From: a virus | IMG/VR virus record: IMGVR_UViG_3300021963_000138 | Span: 1 to 61,432 of that record | Length of the DNA stretch: 61,432 bases | Direction: 5' to 3' (one strand) | Part shown: positions 1 to 61,432 of the stretch, piece after piece | Layout of the letters: every line of letters begins with the position of its first letter | How positions within the stretch are numbered: position 1 is the first letter of the stretch | Made by a program: the position numbers and the translations under genes | Notes under the pieces: generated by a model | The model's database searches: none | What the model saw: only the letters and a program-made list of their open reading frames with translations | Told to the model about the DNA's origin: nothing

Positions 1-952
1 TAATTGCGCTGTCATCAGCAGCGTATGTGTTAACATACACTTTCATTGCGCTATTCAACGTACCAACAAACTTAGTGTTTGTAGGTGCTTCGAATGTACC
101 TTCTGTTGTTCTTGCGAACGCAGAAGTTGTAGCACTTTGAAGAATTGTCAATGCTTGTGGGCTAACAACAGCCCAGTTACCTGCACCGCGACGTGTACGC
201 TGAGCGATCACGTTAGCAACACGGTTGATAGCAACTGCCAAAGCGGCATGCTCATCACCAACGAATGTAGCTGTACCAGACACACCTGTCTGATCGTATG
301 CTACTGTGTTGCTTGCGCCAGAAGCTAAAGTACCTAAGCTACGTAGAACTTCTTGGTCGATCTCAGCAGTGATCTCTTGTGCAAGAGCTGCCATGATCTC
401 AGCTTCGATGTCAATACCTTGTTGGGCTTGTGCATCTTGTGCTGCTTCAAAAGTCCAGCGAGCTGACAACTTACGTGTCTTGGCTTCAACTGTTTGCTTC
501 AAGATTTGGATGCTTAGTTTGTTACCAGCAACACCTTCTTTTGCTGCTGTAGCATCAGCTTTTCCTGGTGCAACACCAGAATAGCCTTCAGCAATCTTGA
601 ATGGGCTTAGTGCCTCTTCACCAGCTGTTGTAGATCCACCTGTAGCATCAGTGAAGCTATCTGAATAGCGAACACGTAGAGTGTGGATTTGACCAACTGG
701 GCCAGTCATTGGTTGTACGCCAACCAATTCATTAGCGATGACCGTAGGCATCACACGTCTGATCACTGGAAGGATCACACGATTTAGGGTTGCAACGTTG
801 CCAGCGGATGTAGCTCCAGCTGTGGCGCTCTCTGCCAAATACTTGCGGGTATTCTCTAGAGTAGCTGCCATTACTGAACGCTTGTTACCTTGAAGACCTT
901 CTAAAAGAGCTTCTTTGGTTTCCGACCAGCGTGACTCGAGTAATTGTGACAT
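1..952 (-). CDS. 23: Major capsid protein gp23 (3' end beyond window)
   Basis: This is the major head protein that forms the hexamers of the T4-type capsid. About 317 N-terminal codons are visible; the C terminus lies beyond position 1. The start MSQLLESRWSETKEALLEG follows a strong Shine-Dalgarno sequence (AAGGAG) in the short gap after gp22. The stretch LVGVQPMTGPVGQIHTLR is the conserved N-terminal core of T4-like gp23. A segment YLAE/S near residue 41 fits the (L/I)xE cleavage rule of the gp21 protease and may mark the mature N terminus; that is inference. It is the last visible gene of the minus-strand head operon, directly after protease and scaffold as in T4. Confidence 0.95.
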   Translation of the reverse strand, partial: MSQLLESRWSETKEALLEGLQGNKRSVMAATLENTRKYLAESATAGATSAGNVATLNRVILPVIRRVMPTVIANELVGVQPMTGPVGQIHTLRVRYSDSFTDATGGSTTAGEEALSPFKIAEGYSGVAPGKADATAAKEGVAGNKLSIQILKQTVEAKTRKLSARWTFEAAQDAQAQQGIDIEAEIMAALAQEITAEIDQEVLRSLGTLASGASNTVAYDQTGVSGTATFVGDEHAALAVAINRVANVIAQRTRRGAGNWAVVSPQALTILQSATTSAFARTTEGTFEAPTNTKFVGTLNSAMKVYVNTYAADDSAI

Positions 953-963
953 TATAGTTCTCC

Positions 964-2058
964 TTAAACTTTTAGTCCCGCAAGCCTGCGGATGTCAAAA
1001 ATTTCAGCAGTTTTTTCTTCACTGCTAAAAGATTGTGCCTGTTTTTTATCGCCTGTCATTTCTTTGCCTTCTGTTAATGTTTTCTTAGCAGGTGCACCAC
1101 CGTTCATTACTGATGGGATGTACTTGTCGTAAGCTGTACGTAGTTTGTCTGTTTGAACTGATTCTAGTAATTCTTTCATTACTACACGCTTGTCTCCACT
1201 TAATGGGCCGAGCAATTCGCTCATAACTTCTTTGCGGCTCATTGCGTCTTGTGCAATACGTAGTTCTTGTTCACGACTTTCTACTAATTTTTGTGTTTCT
1301 GCAACAATCTTTGCTGCTTCTTCAAGTTCTTGCTCTTTTGTAGCAACTACTTTTAGAAGTTTTGCTGTTTCGCTTTTCTCATTGAGATGGCTTGCAGCAT
1401 ATTCGCTAGCGAAGCTTTCAAAAATTCTGCGACCAAAATCATTTCTGCGGGCAGCATCGATATCTTCACGCAACTGTACCATTTCAGATTTTAGTCCTTT
1501 GGAGACTGTTTCTTGAATGATAGCTGATGAGCGAGCAATAAAATCTTTCTTAACTTGTTCAAACTTAGCTTTGCTTTCGCGTACTAGTTTGACTTTTGTT
1601 TCAGCCAAGTCTTTCTTGTCTGCATGGAATTCTGCGATTTCTTTCGCTAGTGCGTCCACGATAAAAGATTCTAATTTACCGACGTTGTTAGCAACTGCTT
1701 TACGATCTTCGTGTAGTTCTGCAAGTTCTTTGCGCAAATTATTCAATACAAATGCTTCCATTGCTGTAGCATCTTCTTTCATTTTTTGTGCATACTTGGC
1801 ACGGGCTTCGATAAGTCCTTGACGGTCTTCTGCTAGCTCTGATAGCTCTGCCTGTAGGCGGTCTGCTAACATTGCTTCTACAGCTTCGACCATTGCGGAT
1901 TTGTCGTGCTCATACTTTTGTGCAAATTCTTCACGTAGCGTGGCAGTGACTTGGTCACGGTTTTCTTGAATTCTGCTTTGCCAAGCGGTTTCAATTTCCG
2001 ATTTAAGTTCTTCGGAAATCACATTGTTTTCAAACAACTGTTTAACGAAATCTAGCAT
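964..2058 (-). CDS. 22: Prohead core scaffold protein gp22
   Basis: This 364-residue protein is the main internal scaffold on which the prohead shell assembles; in T4 it is later degraded by gp21. It is almost entirely charged, heptad-like helix (roughly residues 20-270, rich in Glu, Lys, Ala), as expected for a coiled-coil core protein, and is longer than T4 gp22 (about 270). The start MLDFVKQLFENNVISEELK and the terminal IFDIRRLAGLKV resemble cyanophage gp22. A strong Shine-Dalgarno (AGGAG) precedes the ATG. It lies between the protease and gp23, the T4 order. Identification rests on position plus composition and the N-terminal pattern. Confidence 0.88.
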   Translation of the reverse strand: MLDFVKQLFENNVISEELKSEIETAWQSRIQENRDQVTATLREEFAQKYEHDKSAMVEAVEAMLADRLQAELSELAEDRQGLIEARAKYAQKMKEDATAMEAFVLNNLRKELAELHEDRKAVANNVGKLESFIVDALAKEIAEFHADKKDLAETKVKLVRESKAKFEQVKKDFIARSSAIIQETVSKGLKSEMVQLREDIDAARRNDFGRRIFESFASEYAASHLNEKSETAKLLKVVATKEQELEEAAKIVAETQKLVESREQELRIAQDAMSRKEVMSELLGPLSGDKRVVMKELLESVQTDKLRTAYDKYIPSVMNGGAPAKKTLTEGKEMTGDKKQAQSFSSEEKTAEIFDIRRLAGLKV

Positions 2059-2073
2059 GTGATTCTCCTACTG

Positions 2074-2703
2074 TTATTTGAGACCTCTGATGATTCTCAC
2101 CAGACTCTCTGCTATGTATTTCTGTGCCTTTGGGTCGCCTTTGACTTCTTGTGCTATTTTAAATGCCTGGTTTCCACCTAATGTATTCATTAAATGTTCG
2201 TATACTGGAGTTGGGTAAGCTCCCGGGGCGCTAGGTTGTGCTACAATATCAACCGTGATAATTTCAAAACCTTGAACATTACCACTGCCATCTACTTCAC
2301 CGGAACCTCTACTCGATACACCCAACTTGACTCCCGACTCTAACATGGTCTGTACTAGCTGACCCATTGGAGTTGGGATGATTTTAAGTTTTCCGTAGCC
2401 GTTAGGACCATCCATCCACATCTTGGTAATCATATGACTAACACGATCTAGATTGATTTTTAAATCCTGAGGATGATCTAACTCTCCACAAACTGAATAT
2501 CCGCCAGAGATCTGCTCGTTAAGCGTTTTGACAGCCTTGCCAATCTCAAAGGAAGAATAAATTCGCTGGTTCTGATTACGGATATCTCCTTGAATACAGA
2601 TACCGTTCAGATGCAGCGATTTTTTATCGCCTTCACCTTCGCTCTCCAAGACAATCTTAGCCTGGTCAAAACTCAATTGTTCGCTGAGGTTAGTTTTCAC
2701 CAT
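2074..2703 (-). CDS. 21: Prohead protease gp21
   Basis: This serine protease matures the T4-type prohead by cutting scaffold, core and capsid proteins after (L/I)xE. The 209-residue length matches the family (T4 about 212). Visible motifs are GELDHPQ with the likely catalytic His at residue 77 and GVSSRGSG with the likely nucleophile at Ser130 or Ser131, a herpesvirus-assemblin-like layout. The segment VDIVAQPSAPGAYPTPVYE is typical of gp21. It lies between the acidic core protein and the scaffold. The Shine-Dalgarno is weak (AGGG), so translation may be coupled to the gene 9 bases upstream. Confidence 0.93.
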   Translation of the reverse strand: MVKTNLSEQLSFDQAKIVLESEGEGDKKSLHLNGICIQGDIRNQNQRIYSSFEIGKAVKTLNEQISGGYSVCGELDHPQDLKINLDRVSHMITKMWMDGPNGYGKLKIIPTPMGQLVQTMLESGVKLGVSSRGSGEVDGSGNVQGFEIITVDIVAQPSAPGAYPTPVYEHLMNTLGGNQAFKIAQEVKGDPKAQKYIAESLVRIIRGLK

Positions 2704-2712
2704 TGCGCCCTA

Positions 2713-3618
2713 TTATCTACGACCACGGAAAAGACTTGCTTTGTCAACTGAACCGGAAGATCCACCTGCTCCGCTGAATTTGCCTTCAGCTTCGCCTTTC
2801 TTCTCTGCACCATGGCCTGGCTCTTTCTTAGAGAAAGCACCACCTGCCTTGCCGCCTGGAACGTTGATGTTGCCTGCGTTATCTTCTTTTGGTGTACCTT
2901 TGAATAGGCTTGAACCGCCTAGTTGGCCACCACCTGCACCTGCGTACTTAGGTGCTTCTTCTTTGCTGCTTAGAATGTTAGCTGTTGTGCCGCCCATATC
3001 GTTCTTGCCTGCAACGATAGATTTAGCATTTGTGCTAGAACCTTGGCTTAGTTTACCAGTACCAGCTAAAGCACCTTCAGCTGCACCTTTCTTTTCTGCG
3101 CCATGACCACCTGGAACTTTTTCAACGTACTCACGTACTGTTTCTAGATCAAAGTCGTCTTTCATTTCATCTGGTGCGCCCATATCATCGCCCATATCGT
3201 CACCTTCTTCGCCGCCAAGTGCGTCAAAGCGTGATTGTAGTTCGTCTACAATAGCGTCTAAGTCTTGAAATAGCTCTTCTTCAGATTCGCTACCTAAGTC
3301 TTCACCTTCTTCTTCTGGACCAATTTCTCCAGCTAGGTCGTCGCCCATATCACCAGCAGGGCCGCCTGTTTCGTCATCGCCTTCGTAGGCAATGTCTTCA
3401 AATTCTTCGTCAACTTTTTCTTCTTCAGCATCTTCATCTTCTGCTGCTTCGTCAACTTCTTCTTCCTCTTCTTCATCATCCATTTCGGCTTCGATGAGGT
3501 TTTCGTAAATTTCGCGAGATTTTCCAACTACATATTCGTGGAATAATTCTTCTGCTTTAGCTTGATCGTCGTTGACCAAGCGTTCGAGCATTTGCTCAAG
3601 TAATGATTTATCTGCCAT
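2713..3618 (-). CDS. Acidic prohead core protein, gp67-like
   Basis: This 301-residue protein has a short helical N-terminal domain (about residues 1-45, ending ENLIEAE), then a very acidic Glu/Asp tract (about 46-160), then a Gly/Ser/Lys-rich tail. The tail holds two copies of a motif around GHGAEKKG (near residues 170 and 267). T4 gp67, encoded between portal and protease, is likewise a small helix followed by an acidic tail and is cut by gp21; position and composition match, but this protein is nearly four times longer. LIE/A at the end of the helix fits the gp21 cleavage rule. The gp67 assignment is inference from synteny and pattern. A late-type promoter lies about 40 bases upstream. Confidence 0.6.
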   Translation of the reverse strand: MADKSLLEQMLERLVNDDQAKAEELFHEYVVGKSREIYENLIEAEMDDEEEEEEVDEAAEDEDAEEEKVDEEFEDIAYEGDDETGGPAGDMGDDLAGEIGPEEEGEDLGSESEEELFQDLDAIVDELQSRFDALGGEEGDDMGDDMGAPDEMKDDFDLETVREYVEKVPGGHGAEKKGAAEGALAGTGKLSQGSSTNAKSIVAGKNDMGGTTANILSSKEEAPKYAGAGGGQLGGSSLFKGTPKEDNAGNINVPGGKAGGAFSKKEPGHGAEKKGEAEGKFSGAGGSSGSVDKASLFRGRR

Positions 3619-3654
3619 GTTGTATTCTCCTTCAAGATGGTTAGGCTGTGTTTT

Positions 3655-3662
3655 TATTTAAC
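3655..3662 (-). promoter_or_regulatory. Putative late promoter (GTTAAATA)
   Basis: The minus strand reads GTTAAATA, one change from the NATAAATA late consensus of T4-like phages, about 40 bases before the gp67-like start. It would give the core-protease-scaffold-capsid genes their own late transcript. The same variant precedes gp6 and one fibre gene in this window. Confidence 0.5.
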
Positions 3663-3682
3663 ATTAAGATTACAATCTGGGG

Positions 3683-4339
3683 TTAAATGGTAGTTTTTTG
3701 AACGTTTTCTGTTGTATAAGTACAGTCCGGAAACTTTTTATAAAATTCTTCGTAGGTAGTGTGTTTGAGATTTTTTAACTGTATTCCTAATTGATCCGGA
3801 ATAAAATCTCCAGAATTTATTACTCTGTGGTATTGTATGTTTCTAAAATCTCTAATAGTTCTTTCGGTTTGACTCAACCAGTTTCCGTGAAAAGTGGCTG
3901 TATCGTTGCTTTTTTTATAATTGTAAGTATCTGCATACACGTTGTTAAACTTACCTTGCAAGCCTTGATAATCGAATCCAAAAATGTAGATATCTCTATG
4001 TCCTTGTTCTGATGCAAACCATAATGCTGTAGGTCCTGAACTCCATCCTTTATGTGGATTAAACATGTTTAGATTATGTTTATTACTAATTCCTTTATTA
4101 GGGTTAGTCCATACAGAGTGAGTTTTGTGATAGCCGGAAGCTACAATTTCGTTGATCATTTTAACATCTACTGCTATTAAATGATGCGGTTCAAACTCTC
4201 TATAGATAGCATTGCAGGCATAGACTATGCCTTTATCTAGTAAGTTTTTGTGATTTAGTTGTAGTCTGCTTGTACCGTTGCCCAATACAAATGCAACATT
4301 ATTCTGCTGGTTGCTCTGCTTCACCGGCTGGTGCTCCAT
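3683..4339 (-). CDS. DUF115 / MptE-like Rossmann protein in the head operon
   Basis: A protein of about 218 residues. The N terminus VAFVLGNGTSR, followed by GIVYACNAIYREFEPHHL, is the nucleotide-binding-like start of the DUF115/MptE family, seen in sugar- and cofactor-modifying enzymes. A GWSSGPTALWFA segment and DIYIFGFDYQG follow, as in bacterial members. The reaction cannot be read from the sequence. The frame is open from a TTG at 4354, but the ATG at 4339 is the likelier start; both overlap the upstream gene. It sits between portal and core protein, where T4 has no such gene, so it is probably an acquired passenger. A late-phage glycan or nucleotide modification role is possible. Confidence 0.6.
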   Translation of the reverse strand: MEHQPVKQSNQQNNVAFVLGNGTSRLQLNHKNLLDKGIVYACNAIYREFEPHHLIAVDVKMINEIVASGYHKTHSVWTNPNKGISNKHNLNMFNPHKGWSSGPTALWFASEQGHRDIYIFGFDYQGLQGKFNNVYADTYNYKKSNDTATFHGNWLSQTERTIRDFRNIQYHRVINSGDFIPDQLGIQLKNLKHTTYEEFYKKFPDCTYTTENVQKTTI

Positions 4340-4550
4340 ACATCTGTCTAACAAATTCTAATTCAGAATCACGCTCATATTCATGAGCTTCTGCTTGCAT
4401 ACGCAATCTGTTAATTTGTCTTAGTGTAAGGCGGGTTTTTCTAGTATCTCCTCTTTTAAGAACAGAACTATCTTTGTTATTTTCATAGCGACGATCAACT
4501 GCAAAGTCGTTATTGTTGTCGTTAAAATAAAGGAATTCTAATAGGAGCAT
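4299..4550 (-). CDS. Small conserved protein downstream of portal
   Basis: An 83-residue protein if begun at the ATG at 4550 (MLLLEFLYFNDNNND). A GTG at 4595 would add 15 residues and overlap the portal stop. The middle is very basic (KRGDTRKTRLTLRQINRLR), and the C terminus ends in an acidic, Ala/Pro/Glu tail similar to that of the portal protein. Small proteins of this kind lie between gp20 and gp21 in T4-like cyanophages, and T4 has prohead core genes there. A prohead role is inferred from place only. It overlaps the next gene by about 40 bases. Confidence 0.6.
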   Translation of the reverse strand: MLLLEFLYFNDNNNDFAVDRRYENNKDSSVLKRGDTRKTRLTLRQINRLRMQAEAHEYERDSELEFVRQMYGAPAGEAEQPAE

Positions 4551-4560
4551 ACGATATTTA

Positions 4561-6258
4561 TCATTGAACCGGTTGTTCAGCAGGCGCTGCTTCACCTTCT
4601 ACGCCTGTATCTGCTGGTGCTTCTTCAGGTGCTTCTTCGGCTTGTGCCGCTAGATCTTGTTGGGCACCACTTGGAGTAATGCCCACTGAACGCATTTGTC
4701 CGCCAGCATCTAACGCTGGTTTTAGATTTCCGCCTTGTTCCTCTCTCCACAGCTTTTCGTTTTCTGTAATCTCTTCTTGTGTCATGCCTAAGAAGCGTTT
4801 CATAGCAAATCGTTTGCTGAGATGAGGTATTTCTTGTAGCTGTGCAAACGTAGCTGCACGGGCTGTATCTAGTTCACTTTGACGATAGGCCGCAAAGTTC
4901 TGTGGAGGATTAAACTTTAACTCAAATAGACTTGGATCAATGTTTACTCCATTATTCTCCAACCACATTTTAAATTCTAAGTCAAATGTTTCAATAATCA
5001 TTGACTGTAGACGCTCGCAATATTTGTTAAAACGCAGTTCTTGAATATAGGCTGTTCCTACTTTGCCGTCGGCAACAGTGTTGCTGGCTTCTTCAATACC
5101 TGTTGGCAAATAGGCAGCGGGAATTCTTAAAGCACGGAATAATTTGTTGGTAAAAAAGCGTAAATCTGTAATTTCACCAAGATTTGTACCGCCTGCTAGT
5201 GTATCAACTTTTGATCCACGACCTTCTGCTGTCTGTGGAAAGAAGTAGTCTTCTGAAGCACTTAACGGATTATAACTAGCATCAATAACATTATTGCCGC
5301 CTCCAGTTGAGCTAGGAATACGTCTTTGTTGAATTTCGTTTTTTACACGTTCTACAAAGCTCATGGCCATGTGCGCCGGCATATTTCCAACGTCAATGTA
5401 AAATATACGTCTTTCTGGAGCACGTTGTACACGATAGATAATGATAGCATCTTCAAGCAATTCTTTCTGCTTGTATACTTTGAATACTGATTCTAGTAGC
5501 GAATTACCAAAAGGATAGTTAGTATCGATACCTTCACTTAGACTGATATGCACTACATTTTTTGCGTCAACAGTAACTTCATTTGTTTGATTATGGAACC
5601 GTGTGCCCGGAGGCTGACTAGCAGAGCCAACCATACCACGACCTTGACTTCCGCCACTAGTATATGAACTGGTACCACTAGGTGCAGTATTTGTAGTTCC
5701 GTGAGGAGTAACTGCAATTAAATCTTTAAAGTTAAAATTAATGTCTCTAATAACATACTGCTCAGGAATTTTACCTTCGCTTTCGTTTACAATAATTTTT
5801 GATACTTTGGCTGCATCAACAAACAACCATTTTTTAGTTTCAGGGTCGCGTATAAAAAATACATCTCCATACTTGAAAGCATTTCTAACTATGCGGAAAA
5901 TTCTAGTTTCGAATTGTTGTTGTTTGGTCCATTTTTGTAGACTTTCTTTGATTAGCTTGACTTCAGTGGAAGTAGGTTGGCCGCGAAAGAATGTTTGGAA
6001 TGGGGTTGCATTTTCTTTGTCTTTTTGAGTGCAGAACTCGGCAAGGATATCTAGAGCAGCATTAACTTCGCTGTCCATATCCATAGTATCGTATTGCATA
6101 TAACGCTCAACACGATTGGGTGTACCTGCATAAACATCTGGCAGATAGCTAGAATAATTTGCTCGAGCTGGACCTGGACGGCCACCACTTGACAATGGGC
6201 TTGACGAACCCATTTGGTTTCTAACATCAACAGGTGTAAAGTATTTTTTCCAACTCAT
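4561..6258 (-). CDS. 20: Portal vertex protein gp20
   Basis: The dodecameric portal protein through which DNA is packaged and to which the neck attaches. At 565 residues it is slightly longer than T4 gp20 (524). Family landmarks include RVERYMQYDTMDMDSEV near residue 50, KYGDVFFIRDP near 130, RAPERRIFYIDVGNMP near 280 in the clip/stem region, and RIPAAYLPTG near 385. The last 50 residues are Ala/Glu/Pro-rich and probably disordered. It begins 11 bases after the tape measure gene and heads the T4-order head cluster. Confidence 0.96.
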   Translation of the reverse strand: MSWKKYFTPVDVRNQMGSSSPLSSGGRPGPARANYSSYLPDVYAGTPNRVERYMQYDTMDMDSEVNAALDILAEFCTQKDKENATPFQTFFRGQPTSTEVKLIKESLQKWTKQQQFETRIFRIVRNAFKYGDVFFIRDPETKKWLFVDAAKVSKIIVNESEGKIPEQYVIRDINFNFKDLIAVTPHGTTNTAPSGTSSYTSGGSQGRGMVGSASQPPGTRFHNQTNEVTVDAKNVVHISLSEGIDTNYPFGNSLLESVFKVYKQKELLEDAIIIYRVQRAPERRIFYIDVGNMPAHMAMSFVERVKNEIQQRRIPSSTGGGNNVIDASYNPLSASEDYFFPQTAEGRGSKVDTLAGGTNLGEITDLRFFTNKLFRALRIPAAYLPTGIEEASNTVADGKVGTAYIQELRFNKYCERLQSMIIETFDLEFKMWLENNGVNIDPSLFELKFNPPQNFAAYRQSELDTARAATFAQLQEIPHLSKRFAMKRFLGMTQEEITENEKLWREEQGGNLKPALDAGGQMRSVGITPSGAQQDLAAQAEEAPEEAPADTGVEGEAAPAEQPVQ

Positions 6259-6269
6259 TTATAGTTCCG

Positions 6270-9200
6270 TTACGACATAAACATGTCTGTGCTCATTGCT
6301 CTTAATCCCCTTAACTGATTTGCATTCAAATCTACGCTTTCTCTATTTAAGGCAATTAATTGACCCATCTGTATATTTAACATTTCTAAACTTGCTACTA
6401 CCGCATTTAGACTCGATACTCCTCCGGCACTAGGGGCTCCCGAACCGGTGGCAGTATTTCGAACAGTTTGGGTTTCGACTACCGAACTTGCAGTAGTTGA
6501 TGCAGTAGTAGAAGGTGCTGGTGTTGGTGTTAATGCTGTTCTGGCGGTGTCTGTACTAGGAACATTTGAACCTGGATTGCTTAACAATGCCATTATGTCT
6601 TGTTGTTCTTTGCCAAATCTATTTACTACACCTGCACGCTCGTTGGGCTTACTCTTGCCAAAATGCTTCTTTCCATCATCCGCTCCCCTTTCTGCATAAA
6701 CAGCTTTTACCAATTGTTCGTCTGTCATGCCTGGCTTGAACACACTGTTAAAGATTCCCATCGCTCCACTAGGGCCGTGTTGTACAGCAGTACTATATAA
6801 CATTTCCTGAAGAGCTCGACTACCGTTAATTCTTGACTGTAGACCTTGATCTTTTAAGCCTTTTAAAGCCGTTCCGTATCCTTGTCCTAAAAATTCATTT
6901 TCGCTGTTGCCTAACGCACCGCTGGCTGCAACTTCTTTCCACACATCAACTGCTTTACCGCTGGTACTGCCAGTGTCTTTTTCTATGCCTGCATCACGTA
7001 ATTTTTTAGCAACATCTCCTTTTCCTGTTTTTTCAAGGAATTTAAGAAAATCGGTCATTGCTCCGGCTTTGGATGAAATTTGTTTTTTACCGTAGCTAGT
7101 GCCGCCACTTTTATCCCATCCAACAGTTCCGCTGCCTCGGCCTGCTGATTCGTATTTTTCTGCTATTGCTCCTAGACCTGTACCAATTGCAGATGCTCCA
7201 GGTACTTGTGGTACTGGTGCTGATCCAGATGTTGTTCCAGACGGAGGAGCAACCTGAGGAGCTCCTGATCCTCCTGCTCTCATTGCTTTAAAGGAATTAT
7301 ATAATGCCTGTGGGCTGCTAAAATCCAATCCAGGTTTCTTATCTTTTGCGCTAGCTTCTTCTTCTGCTTTTTTTGCAGCATCAAGTTCGGCTTTCTTTGC
7401 ATCAGATAATTCTTTGGTAGTAGTTGTTAGTCCTTCTTGTATTTTTTTACTATTTGCTGCCAATCGAGCTTCTATTTCTCTCTTTTTCTTTTCAGCGTCA
7501 GCTAATGCTTCTGCTGATTCAGCAGCATATCGATCTTCTCTATTTTTTGCTTTGGCTATAGAAATTGCTTCTATTTGGGCTTTTAGTTGTGCCCTTAAAG
7601 TTTTTTCCAGTTCTTTAGCATCTGCTGTCGCTTCTGTAGTTGATGAAGTACCAGTTGCTGGGTTTGATATACCTGCGCCGGGTGCGGCAGATCCAGTCTT
7701 TCCAGTCTTGGCGTTTAGATATGCTGTTTCTGAGGCTATTCTCTCACTTCTCGCTTGATTAGCCATATTAGTAAGACCAACAAAACTCCCTATATTTTCT
7801 ATTGTTCTAGCTAGACCAGATTGCGCTTTTTCGAGCAGATTCGCTTGCTGCCAATTTTTTTCATCTTGGTCTTCATCAATTTCATTTCCACCAACACCAA
7901 GTGCACCAGCAGCAGCATCAATAACATAACTACCACCAACTACTACGGCAGCTGTTGTTGCAGCAGTTTTGGCAGTTTCTAAAACTTTACCACCAGCTCC
8001 ACCACCGCCTTTACCACCTTTACCACCTTTACCACCTTTATCTAACAGGCCACCACCGTTTGCATCTCGAACATACAAAGCATTTAACGGAGTAGATCCC
8101 CGTTGAGCCATTTTAAATTCTTTAATGGCCAGTGCGCCTTTAAACAATATGGATGCTATTTTCATTGCACCTAATAGTATAGTGACGTTTTCAATATTAT
8201 CCATTAAGAATTTAAATGCTGGCATTACCCAATTTTCAACAAAGCCGGCCAGTTTCTTAAATGCTGATTCTAATTCCGGCAAATATTTTGCCACAGATTG
8301 AGTAATTCTGTTATTAAGTTCAGCAATTAACTGTTGGAATCTTTGTAGTTGTGCAGGATCTAATCCGTCTTTAGCCGCTGCTTGATCCTGAGCACGTTTT
8401 CTAGCTGCTGCTTGTTCTGCTTCTGACTGTTTTTTAATTTCTTCTAAGTTGGTTTTTTGTGCGGCAATATTTAAATTATCTAATACTAGTCCTTGTTGAA
8501 TATTATTACCTACGTTAGCATATAAATCAGAAATTCCAGCATTATTAACAGCTCTAGCTTCTGCTCTATATGTTTTATCTAAATTGTTAAGAGATGCCTG
8601 AGACACTGTGCCTGTTTGTTGTATCTCTCGATACATTGCATTTGCACCACCTGCTGATTTTTGCATCAAAGTGGCAAATTCTCTTCCGTGGTCGCTGGTA
8701 GCATTTCCAAATGCAATATATTCTTTCATGCCTTTTTGTGCAGTTGGCCCCAACGTTCTCATGTACTGTGTAAGTCTTTCTGCACCTTCAGGATCCATCT
8801 TTGACAGTCTTATACGATAGGCAGCATCAGCCATTAAGGCATCTTGTTCAGCTTTAAGTGCATCTTTGCTTTTGCCTGTCAATTTAGACAGTTCATCCAG
8901 ATTCTTTAGATAAGTTGCACTGCCTGCAACCAGTTGTTCATCAGTTTGTCCTTGCAATTTTCCAGTCTTAGCAAGGATTCCAACATACTGAGCCATTCCG
9001 CTATTAATGTCTTCAGTGCTATATCCTAATCTAGCCAAATCATCATTTAACGGATTTTTTCGAATCTTGGACCCAAGTTCGGCCAATCGTCTAGCACCAT
9101 CACCTGCGCCTTGACCTAATAAAGCTATTGATTCACCGTTCTTTGCAATCACTCCAGCAAATTGATCAAAAGTCATGCCAGCACTGGTAGCAGAATTGAT

Positions 9201-9776
9201 CATGTCATTGATACTACCACCGAAGTTTGCACCTACGCTAGATGCCTGCTGAAATGCTTTGTAAGTTCTCTCACCTGCTTGAGCAACGACTCCGAAAGTA
9301 CTAGCCAACATGTTTCCAACTAATGGAATTGCACTCATGGCTTGTGCAGCTGAACCCATGCTAGAGTTCAGATTGCTGAATGTTCCCATCGTTTTAGTTA
9401 GATAGCCAACTGCGCCTTCTAGCGAGTCATTAAAAAGATCAACTGCCTTAATTGTATTGTTTAAAGATTTGATCTCTTCTTTAAGAGCTTTTGTAGTTTG
9501 CTCTACAGCTTCAACTTTTCGTCTTTCGGCTTCGTCTGCTTTCTTTTGAGCTTTGGTTGCAGCATCTAGTGCGTCAGTTTGTTTTTTGGAAGCGGCTGCT
9601 AGTTTTTTTAATTCTTTTTCAAGTTCTTGTTTTGATTTAGCCTGTGCCGCTTTGTCTTTGCCAGTGTTATTGGCAATAACGGTCATGGCCGCAAGAAGCT
9701 GCTTTAATGTTGCCTCTGTGGCCGCATTGTTTAATTGTATTGGCTGACCGCCAAAATCACCAGTAACTTCTGCCAT
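6270..9776 (-). CDS. Tail tape measure protein with C-terminal VgrG3-like lytic domain
   Basis: A 1168-residue tape measure candidate. Residues 40-125 are charged coiled coil, followed by a long helical body. Hydrophobic stretches lie near 515-560 and 597-628, separated by a Gly/Lys run (GGKGGKGGKGGGG). A second coiled coil spans about 740-830. Residues about 862-1070 carry IAEKYESAGRG, GGTSYGKKQISS and AVQHGPSGAMGIF, the signature of the glycoside-hydrolase domain at the C terminus of VgrG3-type spikes; Glu in KYES (near 872) is the likely catalytic acid. It probably opens the peptidoglycan during DNA entry. Its divergent neighbour is the gp26/gp51 chaperone, the usual partner of tape measures. 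T4's own tape measure, gp29, is not recognisably similar, so the role is inferred. Confidence 0.8.
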   Translation of the reverse strand: MAEVTGDFGGQPIQLNNAATEATLKQLLAAMTVIANNTGKDKAAQAKSKQELEKELKKLAAASKKQTDALDAATKAQKKADEAERRKVEAVEQTTKALKEEIKSLNNTIKAVDLFNDSLEGAVGYLTKTMGTFSNLNSSMGSAAQAMSAIPLVGNMLASTFGVVAQAGERTYKAFQQASSVGANFGGSINDMINSATSAGMTFDQFAGVIAKNGESIALLGQGAGDGARRLAELGSKIRKNPLNDDLARLGYSTEDINSGMAQYVGILAKTGKLQGQTDEQLVAGSATYLKNLDELSKLTGKSKDALKAEQDALMADAAYRIRLSKMDPEGAERLTQYMRTLGPTAQKGMKEYIAFGNATSDHGREFATLMQKSAGGANAMYREIQQTGTVSQASLNNLDKTYRAEARAVNNAGISDLYANVGNNIQQGLVLDNLNIAAQKTNLEEIKKQSEAEQAAARKRAQDQAAAKDGLDPAQLQRFQQLIAELNNRITQSVAKYLPELESAFKKLAGFVENWVMPAFKFLMDNIENVTILLGAMKIASILFKGALAIKEFKMAQRGSTPLNALYVRDANGGGLLDKGGKGGKGGKGGGGAGGKVLETAKTAATTAAVVVGGSYVIDAAAGALGVGGNEIDEDQDEKNWQQANLLEKAQSGLARTIENIGSFVGLTNMANQARSERIASETAYLNAKTGKTGSAAPGAGISNPATGTSSTTEATADAKELEKTLRAQLKAQIEAISIAKAKNREDRYAAESAEALADAEKKKREIEARLAANSKKIQEGLTTTTKELSDAKKAELDAAKKAEEEASAKDKKPGLDFSSPQALYNSFKAMRAGGSGAPQVAPPSGTTSGSAPVPQVPGASAIGTGLGAIAEKYESAGRGSGTVGWDKSGGTSYGKKQISSKAGAMTDFLKFLEKTGKGDVAKKLRDAGIEKDTGSTSGKAVDVWKEVAASGALGNSENEFLGQGYGTALKGLKDQGLQSRINGSRALQEMLYSTAVQHGPSGAMGIFNSVFKPGMTDEQLVKAVYAERGADDGKKHFGKSKPNERAGVVNRFGKEQQDIMALLSNPGSNVPSTDTARTALTPTPAPSTTASTTASSVVETQTVRNTATGSGAPSAGGVSSLNAVVASLEMLNIQMGQLIALNRESVDLNANQLRGLRAMSTDMFMS

Positions 9777-9802
9777 TTAATTTAGACCTTGAAAACTGCG
9801 CA

Positions 9803-9810
9803 TATAAATA
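9803..9810 (+). promoter_or_regulatory. Late promoter, exact TATAAATA
   Basis: A perfect match to the T4 late promoter, 33 bases before the gp26 start. It lies within a 67-base divergent gap and is followed by a Shine-Dalgarno-like GGAG ahead of the ATG at 9844. Confidence 0.75.
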
Positions 9811-9825
9811 TACGACTAGATAAAG

Positions 9826-9833
9826 TATTTATC
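9826..9833 (-). promoter_or_regulatory. Putative late promoter (GATAAATA)
   Basis: The minus strand reads GATAAATA about 50 bases before the tape measure start. It fits the NATAAATA form described for cyanophage late promoters and is divergent to, and only 15 bases from, the plus-strand late promoter of gp26. Confidence 0.5.
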
Positions 9834-9843
9834 GGAGATAAAA

Positions 9844-10716
9844 ATGCCAGATCAATTCGAACAGAAGCAGCAAAAAAAGCCAATTAACAACCCTCTTGCC
9901 AATTATTTTAGGCAACCAAAATTATACATCCAACTGCCCAGCCATGGAAATTTTTACCCTGAGGGAGCACTGGATTCTAGTCAAAATGATGAATATGCAG
10001 TATTTGCAATGACTGCCAAAGATGAACTCATGTTCAAAACTCCTGATGCTCTTATGAATGGTCAAGCTACCGTTGAAGTTATTAGGAGTTGTGTTCCAGC
10101 AATCAAAGATCCATGGCTAATGCCCAGTATCGATATCGACGCGGTATTGATTGCAATTAGAATTGCATCATACGGTGAGTCAATGGAAGTTAATAGCAGT
10201 TGTCCAGAGTGTGGACATCACAATGAATACAATCTAGATCTTCTGTCATTTTTAGATAAGTCTAACGGCTTTACATATAAAGATACTGTATCAGTTGGGC
10301 AATTAACTATTAAATTACGTCCTTATAACTATAAAGAATTAACTAAGGCAGCAATAAAAACATTTGAACAACAAAAATTAATTTCTATTGTTACCAATGA
10401 AGATCTTTCCGAAGAAGATAAAATTGCCAAGTTTGGAGAAAGTTTTGTTAACCTAACAAGATTAACTGTCGATGTTGTTGTTAATTGCATCGAAAGTGTT
10501 GAAACTCCAGACGGTATTGTTTCCGATAAAGAAATGATTAGAGAGTTTATGGAAAATACTTCTAGTGAAATTTTTAACTTAGTTAATGATCAAGTTAAAG
10601 AAATGAAAGATCTAATGGCTTTAAAGGCTCACGACGTCGAATGTCAAGAGTGCAGTCATAAATTTACTGTTGAGGTTGCTATGGATCAAACAAATTTTTT
10701 CGTAGTAGGATCTTAA
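9844..10716 (+). CDS. 26: Tail assembly chaperone / baseplate hub assembly protein gp26
   Basis: A 290-residue protein of the gp26 type found in T4-like cyanophages, where it is annotated as a hub assembly factor. The N terminus contains NPLANYFRQPKLYIQLPS and GNFYPEG. A four-Cys zinc-ribbon-like pair is visible: CPECGH near residue 121 and CQECSH near 267. The middle is acidic and helical. The end of the gene carries A-AAT-TTT-TTC, a -1 slippery sequence, 15 bases before the stop, and the -1 frame then stays open for 75 codons. It is therefore probably the unshifted product of a G/GT-type chaperone pair serving the neighbouring tape measure. Confidence 0.82.
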   Translation: MPDQFEQKQQKKPINNPLANYFRQPKLYIQLPSHGNFYPEGALDSSQNDEYAVFAMTAKDELMFKTPDALMNGQATVEVIRSCVPAIKDPWLMPSIDIDAVLIAIRIASYGESMEVNSSCPECGHHNEYNLDLLSFLDKSNGFTYKDTVSVGQLTIKLRPYNYKELTKAAIKTFEQQKLISIVTNEDLSEEDKIAKFGESFVNLTRLTVDVVVNCIESVETPDGIVSDKEMIREFMENTSSEIFNLVNDQVKEMKDLMALKAHDVECQECSHKFTVEVAMDQTNFFVVGS

Positions 10717-10740
10717 CTCTTCCTCAGCCGGAGATTCTAC
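10695..10740 (+). promoter_or_regulatory. Predicted -1 programmed frameshift signal
   Basis: In the gp26 frame the codons AAT TTT TTC contain the classic heptamer T-TTT-TTC (10695-10701), with an overlapping A-AAT-TTT. Three bases later, 10705-10712 (GTAGGATC) can pair with 10733-10740 (GATTCTAC) over 8 bp with one G-U, enclosing the gp26 stop codon. Slippery site plus downstream stem is the usual arrangement of tail chaperone frameshifts. The spacer is on the short side. Confidence 0.65.
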
Positions 10741-10928
10741 TTTGGGTTCAGCAGCTGGAAAAAGAGGCCAAGGAAATTAAACGAGATATTTTAAAAATCT
10801 GTTGGTATATGCGTGGCATGAGTTATTGGGAAGCAATGCTGCTCAGTTGGGAGGAAAGGCAATTGATTGGCGAACTCATAAAAGAAAATCTAGAAACAAC
10901 TAAGAAAAGTGGGTTGCCATTCTTCTAA
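10701..10928 (+). CDS. 51: gp51-like chaperone domain in the -1 frame
   Basis: Seventy-five codons open in the -1 frame from the slippery site to TAA at 10926. There is no start codon until ATG at 10809 and no Shine-Dalgarno sequence. The peptide is helical and contains ILKICWYMRGMSYWEAMLLS followed by WEERQLIGELI, the short C-terminal type domain seen in T-like tail chaperones and in gp51 of T4-like phages. Translation by frameshift would give a gp26-gp51 fusion of about 361 residues. The alternative, reinitiation at 10809, would give only about 39 residues and lose the first helix. The terminator begins two bases after the stop. Confidence 0.7.
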   Translation, partial: RSRILTLPQPEILLWVQQLEKEAKEIKRDILKICWYMRGMSYWEAMLLSWEERQLIGELIKENLETTKKSGLPFF

Positions 10929-10929
10929 T

Positions 10930-10955
10930 AAAAAGGACTCCTAGGAGTCCTTTTT
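10930..10955. terminator. Bidirectional rho-independent terminator
   Basis: A perfect 13+13 palindrome: GC-rich core GGACTCC/GGAGTCC flanked by five A on the left and five T on the right. It lies between the convergent gp26/gp51 region and the minus-strand gene ending at 10961, so it can stop transcription from both sides. Confidence 0.92.
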
Positions 10956-10960
10956 GTTTG

Positions 10961-12028
10961 TTAACGTTTTCTAAACAGACTAAAACTTTCTGAAACTTTT
11001 TCTCGAACTGTTGTAGGTTTTGAAGTTCCCATAATGTTCCTACGATCAGCTTCAATAGATTCTTGAGCAGCTGGTACTGTTGCTCCTGCTTTAATTCTCT
11101 TTCTTGCTGCACCCAATGCACCTGTACCGTATTCTGCTTTCTTACGAATAGCATTAATAGATTGTCCAGGAAGTGCCTTACCTGTTTGTGTATCAAATGT
11201 TTGTTGACCAATGTTAGTAGCACGTTTAGTTCCAACGGTTGCTACAGGATTAGCAATAGTTTTTTCTCCGCTTGGTGCAGTCGTAGTTGCACCTGCTGTA
11301 GGCTTAGTCGGAGCTGCTGCTGGTGCTGCTGGTGCAGGTTCAGTCGGTGCTGAAGCAGCAGGAGCAGCATTTGGATTACCTGGTTTAGCTTTGTTAGTTT
11401 TGCTAGTAGGAGTATTGGCCATTGTATTAGGCTTTGCAGATGCTCCTGCTTTTGCCAATTGTCCTGCCATGTTAGCCATTGCACCACTATCAGCTGGAGC
11501 TTCTATGCTACCTGCTGCAGGTTTTGCAGCAGGAGCCGCTGGCTTAGCGGCAGGAGCAGCACCTACTTCTTTTTGTAGGGCAGCTAAAATTCGTTGCTTG
11601 CCTTTCTTATCGAGTTTGTCAATATTGGCTTTAACTTGAGCATAAGCAGTACCACCTGCTGTTGGAGCAGGTTCACTTGCTGGAGCAGTATTACTTGCCG
11701 GTGCTGAAGTTGCTGCGCCAGTCGCTGGCTGTGTTGTCTTAGTTTTTGTAGCTGCTTTAGGTGTAGGTGTTGTTCCAGTTGTTGCTGTATTGGCCGCTGG
11801 GGCTGCTCCGGTATCTGTTTCTTCGTCATCGCCTGCTCCGCCTACAGTGGCTTTACCTGCTTGAAATCCTTTTTTAACAGCAGACCCTAGTCCTGCAACT
11901 CCTCCTGCTACTGCACCAACACCTTTAGCAACAGTACCTGCAACTTTGCCAATGCCAGTGCCTATTTTATTCAACAGTGGACCTTCATCTACTTGTTGAT
12001 TTTCTATTAATATTTCTGTGATTTTCAT
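10961..12028 (-). CDS. Ala/Pro/Thr-rich probable virion protein with CTS-like N terminus
   Basis: A 355-residue low-complexity protein. The N terminus MKITEILIENQQVDEG resembles T4 capsid-targeting sequences (MKTYQEFIxE), with LIE/N as a possible gp21 cleavage site. A Gly/Ala/Val-rich hydrophobic stretch follows (about residues 18-50). Residues 60-330 are mostly Ala, Pro and Thr, interrupted by YAQVKANIDKLDKKGKQR (about 128-145). That motif recurs at the C terminus of the neighbouring gene. The protein ends ESFSLFRKR. No enzyme motif is seen. A role as an internal or ejected virion protein is inference. It starts two bases beyond the upstream stop, so it is co-translated. Confidence 0.6.
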   Translation of the reverse strand: MKITEILIENQQVDEGPLLNKIGTGIGKVAGTVAKGVGAVAGGVAGLGSAVKKGFQAGKATVGGAGDDEETDTGAAPAANTATTGTTPTPKAATKTKTTQPATGAATSAPASNTAPASEPAPTAGGTAYAQVKANIDKLDKKGKQRILAALQKEVGAAPAAKPAAPAAKPAAGSIEAPADSGAMANMAGQLAKAGASAKPNTMANTPTSKTNKAKPGNPNAAPAASAPTEPAPAAPAAAPTKPTAGATTTAPSGEKTIANPVATVGTKRATNIGQQTFDTQTGKALPGQSINAIRKKAEYGTGALGAARKRIKAGATVPAAQESIEADRRNIMGTSKPTTVREKVSESFSLFRKR

Positions 12029-12029
12029 T

Positions 12030-13496
12030 TTATGAAGTTCCTAATTGTTTTTGTAGGTACGCAGTAAGGCGTTTTTTGCTTTTTTTATCTAAGTTGGCTA
12101 AGTCTGCTTTAACTTGTGCATAAACAGATGTAGAACCACTGGCTATCTTTAAAGATTTATACACTGTATCTACTACAGTTGTATCAACTCCCTGACCAGT
12201 TAAAAACTTTTTGAGTTCTTCACTGTCAGTAGGTGCACCAGCTTTTTGCCAAGCTGAATTTAACTTGTCTGCGGTAATTTTAGTTGTTAAGTTAGTACCA
12301 ACAGTACGAGCTTTATTCATTGCCTTGCCAGCAAATCCTTTGATAGCATCCATTGGTCCTTCGTTTAGTTGAGAAGATACAACACGATTGAATATCAAAT
12401 ATACTTGACCTTCGCTTAACGGGCGAGTTTTATGCTCAACAGATTCTTTTTTAGCTAGACTGCCTTTAGTTCCAGCTGCGGCCACAGCACCTTGTGCGGC
12501 CGCACCTAGATATTTTGTAGCTTCTTGAGCAGCTTGTGCTGCTTGACTTATCATTGTTCTACTAGCTTGATCAGAGGCTATCTGAGCTATGTATTCTGGA
12601 TCTTTAAATGTATCAGCAATCATGCCTTCTAACGATTTCCAAGTGGCTGCACTTTGCTCATAATCGCCTGCTTTCCAATATTGTCCAGCTTCAGCAAACA
12701 ATTTTTTAGCAGTGTTTATGTCTTCAGGTCTACCTACTAGACCTTTAATTTCAAAATTAGCCCAACGACTACCTAGCTCTCCTCCTACTTCGTCGAAGAC
12801 TTGAGTCATGTTCAAGCGTAGAGCATTAGGGAATAAATTATCTTTAACTACCTGTGCACCGCCCGAAATTGCATCTCCTAGCAGTTCAAAAGTTTTGCCT
12901 GCAATAAATCCGTAGGCAGCGGTCTTGACACCTTTACCAATCGCTGTAGAAAGTTTTTCTCCCTTAAGCAATTCAACTGAACCGCGTAGTACCTGACCAG
13001 CAATTGCGCCACCAACTGGCCCGCCTGCCAACGAAGCAATTGCAGTAAGTACACCTATAATGGCTGCTGTCTTTCCAGGATTCTCTTGAGCCCACATGCC
13101 CATTTCAGATATAGCATCTAATATCTTTGAATCTGGAAATTTGGTATTAATTTTTCTTTTTAAATCATCAAACTTTTGATCAAAAGCCTTAACCGGACTT
13201 GTGTTTTGTAGCCACTTGCCTATGTTATCAACGATCTCGTTGGCTTTTTTACCAACATCAACGCCTTTGCCCAGCATAGTTCTATTACCACCGGCATCAG
13301 TTGCAGACTTTTCAACAGCACCAAATATAGATTTGATTTGATCAGGACTAAGACTAGCCTCAATTAAAGGCACAAATTCACGATAAATACCTTCAACAAC
13401 AGTACGTTGTGCTTGATCAAGGCCATGACATGATTCTAATAAAATTCTATTAGAATTATTCATATGTTGTTCAAATAATATATTGCTTACACGCAT
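12030..13496 (-). CDS. Probable internal virion protein with membrane-like segment
   Basis: A 488-residue protein starting MRVSNILFEQHMNN, again a CTS-like N terminus with LFE/Q as a possible gp21 site. Around residues 140-175 lies a strongly hydrophobic, Gly/Ala-rich segment (TAAIIGVLTAIASLAGG and following) that could span a membrane. The C terminus carries YAQVKADLANLDKKSKKR, shared with the downstream neighbour. A second internal region starting near SEGQVYLIFNRVVSSQLNEG resembles another N-terminal-like module. Function is not recognised; packaging in the head and membrane contact during ejection are hypotheses. A late-type promoter sits about 22 bases upstream. Confidence 0.6.
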   Translation of the reverse strand: MRVSNILFEQHMNNSNRILLESCHGLDQAQRTVVEGIYREFVPLIEASLSPDQIKSIFGAVEKSATDAGGNRTMLGKGVDVGKKANEIVDNIGKWLQNTSPVKAFDQKFDDLKRKINTKFPDSKILDAISEMGMWAQENPGKTAAIIGVLTAIASLAGGPVGGAIAGQVLRGSVELLKGEKLSTAIGKGVKTAAYGFIAGKTFELLGDAISGGAQVVKDNLFPNALRLNMTQVFDEVGGELGSRWANFEIKGLVGRPEDINTAKKLFAEAGQYWKAGDYEQSAATWKSLEGMIADTFKDPEYIAQIASDQASRTMISQAAQAAQEATKYLGAAAQGAVAAAGTKGSLAKKESVEHKTRPLSEGQVYLIFNRVVSSQLNEGPMDAIKGFAGKAMNKARTVGTNLTTKITADKLNSAWQKAGAPTDSEELKKFLTGQGVDTTVVDTVYKSLKIASGSTSVYAQVKADLANLDKKSKKRLTAYLQKQLGTS

Positions 13497-13517
13497 GTTT
13501 ACTCACAGATAGTATGT

Positions 13518-13525
13518 TATTTATT
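13518..13525 (-). promoter_or_regulatory. Putative late promoter (AATAAATA)
   Basis: The minus strand reads AATAAATA, a NATAAATA match, 22 bases before the start of the 488-codon gene and downstream of the hairpin cluster. It would make transcription of the two internal-protein genes independent of the recombination genes. Confidence 0.55.
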
Positions 13526-13530
13526 GTATT

Positions 13531-13667
13531 GTGAGCTGAAGCTCACATTCGTTATCGCTATCGCTCAACGAATTTTCTTTCTTCTAAACATTGTTGATTA
13601 TAATAATTGCGAAGCAATTTAAGTATTATGCAGATTGTTCAGTCATACTTAGCCCTTGCGGGCTAAG
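13531..13667. other. Cluster of four hairpins in noncoding DNA
   Basis: Four inverted repeats follow one another. 13531-13546 pairs GTGAGCT with AGCTCAC. 13547-13573 pairs ATTCGTT with AACGAAT. 13605-13619 pairs AATTGC with GCAATT. 13648-13667 pairs CTTAGCCC with GGGCTAAG. Read on the minus strand, the last has a GCAA (GNRA) tetraloop closed by C-G, which points to RNA structure. They could be transcript ends, RNase-stable leaders or part of a larger structured RNA. None has a clear T-run. Confidence 0.55.
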
Positions 13668-13680
13668 AAGCATTATGCGA

Positions 13681-13919
13681 GTTGCACAGTACATACAGCG
13701 TTATGGCAATTACAGAGGCGGTCATCCGGTACCTCGAGCCACGTCTTATTAATGACGGCGGATTGCTACACAAACGCAGTCTTGTGCAACAACCGTGGGT
13801 TTTTCTCCCATCTTTTAGCCTTGATATAATACTTTCTTGTACAGTAAACCGGTTCTGTAGGCATATCCGATCGTGGTCCTGTTAAGGATACTACTGTACA
13901 ACCCCTCTACCAAGTAGGG
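13681..13919 (+). ncRNA. Candidate structured noncoding RNA (family unknown)
   Basis: This stretch has no credible reading frame and looks more GC-rich than its surroundings. It contains long-range complementarity: GTTGCACA (13681-13688) with TGTGCAAC (13783-13790), and TTGTACAGTA (13837-13846) with TACTGTACAA (13892-13901), a perfect 10-bp stem. Smaller hairpins sit at 13742-13757, about 13795-13811 (TGGG/CCCA) and 13904-13919 (CTAC/GTAG plus CC/GG). An extended -10 motif lies just before the 10-bp stem on the plus strand, the basis for the strand choice. I do not recognise a known RNA family. Confidence 0.4.
13822..13830 (+). promoter_or_regulatory. Putative extended -10 promoter (TGATATAAT)
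   Basis: TG-n-TATAAT is a perfect extended -10 element of the host vegetative sigma factor; no good -35 is seen. The predicted start about 7 bases downstream (near 13837) coincides with the first base of the 10-bp stem. This would make a small RNA beginning with its own hairpin. Confidence 0.35.
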
Positions 13920-14006
13920 AATTCCATTGACTGCGATCCGAGATCCAGCTTTAAGGGCACACTAACAACGCCGGTGCGGGCTTATTTGGCAGTTAAATTG
14001 CCTGAA
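13920..14006. other. Remainder of noncoding block, nothing definite
   Basis: Between the candidate RNA and the GIY-YIG stop there is no gene-like frame with a start. A plus-strand frame runs open from about 13848 into the opposing gene but lacks a start codon and ribosome site. No tRNA or terminator is recognisable. Confidence 0.4.
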
Positions 14007-14435
14007 TTATTGGCCTTTAAGTATATGCGAACCATGTACACGGACAGATATCTGACCGTTATAATAGTCTTTTGATTCTAAAACTTTGTGATTAAATTGT
14101 TCTCTAGCTTCTATGTAAGAGCATTGCGCCTTGGATGTACAGTAAAATAATATGTCTCTACGGAAATTTTCTTTGCCTAATTGTTCCACATCCTTGCTTA
14201 ATTCAACGTTTGACCCGTAATAATCACGCCAATCGCTGTCTATTTTAGAACGTATCTTCTTTTTCTTCTTGTTGCCGTTTTTAAGTTTTACTGTTTTATA
14301 GCTAGTTTTTGAGAATTTGGCTAGTTTTTTGCCTATGTATTTCCTGCCAGTAATATTATTAGTAATAAGATAAACGAATCCTACGCAAGTTTCGGGTAGC
14401 TCTTCTATTAACTGATTTTCATAATACCATGACAT
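14007..14435 (-). CDS. GIY-YIG family endonuclease
   Basis: A 142-residue nuclease. The N-terminal FVYLITNNITGRKYIGKK is the GIY-YIG core, in the variant form VYL..KYIG. A downstream Arg in SDWRDYYGS and Glu in YIEAREQFNHKV match the catalytic Arg and metal-binding Glu of the family. It is a free-standing single-domain enzyme of the type common in T4-like phages as homing (Seg-like) or repair nucleases. Its ATG directly abuts the stop of the upstream small gene (TGAATG), so it is co-translated with the recombination genes. It lies beside an unexplained noncoding block, which may be relevant if it is a mobile nuclease. Confidence 0.88.
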   Translation of the reverse strand: MSWYYENQLIEELPETCVGFVYLITNNITGRKYIGKKLAKFSKTSYKTVKLKNGNKKKKKIRSKIDSDWRDYYGSNVELSKDVEQLGKENFRRDILFYCTSKAQCSYIEAREQFNHKVLESKDYYNGQISVRVHGSHILKGQ

Positions 14436-14666
14436 TCACTTAGTTATTGTCTTGGGCCTTCCTATCATGCCTTTTCTGGATCTTTTGCGTTCTTCACGCT
14501 TTGCCTGTATTTCTACCCTGCGGGTGCTTGCTTCGTTGCGTATTTCACTTAGCCAATATCGTGCCTTAATGCCTGCTTCGTCTGAGCCTTTATATTCAAA
14601 TCGTTCCTGCCACTTAAAATATTCCTGAAAAGCAGCAATCATTTTGTCGTGGCTTTCTGTAGTCAA
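14436..14666 (-). CDS. Small basic conserved phage protein
   Basis: A 76-residue protein lying between gp46 and the GIY-YIG nuclease. The N-terminal half is helical with aromatic residues (FQEYFKWQERFEYKGSDEAG); the C-terminal half is very basic (KREERKRSRKGMIGRPK), consistent with nucleic acid binding. The TTG start at 14666 overlaps the gp46 stop (TTGA) and has GGAG about 9 bases upstream inside gp46. An internal ATG at 14642 is the alternative. Similar small proteins accompany gp46 in T4-like cyanophages, but no function is known to me. Confidence 0.65.
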   Translation of the reverse strand: MTTESHDKMIAAFQEYFKWQERFEYKGSDEAGIKARYWLSEIRNEASTRRVEIQAKREERKRSRKGMIGRPKTITK

Positions 14667-16441
14667 TCAACAATCTCCACATCTGTTGAATAACTAGTAA
14701 ATCCGTTTTCTTTGATTACCTTAAGAACATGATTAACACGGCTGGTTAAGTCGTCTCTATGCGAAATCAAGAACACATTTTTGTTGCGTTCACGAGTCAT
14801 CTTCTTAAGAACAGCAATACTACTTTCAACACCACTAGCATCCATACCGCTGTCTACCAGTTCGTCAATGAATAATAGATTAATTGCTTGATATAGGTTT
14901 TCCCATACATCACGGAATGCCCATGACATGGATAATATCAATCGATTGCGTTCGCCTCGACTTAAATTATCAAAGTCTAAGTCCTGACCCAATTGTGTAA
15001 TAATAACACTCAGATCATTTTGAAACTCTACAGTATGAGGTAAACCGATACGATCTAGATAATAGGTTAATCTCTGATTTAGATAGGCCAAATTTTGATC
15101 AATAATGCGTTTGCGAATAAACGAATCTTTGTTAGTTAATAATTTGTGCAAGAATTCTTGATGATCTTTTACTCTAACTAGATCATTCACAGTATTATAA
15201 TTAATTTCCTGTACTGCGGTGTTTTGCAATTCGTTAATTTGTTCAATATAAGGATTGCTTTCGTTGACTTTTACTTCTAAATCACGTTCTAGTCCACTAA
15301 GTGTATTTTTGTGATTTAGTGCCTGTTCTAAATTGTCGTAAATCACACTTGGACAAGCACCAAGTTCACCGACCAAACTAATTGCTTCATTAAGCTCACT
15401 TAGTTCCTCGCTGTATGTTTTAATATGACTGTGGCTTTCTTCAACTTGTTTGACTTTTGCAGTCATCATCTCGTCGTGCTTGACATCGTGAATATCTTGG
15501 CCGCAACTATGACATTTGTGATCTGCTAGCGTAGTTAATTCTCGTTCTAACTTGTCTAGATTTTTTTGTTCTCGTTCTAGTGTACTAGTTTGTTTAGCAA
15601 TTAAAGCAGTTAGACTATCACGTTCTTTTTTGCCTTTTGTCCACTCGACTAGCGATCGCTGATTAGATATCTCTTCATCAATATTGATATCTAACAGTTT
15701 TTCTATTGCTTTGGTTAAATTGGTAAGAGCTGTTTCATGCTGCTCTTCCCACAGTCGTTGTTTACGTTCTAACGATTCGATACTCTGTTGAATCCGGTCG
15801 TTAGATGCTTTAATTGTTTCTATTTTTGTATTTTCAGTTGCAATAGAGTCTTTGCTAATTCTAATTGCTTCTTTAAGAGACTCTGCTTTTTCACTTAACT
15901 GTGTAATACCTAACAGTTGTTCAATAACAGCCCGTTGATCAGCAGCCTTCATGCTAAGGAACGGCTCAGTATAGGTGTTCAACGCCACAAGATGCTTAAA
16001 CATTTCATGACTCATACCAAAGATTTCTTCAATGGCTTTTTGAGTTTCTCTGCTATCTCCTTGCGCCTCGTCGGTTGTTTCTGTTGCTTGCTCTTGTCCG
16101 TTAACACTAAACTTGAGTACGTTGGGTTTGCGTCCTCTTTCAATATGATATTCTTGACCATCTTTTTCAAACGTTACAGTACACAACATACCTTTGTTGT
16201 TAATCTTGTTAACCAGATTGTCTTTCTTGATGTTGGTTAAGGCATTACCATAGATAGCATAACTGAGACCGTTGATAATAGTAGTCTTACCAGTACCATT
16301 GCGGGCACCGCTATCATCGCCGCCTAAATCTAAATTCTCACCTAGAACAAGAGTTAGTTGACCCTTATCAAAAGTGATAGCCTGAGTCTGAGCCCCAACA
16401 CTCATGAAGTTTCTAACAGTTAAATCTTTAATCTTTATCAT
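14663..16441 (-). CDS. 46: Recombination endonuclease subunit gp46 (Rad50/SbcC-like)
   Basis: The ATPase subunit of the gp46-gp47 complex, which resects DNA ends for recombination-dependent replication and host DNA breakdown. Of 592 residues, the N-terminal lobe has the Walker A motif GARNGTGKTT (about 45-54). Two long coiled coils flank a zinc hook KCHSCGQDI (Cys about 310 and 313). The C-terminal lobe holds the ABC signature LSRGERNRL (about 495) and Walker B LLFIDELVDSGMD (about 525), followed by a terminal ISHRDD switch. It overlaps gp47 by an ATGA junction. Length is close to T4 gp46 (560). Confidence 0.96.
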   Translation of the reverse strand: MIKIKDLTVRNFMSVGAQTQAITFDKGQLTLVLGENLDLGGDDSGARNGTGKTTIINGLSYAIYGNALTNIKKDNLVNKINNKGMLCTVTFEKDGQEYHIERGRKPNVLKFSVNGQEQATETTDEAQGDSRETQKAIEEIFGMSHEMFKHLVALNTYTEPFLSMKAADQRAVIEQLLGITQLSEKAESLKEAIRISKDSIATENTKIETIKASNDRIQQSIESLERKQRLWEEQHETALTNLTKAIEKLLDINIDEEISNQRSLVEWTKGKKERDSLTALIAKQTSTLEREQKNLDKLERELTTLADHKCHSCGQDIHDVKHDEMMTAKVKQVEESHSHIKTYSEELSELNEAISLVGELGACPSVIYDNLEQALNHKNTLSGLERDLEVKVNESNPYIEQINELQNTAVQEINYNTVNDLVRVKDHQEFLHKLLTNKDSFIRKRIIDQNLAYLNQRLTYYLDRIGLPHTVEFQNDLSVIITQLGQDLDFDNLSRGERNRLILSMSWAFRDVWENLYQAINLLFIDELVDSGMDASGVESSIAVLKKMTRERNKNVFLISHRDDLTSRVNHVLKVIKENGFTSYSTDVEIVD

Positions 16442-17448
16442 AGGTTATTATAAATGTTCAATAGTAGAGCTTTATCAAATGCATCACTTTCAATCGCATT
16501 AATTTGATTCATGACAATAGTGTCAACACTTTCAAAGTTAATGTCTATAGGTGTAGACTGTGCATCAACTTCAACTTTTTCTGGAATTAGCATAAGCTCT
16601 CGGAGATTATACTGGGGTACAAATGTTTCTTTGATAAAGTTTGCTTCTTCAAAACTAATAGGTAAATCAATAGTAACACGGCAGTGCATTTTTTCTTTTA
16701 ATAACTCGTCTGGCTTATCGATAATTTGACTTAGTTTGAATGTTCTATAAACAGGTTGACCTGGCCAAGTTTTAAATTCAGGAGTACTGCCCCATTCTAA
16801 TAGCATCATGCCTCGATCGTCGTCTCCTGCATCGGCATAATTGTGAGGAAACGCATTACCAATGTAATGAATGTTTCTATTATGTTGACGCTTGTGAAAG
16901 TGTCCAGTAAACACATACTCTTGATTAACAAAATGACTACTTTGTACTTGTCCGTGGTCTGGCATTTGTACCATAGCATTCATATAGAAGCTGGGCAATT
17001 CTAAATGTCCAAACAAATACTTGCTTTTAATATTGGGAATGTTTTTCCATTCATCTGCTACTAACCAAGGCATAATAGTTACATCGCCTTCAGTTAGCGT
17101 TTCTTTAATAGGAACAACATTAGGAAACAATCGCATAAACTCAACAGAGTTAATTTCACGTTTGTCTTTGTAAAATAAGTCGTGATTGCCAAGAATAAAA
17201 TATACTTTTTCAAAACTCTGACTTAGGCGTTCTAAATTTGAGACAGTATAGTTCATTGTACTAACATCAGTAGTACTGCGATTATGATGCCAGTCGCCTA
17301 GAAAGATGCAAGTTTCTGCACCTTCTGCTTTGGCAGTTTCACAAAACCAAGAGACGAAATCTTCGCAATCTTGATTGTGTGTGCGACTTCCTGACTTTAG
17401 CCCGAAATGAATATCGGTGAAACAAGCTACTTTTTTAAATAATGACAT
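16438..17448 (-). CDS. 47: Recombination nuclease subunit gp47 (Mre11/SbcD-like)
   Basis: A 336-residue metallophosphoesterase, the same size as T4 gp47. Metal ligands are visible in order: FTDIHFG (residues 10-16), GDWHHNR (about 51), GNHDLF (about 93) and GHFHKRQHN (about 188). It is the nuclease partner of gp46, acting in end resection and recombination-primed replication. A strong Shine-Dalgarno (AAGGAG) precedes the ATG. The gene lies just downstream of gp55 and is translationally coupled to gp46. Confidence 0.96.
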   Translation of the reverse strand: MSLFKKVACFTDIHFGLKSGSRTHNQDCEDFVSWFCETAKAEGAETCIFLGDWHHNRSTTDVSTMNYTVSNLERLSQSFEKVYFILGNHDLFYKDKREINSVEFMRLFPNVVPIKETLTEGDVTIMPWLVADEWKNIPNIKSKYLFGHLELPSFYMNAMVQMPDHGQVQSSHFVNQEYVFTGHFHKRQHNRNIHYIGNAFPHNYADAGDDDRGMMLLEWGSTPEFKTWPGQPVYRTFKLSQIIDKPDELLKEKMHCRVTIDLPISFEEANFIKETFVPQYNLRELMLIPEKVEVDAQSTPIDINFESVDTIVMNQINAIESDAFDKALLLNIYNNL

Positions 17449-17489
17449 AAAATCTCCTTAGTTAGTGTAACACATTTACAACAACTAGG

Positions 17490-18356
17490 TCAATCCCAAT
17501 CACCGCCATCTACTGGAGTTGTGCTGACCGGACCATAACTAGCACCGCCTTTGCCTGCGGCATTCTGTCTAGTCCACGACGGGTTCATTCCGTTAATTTC
17601 TAAAATATCATCGCGGATATTTTGATTACGTTTTTCGATATTAATGATTCTAACAAATGAATTTGTAACAGCAGCAGTATAATAAGCAAAAGGATTATCA
17701 CTTTTGCTCTCATCAAATTGAAGTCCAATTTGTGTTAACTGTAAAATAGCCTGTCCACGCATTTCGTCGTTATATGTATAACCACGAACGTTTCCTCTAG
17801 TTGCATATCTTTCACATAATTTTAAAAACATACGAGCTAGATTGTTAGTCATTTGTCCGTGCTCTTTGTTAAACGATCCAGTGTCTAACGGACCCTTCCA
17901 ATGACTCTTGCCCACACATATAAGATTGTTATTGTCGTCAAACTTCCAATGTTGGAAAGGAGGAAAGTTTACTTTGTCATGACTATCTGCGGTATTCTTT
18001 AAAGTCTTTTTACGACCAGGTGCAAGCGGAATATGCTCAAAGGTCATGACTCTAAAAACAACATCAGTTTTTTTAATAGTCTTATAATCAACTTCGAACT
18101 CTTTTGCTGGAATTTTCTTTCCGCCAGACTGTGCAATTTCGTGAGCCTTTTTACCCATTTTTATTGCTCGATTGCGTTTTGCATCTGCAATTGTTCTAAT
18201 ATTAATCTTAGATACATTTGGAACTATTAAATCGTAATCTCCGTATTCGGGATCAGTGTACGAACAATAGGTGTTTTTACTTAGATGAATTTCTTTCAGT
18301 AAATCCTTGTTGGTAAGATACTTGATCTTGGGAGGTTGTGAGGGCATTATTGTCAT
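17490..18356 (-). CDS. 55: Late transcription sigma factor gp55
   Basis: The phage sigma factor that redirects host RNA polymerase to late promoters. The 288 residues exceed T4 gp55 (185) because of a longer basic N-terminal part. Residues about 165-255 carry the sigma region-2-like helices: NNLARMFLKLCERYATR, DEMRGQAILQLTQIGL, NPFAYYTAAVTNSFVR. The C terminus ends in GGDWD without an obvious hydrophobic clamp-binding tail like T4's. Start may be the first ATG (GGAG 12 bases upstream) or codon 4. Proximity to gp47/gp46 is the T4 arrangement. It explains the TATAAATA-type octamers before many genes here. Confidence 0.9.
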   Translation of the reverse strand: MTIMPSQPPKIKYLTNKDLLKEIHLSKNTYCSYTDPEYGDYDLIVPNVSKINIRTIADAKRNRAIKMGKKAHEIAQSGGKKIPAKEFEVDYKTIKKTDVVFRVMTFEHIPLAPGRKKTLKNTADSHDKVNFPPFQHWKFDDNNNLICVGKSHWKGPLDTGSFNKEHGQMTNNLARMFLKLCERYATRGNVRGYTYNDEMRGQAILQLTQIGLQFDESKSDNPFAYYTAAVTNSFVRIINIEKRNQNIRDDILEINGMNPSWTRQNAAGKGGASYGPVSTTPVDGGDWD

Positions 18357-18403
18357 TGTTATAGAATTCTCCAGTAGTTAATATAATAGCATATTTTGTC
18401 AAG

Positions 18404-18411
18404 AATAAATA
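18404..18411 (+). promoter_or_regulatory. Putative late promoter (AATAAATA)
   Basis: A NATAAATA match 27 bases before the gp48 start in the 81-base divergent gap between gp55 and gp48. It is the likely driver of the plus-strand baseplate operon. Confidence 0.6.
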
Positions 18412-18437
18412 GAGTATACAAGGAATAATCGCTCAAA

Positions 18438-19601
18438 ATGTCTCTATCTATTAACCCTTTGGCAAAATTAGTTTCATCTGTTTCAGAACAGGTTAGCGCA
18501 GCAGCCGATGCTGCTAGCGGCGCACTAAAAAGTGATAATTTTGCTGCTTTAAAATCTAACCTAGACTCTACTGTTGGTCGACTAAGTGGTGAAATTGGCA
18601 GCGGTCTAAACGGCATGACAGCATCGGCTAATACTTTTTTAAATGACGCCAAGGGTGCATTAGGGCAGGCCACAGGCGCCTTAGGCGGAGTTACTGGTGC
18701 CTTAGGCGGAGTTAGCAGCACAATACAAAGCCTAGCATCAAACGCCACAGGAACATTAAGTGGTATTGCAGGACAGCTAGGAGGAGTAGCAGGGTCGATA
18801 AGCAATACAGGAGCAGCTATTGGTGCAAGTTTAAACAAATTAGGATTAGCCAGTGGCGGTCTTGGCGGAGGACTTGCACAAGTTGCTGGACAAATATCGT
18901 CAGCAGCAGGTATGATTAATAATTTATTAAGTATGGCTAGAGGCAAGAACCTTCCTAGTGGCGCAGAGTTATTTAGTCAGCAGGGTTCCTTCGTTGAACT
19001 TAAACCGGGTGCCGCCAACGACTGGCGAGTAAAACTAAATGCAAATTTTGGACTGTTTGGTAGTGCATTTTCTAGACTGTCGGCTACAGGTGGATTTGTG
19101 TGGCCTTACTTGCCTAATATCACAGTTGCAACCAAGGCCAACTATACACAAATAGACCCCGTCCATAACATTCAGCCGTTCTATGCATATAAAAATAGTC
19201 AAGTTGACGATATTCAAATCTCTGGAGAATTCTCAGTTGAAAGCGAATTAGATGCACAGTATTGGATAGAAGGTACTACGTTTTTAAAAACCGCAACTAA
19301 GATGTTTTTTGGTACAGGAGAAAACGTAGGCAACCCGCCTATCATATGTAACTTAACAGGATACGGTGCAAGAATTTTTAATAACGTTCCTGTTATTGTA
19401 AAAAGTTTTTCAGTAGACTTTAAAGATGATGTTAGCTATATCAAATATACTCCAGCTGGTGGCGGTGCACCAACATGGGTACCAGTTATGAGTACAATAT
19501 CAGTAACAGTATCTCCAATATATAATAGAACTAGATTAAGACAGTTTAATCTCAAAAGCTATGCCAACGGACAGATAGTGGGCGGACAAGGATATATTTA
19601 A
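18438..19601 (+). CDS. 48: Baseplate tail-tube initiator gp48
   Basis: The cap of the baseplate hub on which the tail tube polymerises. Residues 1-175 are low-complexity Ala/Gly/Ser with repeated LGG and GALGG units. The globular C-terminal half (about 180-387) contains FVWPYLPNITVATKANY, HNIQPFYAYKNSQVDD and ISVTVSPIYNRTRLRQF, typical of gp48 in T4-like cyanophages. It ends GGQGYI, with the next gene's ATG overlapping the stop. At 387 residues it is near T4 gp48 (364). gp48 and gp54 share a fold; position before gp53 and the cyanophage-like motifs favour gp48. Confidence 0.82.
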   Translation: MSLSINPLAKLVSSVSEQVSAAADAASGALKSDNFAALKSNLDSTVGRLSGEIGSGLNGMTASANTFLNDAKGALGQATGALGGVTGALGGVSSTIQSLASNATGTLSGIAGQLGGVAGSISNTGAAIGASLNKLGLASGGLGGGLAQVAGQISSAAGMINNLLSMARGKNLPSGAELFSQQGSFVELKPGAANDWRVKLNANFGLFGSAFSRLSATGGFVWPYLPNITVATKANYTQIDPVHNIQPFYAYKNSQVDDIQISGEFSVESELDAQYWIEGTTFLKTATKMFFGTGENVGNPPIICNLTGYGARIFNNVPVIVKSFSVDFKDDVSYIKYTPAGGGAPTWVPVMSTISVTVSPIYNRTRLRQFNLKSYANGQIVGGQGYI

Positions 19602-19900
19602 TGGCTACTTATAATCGACTATCGCCCTACTACAACACAAAACAAAATAGTTTTTATTTAGAATTGTTGACAATTCGGCCGGTGCCTGCTGAAGCCGACG
19701 ATTTTAAATACGTCATAGAGACTCAATATAAACATAGACCGGATCTATTAGCATACGATTTATATGGTACTCCAAAATTATGGTGGGTATTTGCTCAACG
19801 AAACATGGGTGTGATAAGAGATCCAATTTATGACTTTGCTCCAGGCACAGCAATATACTGCCCTAAGAAATCTAACTTAGAAAAGTACATAGGAGTATAA
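19601..19900 (+). CDS. 53: Baseplate wedge protein gp53
   Basis: A 99-residue wedge protein, about half the length of T4 gp53 (196), as is usual in cyanophage-type relatives. It starts MATYNRLSPYYNTKQNSFYL and contains YDLYGTPKLWWVFAQRNMG followed by IRDPIYDFAPGTAIYCP, the LysM-like core of gp53. It joins wedges into the hexagonal baseplate. Its ATG overlaps the gp48 stop and its own stop is two bases before the hub gene. Confidence 0.88.
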   Translation: MATYNRLSPYYNTKQNSFYLELLTIRPVPAEADDFKYVIETQYKHRPDLLAYDLYGTPKLWWVFAQRNMGVIRDPIYDFAPGTAIYCPKKSNLEKYIGV

Positions 19901-19901
19901 T

Positions 19902-22514
19902 ATGTCGATTTTTGGCTCAGGCGAAACTCCCTTAGAAAAATATGCAAGATTAGGATCAGCCTATACGCAGACAACTTCTACTAATACTAGAGATATTGGC
20001 CAAACGGCTAGCAATTTTTTAAAACCTGATGGTAATCCTATATTACAAATAGCATCAGCCACAGCAAATATAGTAACTGGTTCTGCTAGACAGATTACCA
20101 AAGCGTTTACTAGTGGAGCAACAATCCTTACAGATAAAGGTCAGTCCTGGGAACCCGATCCTACAAAAATTGCCCCAACTGCCATGACTTTCATTCGTCC
20201 ACCTGGCGGACCACCTTATGAAAATGTATTAGAACAATTTGCCACTTATTCACCGGTGTGGACATTGTCCTGTTTAGAACCAAGCGAATTTAATAATCCT
20301 CAGTCATATAGAAATAATCCTGCAGGATTACGAAATGTTATTTTATCGTCTGCAGGTAGATATGATGCTCAGCGAACAAATACTACAAACGGCAAGCCAG
20401 AATATTTTATTGATAACGTTCAAATGAAACACAACGTTGCCCCTGGTGCTAAAGACGGAAACACAAATAATTTTAACTTTAGCTTTGATGTATATGAACC
20501 TTACTCGATGGGTCTATTTTTGCAAAGTTTAAAAGTGGCAGCAGTAAATGCTGGATATCCTAGTTATCTAGAAGTTACTCCCTATTTGTTAATGTTAGAA
20601 TTTAAAGGCATGAAAGATAATGGTGCTATTTTTGGATCAACAAAAACTCTAACTAAATTTTTTACAATTAGAATTAACAAGGTGGAGTTTAAAGTTGACG
20701 AAGGCGGGAGCAGATATAACATAACGGCTATGCCGTTGCATTACTCCGGCTTTAGTGATTTAGTTAATATATTACCTAATGAAATTTCGATTACCGGCGA
20801 AACTTGCAAAAGTATTTTGTCTTCTGGATCGAGAAGTTTGTGTAATGCACTGAATAGAATACAACAATTGGCAGTAAAAAACGGTCAACAGGAAGTAGCA
20901 GATGTTTATCAAATTGTGTTTCCTCTCAATGCATCAGACCCTGTTGGAGTAGATCGATCTACTTCATCTACTGATGTATTGCGAGCAACAGCAGATCCTA
21001 ACAAACAAACAGCAAAGAAAATTGGCGATACATCAGATGAGCTACAGCTCGACTTTGGTTCAGGCCCGATTGGCGCTGATAAAAACACCATGGGATTTGA
21101 TGCAACGTCTGGTGGAAACTATGTTTTTAAATATGAAAGCGACGTCATGGACGAAAAGGGTCAAAAGGTACAGAAAGAAAAAATGTCCATCGATACTAAT
21201 CTTAGACTCTTTACTTTTCCACAAGGTGAGAAAATAAGTCAAGTTATTCATAGAATTATTCTCAGTTCTAAATTTGCAGAAAATGCAATCAAACCCGAAG
21301 CTATTGTTGACGGATTTGTTGAATGGTATCGACTAGATTGTCAAATACAATTATTAGACTATGATAGCAAACGAAACGTTCGTGCTAAAAAATACGTTTA
21401 TAGAATAGTGCCATATGACGTTAATGCAGGAGTATTTAAAAATCCTAATGCCGCACCAGACGGCCATGCGAAATTAAATAAAGTTATTGCTAAAAGATAC
21501 GATTATATCTATACTGGTACCAACAACGATTTGTTAAAATTTGATATTCAATTTAACTCTCTATGGTATCAAGGCCAGATGCCTACCGCTCCAAACAACA
21601 ATGCTACTATTGCAAACAAAGATCTTAATGCTGGCACGGATGAGAAAAGAAATCAAGCGGTAGTGCAATCGGGTGAAGCTGCTAGCGGTGTATCGGCGAC
21701 CTCAGGCGGCGCATCTCTTAAACCCGATTATAATATTCCTACTGGTACGGCTTCTGGTGATAAAACAGTTGAACAAGTAATTGCAGATGCATTTAACCAT
21801 GCATTTCTGCAATCTGGATCAAAAGATTTAGCCAACGTTAATATAGATATTTTAGGAGATCCGTATTTTATTTCTGACAGTGGACTAAATTCTAATCATT
21901 TTGCAGAGAAAGGACCCAACAAGCAAGTTAATGCAGATTCATCTATGAATTGGGAAGGCAGCGAAATTTTTGTTTACATATCTTGGAGAAGCCCAGTTGA
22001 GCCAAATTTAGGTACAGCAGGCCGGGGCGGCCTATACAATTTTCCTAAAGGAGAATGGGTAAGTCCGTTTAGCGGAATCTATAAAGTCCAATATATTAAC
22101 AGTAAATTCACAGGCGGAACATTCCAGCAGACTCTTGAGTTGATGAGATTGCAAGGGCAATCAAACGACTTCATTGACGGGTCTGAAACAGTTAATAAGC
22201 AAACACAGATGCTATACAATACTTCACTTGAAGAGCGTCCAAGAACCAGTGTAGTTGACTACTCTGATCCAATGGACGAAGATCCACTAGGAGCACCGGC
22301 TCCTAGTTCTGCTAGCGCATCTTCAGAATCAGGCACCGGTAGAACCATCAACATTGATATTAGAGCAGAGCAACAAGAAGCTAGAGTATCTGCTTATCTA
22401 CAGGCCCGCGCCGCAGGACAAAGTGAAGAGCAAGCACAAAATATATCAGCAACTGTTGGCAATAATGTAGGCGCTGCTGCGTTGTCTCGTGAGTTTACTC
22501 GATCGGGTTTATAA
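19902..22514 (+). CDS. Baseplate hub protein (gp27-position structural protein)
   Basis: An 870-residue structural protein at the gp27 hub position, between gp53 and gp5. Residues about 95-300 contain FATYSPVWTLSCLEPSEFN, FSFDVYEPYSMGLFLQSL and TPYLLMLEFKG, a conserved block in hub proteins of cyanophage-type T4 relatives. The part near residues 430-560 (EKISQVIHRIILSS, VEWYRLDCQIQLLDYD) and the late segment GGTFQQTLELMRLQGQ fit hub/tube folds. The last 90 residues are Ser/Ala/Glu-rich and probably flexible. It is over twice the length of T4 gp27 (391), so equivalence is by position and partial pattern. Confidence 0.72.
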   Translation: MSIFGSGETPLEKYARLGSAYTQTTSTNTRDIGQTASNFLKPDGNPILQIASATANIVTGSARQITKAFTSGATILTDKGQSWEPDPTKIAPTAMTFIRPPGGPPYENVLEQFATYSPVWTLSCLEPSEFNNPQSYRNNPAGLRNVILSSAGRYDAQRTNTTNGKPEYFIDNVQMKHNVAPGAKDGNTNNFNFSFDVYEPYSMGLFLQSLKVAAVNAGYPSYLEVTPYLLMLEFKGMKDNGAIFGSTKTLTKFFTIRINKVEFKVDEGGSRYNITAMPLHYSGFSDLVNILPNEISITGETCKSILSSGSRSLCNALNRIQQLAVKNGQQEVADVYQIVFPLNASDPVGVDRSTSSTDVLRATADPNKQTAKKIGDTSDELQLDFGSGPIGADKNTMGFDATSGGNYVFKYESDVMDEKGQKVQKEKMSIDTNLRLFTFPQGEKISQVIHRIILSSKFAENAIKPEAIVDGFVEWYRLDCQIQLLDYDSKRNVRAKKYVYRIVPYDVNAGVFKNPNAAPDGHAKLNKVIAKRYDYIYTGTNNDLLKFDIQFNSLWYQGQMPTAPNNNATIANKDLNAGTDEKRNQAVVQSGEAASGVSATSGGASLKPDYNIPTGTASGDKTVEQVIADAFNHAFLQSGSKDLANVNIDILGDPYFISDSGLNSNHFAEKGPNKQVNADSSMNWEGSEIFVYISWRSPVEPNLGTAGRGGLYNFPKGEWVSPFSGIYKVQYINSKFTGGTFQQTLELMRLQGQSNDFIDGSETVNKQTQMLYNTSLEERPRTSVVDYSDPMDEDPLGAPAPSSASASSESGTGRTINIDIRAEQQEARVSAYLQARAAGQSEEQAQNISATVGNNVGAAALSREFTRSGL

Positions 22515-22554
22515 TATTAAATGTGAAAAATCAATCAAGCAATAAGGATATAGA

Positions 22555-24114
22555 ATGTCAATAGAAAAACGGACGCCGGTCGATGTTAATTCTAGTAAAT
22601 TAGATACCGGATTAATGTTGGCCAAAGTAGTAGGATACTTAGATCCGTCATTTATGTGTGGACTAGAAGTTACACTTCAAAGAGATAACGGCAACACAAT
22701 TGGGGATTTAGGTCAAACATACACTGTAAAATATGCCAGTCCCTTTTATGGTGTTACTGGATATGAAAATATGGGGTTGAATAAAACAGATTTTAACGAT
22801 ACCCAAAAAAGTTATGGCATGTGGTTCCCAACCCCAGAGATTGGATCCACAGTATTATGCGCATTTGTTAACGGTAATACATCTGAAGGCTATTGGTTTG
22901 CCTGTGTACCCAGTAGATTTATGAATCATATGATTCCGGCCATCGGCGGCTCAACAGCAGTAGAATTAACCGAAGAACAAAAAAAGAAATATGATACTAC
23001 TTCGCCTTTGCCTGTAGCAGAAATTAACAGAAAAACAAACGAACTAGATAAAAAATTAGAAATCGAAAAGATAAAACGCCCAGTTCATCCTATTGCTGAT
23101 AGATTTTTAGAACAGGGTTTGTTAGAAGATGATGTACGAGGAACTACTACTAGTACAACCAGAAGAAGTATACCAAACACAGTTTTTGGTATTTCTACCC
23201 CCGGACCCTTTGACCGAAGACCAAACGCAAAAAAACAGTTTATCGGAAAGCGACAAGCTCAAAGTCCATCAGCGGTACCTGTTAGTAGATTAGGCGGATC
23301 ACAGTTAGTATTTGACGATGGTGATGATCAATTTCAAAGGGCAACTACAGCCGGAACAGGGCCTGTAAAATATGTAGACACGTTAAAAAATGAAAAGGGA
23401 AATCCTGATGTTCCGTATAACGAATATGTAAGGCTTAGAACTCGAACAGGTCATCAGATATTATTACATAATTCAGAAGACTTAATTTATATTGGTAATG
23501 CTCGAGGTACTAGCTGGGTAGAATTAACGTCTAACGGTAAAATTGATATCTATGCACAGGATAGTATTTCTATCCACACCGAAAACGATTTAAATTTTAG
23601 AGCCGACAGAGACATTAATTTTGAAGCAGGCCGAAACGTCAATATAAAAGCAGCTGGTGGGAAAATGCAATTAGAAGCTGCTAGCAATTTTAATCTAATT
23701 GCAGGTGCAGACGGAAAAATTACAATAGGTGCAGGATTCGACTTGATATCGGCTTCGGGTACTAAATTGTCTACTAGTGGATCAACTGATATTAATTCTG
23801 GTAGTGCAAATAATTTTACAGCAGGCGCTAATACTAATATCAGTAGTGGCGGTCAACATATAGAATCCGCCAGCAAAATTCACATGAACGGCCCTCCTGC
23901 AACCCCTGCAACTCCTGCAACCCCTGCATCACCGTTGAGTACACATGCTAATCCTAAAACTAGTACAGGCAGCGGGTGGGGTAATAAAAAACGATATCAA
24001 GCAGGTACTATAAAAAGTATTATGAAAAGAATACCAATGCACGAACCGTGGTCATTGCATGAAAATTTTGCTCCTACGGTATTAAAACCCGCAAACACTG
24101 ATCGAGACAAATAA
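22555..24114 (+). CDS. 5: Baseplate central spike gp5-like protein, no lysozyme domain seen
   Basis: The 519-residue spike at the tip of the tail tube. An OB-fold-like N-terminal domain (about residues 15-125) contains SPFYGVTGYENMG and YGMWFPTPEIGSTVLCAFV. Residues about 320-440 are short alternating repeats (SISIHTENDLNFRADRDINF and onward) that form the triple beta-helix needle of gp5C. A PATPATPATPA tract follows. T4 gp5 has a lysozyme between OB-fold and needle; the linker here (about 140-290) is basic and low-complexity with no recognisable lysozyme motif. AAGGA precedes the ATG. Confidence 0.87.
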   Translation: MSIEKRTPVDVNSSKLDTGLMLAKVVGYLDPSFMCGLEVTLQRDNGNTIGDLGQTYTVKYASPFYGVTGYENMGLNKTDFNDTQKSYGMWFPTPEIGSTVLCAFVNGNTSEGYWFACVPSRFMNHMIPAIGGSTAVELTEEQKKKYDTTSPLPVAEINRKTNELDKKLEIEKIKRPVHPIADRFLEQGLLEDDVRGTTTSTTRRSIPNTVFGISTPGPFDRRPNAKKQFIGKRQAQSPSAVPVSRLGGSQLVFDDGDDQFQRATTAGTGPVKYVDTLKNEKGNPDVPYNEYVRLRTRTGHQILLHNSEDLIYIGNARGTSWVELTSNGKIDIYAQDSISIHTENDLNFRADRDINFEAGRNVNIKAAGGKMQLEAASNFNLIAGADGKITIGAGFDLISASGTKLSTSGSTDINSGSANNFTAGANTNISSGGQHIESASKIHMNGPPATPATPATPASPLSTHANPKTSTGSGWGNKKRYQAGTIKSIMKRIPMHEPWSLHENFAPTVLKPANTDRDK

Positions 24115-24122
24115 GGAATACA

Positions 24123-24557
24123 ATGGCAAAATTATACAACCAAAAATCTGTAGCATCACTCAATGCCAGCGTTGCTGACAGTCAAATCGCTTTTACCTAC
24201 AAGGGATTTAGTTCTCAAGAATCTAAAAATGGATTTAAATTATACGACATTGATTTAGTAAAACAGGATATTATTAATCATTTTTATATTAGAAAAGGGG
24301 AAAAATTAGAAAACCCAGATTTTGGAACAGTAATTTGGGATTTGCTTTTTGAACCGTTCACTGAAGAAGTTAAAAAATTAATTACAGAGGATGTTGAACA
24401 GATCATCAACTATGATCCTAGAATAGCCATCAACGGAGTAGTAATTGATTCTACAGATATGGGCATCAGAATAGAAGCTGATATTACATATTTGCCTTTT
24501 GCCATTAATGAAAGAATGGCATTTGACTTTGATAAAGAAAATAAAATTATAAACTGA
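24123..24557 (+). CDS. 25: Baseplate wedge protein gp25
   Basis: The sheath-initiating wedge protein, structurally related to T6SS TssE. The 144 residues match the family size (T4 132). Typical features are the helix-strand segment DIVKQDIINHFYIRKGEKLE-like core around residues 44-64, then NPDFGTVIWDLLFEPF, and YDPRIAINGVVID near residue 100. AAGGA lies just before the ATG. It sits between gp5 and gp6, a conserved baseplate order. Confidence 0.93.
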   Translation: MAKLYNQKSVASLNASVADSQIAFTYKGFSSQESKNGFKLYDIDLVKQDIINHFYIRKGEKLENPDFGTVIWDLLFEPFTEEVKKLITEDVEQIINYDPRIAINGVVIDSTDMGIRIEADITYLPFAINERMAFDFDKENKIIN

Positions 24558-24572
24558 CCACTTTATTTTTTA

Positions 24573-24580
24573 GTTAAATA
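24573..24580 (+). promoter_or_regulatory. Putative late promoter (GTTAAATA)
   Basis: GTTAAATA lies 20 bases before the gp6 start in the only sizeable gap of the baseplate block. It is the same variant seen before the gp67-like gene and the third fibre gene. Confidence 0.5.
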
Positions 24581-24599
24581 CATGATAGGATAGCAAATT

Positions 24600-27500
24600 A
24601 TGACCACAACGTCTAGACAAAATAACTTAATCTTAAATGAAGATTGGACTAGAATTTATCAGACTTTTCAAAGTTCTGATTTCAAAAGCTACGACTTTGA
24701 AAATCTTCGCAGAGTTATTATTGCCTATTTCCGTGAAAACTATCCTGAAGATTTTAATGACTACATTGAAAGTTCAGAGTATCTAGCCTTAATTGATGCT
24801 ATTGCATTCCTTGGTCAGAGTCTTGCATTCCGTATTGATTTAGCCAGCAGAGAAAATTTTATTGAACTTGCAGAGCGTAAAGAAAGTGTTCTACGTCTTG
24901 CAAAAATGCTCAGTTATAACGCTAAGAGAAATATTCCTTCTAAAGGTATATTAAAATTTGACACTGTAAGTACTACAGAAAGTGTGTTAGATAATAACGG
25001 AAAAAATCTAGCACAACAGACTATTGTGTGGAACGATCCTACAAACTCTAATTGGCCTGAACAATTTGTTACAATTTTAAATGCTGCTATGGCCGATAAT
25101 ACTGTATTCGGTCGAAGTCAAGGAACGGCTATTATTGACGATATTGCCACAGACCAATATAGATTTAGAACAGCATCAAATGATGTTCCAATTTTTACAT
25201 ACAGTAAAATAGTTGCTGGTCGACAAATGACATTTGAACTAGTTAGTACTGGGTTCAAAGGCAAAGAAGAATTGTATGAAGAACCCCCTGTGCCAGGCAA
25301 TCAATTGGGATTTGTATATAGAAATGATGGAAAAGGTGGTACTAGTGCAAACACTGGCTTTTTCTTAATGTTTAAACAAGGAACCTTAGAGCTTGCAGAT
25401 TTTTCTATAGATATTCCTACAACCAACGAGTTGATAGCCATTGACAGCAACAATATCAACAACGACGATATTTGGTTATATTCATTAAGCTCGACCGGTG
25501 TACAATTAAACGAATGGACCAAGGTGTCGTCTTTAATAGGAAATAATATTTCTTATAACAGTATTGATTCTAATATTAGAAACATATATTCAGTAATCAC
25601 TAAAGAAAATGACAGAGTTGATCTTGCATTTTCAGACGGAGTTTACGGAAATTTACCGATTGGAGCTTTTAGAACTTACTACAGAACTAGTAATGGTCTA
25701 GTGTACCAAATAGCACCTAATGAAATGAGAGGAATTACAATAGGTATTCCTTATGTTAATAAGTCGGGAGTAAGACACACTCTAACAGTAACATTAGGAT
25801 TGAAATACACAGTGAGTTCTTCATCGGCTACTGAATCTGTTGCATCCATTAGACAAAATGCTCCGGCACAGTATTATACACAAAACAGAATGATTACCGG
25901 TGAAGATTATAATCTTGCGCCGTTAACATCGTCGCAGAATATTTTAAAAGTAAAAGCTATCAATCGAGTATCAAGCGGAATAAGCAGAAATTTTGACCTC
26001 ATCGACGCCAGCGGAAAATATTCAAATGTCAATGTTTTTGCTTCTGATGGATTTATCTACAAAGATGAGATAGAAAGATCTCTAGCCTTTAAGTATTCTA
26101 ATAGAATTGACATTATTAATTTTATTAAAAACAGCGTTGAACCAATTTTTACCGCAACAGATATCTATAATTTTTATCTAACTAAGTTTGATAAAATTTT
26201 GTTTACAGATATTAATTATAGATGGAACCAATTGACTACGGATGTTAACAGTTCTACAGGATATTTTTATAATAGTGTTGATTCTGCTATTTTAAAAGTG
26301 GGATCATACACTACAAGCACACTAAAATATGCAACTCCTGGTGCGTTAATCAAGTTTACAGCACCAGAAGGCAAAGCATTTAAACGGGGAAAATTAGTTG
26401 ATGCCGATAACCTAGACCCGGAACAAACAAATGCTTTATGGACTAAAACGGTTAAGGTTGTTGGAGATGGAACCAATGCTGGTCGAGGAGTATTAAGCAC
26501 AGGGTTAGGACCAGTTCAGTTTAGTGATGTAATTCCTACTGGTGCAATTGCAACTAGAATTATTCCAAAATTTGTTTCTAACTTATCTGAAGGATTAGAG
26601 TTAGAAATGACCAATTTGTTATTTTCAAATTTAAACTTTGGTCTTCGATATTCTATGATTGACTCGTCTTGGAAGCTAATTACTTCATCTAATTTAAATT
26701 TACTAGATAATTTTAGTCTTGGCAAGTCAGGAGACACATCAAACAACAGTCTAGATTCGTCTTGGATTATTGCATTTATTAAGGAAGCAGACGAATATTT
26801 TGTAAGAATTCGTGGGCTCGATTACATATTTGGAAGCCTTGAAGAAAACAAATTTTATTTTGATTCGGCACAAAAAACCTACGATAGCAAGACTGGCAAC
26901 GTAATAAAAGATCAGGTGAAAGTTTTAAGTATAAATCCTAATAGCGATTTATTAGGGCCTCTAAAACAAGATATTAGTTTTGAAATTAGTGATACAATAA
27001 AATATGATGACGGTTATCAAAGCACCAATGAAATAAAAATAGCATTTTCTGATACAGACGACGATGGTGTTATTGATAATCCTGAAGCCTTTGAACAAAT
27101 TGTAGGAACTGATCTAGATCTCAATTTCTTATTTTTTAAAGAATCTATAGATGTTGCAGGAAATACCATAAATGAATATGTGGATAATAGCGATAATCAT
27201 ATTTCTATTGTATCAAAAGAAAGCCTTATTAATGTTAACAATTACAATGACGGCGATTTAATATATTTTTATAACAGTGATGAAAATGTTGTAAAACGAG
27301 TAGATAGAATAACAAATACATTGATATTAGAAAGTACCTATCAGGCAAATGTTGGCCGTGCCGGATTAAAATTTCAGTATGTGCATAATGCCAATATTGA
27401 TAGAAGAATTGATCCTAGTTCTAGCAATATCGTCGACGTTTATCTTTTAACAAGAAGCTATAATACTGCCTTTAGAAATTTTCTAGCAGGAGTAGGAACT

Positions 27501-28001
27501 AGACCAGAAGCGCCAAACAGCGATAGTCTACGAATATCGTTTGGTTCTAATTTAGATTTGATAAAATCTATCAGCGATGAAATTATATATCATCCTGTAG
27601 AGTATAAAGTTCTTTTCGGACCTACCGCAGATGTTAAATTACAGGCAAAGTTTAAGGTGGTTAAAAACTCTAATAGATTAATCAACGACAACGATTTAAA
27701 AGTTAGAATTATCAATGCAATAAATGAATTTTTTAATATCAACAACTGGGACTTTGGAGATAGATTTTACGTTAGCGAACTGATAACCTACATTGTAAAT
27801 ACTGTTTCTCCTGACATCAGTAATATCGTTATTCTTCCTAGACAGCTAACACAGTCGTTTGGCAGTTTATTTGAGATCCAAAGTAGAGTAGATGAAATTT
27901 TTGTTAGCGGTGCAACAGTAGATGATATAGAAATTGTGTCCTCGCTCTCAGCATCCGAACTTAGAATTTCTTCCAATTCAATCATATCGAGTACAAATTA
28001 A
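24600..28001 (+). CDS. 6: Baseplate wedge protein gp6
   Basis: The wedge backbone protein (1133 residues; T4 660), related to the P2 gpJ family. The N-terminal segment contains FRENYPEDFNDYIESSEYLA, AFLGQSLAFRIDLASRENF and AKMLSYNAKRNIPS, the hallmark of gp6. A beta-rich middle includes YGNLPIGAFRTYYRTSNG and QYYTQNRMITGEDYN. The C-terminal domain has VEYKVLFGPTADVKLQAKF and INEFFNINNWDFGDRF, as expected for gp6/J C-termini. The extra length lies in the section after residue 500. It lies three bases from the giant downstream gene. Confidence 0.93.
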   Translation: MTTTSRQNNLILNEDWTRIYQTFQSSDFKSYDFENLRRVIIAYFRENYPEDFNDYIESSEYLALIDAIAFLGQSLAFRIDLASRENFIELAERKESVLRLAKMLSYNAKRNIPSKGILKFDTVSTTESVLDNNGKNLAQQTIVWNDPTNSNWPEQFVTILNAAMADNTVFGRSQGTAIIDDIATDQYRFRTASNDVPIFTYSKIVAGRQMTFELVSTGFKGKEELYEEPPVPGNQLGFVYRNDGKGGTSANTGFFLMFKQGTLELADFSIDIPTTNELIAIDSNNINNDDIWLYSLSSTGVQLNEWTKVSSLIGNNISYNSIDSNIRNIYSVITKENDRVDLAFSDGVYGNLPIGAFRTYYRTSNGLVYQIAPNEMRGITIGIPYVNKSGVRHTLTVTLGLKYTVSSSSATESVASIRQNAPAQYYTQNRMITGEDYNLAPLTSSQNILKVKAINRVSSGISRNFDLIDASGKYSNVNVFASDGFIYKDEIERSLAFKYSNRIDIINFIKNSVEPIFTATDIYNFYLTKFDKILFTDINYRWNQLTTDVNSSTGYFYNSVDSAILKVGSYTTSTLKYATPGALIKFTAPEGKAFKRGKLVDADNLDPEQTNALWTKTVKVVGDGTNAGRGVLSTGLGPVQFSDVIPTGAIATRIIPKFVSNLSEGLELEMTNLLFSNLNFGLRYSMIDSSWKLITSSNLNLLDNFSLGKSGDTSNNSLDSSWIIAFIKEADEYFVRIRGLDYIFGSLEENKFYFDSAQKTYDSKTGNVIKDQVKVLSINPNSDLLGPLKQDISFEISDTIKYDDGYQSTNEIKIAFSDTDDDGVIDNPEAFEQIVGTDLDLNFLFFKESIDVAGNTINEYVDNSDNHISIVSKESLINVNNYNDGDLIYFYNSDENVVKRVDRITNTLILESTYQANVGRAGLKFQYVHNANIDRRIDPSSSNIVDVYLLTRSYNTAFRNFLAGVGTRPEAPNSDSLRISFGSNLDLIKSISDEIIYHPVEYKVLFGPTADVKLQAKFKVVKNSNRLINDNDLKVRIINAINEFFNINNWDFGDRFYVSELITYIVNTVSPDISNIVILPRQLTQSFGSLFEIQSRVDEIFVSGATVDDIEIVSSLSASELRISSNSIISSTN

Positions 28002-28003
28002 AA

Positions 28004-31000
28004 ATGGCAGATAAATTTTTTCCAGATAGTCAACTTCCTATAAGAAAGACAATAGATCTTTTGCCTCAGATTTTTCAAACTGAAGCAAATTCAAAATTTC
28101 TTGCAGGAGCACTAGACCCGTTAGTTCAACCGGGCGTCTTAGAAAAAAAAGTAGGATATCTAGGTAGAAGATATGGTAAAACCTACAAATCTAGTGAAGT
28201 TTACCTAGACACTGATCAAACTTTACGCAGTAGGTATCAATTAGAACCCGGTGTTGTTGTAGAAAAAGATGGCAAGATTGAACAGTTTTACGATTATCTC
28301 GACTTTAAAAATCAATTAAAGTTTTTTAATAACACTGAAGAGCGAGACGATCTAATCACAGCTCAAGAACACTATACATGGGCTCCTCCCATCGATTGGG
28401 ACAAATTTGTAAACTACAGAGAATATTATTGGGTACCAGACGGTCCACCGCCTATTAAGATTCTAGGCCAGGCACAAAATATTATCAGCACCTATCGAGT
28501 TGGACTCGGCGCCGGCAGTGTTTATATTTTTACCCCAGACGGACTAACAAATAATCCTACATTAACCTTGTATCGTGGACAAACATACAAGTTTCAGGTC
28601 AATGTTCCGGGAAATCCTTTATTGTTTAGAACTACTATTGACACTGGAACGTTATTATATAATCCTGATTTTCAATATTCTATCGGACAACTTGTGGTAT
28701 TCGACGGAAAGTTGTGGAAGGCAAAAACCAATATAACTACCGGAGACGGAAGCACCATTGACGAAAATACAGACGATTGGGAATTTGTTGATTTCACAGC
28801 AGCCTCGTCGTCTGCATTAAATTATACAAAAGGTTTAACCAATGCAGGAATTGAAAACGGAACAATCACTTTTGAAGTTCCCTTAAATGCTCCAGATGTA
28901 TTGTATTATCAAAGTTTTACAGATCCAAATAGATTTGGTAGAATTATTATTACCAATGTAGAAGAAAATACAAAAATTGATGTTGAAAAAGAAATAATTA
29001 GTAAGACAACCTATACCAGCAGCAACGGAATAACATTAAGCAATGGTATGATTGTTTATTTTGGTGGAAATGTTTTCCCAGAAAAATATTCAGGCAAAAT
29101 TAACAATAACAAATGGGTAGTAGAAGGAGTAGGAGAACGAATTACCTTGACCAATATGGCCAGTTTAATAGTGTCGACTACCTTTTCAGATACTGCCCCC
29201 GAGATATTATTTGACAATGGCGGATTTGATACCCAACCATTTGACGATGCTAGTGCATATCCTGGAAAGAAAGATTACATTACTATTAATCGATCTAGTC
29301 TAGATGCTAATCCCTGGAGCCGATATAATCGCTGGTTCCATCGTGCAGTATTAGACTATGCCCACACTCTAAATAATTCTAATTTTGATGCATCAGAAAC
29401 ATCTCGAGCAAAAAGACCAATCATTGAGTTTAAATCAAATATACAATTGTTTAATCATGGCGCAGTTGCTAAAGATGCTGTTGACTATGTTGATGATTTT
29501 ACAACTGATGCATTTTCAGTTATTGAAGGTAGTACCGGTTATATTGTTGACGGTGAATATCTATTCAACGGAGCAAGACTTTTAATAACCAACGATACTG
29601 ATGCATTAGCCAACAATCAAATTTATATTGTAAATTTTATTACTCATAATAATATTAAACAGATCAGCTTAACTCGCGAATCTACTGTTGATACACAAGC
29701 CGGCGATGGAGTATTAATACGCCGAGGAGTAAAGAATAAAGGAGTTATGTATCACTTTAATGGAGTCGATTGGGTTAAGAGTCAACTAAAGACTTCAGTA
29801 AACCAAACACCACTATTTGATTTATTTGATAACAACGAAGTCAGCTTTGGTGATGTTGAAACATATCCCGTTAGTTCTTTTATAGGAACCCCAATTCTAA
29901 GTTATAAAATTGGGTCTGGCCCAACCGACACCGAGTTGGGATTTAGTGTTAGTTATCTTAATATAGATAACGTAGGCGATATACAATTTAACTTTAATCT
30001 TGACACAGACTCGTTTAATTATAAACTTGATAATGCCAACTACTCTAAAGAAATTGCAACGGGCTATTTAAAGTTTAACAATGACGACACTTTCACCAAT
30101 GCATGGAACACGCTAGATTCTAATTATGTCCAGCCAATAATTGACAGTGTAGATATTGTAGAACCTACAAACGAAATTACTACAACTATGGTTGATTGGA
30201 AGCTGTTAGCCGATAGTGATATTCGTAAAATATTAGTTTATCTAAATGGTGTACACGTTCGGTCAGGTTTTACTAGAACAGAAGGTACGTTTGTATTTGA
30301 TAAACAATTTGCAGTAGGGGACACGGTAGCAATCAAACTATTTGCTAATATTGATCCTGACACCGGCTATTATGAAATTCCGTTGGGATTAGAAAAAAAT
30401 CCTCTAAACGAAAAAATAAAAACATTTACGTTAGGTCAAGCTGCTGACCACATATCTACAGGATTAGAACTGTCTGAAGACTTTAGTGGAATATTTCCGG
30501 GATTAAACAACCTACGAGACATCAGTGGATATCAAACATTAACAAGAAGATTTTTAAAACATTCTAGTCCGTCTCCGTTGTCTATTGCATTATTGTGTAA
30601 TAAAGAAAATAATATTATAAAATCTATTCAGTATGCAAAAAAATCATACACTGATTTTAAAAATAGTTTTATTGCACTAGCATATGAAATATTTTACAAT
30701 CAAACTGCTAATGATTTTGTAGATTCTATTCTAGAAGAAATTAGTAGAACGCAAGATGCAAGTAGACCGTTTGCCGGATCTGATATGATTGGCAGTGGTG
30801 CATATACCGGCATAACTTATACAGTTGAAGATGTAGGAATTAAAACATTTGCTCTGTCAGAAAAGTTTGATTTGCAAACTCTAAGTTCTAGGGCAGTTTA
30901 TGTGTACTTTAATAATCAGCAATTATTAGTAAATCGAGATTACGAATTTAATTCTACATTTGGATTTGTTAATTTAATGATTGACCTAGTAGAAGGAGAT

Positions 31001-34000
31001 GTGATTCAAATTAGAGAATACGCATCGACTGCTATTAACTTTATACCACCTACTCCGACTAAGTTAGGTTTGTACAAAAAATATACTCCTAGAAAGTTCC
31101 TCGACGACACATATGTTGAACCAAAAGAAGTAATTCAAGGGCACGACGGAAGTATAACAATTGCCTATGGTGATTTTAGAGATGATGTTTTATTAGAATT
31201 AGAAACTCGAATTTACAATAATATTAAACAAGAGTATAACGAGTCTGTATTTGACATAGACAGGGTTCTTGGTGGATATTACGGCAACTCGCTCTATGGA
31301 AAACCAGCACTAGACAAGATTATTTCTTCAGAATTTCTAAAATGGATTTCTGGAACAAATATTGATTATGTAAACAACGTATTTTTTGACAGCGAAAATA
31401 GTTTTACCTATACCTATTCTAATATGGTTGATCCCACAGGAACGCAAAACCTGCCAGGATATTGGAGAGAAGTATATAGATGGTTCTACGACACTGATCG
31501 TCCTCACACACATCCTTGGGAAATGTTAGGCTTTAGTGAAATGCCTGTATGGTGGGAAGGTGAATATGGACCTTCTCCGTACACAAGCAATAACTTAATT
31601 CTTTGGGAAGATCTCAGAGACGGTATTATTCGTCAAGGAGAAAGAGCAGGAACTAGAGATAGATATAAGCGTCCGTCAATCATGAGTCATATTCCTGTAG
31701 ATGGAGATGGTAAATTATTAAGCCCGTTAGGTTCAGGACTAGCAGGAAATTTCTCTTTGATTAATAATCAAGGAGCATTTAAAATAGGTGATAATGCTCC
31801 AGTTGAAGCAGCTTGGAGAAAGAGTTCAGAATGGCCGTTTGCAATAATTTCTGCTCTAGCATTGTTAAAACCGTTTGAATTTATTACCGATAATTTTAAT
31901 AAATCTTTTATAGCGACCAACAAGCTAGGTCAGACAATAAATTTAAAAACTAATTTATTTTCTACGCTGAGTGATTTTGTCTATGAGAATACTGTAAATG
32001 CCCCAGTATCTGGATTAGTAGTTTACATTACAAATTATTTAAAGAGTACTACTGCTTCGACGTCTAAATTAGAAGATGTTGTTTCAAATATAAATGTAAA
32101 ACTATCTAATAGAATTTCTGGATTTGTTGATCAACAACAACAAAAATATATTTTAGATAGCAAAAATCCTAAGTCTACATCTAGTAGTGTTTTTGTACCA
32201 CCAGAGAACTATGACATTATTTTTAATGTCAGTGCTCCAATTTTTAATTTAGCCTACAGTGGAGTTATCTTAGAAAAAGTTAATGCTGGTTGGAAAATTT
32301 CTGGATACGATAATTCGACTCCTTTGTTTTATTATTACCAGCCAACTGATTCTCAGTCAGATCCTCTAATTTCAGTAGGCGGCCTAAGTGAAAATTTCTT
32401 AGATTGGACTGAAAACACATTCTATGGCAACGGCGTAATTTGCAGATTTAAAGATAAATTTTATAGATGTCTTAGCAGTCATACAAGCTCAACTGAATTT
32501 TCAGAAGGCACAAACGGGTTAAGTATATGGAAACAGCTACCGTCGTTGCCGCTGACCGGCGCGGTCGAAGCATTTAGAAGAAGAAATTTCAACAAGCTAA
32601 GACTTAGAACTCTATCGTATGGCTCTATATTAAACAGCATACAGCAGGTAGTTGACTTCTTGCTAGGCTATCAAGAATATCTTAAATCTGTTGGATTTAT
32701 ATTTGACGGATATGATACAGCGTCTTCGACATCATTTGATTGGTATACTTCAGCTAAAGAATTTATGTTCTGGTCCAAGCATAACTGGGCCGAAAATTCT
32801 TTACTTACACTTAGCCCTTCTGCAACCTACATAAAAATTAAATTTGCAATAGGTGTTGCTGATAGTATTCTAGACAGCTTTTACGACTATCAAGTTTTGA
32901 AAAACGACGGAAATCCGCTACAGCCAAGATTTATCAATGTGAATAGAGATTTTCAAGAAATCACAGTGTCTACCGCAAACACCACCGACGGTATATATTT
33001 TTTAAGAATGCACTTTGTTCTTAAAGAGCATGTGGTTGTATTCGATGACAAAACAGTTTTTAACGATGTTATCTATGACAAACCAACAGGTTATCGTCAA
33101 GAACGTATCAAAGCTAGAGGATTCCGTACAGTCGACTGGGACGGCGATTATACCAGCCCCGGTTTCTTGTTTGATAATGTAAACATAGCGGTATGGCAAC
33201 CGTTTACTGATTATAAATTAGGAGACATTGTATCCTATAAGTCTTATAATTGGACAAGCAAATACAATCAATTAGGTTCTGTAGAATTTCAAGATGCGGC
33301 ATGGTCAAAACTAGACTCTACTCCTAGCAAGTCGTTAATTCCTAACTTTGATTATAAAATAAATCAGTTTAGTGATTACTACGAAGTAAACACAGACGGC
33401 GTAGGATCTAGTCAACGAGACCTTGCAAGACATGCAATCGGATACCAACAAAGAGAATACCTACAAAATATTGCAGAAGATGAAATTAGTCAGTTTAGAA
33501 TATATCAAGGTTTTATTAGAGAAAAGGGCACAGCAAATGCCATTGTAAAAGTATTTGATAAATTAAGCAGAACACAGGACGACAGTGTTGTTCTTAAAGA
33601 AGAATGGGCTTTTAAAATTGGAGAGTTTGGCGGAACAACTCAAATAGACGAATTTGAATTTGAAATCAAAAAAGATGATCTTGTAATAAATCCTCAACCG
33701 ATATTGTTAACATACAGTACAAATTCGTCAGTGGTCTTGGATCAATACCTAAGAATTAATTCTTCAAAATTTACAACTGCACCTACTCCTTTTACTACAG
33801 ATTTAAATCGCACATCATATTATGACGGCGCTAGTAGATCTGCAGGCTATGTTAACACAAATCATGTTGATTTTATTGTAAAGACTCTAGATGATATTGT
33901 AAATTTAAACATTGCAGATGTTTATGAAAATGCTCACATATGGATAACTTTTTATAATAATGAATGGACAGTATTGCGATATAATCAAGAAGTTGCACTA

Positions 34001-37000
34001 CGAGTAGAGTCTTTGGTAAAAACAGAGTCCAATGTAGAAATAACTCTAAACCAAATACATAATTTTTCAGTTGGTGATGTTGTCGGGTTAAAGTATATTG
34101 ATAATCTTACCGGATTCTTTAAAATTACCGCAACTACAAATAAAACAATTACAGTTATTACCACAAGCACTAATGAACCTGAGATTGTAGATAGTACATC
34201 GGCAACTGTTGGAATTTTTACAATTGCAAGAAAATCGACCTATCAGGAATTAGATAATCAACAAGCTGCATTATTAAATCTTTCATCAAAGTTATGGATA
34301 GATAACAACGGTAGCGACCACTGGGAAGTTATCGAAAAAACTAAGCAGTATGTTACCTATGAGTTAAGTGAGTACGGAATTACTACACCTATAGGAACAG
34401 GCACATCAGTAGTATACATTGACAACCTAAAACAAATTGCAACAGGTATTCCAGGGTCTGGGTATGTAATGATTTATACAACCAAGACTTCCGGTGAAGT
34501 CATTGGTCTAAAGCAAATTGTGCCACCACCGGATGGATTTGAAACTGCGGTTGCTGGTTCGTTCGGCAAAGTCTTGGCAGTTAGTCCAGATTACAAGTGG
34601 CTAGCTGTGGGATCTCCTAATGCCAGCGGTGTAAAGAGCGCATACCAGGGTGAGTTAAATCCGTCTAGGAGTTATCTTGCAGGTGAGATAACACTTTACC
34701 AAGGAAAATTATGGGAAGCAATTGATAACATAGACGTAGGCGACGGTAGCTCTATTAACTTTAACAGTCAAGATTGGAAGCCTGCAACAATAGTTGACGC
34801 TAATCCTGCTGCTAGGGGTGATGGATTTACTGATCAGGGTATGATTTCTCTGTACAAATATAGTCAAGGTCAGTGGGAAATTGCCTACAGTTTTGTAAGT
34901 CCTAGACAGGCCGCCTATGAAGAATTTGGTTCAGCAATCACAATTGGTGTTTCTGGTACAACTTATTATATGGCAGTATCGGCTCCAGGGTCATTATGCG
35001 ATCCTAGCATCGGAGCAAGTACTGGCAAAGGAAGAATTTATCTTTATCAGTTCAACGGAACGACTTGGAGCCATTTAGAAAACACAAAATATCTAGGCCT
35101 ATATCAACCATCTCCTTTGGCAGTATATCCTGCTGGATCAATAGTATGGTCTAATGGTAGTTTATGGGAAGCATTATACGATAATACTGGAGACGGTAGT
35201 TCTCTATCTTTAGAATCAAATGATTGGAAAAAATTAGATCCTATTTCAACTCAATGTTCGCTACCAACAAACATTGCTATAGACGATGACGGCTCTACTC
35301 TAGCAGAGGGATTATTAAGTCCTACTCAGTTAGCTGAGTTGGTTAAAGATGGAGATCAATTTGGTTTCTCTCTTACTATGAGCCGCGATGGGCGACTACT
35401 AGTTGTCGGAGCTCCAAATAGTGATGGTCAATACTTTGCCAACTATCGGGGAGATTGGCATGCTTACCAAGAGTACACAGAAGGCGACGTTGTAAAATAT
35501 CAAAACGGCTATCATAGATTGACCGACGCAACAACATCAACTATTACCAGTCTTGGTCAATATCCAGATGAAGGACTACCTTGGTTAAATGTAGGAGATA
35601 GTGCATCTCCGTCTACAGGCAAAATTTATATCTATGAAAGAGATGCAAACAATCTATATAGTTTGATACAGACTATTACAGCTGACTCGTTATCTGATAT
35701 TAATGATACTGCAAATTCTGGAATTATTGGGTCAGGTGATCAGTTTGGATTTGCTATCGACATTGATGCCTCTGGCACAACTATTGTAGCTAGCAGCCCA
35801 TTGGCAGATATTAACAAACAAAATCAAGGAGCAGCATATGTTTTCAAATACGATGCTGATTCGACCGGTCCGCAATTTAGATTAAAACAAAAATTGCAAA
35901 GTTATGAATACTTTACCAACGAATATTTTGGATCTAGCATATCTATCAGTGCTTCTACAGAACGAATTGTTGTAGGTGCAAAAAATGCAGGATATTCAAT
36001 CTTGGCATTTTTTAATGACGGCACAACATTTGATAGAAGAAGAACTTCTTTTTCTTCTTCTAGAGGATTTCCGGGACAGGTCTACGTATATGAGAGAAAA
36101 GATCAAGGTTATTTCCTAGTTGAGAAACTAGAAGCCGATCTGGTATCCGGCGAATCGTTCGGCTATTCTATTGATTGTACAAGCTCTGTTGTTGTTGTAG
36201 GCTCTCCTACATATCAAGTGGAAGGTGTAGCAGTTGGTATGGTTAGACTGTTTAAAAAATCATCAGAAACAAATAGTTTTAACATAATTTCTCAAGAAAT
36301 ACCGTTGGTAGACGTTGAGTTGTTGCAAAATATTGAACTGTATGACAATGTTAATAATAGAAAAATTGCAGACTTAGATGTAGTTGATGGGTTTAAATTA
36401 AAAATATTAGGAGTTGCTGAACAAGAAATTTCTTTTAAAACAGTATATGATCCTGCAATATATATGATTGGAACAGATGACCAAGTTGTTGACGAATCAC
36501 AACCTTGGTTTGAAAAAAATGTTGGAAAAATTTGGTGGGATCTAAGCACCGTTAAATTTATAAATTATGAGCAGGATGATTTTGCCTATCGAATAGGAAA
36601 TTGGAATAGACAAGCAGAAGGCTCATCGATTGACATTTACGAATGGGTAGAGTCTGTGCTACTGCCGTCGGAGTGGAGCCTACTTGCCGATACAGTAGAA
36701 GGATTGGCCGAAGGAATTTCTGGCCAACCTAAATTTGCCGACAATACTGTATACAATACCAAGATTTTATATAATCCAAATACTGGTCTTGAAACTGGTA
36801 CTTTATACTACTATTGGGTTTCGTCGAAGACTATATTGCCAACAAATAATTCAATTAGACGAATTTCGGCAGCAGCGATCGAAGGCTTTATCGATAATCC
36901 AATTGGGTCTGGAATTCCGTTTATAGGAATACTAGGGACAGACAAATTTTTAGCTTATAATTTAACAGCAATTATTGGCACAGATACAGCACTAGTAAAT

Positions 37001-40000
37001 GTTGAATACACTAAAAATAAAAAACAATTAACACCGATTCATAGAGAGTATCAATTATTGACTAGCGGAGTTGCTGACAGTCTTCCTTCTGAATACTTAG
37101 AAAAGAAATGGATTGACAGTTTAGTAGGATCGGACGAAGCTGGAAATGCAGTTCCTGATCCTAAATTGCCAGTTAAGAAACAACAAGGACTAAGTTTTAG
37201 GCCTCGACAAAGCATGTTTGTTAATAGAGATAAGGCATTAAAGATTGCAATTGACAATATTAATTCTGTACTAATAACTAGACCGTTTGCTGACACGATT
37301 GATTTTAGTAATCTTAACAGACTTGACCCAATTCCAAACGAGGTGTTAAATCAGTACGATTTATCTGTAGACACTCTTATTGATCTAGATCAAGTAGGTA
37401 CAGTAAAAGTTCGTCAAGCAGAATTTACCGCAAATATAATTAACGGCGAAATAGATACAATCGATATCAAAGATGCCGGATTCGGATATAGAACAGTTCC
37501 TTATATAGAGATACAAGGCGACGGGTTTGGAGCTAAAGCAACAATTACCCTAAATGCACAAGGTAAAGTAAACTCTATAAATTTAATTTCTAAAGGTAGA
37601 AAATATACAACAGCTACTATAAAAATAAGACCGTTCTCTGTACTAGTAAGAAGTGATTCTACATTGTTCGGATTCTGGAGTGTATATGCATGGGATCAGC
37701 AACGTAGAATTTTTTACCGCAGTAAATCTCAGGGATATGATACAACAATCTATTGGCAATTTGTAGATTGGTGGCATTCTGATTATTCTATTAATTCTAA
37801 GATTATTAAAGAAATTAATAATATCTATCAAGAACCTACTCTAGAACTTTCTGTGGGCGATCTAATTAGAGTCAAGGAATACGGTAATGGCGGTTGGGTA
37901 GTATTAGAAAAAACTGCCCAAGGTGCCGGCGATTTATTAGACAACTATAATTTAGTCGGTCGTCAAAACGGTACAATGCAGATTAAAGACACTCTTTACA
38001 ATCGATTAATCAACAGCTTAGGCTATGATAATGTGGGATCGTATGATGCAGCATTGTATGATCTGCAACCGACTAAAGAATTAAGAATAATTCTACAGGC
38101 AGCAAAAGAAAATATCTTTGTCGACGATCTAAGAGTTGAGTGGAATAACTTATTCTTCTCCTCAATAAAGTATGCGTTTTCAGAACAGCCTTATGTTGAT
38201 TGGGCATTTAAAACCAGCTTCTTAAATGCAATTCATAATGTAGGCGACCTAGAACAAAAAGCCAATTATAAAAATGATAACTTAGAAAGTTTCCAAAGTT
38301 ATATCGAAGAGGTCAAGCCCTACAGAACCAGTATTAGAGAATATACCAGCAGGTATACTAAAACAGATTCTTCTAATTCAGCGGTATCAGATTTTGATCT
38401 GCCCCCTGCATATTCTGTTAGAGATGGTGCTATATTACCAGTAAATCAATACTATAATAGATTTGATGAATATCCTTGGAAGTCGTGGTTTGATAACAAC
38501 GGCTATTCTATAGTAGCGATTAAAATTGCAGATGCAGGCGCAGACTATCGCACACCCCCAGCGGTGTTGATTACAGGTAATGGTACTGGTGCTACGGCCC
38601 AAGCATTTATATCTAATGGTCGAGTATCCGGTATCAAAGTTATTACTTCAGGCAGCGGGTACACACAAACTCCAACAGTTTCATTAGTTGGCGGAAACGG
38701 AGCTTCAGTTAACGTTGCTCGAGCAGTTCCCATTCTTGGCGAAACAAAAGTTAGATCTTTTGATTTAACAATAAAGTTTGACAGAACAAACAAGATTGGA
38801 ACCTACGAAAATTTTGAATATTCTCAAACTTTTGTTGCCACAGGATTTAGCGCAGTATTTGACCTAAATTACGCTCCGTCTAGAGACAAGGGAAAAATTA
38901 CAGTAATTAAAAATGATCAACTAGTAATTTCGAGCGAATACGAAATTAGCTTGTATATTTCTACTGTGGATAGTTATGACTTATTAAAAGGTAAATTAAA
39001 ATTCTTTGCTAATCCAAACTTAGGTGATGTGATTGTAATTAATTATGAAAAAAATGTTGAATTATTCAATAGCATAGATAGAATACAAAAATCCTACCAA
39101 CCCGTTTCGGGGATGAAAGGCAATAATTTGAACCAGTTAATGACAGGCATTGACTTTGGTGGAGTACAAGTACAAGGTACAACCTTTGATGTAACAGGCG
39201 GATGGGATGCACTTCCGTGGTTTACAGACAGCTGGGATAGTGTAGAATCTAGTAATGATTTTTATTATGTAGCTGACGGCAGTACAACTTTTGTTGTTCT
39301 ACCATATACTCCAGAAAACAATCAGCCAATTTCAGTGTATATTAAACGTCTAGGCGACCAACGTCCAATTAGGATCGACGACCCCAATTATACACCAAGT
39401 TGGGATTCCAGTGTAGCAACTAATCCTCATGCAGAAATGCCAACTTTTATCGGCGATGGATCTACAAACATAATCGAAATACATAGATATTTGAGTACTA
39501 ATTCAGGCGATACACTAATCTTTAGAAAATTAGACAGTGATGGATCTGTAGTAATCAGCGATGTAAACCTATTAGACACACGAATTAGTGGAGGATCATT
39601 ATCAAACATCGGTGGAGCATATGTAACTGCTGCTGGCTTAACTCCTGAAGAAATTGTAATCGACGGAGAAAAATTTGTAAGCCCCGATCAAGTTCCGGCC
39701 CCAGAAGAAAATATTCCTGGTCAAGTATTGGATAGTCTAAGCATCAAAGTATTCAACAAAACCAATCCAGGCGCAACGCCGATACAAAATACAGTTGTTA
39801 TTGGTGATGGTGTTAAGACTAGATTTGACATTGGTCTAACTATTTTCGAAGCATCGTCGGTAATGGTATATGTTAACAAGATAAAACAAGAATACATTGG
39901 TGATAGTACTATTAACTACGTTATAGATTTTGTTGAAAATAAAATTGAATTTAATGATGCACCTGCAGCAGGAGATGTAGTTGAAATTATTGCAATCGGC

Positions 40001-41740
40001 CTTGGCGGAGTCGGCTTATTAGATTATCAGGAATTTGTTGCAGACGGCACAACTAATCTATTCTTAACAAAAGCTGTTTACGATCAAACATCAATAGTTT
40101 TAGTAACGGTTGATGGTATAGCCATAGATGTGGGATTTGTTAATAGTTCAGATTTTATTGATACTAAAAACAGAACAATGATACAGTTCGGTTTAACGCC
40201 CTCATTTAGACAGGTTGTAAAAATTATTTGTTTCAGCGCAGAAGAGGGTGCAGATTCGGTTAACTCTTCATTTATTAGAGTTAATCAACATACGGTACCG
40301 TTTGATGGAAGTACAAGAGCTATTGATTTAGATAACTTTGTAAATTTGGAACAAGCATCAGAAACTGCTTCTATATTAGTAAACATTAACGGAAATTATC
40401 TACAAGGATTAGATACTACCTATATCGAATATGATGGCACTAATAACGAAATAACAGTAGGCGTTGATCCGGCAGAAACAATCGGTACAATCACTTCCGG
40501 AAATGTTAGGGTGTATATTAACAATATCCGACAACAGTTTGTTATTGATTTTACCTATAACGGAAACAACAATTTAATCAGCATACCTGTCTCAAATTTA
40601 GAGTTAGGTGATGTGATTAGAATAGAAACTGATGTTAGATCAAAATATTCAATTGTTGGTAATTCTGTTGTAATAGATGACAGCGTTCAACTAGCAATCA
40701 ATGACAATATACAGATAACATGGTTTAGTCAGTATCCTACAATGAATATTATTTCAGACGAATATACCGGCGGCAAACTACAATATAGATTGCCGAGAGA
40801 TCCGTTAGATATTAATTATGTTTGGGTTTATAAAAACGGAGTACGTTTAACTAAGGATGCAGATTATAGTTTATCACAGTCTTCAATTATATATCTAACT
40901 GAAAAATCAACAAGTTCTGACGTTATTAAAACTGTACAATTTAGTAATATAATTTATTCCAGCAATAGAGCGTTTGAAATCTTTAAAGATATGTTAAACA
41001 ACTATCATTACAAGCGATATTCTAGAGATGTAGCAGTTAAGTTAGCTAAAGATTTAAATTATTTTGATACTTCAATGGAAGTATTAAATGCCAATAAATT
41101 ATCAACTCCTATTTTTAACAGAAAAATTCCAGGAGTGGTGATTGTTAATAATGAAAGAATTGAATATTTTGAAAAGAATGGAAACGTTCTATCTCAATTG
41201 AGAAGAGGTAGTCTAGGTACAGGTATTGCTGAATTGCATCCTGCTAACAGTTTTGTGGTAGATGTTGGATCTACAGAAACTTTACCGTACACCGAAAATC
41301 AAGAAAAGTCTAATTTTATCAGCGATGGCAGTACATTATTAATCGGACCTTTAGAATTTACTCCAACAAAATCTAATAGAAATAATTGGTACAAAGAATC
41401 GATTCCGGACAGTTATGGCCCTTGCGATGAAATTGAAGTATTTGTGGGCGGAAAACGCCTCCGCAAAAATCCTATAGATGTTTATTCGGAAGCAAACGGA
41501 GCTAGCAGTCCTAGTTCTGATGTTGTGCAAGAAGCTGAATTTTCAGTAGATGGAACGTCGACTTATGTACGATTAACAGAACGAGTACCTGCAGGCACTA
41601 GAATAACAATTATTAGAAAATTAGGAAAAATTTGGTATGAGAAAAGTGATTTTGCAGCCAGTAAAGGCATTACGCTGTTGTCTAACAACACGCCTATTGC
41701 TAGTTTCATTGCTGTAAAGACCACTGAGCTGCCCGAATAA
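28004..41740 (+). CDS. Giant 4578-residue virion protein with FG-GAP propeller and CBM-like modules
   Basis: A single uninterrupted gene of 13.7 kb at the place of gp7-gp10 baseplate genes in T4. The N terminus (FFPDSQLPIRKTIDLLPQIF) resembles large structural proteins of marine T4-like phages. About six 45-residue modules with the pattern Y-x-G-x-x-V-x-Y-x-G-x-x-W...W are seen near residues 219, 1466, 1728, 2219, 2367 and 2484; they resemble CBM5/12 chitin-binding modules. Six FG-GAP-like blades (such as FGFSLTMSRDGRLLVVGAPN) lie near 2187, 2308, 2453, 2582, 2642 and 2719. Two GSGY-type Gly-rich modules lie near 3160 and 3510. It is probably a baseplate wedge or large fibre with glycan binding. 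No catalytic motif was recognised. Confidence 0.8.
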   Translation: MADKFFPDSQLPIRKTIDLLPQIFQTEANSKFLAGALDPLVQPGVLEKKVGYLGRRYGKTYKSSEVYLDTDQTLRSRYQLEPGVVVEKDGKIEQFYDYLDFKNQLKFFNNTEERDDLITAQEHYTWAPPIDWDKFVNYREYYWVPDGPPPIKILGQAQNIISTYRVGLGAGSVYIFTPDGLTNNPTLTLYRGQTYKFQVNVPGNPLLFRTTIDTGTLLYNPDFQYSIGQLVVFDGKLWKAKTNITTGDGSTIDENTDDWEFVDFTAASSSALNYTKGLTNAGIENGTITFEVPLNAPDVLYYQSFTDPNRFGRIIITNVEENTKIDVEKEIISKTTYTSSNGITLSNGMIVYFGGNVFPEKYSGKINNNKWVVEGVGERITLTNMASLIVSTTFSDTAPEILFDNGGFDTQPFDDASAYPGKKDYITINRSSLDANPWSRYNRWFHRAVLDYAHTLNNSNFDASETSRAKRPIIEFKSNIQLFNHGAVAKDAVDYVDDFTTDAFSVIEGSTGYIVDGEYLFNGARLLITNDTDALANNQIYIVNFITHNNIKQISLTRESTVDTQAGDGVLIRRGVKNKGVMYHFNGVDWVKSQLKTSVNQTPLFDLFDNNEVSFGDVETYPVSSFIGTPILSYKIGSGPTDTELGFSVSYLNIDNVGDIQFNFNLDTDSFNYKLDNANYSKEIATGYLKFNNDDTFTNAWNTLDSNYVQPIIDSVDIVEPTNEITTTMVDWKLLADSDIRKILVYLNGVHVRSGFTRTEGTFVFDKQFAVGDTVAIKLFANIDPDTGYYEIPLGLEKNPLNEKIKTFTLGQAADHISTGLELSEDFSGIFPGLNNLRDISGYQTLTRRFLKHSSPSPLSIALLCNKENNIIKSIQYAKKSYTDFKNSFIALAYEIFYNQTANDFVDSILEEISRTQDASRPFAGSDMIGSGAYTGITYTVEDVGIKTFALSEKFDLQTLSSRAVYVYFNNQQLLVNRDYEFNSTFGFVNLMIDLVEGDVIQIREYASTAINFIPPTPTKLGLYKKYTPRKFLDDTYVEPKEVIQGHDGSITIAYGDFRDDVLLELETRIYNNIKQEYNESVFDIDRVLGGYYGNSLYGKPALDKIISSEFLKWISGTNIDYVNNVFFDSENSFTYTYSNMVDPTGTQNLPGYWREVYRWFYDTDRPHTHPWEMLGFSEMPVWWEGEYGPSPYTSNNLILWEDLRDGIIRQGERAGTRDRYKRPSIMSHIPVDGDGKLLSPLGSGLAGNFSLINNQGAFKIGDNAPVEAAWRKSSEWPFAIISALALLKPFEFITDNFNKSFIATNKLGQTINLKTNLFSTLSDFVYENTVNAPVSGLVVYITNYLKSTTASTSKLEDVVSNINVKLSNRISGFVDQQQQKYILDSKNPKSTSSSVFVPPENYDIIFNVSAPIFNLAYSGVILEKVNAGWKISGYDNSTPLFYYYQPTDSQSDPLISVGGLSENFLDWTENTFYGNGVICRFKDKFYRCLSSHTSSTEFSEGTNGLSIWKQLPSLPLTGAVEAFRRRNFNKLRLRTLSYGSILNSIQQVVDFLLGYQEYLKSVGFIFDGYDTASSTSFDWYTSAKEFMFWSKHNWAENSLLTLSPSATYIKIKFAIGVADSILDSFYDYQVLKNDGNPLQPRFINVNRDFQEITVSTANTTDGIYFLRMHFVLKEHVVVFDDKTVFNDVIYDKPTGYRQERIKARGFRTVDWDGDYTSPGFLFDNVNIAVWQPFTDYKLGDIVSYKSYNWTSKYNQLGSVEFQDAAWSKLDSTPSKSLIPNFDYKINQFSDYYEVNTDGVGSSQRDLARHAIGYQQREYLQNIAEDEISQFRIYQGFIREKGTANAIVKVFDKLSRTQDDSVVLKEEWAFKIGEFGGTTQIDEFEFEIKKDDLVINPQPILLTYSTNSSVVLDQYLRINSSKFTTAPTPFTTDLNRTSYYDGASRSAGYVNTNHVDFIVKTLDDIVNLNIADVYENAHIWITFYNNEWTVLRYNQEVALRVESLVKTESNVEITLNQIHNFSVGDVVGLKYIDNLTGFFKITATTNKTITVITTSTNEPEIVDSTSATVGIFTIARKSTYQELDNQQAALLNLSSKLWIDNNGSDHWEVIEKTKQYVTYELSEYGITTPIGTGTSVVYIDNLKQIATGIPGSGYVMIYTTKTSGEVIGLKQIVPPPDGFETAVAGSFGKVLAVSPDYKWLAVGSPNASGVKSAYQGELNPSRSYLAGEITLYQGKLWEAIDNIDVGDGSSINFNSQDWKPATIVDANPAARGDGFTDQGMISLYKYSQGQWEIAYSFVSPRQAAYEEFGSAITIGVSGTTYYMAVSAPGSLCDPSIGASTGKGRIYLYQFNGTTWSHLENTKYLGLYQPSPLAVYPAGSIVWSNGSLWEALYDNTGDGSSLSLESNDWKKLDPISTQCSLPTNIAIDDDGSTLAEGLLSPTQLAELVKDGDQFGFSLTMSRDGRLLVVGAPNSDGQYFANYRGDWHAYQEYTEGDVVKYQNGYHRLTDATTSTITSLGQYPDEGLPWLNVGDSASPSTGKIYIYERDANNLYSLIQTITADSLSDINDTANSGIIGSGDQFGFAIDIDASGTTIVASSPLADINKQNQGAAYVFKYDADSTGPQFRLKQKLQSYEYFTNEYFGSSISISASTERIVVGAKNAGYSILAFFNDGTTFDRRRTSFSSSRGFPGQVYVYERKDQGYFLVEKLEADLVSGESFGYSIDCTSSVVVVGSPTYQVEGVAVGMVRLFKKSSETNSFNIISQEIPLVDVELLQNIELYDNVNNRKIADLDVVDGFKLKILGVAEQEISFKTVYDPAIYMIGTDDQVVDESQPWFEKNVGKIWWDLSTVKFINYEQDDFAYRIGNWNRQAEGSSIDIYEWVESVLLPSEWSLLADTVEGLAEGISGQPKFADNTVYNTKILYNPNTGLETGTLYYYWVSSKTILPTNNSIRRISAAAIEGFIDNPIGSGIPFIGILGTDKFLAYNLTAIIGTDTALVNVEYTKNKKQLTPIHREYQLLTSGVADSLPSEYLEKKWIDSLVGSDEAGNAVPDPKLPVKKQQGLSFRPRQSMFVNRDKALKIAIDNINSVLITRPFADTIDFSNLNRLDPIPNEVLNQYDLSVDTLIDLDQVGTVKVRQAEFTANIINGEIDTIDIKDAGFGYRTVPYIEIQGDGFGAKATITLNAQGKVNSINLISKGRKYTTATIKIRPFSVLVRSDSTLFGFWSVYAWDQQRRIFYRSKSQGYDTTIYWQFVDWWHSDYSINSKIIKEINNIYQEPTLELSVGDLIRVKEYGNGGWVVLEKTAQGAGDLLDNYNLVGRQNGTMQIKDTLYNRLINSLGYDNVGSYDAALYDLQPTKELRIILQAAKENIFVDDLRVEWNNLFFSSIKYAFSEQPYVDWAFKTSFLNAIHNVGDLEQKANYKNDNLESFQSYIEEVKPYRTSIREYTSRYTKTDSSNSAVSDFDLPPAYSVRDGAILPVNQYYNRFDEYPWKSWFDNNGYSIVAIKIADAGADYRTPPAVLITGNGTGATAQAFISNGRVSGIKVITSGSGYTQTPTVSLVGGNGASVNVARAVPILGETKVRSFDLTIKFDRTNKIGTYENFEYSQTFVATGFSAVFDLNYAPSRDKGKITVIKNDQLVISSEYEISLYISTVDSYDLLKGKLKFFANPNLGDVIVINYEKNVELFNSIDRIQKSYQPVSGMKGNNLNQLMTGIDFGGVQVQGTTFDVTGGWDALPWFTDSWDSVESSNDFYYVADGSTTFVVLPYTPENNQPISVYIKRLGDQRPIRIDDPNYTPSWDSSVATNPHAEMPTFIGDGSTNIIEIHRYLSTNSGDTLIFRKLDSDGSVVISDVNLLDTRISGGSLSNIGGAYVTAAGLTPEEIVIDGEKFVSPDQVPAPEENIPGQVLDSLSIKVFNKTNPGATPIQNTVVIGDGVKTRFDIGLTIFEASSVMVYVNKIKQEYIGDSTINYVIDFVENKIEFNDAPAAGDVVEIIAIGLGGVGLLDYQEFVADGTTNLFLTKAVYDQTSIVLVTVDGIAIDVGFVNSSDFIDTKNRTMIQFGLTPSFRQVVKIICFSAEEGADSVNSSFIRVNQHTVPFDGSTRAIDLDNFVNLEQASETASILVNINGNYLQGLDTTYIEYDGTNNEITVGVDPAETIGTITSGNVRVYINNIRQQFVIDFTYNGNNNLISIPVSNLELGDVIRIETDVRSKYSIVGNSVVIDDSVQLAINDNIQITWFSQYPTMNIISDEYTGGKLQYRLPRDPLDINYVWVYKNGVRLTKDADYSLSQSSIIYLTEKSTSSDVIKTVQFSNIIYSSNRAFEIFKDMLNNYHYKRYSRDVAVKLAKDLNYFDTSMEVLNANKLSTPIFNRKIPGVVIVNNERIEYFEKNGNVLSQLRRGSLGTGIAELHPANSFVVDVGSTETLPYTENQEKSNFISDGSTLLIGPLEFTPTKSNRNNWYKESIPDSYGPCDEIEVFVGGKRLRKNPIDVYSEANGASSPSSDVVQEAEFSVDGTSTYVRLTERVPAGTRITIIRKLGKIWYEKSDFAASKGITLLSNNTPIASFIAVKTTELPE

Positions 41741-41743
41741 ATA
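41736..41743 (+). promoter_or_regulatory. Putative late promoter (AATAAATA)
   Basis: AATAAATA overlaps the stop of the giant gene. Transcription would start close to 41750, so the in-frame ATG at 41751 would be nearly leaderless. This favours the second ATG at 41775 as the real start of the next gene. Confidence 0.55.
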
Positions 41744-41774
41744 CACTATCATGAATAATCAAGAAGAAACCAAT

Positions 41775-42419
41775 ATGTCAAACACACCAGAAAAATCAAC
41801 GGTTCCTGAAAAATCGCCAGACGAAGTCAGTGGTTTTCACTTTGAAGGCCATATAAAAATCTTTGATCCGCAAAGCGGGGAAGTCTTTATCGATAAAAGA
41901 AATGCAATTCATTATGAAAATATGAGTGTAGCCATGGTTAACAGTCTAAGTAATCAGGGCCAAGGTACAATTTATCAAATGGTTTTTGGCAATGGTGGCA
42001 CGAATGTTGATCCTACAGGACTAATTACTTACCTAACACCTAATACTGTTGGTATTAATACAAGTCTTTATAATCAAACATTTAGCAAAGTAGTAGATCA
42101 AAATGCCGCTGAAAACGTAGATCCTGTTAGAAACAAAATGGAAATTAGACATATAAGTGGCGCAACTTATAGCGATATAATAATTAGTTGTATTTTAGAC
42201 TACGGTGAACCAGACGGTCAGGAGGCATTTGACAACAGTCAAGATATGAGTGGCAATTTTGTATTTGACGAATTAGGATTAACATCTTATAGCCCAACAG
42301 GATCCGGTAAGCTATTAACACATGTGATATTTCATCCAGTGCAAAAATCACTAAACAGATTATTGCAGATTGATTACACAATTAGAATACAGAGCTTAAC
42401 TAGCTTTGCTGAGGTATAA
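41775..42419 (+). CDS. Conserved virion structural protein upstream of fibres
   Basis: A 214-residue protein from ATG 41775, which has an AAGAAG purine run upstream; an ATG at 41751 would add eight residues but lies too close to the late promoter. Recognisable stretches are FHFEGHIKIFDPQSGEVFID, NQGQGTIYQMVFGNGGT and LLTHVIFHPVQKSLNR. Proteins with this pattern occur next to fibre genes in T4-like cyanophages and are counted as structural. A baseplate-to-fibre connector role is plausible from position. No catalytic motif is seen. Confidence 0.65.
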   Translation: MSNTPEKSTVPEKSPDEVSGFHFEGHIKIFDPQSGEVFIDKRNAIHYENMSVAMVNSLSNQGQGTIYQMVFGNGGTNVDPTGLITYLTPNTVGINTSLYNQTFSKVVDQNAAENVDPVRNKMEIRHISGATYSDIIISCILDYGEPDGQEAFDNSQDMSGNFVFDELGLTSYSPTGSGKLLTHVIFHPVQKSLNRLLQIDYTIRIQSLTSFAEV

Positions 42420-42421
42420 AG

Positions 42422-44494
42422 ATGCCATATATTGTTAATTTTACCGATAAAGATAATAAGTTACCAATTACGGTATACGATAATACTTCTAGTACTGATA
42501 CCAGTTTAACCTTTCCAGGAAGAAATGTAACTGGATACGGACAGACAATTGCTGAAAATTTTCTAGCATTATTAGAAAATTTTGCTAAAGAATCACAACC
42601 AGCAAATCCCGTTGAAGGTCAGTTGTGGTATAATACTGCTGACGGTGTTCTTCAAATATGGGATAGCACTACTTGGAAAGCAGCCAGCAACATTCAAAAG
42701 AGTGGAGTTGAACCCGGGACAGAGCAATCAAAAGTTGGAGAATTATGGGTTGACACAACTAACCAACAGTTATATGTTTATTCAGGCACACGTTGGATTT
42801 TAGTAGGCCCAAATTTTTCTACAGGACTTAGAAGCGGTCCTATAGTAGAAGCAGTTATTGACTCTGATAACGTTTCTAGAGTTGTTTTAATATTTTATAT
42901 TGAAGATATCCCACTTATTATTTTTAGTAAAGATAGTTTTACTCCAAAGATTTCAATTTCTGGTTTTGTTACAATCAAGTCCGGACTTAATATCACAGAG
43001 AACGATGTTGGGCTTGGCGGATTTCCAACAAAAATCTATGGTGCCGCAACATCTGCAGAAGCATTAATAGTTGCTGATGTTGAAATTCCAGCAAATAAAT
43101 TTTTAAGATCTGATATAGTTAATACTACCGAGTTTGGTATTAATATTAGAAACAATCAAGGTATTACATTAGGAGTTGATGGAACATTCAGTTTAACTAC
43201 TTCCGAAATAGCTTCTAAGATTTATAACTCTGCCCCGGGTAGTAGTATTGATCTACAGGTCAACCAAGACGGCATTCCTTCTACAGTATTGCGAGTAATT
43301 GGAAACACTGTGGGTATTAATGTACTATCTCCCGACGAAGCATTGCACATCGACGGAAACATTAAAACAAACGGTTCATTAATATTAACTGATACTACAG
43401 CAAGTAGCAATTTTAATAATGGAACTTTTAGAACAGCGGGCGGTGCCGCAATCAGTAAAAATTTATTAGTCGGCGACGGATTGAAAGTTGTTGGAACAAG
43501 TGAAGTTGATAATCTACAACCAGCCACCACGGATTTTTATGATAGCGGAACTGCATTAAAACGATGGAATGTGGTTAGAACAAAAACTCTAATAGCTGAA
43601 ACAATTGAGGGTGTGTTAACTGGAAATATCGTTGGCAATGCATCTACTGCTACTAACTTAAAATTTACTACTACTTTTAAAATGGAAGGAGATGTTACAG
43701 CTCCTAACATTCAATTTGACGGACAAGTTGGTGGAAATACAAAAACATTTACAACATCGCTTACTTCTGGATTGATCAGCAGTAAGTCCGAACCGTTTCC
43801 TAATATCTCAGTAAAAGAAGATACGGTATTAATATATAGACCCGGAACAGGCCTAATTAAAGAAACTAGAGATGCCTTTGTTGCCGATCTAGCAGTACCT
43901 ATCGGTGCTATACTTCCGTATGCAGGTGCTGAAGCACCGTATGGTTATCTATTGTGCGACGGTAGTGAAGTTGAGAGAAGTAAATTTGGAGATCTATTTG
44001 ATATTATAGGAACTACCTATAGTGGTTCAGCTCCCTTAATTGGAGTTAGTACATTTAGATTACCTGACCTAAGAGGCCGATTCCCCCTAGGTAAAGACAA
44101 TATGGATAACGGTGGAACTGTTCCTAATTCCTTGGGTGGGTATGTTGATGCTGGAGGCGGAAACGTTGATAGGGTTTCTGGTACAGCACCTGATAACTTA
44201 GGCGACGGTGGCGGACAAAGTTCTAATACACTAACAGTATCTAATTTACCAGATCACGAACACAGCATGAAAGGATCTACAGGACAGCAATATTATGCTA
44301 CCCGAATTGATACAGCGATTCCAAGCGATGTTGGATCATTATCAGACAAGGGTCCAACCACAGTTGGACAGAGTCAATATATTCCTAGTTCAGGCGGCAT
44401 TAAGACAGCTGGTAGTTTAGGACAAGAGTTCTCAGTTATGAATCCGTTCTTAACACTGAACTATATTATTCGTTCTGGCCCACCGGCATTCTAA
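42422..44494 (+). CDS. Tail fibre with C-terminal phage collar domain
   Basis: A 690-residue fibre. Residues 1-190 form the N-terminal module shared by all four tandem fibre genes (GYGQTIAENFLALLENFA, GQLWYNT, QLYVYSGTRWILVGP, IFSKDSFTPK). The middle is beta-rich. The C-terminal part from about residue 495 has IGAILPYAGAEAPYGYLLCD, FRLPDLRGRFPLGKDNM and GSLGQEFSVMNPFLTLNYII, the phage tail collar/short-fibre domain also found near the tip of T4 gp12. This points to receptor contact. The Shine-Dalgarno GAGG overlaps the upstream gene end. It is the first of four paralogues. Confidence 0.85.
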   Translation: MPYIVNFTDKDNKLPITVYDNTSSTDTSLTFPGRNVTGYGQTIAENFLALLENFAKESQPANPVEGQLWYNTADGVLQIWDSTTWKAASNIQKSGVEPGTEQSKVGELWVDTTNQQLYVYSGTRWILVGPNFSTGLRSGPIVEAVIDSDNVSRVVLIFYIEDIPLIIFSKDSFTPKISISGFVTIKSGLNITENDVGLGGFPTKIYGAATSAEALIVADVEIPANKFLRSDIVNTTEFGINIRNNQGITLGVDGTFSLTTSEIASKIYNSAPGSSIDLQVNQDGIPSTVLRVIGNTVGINVLSPDEALHIDGNIKTNGSLILTDTTASSNFNNGTFRTAGGAAISKNLLVGDGLKVVGTSEVDNLQPATTDFYDSGTALKRWNVVRTKTLIAETIEGVLTGNIVGNASTATNLKFTTTFKMEGDVTAPNIQFDGQVGGNTKTFTTSLTSGLISSKSEPFPNISVKEDTVLIYRPGTGLIKETRDAFVADLAVPIGAILPYAGAEAPYGYLLCDGSEVERSKFGDLFDIIGTTYSGSAPLIGVSTFRLPDLRGRFPLGKDNMDNGGTVPNSLGGYVDAGGGNVDRVSGTAPDNLGDGGGQSSNTLTVSNLPDHEHSMKGSTGQQYYATRIDTAIPSDVGSLSDKGPTTVGQSQYIPSSGGIKTAGSLGQEFSVMNPFLTLNYIIRSGPPAF

Positions 44495-44505
44495 GGTAAA
44501 GAAAA

Positions 44506-46344
44506 ATGGCATATACAATTAACAAAACTGATGGAACAATTTTAGCTACAGTAGCCGATGGGCAAGTGGACGAGCTATCAACTGATATTACTCTTATTGG
44601 CAAAAATTATAGCGGATTTGGTGAAGCACTTAATGAAAATTTAATTAAAATGTTGGAACATTTTTCCAGCACAGCTCAGCCTCCGAATCCTATTAGAGGT
44701 CAAATTTGGTTCGATGCCAGCGAACTAAAATTAAAAGTTTATAATGGAACTGGATTTGTACCAGTTAGTTCTGCAACAATCTCAAGTCAGCAACCTCTTA
44801 ATTTAGGAGTTGGTGATTTATGGTTTAACGATGTTGAAAAACAATTGTACTTTTATGACGGTACAAATACTATTCTTCTTGGGCCGGACTATTCTGTAAG
44901 CCAAGGGGTTAGCGGATTTCGAGTTGCTAATATATTGGACTCATTAAATCAAAGTCGAGTTATTACCTATTTGTACACTAACGGAGTGTTGTTAGGAATC
45001 TTTTCTAAAGATGCATTTACACCTAAACTACCAATTGATGGTTTCAGCGGTAGCATTATTCCTGGATTTAATTCGGGAACGCTAGCCGGGTTAAAGTTTA
45101 ATGTTACAGCTACTAACAGCGAAAAATTAGGCGGACAGCTTGCTAGTCTATATGTTCGAAATGATACATCAAATATTGTTAACGGACAGATCATTATCTC
45201 GTCTAATCTAGGCATTATTATCGGCGATGCCAACCAAGGACAGTTTCAGGTTCAAGACGGTAATTTAATTGTTGCCAATATTGCTTCTAACAAACAGATG
45301 ATTTTTAACGTTCGTCGAGACGTTATTGCCGAAGAAGCAATTGCTATTAGTGCAGATACTAGAACAGTTAACATCTACGACGGATATCTTACCAGTGAAG
45401 TAGACATAGGTGGAAATTTAACAGTACAGGGTAATCTTACAGTAAACGGAGATGTTGTTACAGTTAATACCAGTGTAATGACTGTTGAAGATAAAAATAT
45501 TGTCCTAGCAAAACAAACAGGAGTAACTCCAGTTGATGCTAATGCTGCCGGCGGCGGCCTAATTTTACAAGGGGCAGCTAGCCATGTATTTTTATGGCAT
45601 GATGTTGGGCAGGCTGCCCAGGCCTCTAGTTTAGAAGCTACCTCAGGCGGTTATAATGATGCTATTCCGGCACTGGCCAGTCAAGCATGGACAAGCTCTG
45701 ATCATATTAATTTAGCTTCAGGAAAAGAGTTTAAGATTAATGGAGTAACAGTTTTATCTGGAACTTCATTGGGAGCTGGAATTACTAGTATTCCGGGTGT
45801 TACTAGTTTTGGTACACAGACTCAGTTAACTGTTGACGATATGTACCTTAATGATGCTGCTATCGAAGTTACTGCTGCTAACACAGATTTAACGTTGACA
45901 ATCAACGGAACAGGCGGCCTAAATCTAGGTAGTAAACGAATTAAGGCTGTTGCAGACCCAACAACAAGTACAGACGCAGCAACTAAAAATTATGTTGATA
46001 ACACTGTTAAGGCAAGAAACATTGTTCTTAGCATGGATATTTCCGACGGTATTTCAAATGCAGGTATTGCCGCATTACTAGAACAAATAGCACCTGTAGC
46101 AGAATACAATAACGGAACACAGTGCAGAGTATTATGTTCTTTCTTGGTTAACGGTACAACTAACCTAGACATAAATCCGTTGTTATCAACATCATCATCA
46201 GAATTTGTTACACCAACAGGTACAGCATTTGGCTTAACCAACGTTAGTTTCACAACAGCAACCATTGCAGCACCTGGATTAGCAGTATCTAGAACAGTTA
46301 AAACTTTCCAGATTATAACAGGCGCATGGGTATTTGTATCTTAA
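44506..46344 (+). CDS. Tail fibre paralogue 2
   Basis: A 612-residue fibre protein. Residues 1-190 repeat the shared N-terminal module (YSGFGEALNENLIKMLEHFS, GQIWFDA, QLYFYDGTNTILLGPDYS, GIFSKDAFTPK). The central part contains GNLTVQGNLTVNGDVVTVN and VMTVEDKNIVLAKQTG, a trimeric-fibre segment common in marine phages. DAATKNYVDNTVKARNI near residue 490 is a coiled-coil linker. The last 110 residues are a distinct beta domain without the collar motif of paralogue 1, so receptor specificity may differ. It starts 11 bases after the first fibre gene with no late promoter seen between them. Confidence 0.78.
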   Translation: MAYTINKTDGTILATVADGQVDELSTDITLIGKNYSGFGEALNENLIKMLEHFSSTAQPPNPIRGQIWFDASELKLKVYNGTGFVPVSSATISSQQPLNLGVGDLWFNDVEKQLYFYDGTNTILLGPDYSVSQGVSGFRVANILDSLNQSRVITYLYTNGVLLGIFSKDAFTPKLPIDGFSGSIIPGFNSGTLAGLKFNVTATNSEKLGGQLASLYVRNDTSNIVNGQIIISSNLGIIIGDANQGQFQVQDGNLIVANIASNKQMIFNVRRDVIAEEAIAISADTRTVNIYDGYLTSEVDIGGNLTVQGNLTVNGDVVTVNTSVMTVEDKNIVLAKQTGVTPVDANAAGGGLILQGAASHVFLWHDVGQAAQASSLEATSGGYNDAIPALASQAWTSSDHINLASGKEFKINGVTVLSGTSLGAGITSIPGVTSFGTQTQLTVDDMYLNDAAIEVTAANTDLTLTINGTGGLNLGSKRIKAVADPTTSTDAATKNYVDNTVKARNIVLSMDISDGISNAGIAALLEQIAPVAEYNNGTQCRVLCSFLVNGTTNLDINPLLSTSSSEFVTPTGTAFGLTNVSFTTATIAAPGLAVSRTVKTFQIITGAWVFVS

Positions 46345-46346
46345 TA

Positions 46347-46354
46347 GTTAAATA
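46347..46354 (+). promoter_or_regulatory. Putative late promoter (GTTAAATA)
   Basis: GTTAAATA lies 17 bases before the third fibre gene, just after the stop of the second. It is followed by a strong Shine-Dalgarno (AGGGGAG). Confidence 0.5.
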
Positions 46355-46370
46355 TGTAGGGGAGCGATAA

Positions 46371-48185
46371 ATGGCATACATCATAAACAAGTTTAGTGGC
46401 GGGCAATTAGTAGTGCTAGAAGATGGCACACTAGATACTTCAACCAGTCTAGGATTGCTTGGCAGAAACTATACTGGGTATGGTGAAGTACAAAATGAAA
46501 ATTTTGTATTCTTACTAGAGAATTTTGCCAACGAAGATCCTCCATCGAGACCCTTAACTGGCCAGGCTTGGTACAATACCACAATAGGTTCACTTAATGT
46601 TTACAATGGTACAGCGTGGGCCCCTGTAGGGTCAGCCACTACTAGCAACACAGCACCTCCTGGATTTGATGGTGCTCTTTGGTACAAAGACACTACCGAT
46701 CAACTGTTTATATTTGATTCGGGTTTTTGGAAATTAATAGGACCAGAAGCGTTAGAAGGTTATGATACAACTCAGGTTAGAGCAAGAACTATTCTAGACA
46801 CTGCTAGTGTAGAACATGCTGTTGTGGAAATTCTAGTAGATGGTACAACTTTTGCTATCTGTGCAGACGAAGCATTTACCATAGACGACAGCAATTTAAT
46901 TGCAGGATTTGCTAGTCTGCAAGTGGGAACAAACTTTTCTACTAATCGTCCAGCAATAGGTTCTCTAGTTGGTAATGCTGCTAGTGCTTCGAGATTAGAA
47001 CCAGGAAGATTTATTAACGGTATCTTTTTTGACGGACAAACAGATATCACAGTTGCATCAAATACAACTAATACATTGACAAGAGGCACCTATTTAACTG
47101 GTGCAAATTTTAATGGATCAGCGGCAACAACGTGGTCAGTAGATGCTAGTTCGTCCAATGTTATTGGTAAAGTTGTTGCCAGAGATAGTGCAGGAGATTT
47201 TTCTGCAGGAACTATTACAGCTAATTTAGTTGGTAATGTCAGCGGAAACGTAACAGCTACAACTGGAACCAGCACTTTTATTAGGGTAGAAGCCAACGAG
47301 TTTGTTGGTGCTACATTATCAGGCAACGCATTTTCAGCTACAAAACTACAAACAGCAAGAACAATTAATGGTGCATTGTTTGATGGTACTGCAAACATCA
47401 CAGTTCCGGTAGCCGCAGCAGATATAACCGGCACTCGACTAGCATCTAACGTAGTTGAATCTGATCTAACAAGTTTAGGAACCCTTACTAGTTTAAATAT
47501 CAGTTCTTTGGGAATGACACTAGGTGGGCCCGACACAGCAGTTGCACCTCTTAGAATATTTTTAGACAATAACACTATTCCGACACTACACTCTAGAAAC
47601 GTTGGAATAAATTTTACAGTACTTGATAATACTCAGCCTGGAAATTCAACAGCAATCAGGCTGATTAATTCGGCTACATCGTTATCCGTAGGCGGTCTTA
47701 ATGCCCCAGCATTGATTCCAGATATTTCCGGTAATACAAATTTAGGTATTTCTACAGTAAAATGGAACAGTGTATATGCTAATTTTTTTGTTGGCACAGC
47801 AACCTCAGCACAATATGCTGACTTAGCAGAAAAGTATGTAGCAGATGCAAATTATGAAGCAGGAACAGTGTTAGAATTTGGTGGTAAATTTGAAGTAACA
47901 CTAGCAGAAGATAGTACAGCTAGGTTAGCCGGAGTAGTTTCCACTGATCCTGCATACCTAATGAATAGCGAATGTGTAGGCGAACACACAGTTGCACTTG
48001 CATTACAAGGTCGTGTACCCTGTAAAGTAAGAGGTAAAATACAAAAGGGCGATATGTTGATGAGCGGCGGCAACGGTTATGCCCGTAAAGCAACAAACCC
48101 GCAAATAGGTACGATTATAGGCAAGGCTCTAGCTGATTTTGATGGCATAAGTGGAGTTATCGAAGTAGCGGTAGGCAGAGTTTAA
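46371..48185 (+). CDS. Tail fibre paralogue 3 with ADLAEKY-type C-terminal domain
   Basis: A 604-residue fibre with the shared N-terminal module (YTGYGEVQNENFVFLLENFA, GQAWYNT, QLFIFDSGFWKLIGPE). The middle holds repeated VGN-S-G/A-type strands (LVGNAASASRL, TANLVGNVSGNV). The last 130 residues begin QYADLAEKYVADANYEAGTV and continue GVVSTDPAYLMNSE and ALQGRVPCKVRGKIQKGD. That domain is shared with paralogue 4 and occurs at the tips of many marine phage fibres. It resembles self-processing or trimerising C-terminal domains, but I cannot identify catalytic residues. Confidence 0.8.
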   Translation: MAYIINKFSGGQLVVLEDGTLDTSTSLGLLGRNYTGYGEVQNENFVFLLENFANEDPPSRPLTGQAWYNTTIGSLNVYNGTAWAPVGSATTSNTAPPGFDGALWYKDTTDQLFIFDSGFWKLIGPEALEGYDTTQVRARTILDTASVEHAVVEILVDGTTFAICADEAFTIDDSNLIAGFASLQVGTNFSTNRPAIGSLVGNAASASRLEPGRFINGIFFDGQTDITVASNTTNTLTRGTYLTGANFNGSAATTWSVDASSSNVIGKVVARDSAGDFSAGTITANLVGNVSGNVTATTGTSTFIRVEANEFVGATLSGNAFSATKLQTARTINGALFDGTANITVPVAAADITGTRLASNVVESDLTSLGTLTSLNISSLGMTLGGPDTAVAPLRIFLDNNTIPTLHSRNVGINFTVLDNTQPGNSTAIRLINSATSLSVGGLNAPALIPDISGNTNLGISTVKWNSVYANFFVGTATSAQYADLAEKYVADANYEAGTVLEFGGKFEVTLAEDSTARLAGVVSTDPAYLMNSECVGEHTVALALQGRVPCKVRGKIQKGDMLMSGGNGYARKATNPQIGTIIGKALADFDGISGVIEVAVGRV

Positions 48186-48198
48186 ATAGCTTTATAGC

Positions 48199-48206
48199 GA
48201 TAAATA
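48199..48206 (+). promoter_or_regulatory. Putative late promoter (GATAAATA)
   Basis: GATAAATA lies 23 bases before the fourth fibre gene. It fits NATAAATA and is followed by a GGAG Shine-Dalgarno. Confidence 0.6.
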
Positions 48207-48228
48207 ATAGTTAGAACGGAGTATATCA

Positions 48229-49983
48229 ATGGCATATCAAGTAGACAAATTTAATGGAACTTTTCTAGTCTCAGTTGACGACGGAACCATTGATACCACC
48301 ACTGATCTACGCTTTGTAGGAAAAAACTACGCAGGCTACGGCGAAGTACAAAACGAAAATTTCTTGCATTTAATGGAAAATTTTGCAAATACTTCTGCAC
48401 CACCCAAGGCAGTTACTGGGCAAATTTGGTATGATAGCGGCAATAAAAAAATACGTTTCTATGATGGCGCACGATTTAGAACAGCCAGCGGCGCAGAAAT
48501 AGGCCCAACAGCACCGTCTGGATTACAGTCAGGCGATTTTTGGTTTGACACTAGTGCTGAACAATTATATACGTGGAATGGTACTGAGTTTGTTTTAATT
48601 GGTCCAGAAACCCCACCTGATTTAGGTGCAAGTGCAGTGGTTTCACAAGTGGTAAAAGATACACTTGGTAATAACCACACTATTGTAAAATTCCAAGCAG
48701 GTGGTGATGTAATATCAATAGTTAGTAAAGATGCATTTACACTAAACAGCACAATTAATCCTATTACAGGATTCACCACAATTAAGAAAGGTGTTAATCT
48801 AGTTAACACTAATGGTACAACAGGAGTTACATCCACGGATCATTACTTCTGGGGTACCGCAAGCAATGCAGCAAGGCTTGGCGGATACCCAGCTTCGGAG
48901 TACATTAGACTTGGTGAAGTAGCATTTGATAATGAAATTTCTTTTAAAGATTCAGGTCTTACTATTGGTGATCAAAACGATCTGCGTATTAGAGTTGAAA
49001 ACGGCGATGAACCAGTAATTGAAAATCGGTTAGGCAATACAATTACTCTAAGAGTTAGAGTAAGCGACAGTGATTTGAGAAATGTAGGAATTATTTCTTC
49101 AACAGGAATGGTTCCAGGTACAACTAATTTCTTTAATTTAGGATCAACCGCGTCTAGATGGGCTAATGTCTATTCTACAACATTCACTGGAGATGTATTA
49201 GGTAATCTTACTGGTAATACACTAGGTATACATCGCGGAAATATATTAGCCAGCAGCGAGGCTCTAGCATTTAATGCTGCCACTCAAACATTTATAGGTA
49301 GTTTTACAGGTACACTTACCGGAAACGTAATTGGAAACATTACAGGTACAGCTACAAATTCACTGAGCTTAAACAGTCTAGTTGGAGAACAAACAGCGGT
49401 TGCAACTTCAGTAGCACTAAGAGACGGATCTGCTAATTTAACAGCAAATAGATTTATTGGAGTTACTGATAGATCCGATAGATTAAAAATTGATGATACA
49501 GCCGTGGACACTGATCCTAATTATAGGTCAGCTAAAACTACAAAAACAGCCAACACCATTGCGGCTAGAGACGGGGCTGGTAATTTATTAGCCAACACAT
49601 TTGATGGTACAGCAACAGCAGCACAGTATGCCGACTTAGCAGAAAAATATCTTGCTGATCAAGACTACGAAGTTGGAACAGTGGTTGCAGTTGGCGGAGA
49701 AAAAGAAGTTACTGCAGCCAGATATGGTGATAGAGCAATTGGAGTAGTGTCTGCTAATCCGGGATTCATGATGAATAAGGATCTAGAAGGCGGAACATAC
49801 ATTGCACTAAAAGGTCGAGTACCAGTTAAAGTCACAGGTTCAGTACAAAAAGGTCAGCGACTAGTAGCCGCAAATGACGGCACAGCGGTAGCAGCGGTAC
49901 CTCATGCTAACGATGTGTTTGCAATTGCATTGGAATCTAACAATAATGTTGAAGTTAAAACAATAGAAGCATTGGTATTATAA
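48229..49983 (+). CDS. Tail fibre paralogue 4 with ADLAEKY-type C-terminal domain
   Basis: A 584-residue fibre, closest to paralogue 3. The N-terminal module is clear (YAGYGEVQNENFLHLMENFA, GQIWYDS, QLYTWNGTEFVLIGPE, IVSKDAFTLN). The middle has repeated TGDVLGNLTGN-like strands. The C-terminal domain (QYADLAEKYLADQDYEVGTV, GVVSANPGFMMNKDLEGG, ALKGRVPVKVTGSVQKG) matches paralogue 3 in order and spacing but differs in many residues. Paralogues 3 and 4 thus come from a duplication of a whole fibre gene. The next gene starts nine bases later. Confidence 0.8.
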   Translation: MAYQVDKFNGTFLVSVDDGTIDTTTDLRFVGKNYAGYGEVQNENFLHLMENFANTSAPPKAVTGQIWYDSGNKKIRFYDGARFRTASGAEIGPTAPSGLQSGDFWFDTSAEQLYTWNGTEFVLIGPETPPDLGASAVVSQVVKDTLGNNHTIVKFQAGGDVISIVSKDAFTLNSTINPITGFTTIKKGVNLVNTNGTTGVTSTDHYFWGTASNAARLGGYPASEYIRLGEVAFDNEISFKDSGLTIGDQNDLRIRVENGDEPVIENRLGNTITLRVRVSDSDLRNVGIISSTGMVPGTTNFFNLGSTASRWANVYSTTFTGDVLGNLTGNTLGIHRGNILASSEALAFNAATQTFIGSFTGTLTGNVIGNITGTATNSLSLNSLVGEQTAVATSVALRDGSANLTANRFIGVTDRSDRLKIDDTAVDTDPNYRSAKTTKTANTIAARDGAGNLLANTFDGTATAAQYADLAEKYLADQDYEVGTVVAVGGEKEVTAARYGDRAIGVVSANPGFMMNKDLEGGTYIALKGRVPVKVTGSVQKGQRLVAANDGTAVAAVPHANDVFAIALESNNNVEVKTIEALVL

Positions 49984-49992
49984 GGATAAAAT

Positions 49993-50901
49993 ATGGCAAT
50001 CGGTGATTTCATTTCCGCAACGGACTACAATACAATTAGAACTAAAATTATCAATGTTATGAGCACTGGCTCTGGAAATTTTGGTTATGGTCAAACAACA
50101 TTTAGTTCTTTAGTTGCAGCCGGAAATACTGTGACAAAAACACAGTGGGATGCGCTTCGATTTGACATCTACAATGCAATCCTTCATCAAACAGGATCAG
50201 CTGCTTCTTTAGTTCAGGTAGCAGTAGGAGACGTTATTAGATATGGTGCAAGCAATCCAAATACACAATATGATACTGTTGCTAATACTGCAATTACTAA
50301 CCGTTTTGATTTAGGTACAGGACAATTTGTAACAGAAGCTATTGACAGTAAGTCTTTCTCTTCATCATGGTATCAATCTATCAGTGCTACGGCATCAGTT
50401 AGCTTTGCTACAGCAGAACAGGCTAGATTCTTTTTTAATGCAGGCGGCAAAATACGATTTGCTAGTTCAAGATCGGGCGGATCTGGGGTTGCACAAAATA
50501 CTTCTTGGAGTAATTTGTTAAGCAGTGCCGGCACACAATCCTTTGTTGGCGGTCCGTCGGGTATTAATTTCTTTTCATTGACTAGCTCTTTTCAAACATT
50601 TTCTGAAACAGCAGGAACTAGTGCGTACACCAATAACAAATGGCGTTTAGAAGCGTCATGCAACGTTGCTAACAATGCATCAGGAACTGCTAATGTAGTC
50701 AATTTTAGAATAACATGGATAGACGCATATGTTGATCCAGGTCCGGCAACCCCAGAAAATTTACCTCCTGGGGATCTAGTAGACGGTACATTTACTCTTA
50801 CAGTTGATCAAGTTCGCCCATCGGGATTTCTGCAACCCAGCGGTACATTTACAACTGTTGGACCAACTTCTACTTCAGTAAGCGCAATCTCGGGTTCATA
50901 A
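49993..50901 (+). CDS. Putative structural protein following the fibres
   Basis: A 302-residue protein beginning MAIGDFISATDYNTIRTKI. The N-terminal 70 residues (NTIRTKIINVMSTG, GNTVTKTQWDALRFDIYNAI) look helical. Residues about 110-245 are beta-rich and Ser/Thr/Gly-rich (KIRFASSRSGGSG, WRLEASCNVANNASG), and the tail is Pro/Thr/Ser-rich. Such composition fits a short fibre or decoration protein. It is co-linear with the fibre genes and has no late promoter of its own. The regulatory hairpin of the next operon begins six bases after its stop. Function is not known. Confidence 0.6.
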   Translation: MAIGDFISATDYNTIRTKIINVMSTGSGNFGYGQTTFSSLVAAGNTVTKTQWDALRFDIYNAILHQTGSAASLVQVAVGDVIRYGASNPNTQYDTVANTAITNRFDLGTGQFVTEAIDSKSFSSSWYQSISATASVSFATAEQARFFFNAGGKIRFASSRSGGSGVAQNTSWSNLLSSAGTQSFVGGPSGINFFSLTSSFQTFSETAGTSAYTNNKWRLEASCNVANNASGTANVVNFRITWIDAYVDPGPATPENLPPGDLVDGTFTLTVDQVRPSGFLQPSGTFTTVGPTSTSVSAISGS

Positions 50902-50907
50902 ATGTTA

Positions 50908-50955
50908 ATCTCCTAAAAAACATCACATAAATAATGTGCGTGTTTTATAGGAGAT
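50908..50955 (+). promoter_or_regulatory. Shine-Dalgarno-sequestering hairpin of about 20 bp
   Basis: ATCTCCTA (50908-50915) pairs perfectly with TAGGAGAT (50948-50955), which contains the ribosome binding site of the next gene. After one A-A mismatch the stem continues 50917-50922 with 50941-50946, then a G-U pair and one bulge, then 50924-50928 with 50934-50938, leaving a 5-base loop. The late promoter overlaps the loop and the last inner pairs. Readthrough RNA would fold and hide the ribosome site; late RNA starting near 50940 lacks the 5' arm. Confidence 0.8.
50926..50933 (+). promoter_or_regulatory. Late promoter (CATAAATA) at the hairpin apex
   Basis: A NATAAATA match 26 bases before the ATG at 50959, located at the apex of the hairpin. 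Transcripts from it would begin inside the 3' arm and leave the ribosome site (TAGGAG) free. Confidence 0.65.
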
Positions 50956-50958
50956 ATT

Positions 50959-51309
50959 ATGGACGACCGTCTAAAAGCAGCCTTGGATTTTTCAAATTAT
51001 AGGCAAACTCTAGCAATTCAAAGAAAAACCCTAAAAGAAAAAATTGAGGGCAAGTTGACCTATGGCCACTCCGGCGGAATATTTAAAATTGACAGAACAT
51101 TATTAGTCTTTGTTCAAATGTTAATTGATCAGGGCAGAACTGAAAACATTCCCTTAATCGATCAAAATGAAAATCCTGTCCTTATTGCTAATCTACTAGA
51201 ATTTCGAGATGAAATACTAGATAGATATTTTACATCTACCTATGAGTATCACAAAGAATACCAAAAGATTAAATCTAGTAGAACTGTAGAAAAATTATTG
51301 AATGTATGA
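50959..51309 (+). CDS. Conserved phage protein, first gene of glycosyltransferase operon
   Basis: A 116-residue, mainly helical protein. Visible stretches are LDFSNYRQTLAIQRKTLKEK and YGHSGGIFKIDRTLLVFVQM, and the C-terminal half is charged. No enzyme motif or membrane segment is seen. Its translation should be restricted to late transcripts by the upstream hairpin, which contains its TAGGAG site. Its stop overlaps the next start (ATGA). Similar small proteins accompany fibre genes in marine T4-like phages; an assembly role is possible but not shown. Confidence 0.6.
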   Translation: MDDRLKAALDFSNYRQTLAIQRKTLKEKIEGKLTYGHSGGIFKIDRTLLVFVQMLIDQGRTENIPLIDQNENPVLIANLLEFRDEILDRYFTSTYEYHKEYQKIKSSRTVEKLLNV

Positions 51310-52166
51310 ATAAAGGCATCTTAATTTTTGCTCACAACGGTCCTGAAGTAGATTATGGTACCATGAGTATAATTGCTGGCGGTCTAGCAAAAAAACATTT
51401 AGGATTACCAGTAAGTCTAGTTACAGATAAATGGACAATTGCTTGGCTTAAAGAATCTAATATGTATGCAAAGGCCGAGTCAGTGTTTGATAAAATTATT
51501 GAAATTGAAAAGCCTCGAACAAAAAATACAAGAAAACTACATGATGGATTTCACAGTCAAGTAATTCCCTTTGTTAACTCGAATAGATTTTCAGTCTGGG
51601 ATATTAGCCCCTATGATCAAACTTTATTAATCGATAGCGATTATTTAATTTTTTCTGATCGATTAAACGAGTATTGGAATGTAGATAGTAGTGTAATGTT
51701 AGGACATTCAATGAATGACATTACTGGAGAACGCAGTGGTATATTAGATCAACGAGTTAGCGAAACTGGGGTTCACATGTTTTGGGCCACTACTGTAATG
51801 TTTACTAAAAACGAAGAAAGTCGTTTCTTTTTTAAATTAGTAGACTTTGTCAAAGACAACTATGTATACTATGCTGATTTGTTTAGATTTAATCCTAAAC
51901 AATATAGAAATGACATTGCATTTAGTGTTGCTAAACATATAATGAACGGATTTGAAACAGAGTTCATTTATACATTACCTCCTATACTAACAGTTTTTGA
52001 CAAAGACATGTTAGAGTCTGTAGAAGATACTAAACTAACTTTTTTAATTGACAAACCTCTTAATTGCGGTGAGTTTTGGGCTGCTACTACAAATGGCCTA
52101 GATGTACACATTATGAATAAACAAAGTATAATGAGACACAAAGAAAAATTACTGGAGTTAATATGA
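51306..52166 (+). CDS. Glycosyltransferase-like protein (GT-A, DxD-type)
   Basis: A 286-residue protein with the layout of a GT-A transferase. The N-terminal strand GILIFAHNGPEVDYGTMSI is followed by a helix-rich nucleotide-binding half. The metal-binding DxD equivalent is DQTLLIDSDYLIF near residue 112. Downstream GVHMFWATTVMFTKNEESR resembles the acceptor side of GT8-like enzymes. Sugar donor and acceptor cannot be read. Phage sugar transferases next to fibre genes may decorate virion proteins, phage DNA or host surface glycans. Start and stop both overlap neighbours by ATGA. Confidence 0.68.
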   Translation: MNKGILIFAHNGPEVDYGTMSIIAGGLAKKHLGLPVSLVTDKWTIAWLKESNMYAKAESVFDKIIEIEKPRTKNTRKLHDGFHSQVIPFVNSNRFSVWDISPYDQTLLIDSDYLIFSDRLNEYWNVDSSVMLGHSMNDITGERSGILDQRVSETGVHMFWATTVMFTKNEESRFFFKLVDFVKDNYVYYADLFRFNPKQYRNDIAFSVAKHIMNGFETEFIYTLPPILTVFDKDMLESVEDTKLTFLIDKPLNCGEFWAATTNGLDVHIMNKQSIMRHKEKLLELI

Positions 52167-53005
52167 ACTTTGGTTATCTGATCGTAGTCGCTTCGAATCC
52201 AGATGTAGATTATCTCAAACTGGCCTATGCATTAGCGTTGAGTATTAAAAATACTCAGAAACCCGGATATGATAAAGTTGCACTAGTAATAGACAATCCG
52301 TCATTAGTTGAAAGTTTAAAAAGTCCTTGGGTGTTTGATCATGTTATTCATTGGGATAAAGAAACATATTGGGATGGCCGAAGCTATATGGATCAACTGA
52401 GTCCTTTTGATAATACAGTTTGCCTTGATGCCGACATGTTATTCTTAAGAGATCATAGTCATTGGATTGATTACTTTGTAGAAAATTCTGAACTATATGT
52501 TCCTGCTAGAGCATTTACCTACAGAGGCGAAGTAGTTACTAACGATTACTATCGTAAAACATTTACAAAAAATAATTTACCTAATCTGTACTCGATGTTT
52601 ACATTTTTTAAGAAAGATTCTGCTTTTGCAAAAGAATTTTTTGATCTAGGTAGGTACATTATAAAAAACCCTATAGAGTTTAGCAATTTGTATTTGAACA
52701 AACAAAAACCAAAAGTTGTCGGTACAGATGAGGCGTTTGCATTAAGTGCTAAAATTTTAGATATCGATGGCGAAATTAGTTATGATTTAGAGTTTCCGAA
52801 TATTGTTCACATGAAACCTATGATACAAAATTGGCCGTGGACCGCAGATCGAGTTACTGAACATGCAGGATTCTATTTCAGTACTTCCGGAAATTTAAAA
52901 ATTGGAAATTATCAGCAGCACGGCATCGTACACTATGTTGAAAAAGATTTAATAAATGACGAAATTGTCAGCATGTTAGAGGAGATCGCATGGGACAAGA
53001 ACTAA
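52163..53005 (+). CDS. Glycosyltransferase-like protein, related to preceding gene
   Basis: A 280-residue GT-A-like protein starting MNFGYLIVVASNPDVDYLKL, parallel in layout to the previous gene. The DxD motif is in DNTVCLDADMLFLRDHSHW near residue 92. Later landmarks are LYSMFTFFKKDS, VVGTDEAFALSAKI (a frequent acceptor-side Asp/Glu) and a His-rich end (QQHGIVHYVEKD). It probably transfers a sugar in a metal-dependent manner; donor unknown. The two genes look like an old duplication. The end overlaps the next gene by 16 bases. Confidence 0.7.
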   Translation: MNFGYLIVVASNPDVDYLKLAYALALSIKNTQKPGYDKVALVIDNPSLVESLKSPWVFDHVIHWDKETYWDGRSYMDQLSPFDNTVCLDADMLFLRDHSHWIDYFVENSELYVPARAFTYRGEVVTNDYYRKTFTKNNLPNLYSMFTFFKKDSAFAKEFFDLGRYIIKNPIEFSNLYLNKQKPKVVGTDEAFALSAKILDIDGEISYDLEFPNIVHMKPMIQNWPWTADRVTEHAGFYFSTSGNLKIGNYQQHGIVHYVEKDLINDEIVSMLEEIAWDKN

Positions 53006-53580
53006 TGGATTTTGATGAATGGATTCAATTACCAGTTAATCAGACCGTTGAATATTATGCAACGTTTAAAGACGACGGTTCTTTAATAGGAGTTTATCCT
53101 TCTCATACAGTTGAAACCGTTATTAATAAAATAAAAATTGATGATGAAATAGCAACGGCGATTTCTAACGGCACTGAAAATTTATTTTCTTATAAAGTTG
53201 ATGTACCGACCCAAAAGCTTCTTAAGATAAACAAATTTTCAATGCACAATTTGATAAAAATTGATGATGTGTTGCATAGAATTATAGATAAAAAGTGGTC
53301 AAACATTGATGATCCAGATATCACAATTGCTTATAATGGTAGCGGAATATTAACATTTTCTATGAATCCACGATATGCTAACAATGTTATCTGGGACGGT
53401 GATACTGTTATGATTTTCTTAATAACTGAATACAATGATCCTAATGCATTAATCGAAATGATTAGTATCAGAGCAGGGGATATTACAGAAAATGCAAAAT
53501 CGTTTAATGTATTATTACCTAAAAAATTTAGTATCTATACAAGAAGAATTTTTGACAAATACGTATTTGAGGCAGAATGA
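52990..53580 (+). CDS. Unrecognised protein inside the glycosyltransferase operon
   Basis: A 196-residue protein of mixed alpha/beta appearance, without a motif I recognise. Stretches such as DEWIQLPVNQTVEYYATFKD and ITIAYNGSGILTFSMNPRY suggest a beta-sandwich. The ATG at 52990 has a clear GAGGAG site and overlaps the preceding gene; an alternative ATG at 53005 forms a TAATG junction. The end overlaps the next start by ATGA. Its place between transferases suggests a partner or substrate protein, which is speculation. Confidence 0.55.
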   Translation: MGQELMDFDEWIQLPVNQTVEYYATFKDDGSLIGVYPSHTVETVINKIKIDDEIATAISNGTENLFSYKVDVPTQKLLKINKFSMHNLIKIDDVLHRIIDKKWSNIDDPDITIAYNGSGILTFSMNPRYANNVIWDGDTVMIFLITEYNDPNALIEMISIRAGDITENAKSFNVLLPKKFSIYTRRIFDKYVFEAE

Positions 53581-54488
53581 AAACAGTAGAATTAGACATT
53601 GTCTTTTTGAGTTATGACGAACCTAATGCAGATAAACACTATGCTGATCTGTGTAATAAATTACCTTGGGCAAAACGTGTTCACGGTGTAAAAGGCAGTG
53701 ATGCTGCCCATAAACGTGCTGCTGAATTATCAGAAACTGAATGGGTTATTACTGTTGATGCCGATAACATCGTTGACCCTAAGTTTTTCAATTTAGAAAT
53801 TGATACAAGTAATCCTAAAATACAAGTGTATAGTTGGCTAGGAAGAAATAAATTAAACGGATTACTTTACGGAAACGGTGGCCTAAAGATTTGGCGTAAG
53901 GATTTTATCCTTAACATGAAAACACACGAAGCCAGTGATAGCGATCGTGCTCAAGTTGATTTTTGTTGGGAAGATGGATATCGTCAATTTAAAGAATGTT
54001 ATAGCGAAACTGTTATTACCGGAAGTCCTTTTCAAGCATGGCGAGCAGGATTCCGTGAAGGTGTTAAAATGACCTTGCTTGACGGAGTTAAAGTTCCTCC
54101 TCAAGAAATCGGCGAACGGATTTGGTGGCATAACTTACACAGATTACGCATGTGGGCCACTGTTGGAGCTCATGAAGAACACGGACTATACGCTGTATAT
54201 GGTGCAAGATTAGGCACTTGGTTAGCAAATTGTACAGATTGGAATTATGTAGATGTTCGAGATTTTGAAATACTAAAAAACATTTATCACGATTACGGTA
54301 AGCCGTTTGAAGATGACAACGGCAGAGGCTTAGTTGAAGAGATTAAATCTATTGGAAGTAAAATTAAATTAGAATTGGGGTTTGACTATCCTTATCTAGA
54401 TAGCCAACAAAGCAAGTATACCTTAGATTTGTACGAAGAAACTATTAAATTAACAAATACATATATGAGGGCAACCGATGGTCTATGA
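53577..54488 (+). CDS. Glycosyltransferase-like protein with intact DAD motif
   Basis: A 303-residue protein of glycosyltransferase family-2-like form. The N terminus is ELDIVFLSYDEPNADKHY, followed by AKRVHGVKGSDAAHKRAAEL (nucleotide-binding half) and the metal site VITVDADNIVDPKFF near residue 60. NGLLYGNGGLKIWRKDF and TGSPFQAWRAGFREGVKM follow. The same sequence order recurs at the C terminus of the next gene, so the two are paralogues. Its end overlaps the next start by 11 bases. Sugar and acceptor are unknown. Confidence 0.7.
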   Translation: MKTVELDIVFLSYDEPNADKHYADLCNKLPWAKRVHGVKGSDAAHKRAAELSETEWVITVDADNIVDPKFFNLEIDTSNPKIQVYSWLGRNKLNGLLYGNGGLKIWRKDFILNMKTHEASDSDRAQVDFCWEDGYRQFKECYSETVITGSPFQAWRAGFREGVKMTLLDGVKVPPQEIGERIWWHNLHRLRMWATVGAHEEHGLYAVYGARLGTWLANCTDWNYVDVRDFEILKNIYHDYGKPFEDDNGRGLVEEIKSIGSKIKLELGFDYPYLDSQQSKYTLDLYEETIKLTNTYMRATDGL

Positions 54489-56484
54489 TGTTTTTTATGT
54501 AAGCAAAAATATTATTGATGAGCAAGATTGGAAACAATTTCGTTCTAGATTTCCATCTGCTCAAAAAATTGAGAATGTAAAATCTTTTAATGACATTAGA
54601 AAGAAAGCATTTACAAAGTTATTCTGGGTAGTTTGGGACGATTTAGAAATTGTTGAAAATTTTGATTTTAGCTATCGGGTTTCAGAATGGGATCAAAATT
54701 ATATCCACGTTTGGTTAAATGCCACTTCATATGACGGAGTTGTCTTGTTTGGTAAAAATTCTGAACCAACTCAAAAAGAATTTGAACACAGATTTTTTAC
54801 TAACAAAAAAGAAATTTCTGTTGTAGCAAGTATTCCTAAGCATTACGATCAATTTGTTATTTCTAATTATAATGATTATTTAAACGCATTAGATACAACA
54901 CGCACTGAGATGTTTTGGGGCATCTGGAACAACGTCGAAGTTATTAATCAAAAAATATTTAACACCTATTTTAGTCATCACGCCAGACAAAGCAGAATTG
55001 AAAATCATGTTTTTAAAAATGTATGCAATGATCGAGAATCGTTTGTTAACGGAGTTGTTCTGTTCAGTAAAAATACTGTTGTGTCTCAAAAAGAGATTGA
55101 CTATAAATTTTTAATCAATAAAAAAGAATACGACATTATAGCAAGTCAAAATAGATATCCTAGATATATAATTTCTACCTACGACGAATATTTAAATATT
55201 TGTAAAACAGAAACACAATCGTTGTTCTGGTGCGTTTGGCCGGATATTGATATTACTGATAACACAATTTTTGATTTTTACTTTGATCCGTTTAACGGCG
55301 AATATGATTATGATAGAACAGTGAATCATATGTTTAAAAATCAAGTGGGCAGTGAAGAATCTTTCATCAGTGGTCTTGCATTATGCTCCCCAAGTAAACC
55401 TGTATCTAAGAAAGAAATTGAACATAGATTTTTCATGGACAAAAAAGAACACGATCGAGTAGTAAGTAGTGCTAGGCCGTATGAAAAATTTGTTATCAAT
55501 ACTTTCAAAGACTACGAATATGCTATGGCCGCCACCACAACAGATATGTTCTGGATGATTCCGCCAGAAGTTGAACCGTTAGATGATTTTAAATTTGATC
55601 TATATTTTCCCTATCAGAACAATTACGAACGTGGAATAAATCACGTTTTTAAAAATAAGGATGTAGAAGAAAACAAATACAACGGCATTATGCTGTTGTC
55701 AAAAAAAGCATCAGTGTCTTTGAGAGAAATTGAATATAGATATTTGATTGAAAAGAAAGAATATGACATTGTAGCAAGTGAACTTAAATTATATGACATC
55801 GTGTTTATCAGCTATAATGAACCTAATGCTGACGAAAACTATAAAACATTGTGTGATAGATTTCCTAGAGCAAAGAGAGTGCATGGTATAAAAGGTATTC
55901 ATCAAGCACACATAGCTGCCGCAAAATTAGCAACTACTCCTATGTTTTGGGTAGTTGACGGTGATGCTGTTATAGAAGATAATTTTAAATTTGATCTATT
56001 ATTACACAAACATGATACTGACATTGTGCATGTGTGGCTAAGCCGCAATCCTATAAACGGATTAACATATGGTTATGGTGGCGTTAAGCTATTGCCTAAG
56101 CAATTGACAGAAAATATGGACTTGTCTAATACCAAGATTGATATGACAATGTCAATTAGTAATAAATTTAAAGTTGTACAAGAAGTTAGTAATATTACAG
56201 CATTCAATACAGATCCTTTTAGCACATGGAAATCAGCATTTAGAGAATGTGTAAAGTTAGCCAGTAGACCCGTTAACGCTGACTATCAAGAAGAAACTGA
56301 AGATAGATTAATTACTTGGTGTAATATTGGTACCGAAAAACTTCACGGAGAATACAGTATAGCAGGAGCTCGAGCTGGGAAACAATACGGGTTAGCACAC
56401 ATTGCTGATTCTGTACAACTAGCAAAAATTAATGATTTTGAATGGCTGCTAGAGCAATTTCAAAATCCATCGCCTCTTGCCTGA
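54478..56484 (+). CDS. Multi-repeat glycosyltransferase: four degenerate repeats plus one intact domain
   Basis: A 668-residue protein. Residues 435-668 are a family-2-like transferase closely matching the preceding gene (YDIVFISYNEPNADENY, AKRVHGIKGIHQAH, metal site WVVDGDAVIEDNF). Residues 1-434 are four tandem repeats of about 105-118 residues (about 1-118, 119-223, 224-330, 331-434). Each has an (M/L)FW strand, an (I/V)F-type strand, a short LF/LLSK turn and a KKE..(I/V)(V/I)AS end. The repeats align with the catalytic domain itself, but the DGD is replaced by WDD, WNN, WPD and PPE, so they look non-catalytic. They may bind glycans or serve as spacers. The gene end overlaps the convergent radical SAM gene by 25 bases. 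Confidence 0.7.
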   Translation: MVYDVFYVSKNIIDEQDWKQFRSRFPSAQKIENVKSFNDIRKKAFTKLFWVVWDDLEIVENFDFSYRVSEWDQNYIHVWLNATSYDGVVLFGKNSEPTQKEFEHRFFTNKKEISVVASIPKHYDQFVISNYNDYLNALDTTRTEMFWGIWNNVEVINQKIFNTYFSHHARQSRIENHVFKNVCNDRESFVNGVVLFSKNTVVSQKEIDYKFLINKKEYDIIASQNRYPRYIISTYDEYLNICKTETQSLFWCVWPDIDITDNTIFDFYFDPFNGEYDYDRTVNHMFKNQVGSEESFISGLALCSPSKPVSKKEIEHRFFMDKKEHDRVVSSARPYEKFVINTFKDYEYAMAATTTDMFWMIPPEVEPLDDFKFDLYFPYQNNYERGINHVFKNKDVEENKYNGIMLLSKKASVSLREIEYRYLIEKKEYDIVASELKLYDIVFISYNEPNADENYKTLCDRFPRAKRVHGIKGIHQAHIAAAKLATTPMFWVVDGDAVIEDNFKFDLLLHKHDTDIVHVWLSRNPINGLTYGYGGVKLLPKQLTENMDLSNTKIDMTMSISNKFKVVQEVSNITAFNTDPFSTWKSAFRECVKLASRPVNADYQEETEDRLITWCNIGTEKLHGEYSIAGARAGKQYGLAHIADSVQLAKINDFEWLLEQFQNPSPLA

Positions 56485-57719
56485 TGCTCTTTAAAATTAT
56501 TTTTATTTGGTCTAGAGTTCCCTTTGTGAGTCCAGATCCTATCAATAGGACTATCTTCTCCACAAGTTTTAGCACAATACATTAGTTTATCATCGTCAGA
56601 CTTATTCCACGAATTTGCATAGACTAAATTAAGATGATTCTTTTCAATAATTTCTTCTAAAGAATATTTGTTTAGATTAAAATAGTCTTTACCGTAGTCT
56701 TCTATTTTTTTCTTAAGTTGTAAATTTTCAACAATGTTATGTGTAGTTCCGGACATAGTTCCTATATAACAGCAGGGAAAAATTTGTCCCGTACTACTGA
56801 CATAGATTTCTCTTAATCCGCCCCAAGTTTCAGATTTACAAGAAATAGTTTTGTTATTAGACTGCGTATAGTCAATGGGTTTTTCTTGAAAAGTTTTTCC
56901 GTCATACACTTTGATTGCTTCATTATGCGGATCAATAATTTCTTTTTTATAGATAGTTATAATTGAAGTATTGACTTCTGGTAATAGATCAGTAAGAACT
57001 CTATTTTTTGTATAGTTTCTATTGTCTAAATCTTCGGGAGGTTCTAACCAGTACTGAAAATCACCTTCTTTGTTTAATGCTGCTACTCGAACTAGATCAT
57101 CGTTAAAATATTCAAACCCTAATGCTTTCTTTGGTGCAAAATTATTAAATCCTAATTCTTCTGATAATTTTTTAGCTTCCTGTATTTGGTGTTCGTTATG
57201 TTTGAAAATTAAATAATCCCAAGCAGCATTTCCGCCAGCACCAATATAGGCCTTTACATTACGCATTAATGTTGTCCAGTCTACGTTTCTTCTATACAAG
57301 TGATTGGTATCTTCTAATCCGTCGATTGAAAAAATAATGCGTAGGCGTTTATCAAACTTTTTAGATACGGCTCCGAGGTGTGCCCAATTTGATTCGTTTC
57401 TAATGCCACCGTTGGTGTTAAATGTGATATAGATTTTTTCGTTGTTTTCGTAAATATAGTCAACTATTTTAAAAACATCTTTGGCCATCATTGGATCGCC
57501 GACTGTACCGCAGAACATAAAATGATTTAGTTTTGCAATAAGCTCAGGTTTAAACCATTCTTTAAATTGATCAATGGTAATTTGTGCAAGTTCTAAGTCA
57601 GGTCTAACAATCTCACTGCCTTGATAGTATCGAGGGCACATAGGGCATGCCGCATTACAATAGCTAGAAAGTTCAACGTGAATTTGTGCTAATAATTCTT
57701 TATTCCAAAAGTTGTTCAT
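56460..57719 (-). CDS. Radical SAM protein with C-terminal SPASM-like cysteines
   Basis: A 419-residue radical SAM enzyme. CNAACPMC (Cys21, 25, 28) binds the catalytic 4Fe-4S cluster, right after the first strand (IHVELSSYC). GTVGDPMM takes the place of the usual GGEP strand, and FNTNGG and IIFSIDGL follow. The C-terminal part has a SPASM-like set: a Cys in ISCKSETWGG, GQIFPCCYIG (Cys pair near 315) and YCAKTCGE near 387, likely holding auxiliary clusters. Such enzymes modify peptides, proteins or sugars; the substrate is unknown. It is the last gene of the radical SAM operon and overlaps the previous gene by ATGA. Confidence 0.85.
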   Translation of the reverse strand: MNNFWNKELLAQIHVELSSYCNAACPMCPRYYQGSEIVRPDLELAQITIDQFKEWFKPELIAKLNHFMFCGTVGDPMMAKDVFKIVDYIYENNEKIYITFNTNGGIRNESNWAHLGAVSKKFDKRLRIIFSIDGLEDTNHLYRRNVDWTTLMRNVKAYIGAGGNAAWDYLIFKHNEHQIQEAKKLSEELGFNNFAPKKALGFEYFNDDLVRVAALNKEGDFQYWLEPPEDLDNRNYTKNRVLTDLLPEVNTSIITIYKKEIIDPHNEAIKVYDGKTFQEKPIDYTQSNNKTISCKSETWGGLREIYVSSTGQIFPCCYIGTMSGTTHNIVENLQLKKKIEDYGKDYFNLNKYSLEEIIEKNHLNLVYANSWNKSDDDKLMYCAKTCGEDSPIDRIWTHKGNSRPNKNNFKEHQARGDGF

Positions 57720-58885
57720 TTGTAATTCCTAATCAACTCGCCGAATTCGGGAAAAGTTTTATAATAATCTTCTTTTCTAAACTCATCATGTACTGCTATT
57801 TCTTGTTTAAAGTTATCCCAACGCCATTGCTCAAATTTTCCATCTTTTACAAACTGTATAATTCCTGGTAATTGTCTCCAGACCGATTCGTAGGACTTAT
57901 CAATGGTTTCTAATTTTTTACAAATTTCTTCTTTAATAGAATCGGGAAATATTTGACTACAATAATAGTCCGGATAATGCACCAAATTTAAATAAACATT
58001 CCAGTCCTTTTGAAAGAATTCAACAACTTCAGGGATATAATATACGTTTAATGCACTTATAGTATGACAAACATCAAAGTATAAATTGGGCCTATCTTTA
58101 GACCATTCCTTAGCCTTCTGCATATTTGCATATACTTCGTCCCATTTTGCAGGATGTCTCATAAACTCAAATCTTTCACCAATACCGTCTATACTAAATC
58201 CTATACTCACAAATTTAAAATTTTCTAATAACGGAAGAAGCTCTTCAGGCCATTGAGTTCCGTTTGTATTATAGTGTAGGCTCATGTTTTTTGCCCACCC
58301 GTTCTTAACACAGGTTCTTATAAATTCCCATTGCTGTTTAATCAGCCAAGGCTCACCGCCGTAGAAATCCACAACTACAATGCCTTCTCCAATTTTATCT
58401 AGATTAGCCCATAAAGGGCTTTCTTTTTCCCAGCTGTCGTTATAATTTTTTGAATTAATTAAGAATGTTTTATAATCAGTTTTTACTTTATCAACTTTAG
58501 TTTCGTAAAATTCTTTAAGCCATTGACTGCTGCTATAGGGATGACAGGTACGACATTTGATATTACAAGTATTACCCATGTTAAGCTCTAGTGTTTTAAT
58601 ACCGTCGCCTTCTTTAAAATCAAACTTTTTATTATCTCTAATACGTTTGCTATCACGGCCCGCATCTTCTTCATTCCAGCATTTAGAACAACTGGGGTGC
58701 CTTTTTCCTTGACGAAAATATTCACGAACTTCGTTCATCCATGGCTCTGTCCATAAATCTTCTAGAGATTTATCTAATACTCTTCCTCGAGTTTGACCAT
58801 CTATCATGCAACAGTGCTTTACTGTGCCAGTAGAGTTAACGCTAAGATTATGTGATGCGTTAACGCAATAAAACTCATTTTCCAT
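57716..58885 (-). CDS. Radical SAM protein with N-terminal twitch/SPASM-like module
   Basis: A 389-residue enzyme. The core motif CNIKCRTC (Cys107, 111, 114) lies unusually far from the N terminus. GGEPW near residue 177, YNTNGTQW and IGFSIDGIGERF follow in normal order. Residues 1-75 hold five cysteines (7, 25, 26, 66, 69) in a G-x-V-x-x-CC...C-x-x-CW arrangement that resembles a SPASM/twitch module but sits before the core. The C terminus HDEFRKEDYYKTFPEFGEL is similar to that of the two upstream genes. It overlaps both neighbours (4 and 11 bases). Substrate unknown. Confidence 0.85.
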   Translation of the reverse strand: MENEFYCVNASHNLSVNSTGTVKHCCMIDGQTRGRVLDKSLEDLWTEPWMNEVREYFRQGKRHPSCSKCWNEEDAGRDSKRIRDNKKFDFKEGDGIKTLELNMGNTCNIKCRTCHPYSSSQWLKEFYETKVDKVKTDYKTFLINSKNYNDSWEKESPLWANLDKIGEGIVVVDFYGGEPWLIKQQWEFIRTCVKNGWAKNMSLHYNTNGTQWPEELLPLLENFKFVSIGFSIDGIGERFEFMRHPAKWDEVYANMQKAKEWSKDRPNLYFDVCHTISALNVYYIPEVVEFFQKDWNVYLNLVHYPDYYCSQIFPDSIKEEICKKLETIDKSYESVWRQLPGIIQFVKDGKFEQWRWDNFKQEIAVHDEFRKEDYYKTFPEFGELIRNYK

Positions 58886-60266
58886 AATTTAGATATTCCT
58901 GTTTGCACATTTCCATAAATTCGTGATACTCTGGAAATAGCGTGTAAAAGTCTGTAGAGTTTCGTTTATCAGTTTCGTTAAAGAAAACATAAAAATCTCT
59001 ACGACCCTTTTTAATTTTTTCTGGATCGACTGGATTCTGTCTCATATAGTCAACTACACGTTTAAAAACTTCATACTCGATTTCATTAAATCCGGTTTGA
59101 TTTCCATCTTTTATAAAGTTAGACTTGATAAATTCTAGATTGTCATCCATATACTTATTAAAACTTTCTGGCAGGATGTTTATCATCCAGTGCGGAGGTT
59201 CCTTTAAGTAAGGAGTGTCGAACTGAACACGCTGATGCCACGCTGTTCCTGGAAAGTCTTTTCTAAGTTCTAGGATCTTTTCTAATAGTGTTCTAAAATT
59301 TGCAACTGTAAGTACATTAAATGTAATCATAAAACTAATGTCTTGTTTTGGCAAATTATCTAGGTAGTAGCGCAGATTCTTTTCCCATAGAACAACATCT
59401 AAATTTGTTCTAATATATTCTGCCTGTGGACCCCAAGTATCAATACTAGTATATAATTTAAAACCTTTGATAGCTTTCTTTTCTAACAATACTTTAACAT
59501 GGTCTACTAATTTCTGTACCAAACGATGTGTAATGCCTAGATTGCTGTTAACATGGATTTCTAGATTAGGTTCCGGATCGTTTTCCAACATTTCTAACAA
59601 TTTAAATGTGTTAGGATTCATCAGCGGTTCACCGCCGGTAATTCTAAACACACGTAGATCTTTCTTTAGACTTGGCCACCATTCCCAGAAAGCATCTACA
59701 TAAGGATTAGGGTCGTCCTTGTTGAAGAAGTCGCTATGCTCTAAAAATTCAATACCATATTGGTTGTAAGTTAGATCGTAATTGCCGTGCCTTTTAATTT
59801 CTTCCATCCACGAACTAGATGCTTGTGGACAGCAATACCCGCAGCGGAAATTACAGCCGTTTCCAAAACTAACTTCTAGGTGTCTGGGATTCCAATTGGT
59901 TTCCCAGCCTTGTTTAATGATATCTTCGAAGGTATCACTTATGTAGTTAGAGCTGTGTTTCATGCGATCACTAATATGATCACCTTCTAGGTCTTCAATA
60001 TTCCAGCAGTAGTAGCACTCTTCTGGACGACCCCCTTCCATCATTAACTTACGCTGTAGTTTTTTCCATGGTGTATTATGTAATGCACTGGGATTGTCTT
60101 TTAATAGGTCTTTATCAATTTTATGAGGACGAGGGTGATAGCAACTATGATTGTCGCCCATATGGAGATATAGTGTTTCCATATTCCATTTTGCTAGACA
60201 AAATCCCTTGCCTACTGTGTTTAACTTATCACGTGTTTCGTGGATAATTTCTATATATTTTTTCAT
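58875..60266 (-). CDS. Radical SAM protein, twitch-type, paralogue of next upstream gene
   Basis: A 463-residue enzyme with CNFRCGYC at Cys138, 142 and 145, TGGEPLMNPNTFKLLEML near residue 222 and LYTSIDTWGPQAEYIR. The N-terminal 100 residues carry Cys23, 42, 84 and 87, ending in CYYCWNIEDLEG, which matches CSKCWNEEDAG in the downstream gene. The C terminus has DKRNSTDFYTLFPEYHEF. The block NPYVDAFWEWWPSLKKDL is nearly repeated in the gene upstream, so the two are recent paralogues. The substrate is unknown. ATGA overlap with the upstream gene. Confidence 0.85.
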   Translation of the reverse strand: MKKYIEIIHETRDKLNTVGKGFCLAKWNMETLYLHMGDNHSCYHPRPHKIDKDLLKDNPSALHNTPWKKLQRKLMMEGGRPEECYYCWNIEDLEGDHISDRMKHSSNYISDTFEDIIKQGWETNWNPRHLEVSFGNGCNFRCGYCCPQASSSWMEEIKRHGNYDLTYNQYGIEFLEHSDFFNKDDPNPYVDAFWEWWPSLKKDLRVFRITGGEPLMNPNTFKLLEMLENDPEPNLEIHVNSNLGITHRLVQKLVDHVKVLLEKKAIKGFKLYTSIDTWGPQAEYIRTNLDVVLWEKNLRYYLDNLPKQDISFMITFNVLTVANFRTLLEKILELRKDFPGTAWHQRVQFDTPYLKEPPHWMINILPESFNKYMDDNLEFIKSNFIKDGNQTGFNEIEYEVFKRVVDYMRQNPVDPEKIKKGRRDFYVFFNETDKRNSTDFYTLFPEYHEFMEMCKQEYLNYGK

Positions 60267-61432
60267 TTAATGTTCCTGTACCATTCTGCTAATTGTGGAA
60301 AGGTTTCAACAAAATTCTGTTGTCTTCTTTTATCGTGCTCTGTAAAAAACTCTTTTAGATCGCTAGCATGATGATTTATGTCTGATGCATTATACTTATT
60401 ATCTTCAATCATCTTGATATTTCGTTCTACTTTATCTAATTCAAAAGGTTTAAACCCTGTAAACGTATTGTTGTATGCAACAATATTAGTCTGCGTAGAC
60501 ATCCATTGTTGTATAGATTTTAATTCAGCTATCTGTTCATCGGATGCATTAAACACACTTAACCATTTAGGACTGCGTAATAGTGGAATATCAAACCATA
60601 CCCTTTGAAATGGTTCGTCTATTGTTTGTTTATCTTTAGAAAATTCGTCTCGAAGATCTAATATAAATTCTAAATAATTTTTGAATTTTGGAATACTTAA
60701 CAAATTAAATGTGTTGATAAAACTAACACTGGTATTTTTAGTTTCTTTTAAAAATTTATAGACATTCTTTTTTAGTGTTTCAAATACCAAGCCGTTTCTA
60801 AGATATTCTGCATGTTCATTAACACTATCTAAACTGACATACAAAATAAAATGTTTGCAGGCTTTATCTTGATATTTGTACAAATAGGTAAAACTACCAT
60901 CTTCGAGTGCATGTCCAATTTCTGGAAATGTCTGAGGTATATCTTTTCTTTCTATACTAGGCAACGGATTATTATGATAGGTTTTTTCTTCTGCACCTAT
61001 TACAAAGTGCGGCCATGTTTGCCACTCTGAACCATCTTTAGGATCGGGAACATAACATTCTACATCATAGTTAACTGAGTCTAACAGTTTGACTTTTTCT
61101 AAAAATTTATCAAATATATCCTGTCTAGGAGGACACATATTACTGGTTATGCCTAGCTCTAAATTTTTATTCGGATGACTATAAACATAGTCTAGTATTT
61201 TAAATGTATTAGCATCTAATAACGGCTCACCGCCGGTCATTCTAAACACTTCTAGGTCTTTGTATATCTTAGGCCACCACTGCCAAAATGCCTGTACATA
61301 AGGATTGTTTTTATTAGACTCATCAATGGGCATTAGGCCTATGTTCTTTAGTGTAATAATATCGTTATGTGCCTGACCGTTTATTTTATACGGGCCAAAC
61401 TTTTTAACTTCATTCTCCCACTCGCTGCTAAG
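60263..61432 (-). CDS. Radical SAM protein (5' end beyond window)
   Basis: The frame is open to the last base of the window; 389 residues are visible and the N terminus with the CxxxCxxC motif lies outside. An ATG at 61333 is internal, because the upstream codons (SSEWENEVKKFGPYKING) align with the same region of the neighbouring paralogue. TGGEPLLDANTFKILDYV, LYVSLDSVNEHAEYLR and the end EHDKRRQQNFVETFPQL are conserved with that paralogue. A section near the middle with a Glu/Asp/Trp-rich insertion is not shared. Function as for the rest of the cluster: a radical SAM modifying enzyme with unknown substrate. Confidence 0.82.
   Translation of the reverse strand, partial: LSSEWENEVKKFGPYKINGQAHNDIITLKNIGLMPIDESNKNNPYVQAFWQWWPKIYKDLEVFRMTGGEPLLDANTFKILDYVYSHPNKNLELGITSNMCPPRQDIFDKFLEKVKLLDSVNYDVECYVPDPKDGSEWQTWPHFVIGAEEKTYHNNPLPSIERKDIPQTFPEIGHALEDGSFTYLYKYQDKACKHFILYVSLDSVNEHAEYLRNGLVFETLKKNVYKFLKETKNTSVSFINTFNLLSIPKFKNYLEFILDLRDEFSKDKQTIDEPFQRVWFDIPLLRSPKWLSVFNASDEQIAELKSIQQWMSTQTNIVAYNNTFTGFKPFELDKVERNIKMIEDNKYNASDINHHASDLKEFFTEHDKRRQQNFVETFPQLAEWYRNIK

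Follow-up and report, generated by a model that had tools for sequence, protein, structure and literature searches.

Comparative evidence for a predicted −1 ribosomal frameshift at the end of a T4-type gp26 gene in a jumbo-phage group

The abstract of Vladimirov et al. reportedly describes frameshifting as conserved in several T4-like groups, and T4 itself as using genes 26 and 51. A 2016 review had presented the lambda G/GT frameshift as widely conserved 'except T4' (PMC5009743). Vladimirov, Gautam and Davidson (Virology 2022, 566:9-15) then reported which genes of T4-like phages encode the TACs, and the central interpretation offered below has therefore already been published. Two later papers relay parts of the same study: PRFect (PMC10885494) reports from it that in some T4-like phages the short form and the fused long form each have their own gene, and the Adele paper (PMC12846349) refers to it when describing polyT slippery sequences of T4-like TAC-N genes. 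The jumbo-phage clade, the conserved hairpin and the GenBank mis-annotation described below were not found in the literature searched, in which the study of Vladimirov et al. figured through its title and citing papers.

The DNA analysed here, hereafter the window, is a 61,432-nt viral stretch (IMG/VR record IMGVR_UViG_3300021963_000138) that carries a gp26 gene ending in a slippery heptamer (Table 1). We propose, from comparison of related loci, that a programmed −1 ribosomal frameshift very probably makes two chaperones of the tape measure protein from this gene: TAC-N, which is gp26 itself, and a less abundant TAC-NC fusion. The gp26 product matches PF12322 with an E value of 8e-24 and 84.9 bits, which passes the curated cut-off of 24.5, and matches phrog_150, 'baseplate hub', with an E value of 4e-25; 359 gp26 relatives are present in IMG/VR. 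A Foldseek search with the gp26 model returned T4-like baseplate hub proteins from BFVD and zero significant matches from the PDB.

Table 1. Features of the gp26 locus, in window coordinates.
Feature	Position	Strand	Basis
Divergent 1168-aa neighbour (candidate tape measure protein; VgrG3-like C-terminal domain)	6270..9776	-	PF21277, E 3e-26
TATAAATA, T4-type late-promoter-like box 5' of gp26	9803..9810	+	Only copy in the window
gp26 / TAC-N, 0 frame, 290 aa	9844..10716	+	PF12322 and phrog_150 matches
Slippery heptamer T TTT TTC	10695..10701	+	In frame; kept in relatives; synonymous sites frozen
−1 frame extension, TAC-C, 77 codons and stop TAA (10926-10928)	10695..10928	+	No stops in relatives, pN/pS, alignment, AlphaFold2
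Spacer, 6 nt to the conserved stem core (3 nt to the full stem in the window)	10702..10707	+	
5' arm of putative stimulatory stem; conserved core 10708-10714	10705..10714	+	Pairs with 10731-10740
3' arm of putative stimulatory stem; conserved core 10731-10737	10731..10740	+	Covariation, RNAalifold
Palindrome AAAAAGGACTCCTAGGAGTCCTTTTT immediately 3' of the −1 stop codon; may be a bidirectional terminator	10930..10955	.	Sequence

The box 5' of gp26 corresponds to the core of the T4 late promoter. The 61 kb contain one copy, vs 8.7 expected from shuffles, and the box is found at most 80 nt 5' of gp26 in 49 of 67 relatives. The divergent neighbour is similar to a protein of RaK2, likened by the depositors of that record to a tape measure protein, making it a candidate for that role by sequence; its VgrG3-like domain is a possible cell-wall enzyme. 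Downstream, the −1 frame occupies the region from the gp26 stop to the palindrome, which an automatic terminator scan did not report. Elsewhere in the window, a SegE-like GIY-YIG endonuclease domain (14007-14435) adjoins a gene for a gp46-like exonuclease subunit, and a single ORF at 28004-41740 encodes 4578 aa.

In the 0 frame, gp26 ends with AAT TTT TTC GTA GTA GGA TCT TAA, the stop occupying 10714-10716. The T TTT TTC that this contains is a standard X XXY YYZ heptamer lying in frame, as the preliminary description had stated, and no other in-frame TTTTTTC occurs in the main ORFs of the window (18,848 codons). Conservation of the heptamer and the −1 frame in related phages, the check named in that description, was assessed in 80 gp26 loci kept from an IMG/VR scan (53-98% identity): all 80 carry TTTTTTC, 19-25 nt 5' of the gp26 stop, and an open −1 frame. 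The heptamer and the open frame are also present in all ten named jumbo phages (Phosso, Atu_ph07, PA5oct, PAC2, BF, GAP32, CBB, Vibrio 2.275.O, XbC2 and RaK2), at ~32-36% identity, and each of 86 distinct cyanophage-like and Mimasvirus-like loci contains the heptamer. It also occurs in cyanophage S-SSM7 and in phiAS5, whose downstream ORF is annotated as gp51 or hub assembly catalyst, and Rhizobium phage RL2RES has TTTTTTG at the site.

The nucleotides of the site are held fixed. Among sequences less than 95% identical (n=48), synonymous variation is zero at AAT, TTT and TTC and mostly ~0.3-0.7 at neighbouring codons, and Asn precedes both Phe in 47 of the 48. Across the jumbo, cyanophage-like and Mimasvirus-like loci, the codon 5' of TTT TTC varies (AAT, CAT, AGT, TAT, CGT, GAT, TCT, GCT, GGT) and encodes N, H, S, Y, R, D, A or G, yet it ends in T in every case, which is unexplained by protein sequence alone. 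An overlapping second heptamer, A AAT TTT, is almost as fixed in the window's family, and two loci (L032 and L035) have lost it while retaining T TTT TTC. A GAGGT at 10672 was considered as an upstream Shine-Dalgarno-like stimulator and set aside, being ~20 nt 5' of the heptamer.

Protein-coding, purifying selection is evident in the −1 frame. Past the gp26 stop, it contains no stop in 2992 codons of the relatives, vs 253 and 243 stops (~8%) in the other two frames; its pN/pS is 0.27, vs 1.26 and 1.35, and differences among relatives concentrate at its third positions. Its length in the 80 relatives is equal within about a codon, the exceptions being two contigs that end. The encoded peptide, FFRSRILTLPQPEILLWVQQLEKEAKEIKRDILKICWYMRGMSYWEAMLLSWEERQLIGELIKENLETTKKSGLPFF, has no match in Pfam or PHROGs, and its AlphaFold2 model is all-helical (pLDDT 90.6), with chance matches only in a Foldseek search of the PDB. 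The frame is open as first described, with 77 sense codons in place of the 75 then counted. The first ATG, GTG or TTG after the heptamer is the ATG at 10809, codon 39, with no Shine-Dalgarno nearby, which bears out the earlier remark that the frame has no start signal. An open −1 frame, without its own start and selected at the protein level, is the arrangement of a G/GT-type system.

Downstream of the heptamer lies a stem-loop that covaries across relatives and is a putative stimulator. In the window the stem begins three nucleotides after the heptamer, where an 8-bp stem had been proposed, and comprises 10 bp; RNAalifold recovers its inner 7 bp, which puts the spacer at 6 nt. The window stem alone is not stabler than shuffles (z 0.15, or -0.57 with a shorter segment). 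The mean downstream folding z is -2.0 in the window's family, vs -0.05 upstream, and -2.3 in the cyanophage-like group, vs +0.4 upstream. Across 37 relatives, 89.5% of cells are paired, vs 33-50% with the partner slid. One stem pair exchanges between GC (18) and AU (15), and another changes from GC to AU and GU. Covariation scores 0.220, vs a shuffled mean of 0.139, a value reached in 0/500 shuffles, although kinship among the sequences can inflate this result. In S-SSM7, 12 bp pair perfectly, beginning 4 nt past the heptamer, and some jumbo phages show the hairpin less clearly.

That the slip occurs, how efficient it is and that its products act as chaperones are what we infer in the following scheme. 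Most ribosomes would stop at the gp26 stop codon and release TAC-N, while a minority would pause at the hairpin, slip one base back on T TTT TTC and read to 10928. The resulting TAC-NC would consist of gp26 to codon 286 followed by a helical C-terminal domain, 75 residues past the two phenylalanines common to both products. In a parallel to lambda G/GT, TAC-N may coat the tape measure protein and TAC-C may recruit tail tube subunits, after which both would leave.

Several other origins of the second frame can be weighed against this scheme. TAC-C might be an independent small gene, expressed by internal initiation or by coupled re-initiation at the gp26 stop, and GenBank does annotate the downstream domain as a separate gene in Phosso, BF, GAP32, CBB, XbC2 and S-SSM7. 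In the distant Cygsa01 (L106, 1072-1982), moreover, the TAC-C domain lies in the −1 frame with no heptamer, and a TAATG overlap there suggests coupled re-initiation instead of slippage; since Cygsa01 keeps the domain without the heptamer, the frameshift device appears replaceable in some lineages. In the window, however, a start at codon 39 would cut most of the long first helix, and 29 of 44 relatives have an equally late first ATG, at codon 38 when numbering starts from 0. Conservation of the −1 peptide begins at FFR, 5' of any possible start, and an independent gene would leave the frozen synonymous sites at TTT TTC unexplained. We regard this origin as very improbable for the window, and the separate-gene annotation of TAC-C in several jumbo phages as very probably false.

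Slippage of RNA polymerase on the run of six T could also produce a fused product, and slippage on T runs occurs in bacteria. Six T is short for efficient slippage, though, the final C and the X XXY YYZ phase are fixed, and a covarying hairpin at ribosomal spacing would have no role, leaving a transcriptional origin less probable still. The single-contig metagenome origin of the window might further raise the suspicion of a sequencing error or a decayed gene, which is the least probable reading of all and is refuted by the relatives, as the same break recurs in ~80 of them and in isolated, independently sequenced phages. Neither of the two findings named beforehand as contrary to the frameshift, an own start with a ribosome site for the second frame or loss of the heptamer with the downstream domain intact, occurs in the window's clade or in the named jumbo phages. 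The −1 frameshift predicted in the preliminary description is thus strongly supported by the kept heptamer, −1 frame and hairpin, and we consider it, with high confidence, real on comparative grounds.

Each of 13 related viral records (122-378 kb, some of which may be incomplete) has one PF12322 gene and one adjacent TAC-C, so that no separate gp51 gene was found in those 13. Homology between the −1 peptides of the window family and those of the GAP32 group is clear (E 2e-11), and in PAC2, PA5oct and RaK2 (L084, L086 and L092 among the loci) no annotated gene matches the conserved −1 domain. The predicted long form of the tail chaperone is now identified in a large jumbo-phage group for which GenBank shows a false separate gene or nothing, and the site gains a conserved, covarying candidate stimulatory hairpin.

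T4 has two PF12322 proteins, gp26 and gp51, in agreement with the earlier statement that it makes them from separate genes; residues 1-201 of gp51 match the family, and the two proteins match each other by blastp with an E value of 2e-6. T4 gp51 is composed of a complete gp26-like domain and a C-terminal extension, and is encoded separately and divergently. In hhalign comparisons, the cyanophage −1 peptides match the Straboviridae gp51 C-terminus with an E value of 1e-10 (96.9%), with 0/100 column shuffles close. The window family and jumbo peptides match the gp51 extension (residues ~200-249) weakly, with an E value of 0.004 and 0/100 shuffles as good, in a register equal to the cyanophage one (S-x-x-E/S..M/L-x-P/S-x-E-R). 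Given this E value and the same register, the window TAC-C is likely homologous to the gp51 extension, short of proof by sequence; the term 'gp51-like' initially applied to the −1 domain is therefore strong only via the cyanophage versions and weak for the window family itself. On balance we lean towards the view that the gp26 locus already carried the T TTT TTC cassette and its hairpin in the ancestor of essentially all T4-related phages, the jumbo phages of the RaK2/Atu_ph07 type among them, and that T4 and its close kin are derived through gene duplication and fusion. The comparison supports the separate gp26 and gp51 of T4 as a variant of a common short/long chaperone pair, and T4 hub assembly genetics becomes testable within that framework.

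Among described systems, lambda G/GT resembles the arrangement proposed for the window in having a short form and a −1 frameshifted long form, which in lambda is minor. The lambda locus differs in its slippery site, GGGAAAG, and lambda T has no detectable homology to TAC-C; hhalign found nothing between TAC-C and either lambda T or P2 E'. The preliminary description had likened the −1 peptide to the T part of G/GT chaperones. The P2 E/E+E' genes are, like the window's, those of a contractile-tail phage, with a −1 shift close to where a small tail gene ends and the tape measure gene, of which the window has a candidate, next to it. In P2, where the −1 shift is annotated, T TTT TTG stands in the corresponding position. 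P2 differs in lacking detectable sequence homology and in having its tape measure gene downstream in the same orientation. The HK97 TAC (2ob9), aligned by VIA-align over 101/107 residues with a Z of 5.7, was within background and was dropped. The Adele TAC locus (Vandenendeviridae/Andersonviridae; PMC12846349) has, like the window, a polyT slip motif (GTTTTT) and a −1 frame open for >200 bp in all genomes, and its downstream ORF is mis-annotated as a gene, as in the window's relatives; it has another motif, belongs to another family, and is likened here by description. The T4-like TACs, reportedly gp26 as TAC-N and gp51 as TAC-NC (Vladimirov et al. 2022), share the PF12322 family with the window. 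The cyanophage-like and jumbo members have the same T TTT TTC and −1 extension, with a C-terminal extension resembling that of gp51, whereas in T4 and the Straboviridae examined with a separate gp51 (Pm5461, EC-F2) the long form is a separate complete gene, in place of the one gene and predicted frameshift of the window.

Follow-up and report, generated by a model that had tools for sequence, protein, structure and literature searches.

The stretch of viral DNA analysed here (61,432 nucleotides, hereafter the window) carries on its plus strand a hairpin (50908-50955, ATCTCCTAAAAAACATCACATAAATAATGTGCGTGTTTTATAGGAGAT) between a run of virion genes and a conserved operon. The ∼ 32 kb upstream, 18438-50901 on the same strand, consists, to judge from family matches, of virion genes, and a single ORF of 4578 aa (28004-41740) lies there among the baseplate and fibre genes. 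The gene next to the hairpin (49993..50901, plus strand) is regarded as a fibre-like virion gene from its position after the fibre genes; family searches with its product gave no match of its own. Six nucleotides separate its stop codon from the hairpin, and the start codon of the first operon gene lies 3' of the hairpin at 50959.

The first operon gene (50959..51309, plus strand, as are all operon genes described here) is conserved and encodes a 116-aa protein modelled as helix-strand-strand-helix-strand-strand-helix (pLDDT 88), for which family searches returned no match. The following product (51306..52166) has a predicted GT-A fold (pLDDT 83) and is GT8-like: its structural matches are glycogenin, GlyE, UGGT and LgtC (E about 1e-5, TM about 0.45), and its best sequence match, a weak one, is also glycogenin. 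A putative second GT8-like glycosyltransferase (52163..53005) is proposed from the DxD-like motif LDADMLF; database searches lent this assignment no support. Next come a conserved operon gene (52990..53580), a putative GT2-like glycosyltransferase with weak GT2 matches below the cut-off (53577..54488) and a putative glycosyltransferase-like repeat protein identified by motif (54478..56484), which has no Pfam match. The first-pass annotation had described a glycosyltransferase operon. A conserved operon that holds at least one putative GT-A/GT8-like protein is indeed supported; nothing found makes its 116-aa first gene a glycosyltransferase. Since the 51306 product has the GT8-like fold, that of 53577 is sub-threshold and that of 52163 has the motif only, the label is fair but partly inferred. 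Wherever the contigs of relatives reach far enough, gene order is constant (49993-family gene, hairpin and promoter, 116-aa gene, homologues of 51306, 52163, 52990 and 53577), interrupted in one locus (L172) by a single inserted gene. Of three adjacent minus-strand genes that converge on the operon (56460-60266), two have matches to phage radical SAM families and the middle one (57716-58885) contains the motif CNIKCRTC.

In the minimum free energy structure of the region, the 5' arm (50908..50928) and the 3' arm (50934..50955) form 20 pairs in segments of 8 (50908-50915 with 50948-50955), 7 and 5, with one A.A mismatch after the 8-pair segment, one 1-nt bulge and the loop AAATA. The computed energy is -28.7 kcal/mol (z -5.5), and none of 200 dinucleotide shuffles was as stable; folding was performed throughout with an energy model at 37 °C, which may not be the temperature of the host. 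The ribosome site lies in the 3' arm, with TAGGAG at 50948-50953 and the Shine-Dalgarno (SD) sequence AGGAG at 50949..50953; the anti-SD (50910-50914) is part of the 5' arm. The octamer CATAAATA (50926..50933) occupies the tip, its CAT forming the top of the stem and AAATA the loop. A hairpin of ∼ 20 bp with TAGGAG in its 3' arm and this octamer at its apex is what the first-pass annotation had recorded, and both its coordinates and its description hold. A GC-rich stem with a U run was not found; AUUAUGG follows the stem, and the absence of the U run rules out an intrinsic terminator as the identity of the hairpin. No terminator-like site was found at 50901-50959, and the hairpin had no match to any Rfam family up to an E-value of 1.

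The natural reading of CATAAATA is as a predicted T4-type late promoter. Each of the 99 distinct upstream regions from 271 related loci has TAAATA 29-37 nt ahead of the start codon. Among the genes of the window is one for a gp55-family late sigma factor (17490..18356, minus strand; phrog_12791, E 2.8e-81), whose closest cultured-phage versions, 44-49% identical, belong to PA5oct-type Pseudomonas phages and to Sinorhizobium phage Phosso. Elsewhere in the window, virion genes are preceded on the matching strand, at 13-50 nt, by ATAAATA or TTAAATA sites. The octamer CATAAATA occurs once in the window against 6.1 expected and TATAAATA once against 8.7; the late promoter octamer seems to have been purged from coding DNA. 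In T4, late RNA starts ∼ 6 nt past TAAATA, and from this spacing we infer a start at 50938..50940. Among the other late-promoter-like sites, ATAAATACACTATCATG at 41736-41751 places TAAATA 13 nt ahead of the start codon of the 41751 gene, whose late RNA from this site would be near leaderless; in a 353-kb relative (G001), ATAAATA likewise stands 14 nt ahead of ORFs at 76511, 250000 and 261125. At 9776-9844, late promoters diverge (TATAAATA on the plus strand, GATAAATA on the minus strand), each inside the leader of the other.

The promoter position has a direct consequence for the two RNAs that could reach the operon. The 5' arm is predicted to be carried only by RNA arriving from upstream. On RNA from the fibre-like gene, pairing of 50908-50928 with 50934-50955 would shut the AGGAG of the first operon gene inside the stem and so keep ribosomes from starting. 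A gp55-type polymerase would start RNA at the operon's own promoter, at about 50939, and because that promoter is the hairpin tip, the late RNA is predicted to lack the 5' arm and to be translated. Comparing the folds of readthrough and late RNA was a check proposed with the first description of the element; in the predictions, RNA begun at 50939 loses the hairpin (z +0.8), and the predicted cost of opening AGGAG is 13.0 kcal/mol on readthrough RNA versus 2.3 kcal/mol on late RNA. The corresponding medians for 45 representatives of the related loci are 7.6 versus 1.6. Sequestration of the SD on RNA from upstream is supported by these predictions and by covariation.

Loci containing the gene of 50959 were collected by scans of viral contigs, which yielded the 271 usable loci and their 99 distinct upstream regions; metagenome loci are partly redundant, and sets with one representative per identity group are meant to correct for this. 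Arms pairing at -12 kcal/mol or better were found in 68 of the 99 regions. Their letters vary widely yet pair, for example CTGATTAACAT/ATGTTAATCAG in L054 and AATGTAC/GTACATT in L069. Mean duplex energies were -14.4 kcal/mol for cognate arms, -9.2 for arms swapped between genes < 80% identical and -7.3 for a control segment further upstream. At every representative level (one per group at 95, 85, 75 or 70% identity; n = 71, 45, 27 and 18), all 20,000 permutations fell short of the cognate mean. On a tree of the loci built from three proteins, neighbours differ by pair changes on both sides of the stem: seven between L153 and L283, five between L180 and L182, two each between L125 and L130 and between L080 and L289, and one between the window and L004. 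Within the close clade, hairpin structure exceeds slid controls; covariation there is modest when the clade is taken alone, because its 3' arms hardly vary. G-U mispairs outnumber A.C mispairs in the stems (23:5 at the 85% level, 31:16 at the 95% level, 35:20 over all), as allowed by a sense RNA and not by a DNA palindrome. These comparisons point to a hairpin that many uncultivated relatives keep with new arm letters under selection as sense RNA. Conservation and covariation of the arms, together with the gp55-like sigma factor in the window, therefore support the originally proposed arrangement, a hairpin with a late promoter in it and a ribosome site hidden by it.

The hairpin is weak or absent, with promoter and gene order kept, in L055-L058, L066, L067/L070, L138, L233/L237/L243 and L291, and its presence changes state at least 12 times on the tree at a threshold that was the analyst's choice. 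Its weakness or absence in several clades implies that the lock is dispensable somewhere. In some loci of clades without the lock (L055-L058, L066, L067, L070, L138 and L298), a small hairpin surrounds the SD inside the late leader.

A strong fold is peculiar to this promoter. The other late-promoter-like sites of the window have fold z-scores of -1.7 to +1.0, leaving 50926-50933 (z -5.3) as the only one with a strong fold. Of 93 late promoters belonging to neighbouring upstream genes on the same contigs, one has arms at -12 kcal/mol or better, and SD opening at other late promoters costs 2.1 on readthrough versus 1.2 on late RNA. The relative G001 has 38 ATAAATA sites ahead of ORFs, and a strong, conserved SD-burying hairpin over the promoter is found at the homologous site alone (1/38). 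Nothing comparable being seen at other late promoters, genome-wide use of the lock in the phage was rejected. A weaker hairpin over ATAAATA before a 68-aa ORF of the same relative (G001 307835, L101) was also discarded, as its homologues do not conserve it; one of these (L321) may have a different hairpin, the rest have none.

Which RNA the hairpin silences depends on the upstream unit. The nearest upstream virion genes carry conserved late promoters; one is GATAAATA (48199..48206, plus strand), conserved in relatives, without a hairpin, and located in many of them 28 nt ahead of the 48229 gene. Throughout the relatives, the upstream neighbour of the hairpin belongs to one fibre-like family, that of 49993, and it often has a late promoter of its own. 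Because late virion genes with late promoters of their own lie upstream and no terminator was seen, the silenced RNA is most likely late readthrough. We therefore favour, with a probability of roughly 65%, a lock of the kind known from T4 e, soc and I-TevI, in which the promoter gates translation and the RNA kept silent is most likely late readthrough. As the late promoter would by itself set the timing, a more probable role for the hairpin is to prevent translation on that readthrough RNA or to couple it.

The first-pass annotation had instead taken the silenced RNA to be early readthrough, which would restrict the operon to the late phase. Under such a temporal lock, early or middle RNA reading into the operon would stay silent until late promoters fire. 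T4 e, soc, 49 and I-TevI share the anatomy, and both the RNA fold and the late promoter are present here. However, the ∼ 32 kb of same-strand DNA upstream holds virion genes with late promoters, and relatives have the same virion-type neighbour; this part of the original proposal is not supported, and we consider a temporal lock unlikely. Sigma-70-like sites in the region occur at chance level and carry no weight for or against early RNA. Slightly less probable still is translational coupling, by which a ribosome ending at 50901 would cover the anti-SD and free AGGAG, so that operon output from readthrough RNA would follow upstream translation. The 6-nt distance from the stop codon to the hairpin suits it, and the anti-SD starts at a median of 9 nt past the stop in 66 loci with paired SD, within the leading edge of the ribosome. 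But a ribosome at the stop reaches the outer pairs only and the remaining stem would re-close; the tight spacing may merely reflect compact intergenic DNA, and coupling has no need for a promoter at the hairpin tip.

Two further readings give the palindrome a role apart from the ribosome site. RNase III substrates are close in size to a 20-pair stem, and the hairpin could be mainly a processing or stability element, either an RNase III site or a 3'-end protection of the upstream message; sense-RNA covariation would suit any RNA role. We judge this improbable, since the SD stays inside the stem despite varied promoter-to-start spacings and the loops and bulges of the stems vary among clades. 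Least credible of all is a DNA operator, in which a dimeric protein would bind the palindrome over the late promoter. The symmetry around the promoter is near perfect, and the I-TevI protein does bind at its own late promoter (PMC2988022). Conservation of the pairing and not of the arm sequence, together with the excess of G-U over A.C mispairs, makes such an operator most unlikely.

For the promoter-gated lock on late readthrough RNA, the probable lateness of the silenced RNA makes an insulator, standing between two late units, the better reading. Two RNAs identical in phase and sequence would differ in whether they can be translated solely by where each began, and, instead of or in addition to silencing the operon early, the lock would keep its dose separate from the fibre messages. 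We advance this proposal tentatively and a little below even odds: an insulator that makes operon dose independent, conserved in a large uncultivated T4-like group with its arms repeatedly rebuilt. If it is right, a glycosyltransferase operon that modifies virion or host would have a dose independent of upstream messages.

Late-promoter-in-hairpin locks of T4 are textbook examples, known for a handful of genes, mostly among close T-evens. Here one lock can be traced, with strong covariation, through ∼ 100 distinct sequences, from phages without a cultured relative that carries the operon genes (the 116-aa protein and two further operon proteins had no match in 50,697 cultured-phage records). 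Early RNA, the textbook rationale, seems not to account for it at this position. The homologous loci form a ready-made alignment from which to measure what selection preserves, and the locus offers a clear test of whether such a lock serves timing, dose or coupling.

In T4 gene e, structure on the long RNA cuts lysozyme synthesis about 100-fold, and the same mechanism has been described for soc, 49, I-TevI, segB and mobE (PMC3014915, PMC2988022). In the known locks, a late gene shares its RNA with early and middle genes (PMC2988022); at the present locus, virion genes with late promoters appear to take the place of these. The element resembles T4 e, soc and 49 in that the SD lies in a helix on the long RNA, the late promoter lies in the DNA of the 5' arm and the late RNA, here by prediction, lacks the arm (PMC3014915). 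It differs from them in that their long RNA is early or middle and the upstream unit here consists of late virion genes, in that the head of a glycosyltransferase operon is controlled, and in that genes as little as about 65% identical share the lock. In I-TevI, I-TevII, I-TevIII, segB and Aeh1 mobE, the RNA from a late (or middle) promoter cannot form the SD-hiding hairpin (PMC2988022), as is predicted here, but these homing-endonuclease hairpins serve mobile genes within early or middle units, whereas the present one precedes a conserved operon whose position behind virion genes is fixed. The split ribosome sites of T4 genes 25 and 38 also have an RNA structure at a late gene start that is kept in close relatives (PMC3014915); there, the structure between SD and AUG aids initiation, whereas the structure predicted here would bury the SD.

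Follow-up and report, generated by a model that had tools for sequence, protein, structure and literature searches.

T4-related phages with many radical SAM (rSAM) genes have been in print since 2010 (Timms 2010, PMC2853527), and no tested function for these genes was found in the literature. In the cited parts of that paper, the Campylobacter phages CP220 and CPt10 carry 11-12 rSAM genes, with an exchangeable module of five. The cultured Pelagibacter phage Mosig (MT647606) has three genes annotated as MoaA-like or of the molybdenum-cofactor type. They lie near a carbamoyltransferase, an ArnB-like aminotransferase, a methyltransferase and an epimerase, beside fibre genes and VrlC. The pelagimyophage paper PMC7029224 is taken here to be that of Zaragoza-Solas 2020. 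The cited parts of it and of a paper on marine T4-like genomes (PMC5332604) report rSAM cassettes and GT8 glycosyltransferases (GTs) in the host-recognition region, with 12 rSAM genes in one genome of this set; those parts do not mention a fixed frame of GT and rSAM genes, a set order of four enzymes or any exchange with sugar enzymes.

The window, i.e., the whole stretch of DNA analysed here, is the entire 61432-base virus record IMGVR_UViG_3300021963_000138. A preliminary description made from its letters called the phage T4-like, in agreement with the portal (phrog_213), the SbcCD-type subunits and the late sigma factor found in the window.

Four overlapping radical SAM genes

The rSAM genes were described as four overlapping genes at 56460-61432, and four minus-strand ORFs, each overlapping the next, are indeed present. 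R1 (56460..57719, 419 aa) carries a C-terminal SPASM/twitch-like Cys set, R2 (57716..58885, 389 aa) an N-terminal SPASM/twitch domain and R3 (58875..60266, 463 aa) an N-terminal twitch. R4 (60263..61432, 389 aa in the window) belongs to the NF033640 family and is open at the contig end. The rSAM identity given to all four genes holds above the PF04055 cut-off of 29.5 bits for R1 (31.8 bits), R2 and R3, and fails for the window part of R4 (18-21 bits) because its N-terminal part is missing. As the window is the complete virus record, the CxxxCxxC motif of R4 falls outside it. The proposed search for sequence past 61432 was answered by a second contig, IMGVR_UViG_3300021962_004770 (L014/L032), which supplies the complete R4 of 548 aa at positions 753-2396 of L032. 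The final 389 residues of this copy are exactly the R4 part of the window; the copy has the Fe-S motif CNFKCAYC and reaches 30.6 bits on PF04055 with both frame pieces. The two marks of the radical SAM superfamily, CxxxCxxC and the PF04055 core, were thus found in R1-R3 and in the whole R4 copy.

By the curated cut-off of 170 bits, R2 (307 bits), R3 (304 bits) and the full R4 (288 bits with both frame pieces; 148 bits for the window part) are members of NF033640 (N_Twi_rSAM, NCBIfam), a family whose name gives no function. R1 scores 72 bits and is outside it. The SPASM profile gives 29.2 bits on R2 (residues 7-70) and 16 bits, under its cut-off, on R1. The catalytic Cys are invariant in all three rSAM alignments. 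These are C21-C25-C28 in R1, where C294, C316, C317, C382 and C386 are also invariant among 29 aligned relatives, and C138, C142 and C145 in R3, together with invariant C23, C42, C84 and C87 (40 rows). Models with a pLDDT of 89 and 94 were predicted for R1 and R2. Judged by these motifs, R1-R4 are predicted to be active radical SAM enzymes, and the conserved Cys sets point to a putative SPASM/twitch auxiliary [4Fe-4S] cluster. The module is under purifying selection, with dN/dS of about 0.013-0.038 in all six comparisons.

At least two of the genes had been regarded as recent paralogues, and this did not hold. R3 and R4 share 43% and 31% identity over two stretches and fall into separate clades, each of which includes other viruses plus bacteria, so that their recent duplication was rejected (566 sequences reduced to 275; FastTree, LG, midpoint root).

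Genes were called mechanically as the longest non-overlapping ORFs, and gene clusters are single-linkage. Five of 102 rSAM loci (L007, L008, L011, L013 and L014) were left out as contigs present under other ids, and the remaining 97 were merged by blastn into 56 non-redundant virus groups; the R2/R3 content of these 97 loci is biased because they were found through R2 or R3. The order R4-R3-R2/R1 is conserved, and the co-directional, overlapping genes seen in the window are kept as a set across virus groups, all four being present in 28/56. R4 and R3 co-occur in 35/56 groups, and in all but two of these (33/35) R4 is the immediate upstream neighbour of R3. Across the islands, no rSAM is as constant as the R3 type.

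Glycosyltransferases, fibres and exchangeable cargo

The island is laid out as fibre, 116-aa protein, two GT8-like and two GT2-like glycosyltransferases, rSAM and variable cargo. It adjoins a plus-strand fibre block (46371..50901) of two fibre-like proteins and a 302-aa protein; PHROG tail fibre matches cover 46371-48185, and the 302-aa protein has no PHROG match. The GT operon, also on the plus strand, begins with the 116-aa protein (50959..51309), which was found in 60/97 loci (alignment A6) and has no PHROG match. Two GT8-like genes follow (51306..52166 and 52163..53005). Their common family profile matches glycogenin at E 7e-6 over about 105 positions, so both resemble solved GT8 enzymes; Pfam GT8 matches just 2/30 members of this family. 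A 196-aa protein (52990..53580, plus strand) is a constant frame member, present in 49/97 loci and with no match in Pfam, NCBIfam or PHROG.

The putative GT2-like GTA1 (53577..54488, plus strand) has invariant D61 and D63 (30 rows), and the two invariant Asp of the GTA family would fit a GT-A fold. GTA2 (54478..56484, plus strand, 668 aa) contains repeats and, at its C-terminus, a GT2-like part; it clusters with GTA1 and overlaps R1 tail to tail. One of 30 GTA family members has a Pfam GT2-type match (E 0.0085), and PF00535 matches GTA2 at E 0.01, under its cut-off. Neither window gene reaches the Pfam GT2 cut-off (best E 0.0085-0.01) or passes any other Pfam cut-off, and the family has no PDB match. 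The GT operon said to face the rSAM genes therefore stands for the GT8-like pair and is tentative for the GT2-like pair.

The tie of the rSAM genes to glycosyltransferases and fibres is borne out in other loci. The GTA profile alone picked at least 599 loci, and of the 80 best ones 71 have rSAM genes, including 52/56 loci of at least 8 kb and 22/22 of at least 15 kb; these 80 loci are unmerged for redundancy, and at least four (L176, L177, L202 and L254) are shared with the first set. Each of the 52 islands that have both edges (likewise unmerged) carries at least one rSAM, as do 23/23 of the two-edged islands among these 80 GTA-picked loci. A single rSAM accompanied by other enzymes is found in 14 of the 52, which counts against a fixed four-step pathway. 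In these single-rSAM islands, nucleotide-sugar epimerases/dehydrogenases, 2OG oxygenases and GDSL-like proteins recur. Recurrent cargo besides rSAM comprises Epimerase/GDP_Man_Dehyd, UDPG_MGDP_dh, DegT, 2OG-FeII oxygenase and weak GDSL matches; the two largest cargo clusters gave no Pfam match for the one representative of each that was scanned. The cargo of the window consists of rSAM genes only, the stretch from its GTs to the edge gene being free of nucleotide-sugar enzymes.

Motifs resembling T4 late promoters accompany the island. Intergenic DNA makes up 1.8% of the bases of the window, and six of its nine ATAAATA motifs fall there, each 21-49 nt ahead of a gene start in the same direction; one (50927..50933, plus strand) precedes the 116-aa gene by 26 nt. 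Five relatives with the same flipped block have a late-type motif on the rSAM strand, some 2.2 kb upstream of R4. In L044, just 1/6 ATAAATA motifs is intergenic. For the full octamer TATAAATA, 8.7 copies would be expected in the window, which has one, and the shorter motif was adopted after the result for TATAAATA was known.

Probable glycan tailoring and competing explanations

Related phages almost always pair rSAM and GT genes, so the enzymes probably tailor a late-made glycan. That R1-R4 belong to a late-expressed phage glycan-tailoring island is given a probability of about 0.55. Soluble GT8-like and GT2-like transferases would be made late in infection and would assemble a glycan on an acceptor in the cytoplasm, which may be a fibre, another virion protein or a host surface glycan precursor. 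The rSAM enzymes would use the 5'-deoxyadenosyl radical and an auxiliary Fe-S cluster, and sugars could be oxidised, deoxygenated, epimerised or rearranged, either as nucleotide sugars or once part of the glycan. A near-constant step alongside the transferases would fall to the R3 type. R4, R2 and R1 may add further tailoring steps, for which other phages would use NDP-sugar epimerases/dehydrogenases, 2OG oxygenases and GDSL-like proteins. We infer the glycan as substrate, its acceptor and each individual reaction; the support observed here comprises the enzyme motifs, purifying selection, conserved order, GT pairing, sugar-enzyme-rich cargo and the late-type motif. Against this reading, no substrate-specific homologue of the rSAMs was found, their closest folds mixing peptide, nucleoside and sugar enzymes; structure comparison of the R1 and R2 models matched enzymes of differing substrates. 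The rSAM-only cargo of the window, the negative PDB and below-cut-off Pfam results for the GTA family, the two largest cargo clusters with no Pfam match, the mostly non-intergenic motifs of L044 and the low count of TATAAATA also speak against it, as do bacterial genomes that have R3-like genes and no GTA family.

The SPASM-like C-terminal layout of R1, the presence of SuiB, anSME and SkfB among its best folds and the adjoining fibre block could also mean that the rSAMs modify a protein or peptide (the fibre or an unrecognised precursor), like RiPP maturases and sulfatase-maturing enzymes, with the GTs as mere neighbours. This is unlikely. In 10 loci of close relatives, successive genes of the rSAM block overlap or touch and leave no precursor space, in line with the earlier remark that no small precursor peptide gene is seen; a precursor gene at a distance from the block is possible. 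The NCBIfam RiPP maturase models are all far from cut-off, and many sugar enzymes are among the exchange partners. With PqqD/RRE (PF05402) in 0/20 phage records, mostly fragments, an RRE-dependent RiPP system was rejected. A PDB sequence search gave a best E of 0.44 for R1 and SkfB alone (E 0.006) for R2. A metabolic role in host or phage, such as haem or molybdopterin cofactor synthesis, modified nucleotides or hypermodified DNA, is improbable, although weak family matches to MoaA, NirJ, AhbD and QueE-type enzymes occur and the region a few kb upstream of R4 holds a QueE-like gene in relatives. The scores are far under curated cut-offs, e.g., 43 bits vs 500 for R1 on AhbD (TIGR04545), with an AhbD-type match at E 1e-5 or better in 13/29 R1 relatives (best E 3.9e-11). 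Haem, tungsten-cofactor and molybdopterin enzyme identities were rejected on such scores, and annotations of such phage genes as haem or cofactor enzymes could be mistaken. Furthermore, glycosyltransferases and fibres accompany the rSAM genes almost constantly. In T4, DNA glucosylation is early to middle, and late-type motifs do not suit it.

A common hypervariable region need not imply a common pathway. Cargo is swapped between islands, and in the cited part of PMC7029224 the rSAM cassettes are described as inserted into this region, so the rSAMs might be hitchhikers among unrelated cargo with differing roles in each phage. The rSAM present in every two-edged island, the R4-R3 order kept in nearly all groups with both genes and the GTA-rSAM pairing that recurs on bacterial chromosomes make this equally improbable. 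Viperin-like antiviral nucleotide chemistry, or counter-defence, is very improbable: the pVip models give weak matches of at most 32.7 bits, NF038283 gives 31 bits on R2 and 18.7 bits on R3 vs a cut-off of 180, and the match is limited to the shared rSAM core. Viperin was rejected on these scores. Returning to glycan tailoring, the rSAM-GT tie and the swaps with sugar enzymes offer a testable hypothesis on phage glycans, with GTA-GTA-R3 as the minimal test set.

Bacterial counterparts and known phage systems

Bacterial R3 relatives are mostly Bdellovibrionota. At two chromosomal loci of this group (L117 and L259), GTA adjoins an rSAM gene as in the phage island, but fibre genes are absent; other glycosyltransferases lie alongside in L117, and a possible transposase gene lies inside L259. 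Of these bacterial counterparts, one, in a Bacteriovoracaceae MAG, pairs GTA with an adjacent R3-like gene in the company of GT2, PMT_2-like and amino-oxidase genes; the other, in a Bdellovibrionia genome (4.5 Mb), has GTA-GTA-rSAM with an R1-type gene nearby. R3-like genes occur without the GTA family in 7/10 Bdellovibrionota genomes, therefore the rSAM can work without GTA. The nearest portals are those of the jumbo phages PA5oct-type and Phosso (48-50%), and portal neighbours and R3 relatives point different ways as to the phage host. A wider and tentative proposal, which is rather doubtful at present, is that largely uncultured T4-like phages carry a modular late "glycan foundry", in which fixed GTs and exchangeable rSAMs would yield radical-modified sugars for fibres or the host surface; predatory Bdellovibrionota would have counterparts of it. 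If true, phages would thereby gain their first known radical-sugar pathway.

A search of the INPHARED phage collection with R3 gave no match. The rSAMs of CP220 differ from those of the window, none reaching the NF033640 cut-off of 170 (best 31 bits). Mosig differs as well, having no NF033640 match and an R1 relative with 25% over 42% of the protein.

Radical SAM enzymes at the right end of the window

The window comprises the whole of a 61432-base IMG/VR record, and four minus-strand ORFs stand at its right end: R1 (56460-57719), R2 (57716-58885), R3 (58875-60266) and R4 (60263-61432, open at the contig end). R1, R2 and R3 all pass the Pfam radical SAM cut-off (PF04055). Each ORF overlaps the next, as the preliminary description had reported of four consecutive radical SAM genes. 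Its assignment of the DNA to a T4-like phage also holds, as a portal, SbcCD-type subunits and a late sigma factor are present. The portal protein (4561-6258) is closest to those of the jumbo phages PA5oct and Phosso (48-50%), which could mean that the complete genome is large. The block preceding the fibre genes contains one 4578-aa ORF (28004-41740), and about 510 bases at 13496-14007 contain no ORF of 80 aa or more, which is unusual given the small intergenic share of this DNA.

The contig end cuts R4 just past the position of the Fe-S motif, the motif itself falling outside the window. Whole R4 (548 aa) was found on contig IMGVR_UViG_3300021962_004770, and its final 389 residues are identical to the window's part. 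On that contig R1 is split into two frames (4943-6198 of locus L032), while the window's R1 is intact; R2, R3 and the shared portion of R4 are identical in both. R2, R3 and full R4 belong to NF033640 of NCBIfam, a family of radical SAM proteins that have a twitch (half-SPASM) domain, at 307, 304 and 288 bits against a cut-off of 170; in these three the domain is N-terminal. R1 falls outside this family (72 bits vs 170) and combines an N-terminal radical SAM core with a C-terminal SPASM-like cysteine set. Alignments of 40 R3, 32 R2 and 29 R1 sequences show no variation at the radical SAM cysteines or at those of the auxiliary domain. The dN/dS ratio was 0.013-0.038 in all six comparisons of the window with close relatives, the whole copy from L032 standing in for the window's R4.

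The suggestion that at least two of the genes were recent paralogues had to be abandoned. R3 and R4 are 43% and 31% identical in two stretches and form separate clades in a FastTree tree of 275 representatives drawn from 566 sequences. Other viruses and bacterial sequences occur in both clades, that of R3 having 20 tips (support 1.0) and that of R4 42 (support 0.994). Judged from this tree, R3 and R4 are old subfamilies maintained separately, not recent duplicates.

A conserved glycosyltransferase and radical SAM island

IMG/VR scans with R2 and R3 gave 102 loci, reduced to 97 by dropping five duplicate views and falling into 56 non-redundant groups. All four orthogroups occur in 28 groups; R3 and R4 co-occur in 35, and in 33 of these R4 is the gene directly preceding R3. 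Because the loci were retrieved through R2 or R3, the counts of these two are biased; gene order is less affected, and so are the counts of R4 and R1. For this reason IMG/VR was also scanned with GTA alone, the weakly GT2-like glycosyltransferase family of the window genes at 53577 and 54478 (53577 type used). Among the best 80 of at least 599 loci, counted unmerged and including at least four contigs of the first set, radical SAM genes occur in 71 (52/56 of those of at least 8 kb and 22/22 of at least 15 kb).

The common frame runs from fibre genes through a 302-aa protein, a 116-aa protein, two GT8-like genes (in the window at 51306 and 52163; their family profile matches glycogenin at E 7e-6), a roughly 200-aa protein and two GTA genes to the cargo, closed by a conserved 102-aa gene, usually on the opposite strand. 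All 52 loci with both edges carry radical SAM genes, including all 23 GTA-picked ones. R3 and R4 types occur together in 35 of these islands, R3 without R4 in 14 and R4 without R3 in three; a single radical SAM gene is left in 14. The glycosyltransferases adjoin R4 in 23 islands, R3 in 14, R1 in 11 (those of the flipped lineage) and another gene in four. Recurrent cargo of single-radical-SAM and other islands includes NDP-sugar epimerase/dehydratase, UDP-sugar dehydrogenase, DegT aminotransferase, 2OG-Fe(II) oxygenase, weakly GDSL-like proteins, a B12-binding radical SAM protein and unannotated families; representatives of the two largest cargo clusters had no Pfam match.

GTA genes are codirectional with the radical SAM genes in 40 groups and only opposed in nine. 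The lineage of the window has the entire R4-R3-R2-R1 block inverted, its order unchanged. The window contains nine copies of ATAAATA, the T4 late promoter core. Six of them fall within the 1.8% of the window that is intergenic, each 21-49 nt ahead of a codirectional start; one of the six precedes by 26 nt the 116-aa gene heading the glycosyltransferase operon. In the flipped-block relatives L033, L034, L037, L038 and L039 the motif stands 28-34 nt ahead of a gene that shares the strand of R4 and lies about 2.2 kb upstream of it. This placement makes late transcription likely, although L044 deviates (one of six copies intergenic) and the full octamer TATAAATA is scarce (one in the window vs 8.7 expected).

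Possible function and bacterial counterparts

These findings are most simply explained by a late-expressed pathway of glycan tailoring: the radical SAM enzymes would alter sugars that the island transferases use or have already attached, and the acceptor could be either a fibre protein or a glycan of the host surface. A simple hydropathy scan found no transmembrane-like stretch in 11 window-type proteins (the island and the 302-aa protein; highest 19-residue mean 1.39). The soluble enzymes, the late-type motifs and the neighbouring fibre genes incline the acceptor to the virion; the transporter neighbours of bacterial relatives incline it to a surface polysaccharide.

AlphaFold models of R2 and R1 are confident (mean pLDDT 94 and 89) and match radical SAM structures, R2 over the core and R1 over nearly the full length. 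The best folds come from peptide (SuiB, SkfB, anSME), nucleoside (BlsE, viperin) and sugar (DesII) enzymes, the top ones within about 1 of each other in Z, and structure therefore leaves the choice of substrate undecided. Peptide modification is less likely, given the lack of room for a precursor gene inside the radical SAM block, which agrees with the earlier remark that none was seen, and the absence of a PqqD-type RRE from the 20 phage records scanned. Cofactor synthesis and viperin chemistry were rejected, both scoring below family cut-offs. R1 relatives match AhbD far under its cut-off (43 bits vs 500); the 261 viral 'ahbD' genes of a Baltic Sea survey (PMC9301287) may be R1-like enzymes.

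A bacterial genome scan gave 69 loci, 48 with titles naming Bdellovibrionota-type lineages (manual count) and seven with phage frame genes. Neighbours in some of the others are GT1, carbamoyltransferases and ABC transporter pairs (Pfam ABC_tran, ABC2_membrane), read here as the polysaccharide-export kind. R3-like genes occur in all ten whole genomes and GTA in three, where a radical SAM gene lies about 30 nt, 330 nt and 6.2 kb from it. One of the three, a 4.5-Mb genome, has a GTA-GTA-radical SAM set accompanied by an R1-type gene and another radical SAM gene on the opposite strand beyond a possible transposase gene. Seven genomes have R3-like genes without GTA, and the link is thus not obligatory in bacteria. 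In eight Bacteriovoracaceae loci (L115, L118, L125, L126, L132, L163, L168, L175) an R3-like gene accompanies the gene for a protein some 318 aa long, close to housekeeping genes of the rplU-obg type; this protein has what we read as a nucleotidyltransferase-motif-like stretch, and one member had no Pfam match.

Comparison with known phage systems

R3 and two window glycosyltransferases had no match in the INPHARED phage collection. By title and abstract opening, the literature searched yielded no report of a fixed glycosyltransferase-radical SAM island, the four-enzyme order or exchange with sugar enzymes. Related arrangements are described for Campylobacter phages CP220 and CPt10, with 11-12 radical SAM genes and an interchangeable five-gene radical SAM module (PMC2853527), which IBB_35 resembles in this (PMC3322345). 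A T4-like marine genome has 12 radical SAM genes (PMC5332604), and in the host-recognition region of pelagimyophages radical SAM cassettes occur along with glycosyltransferases (PMC7029224).
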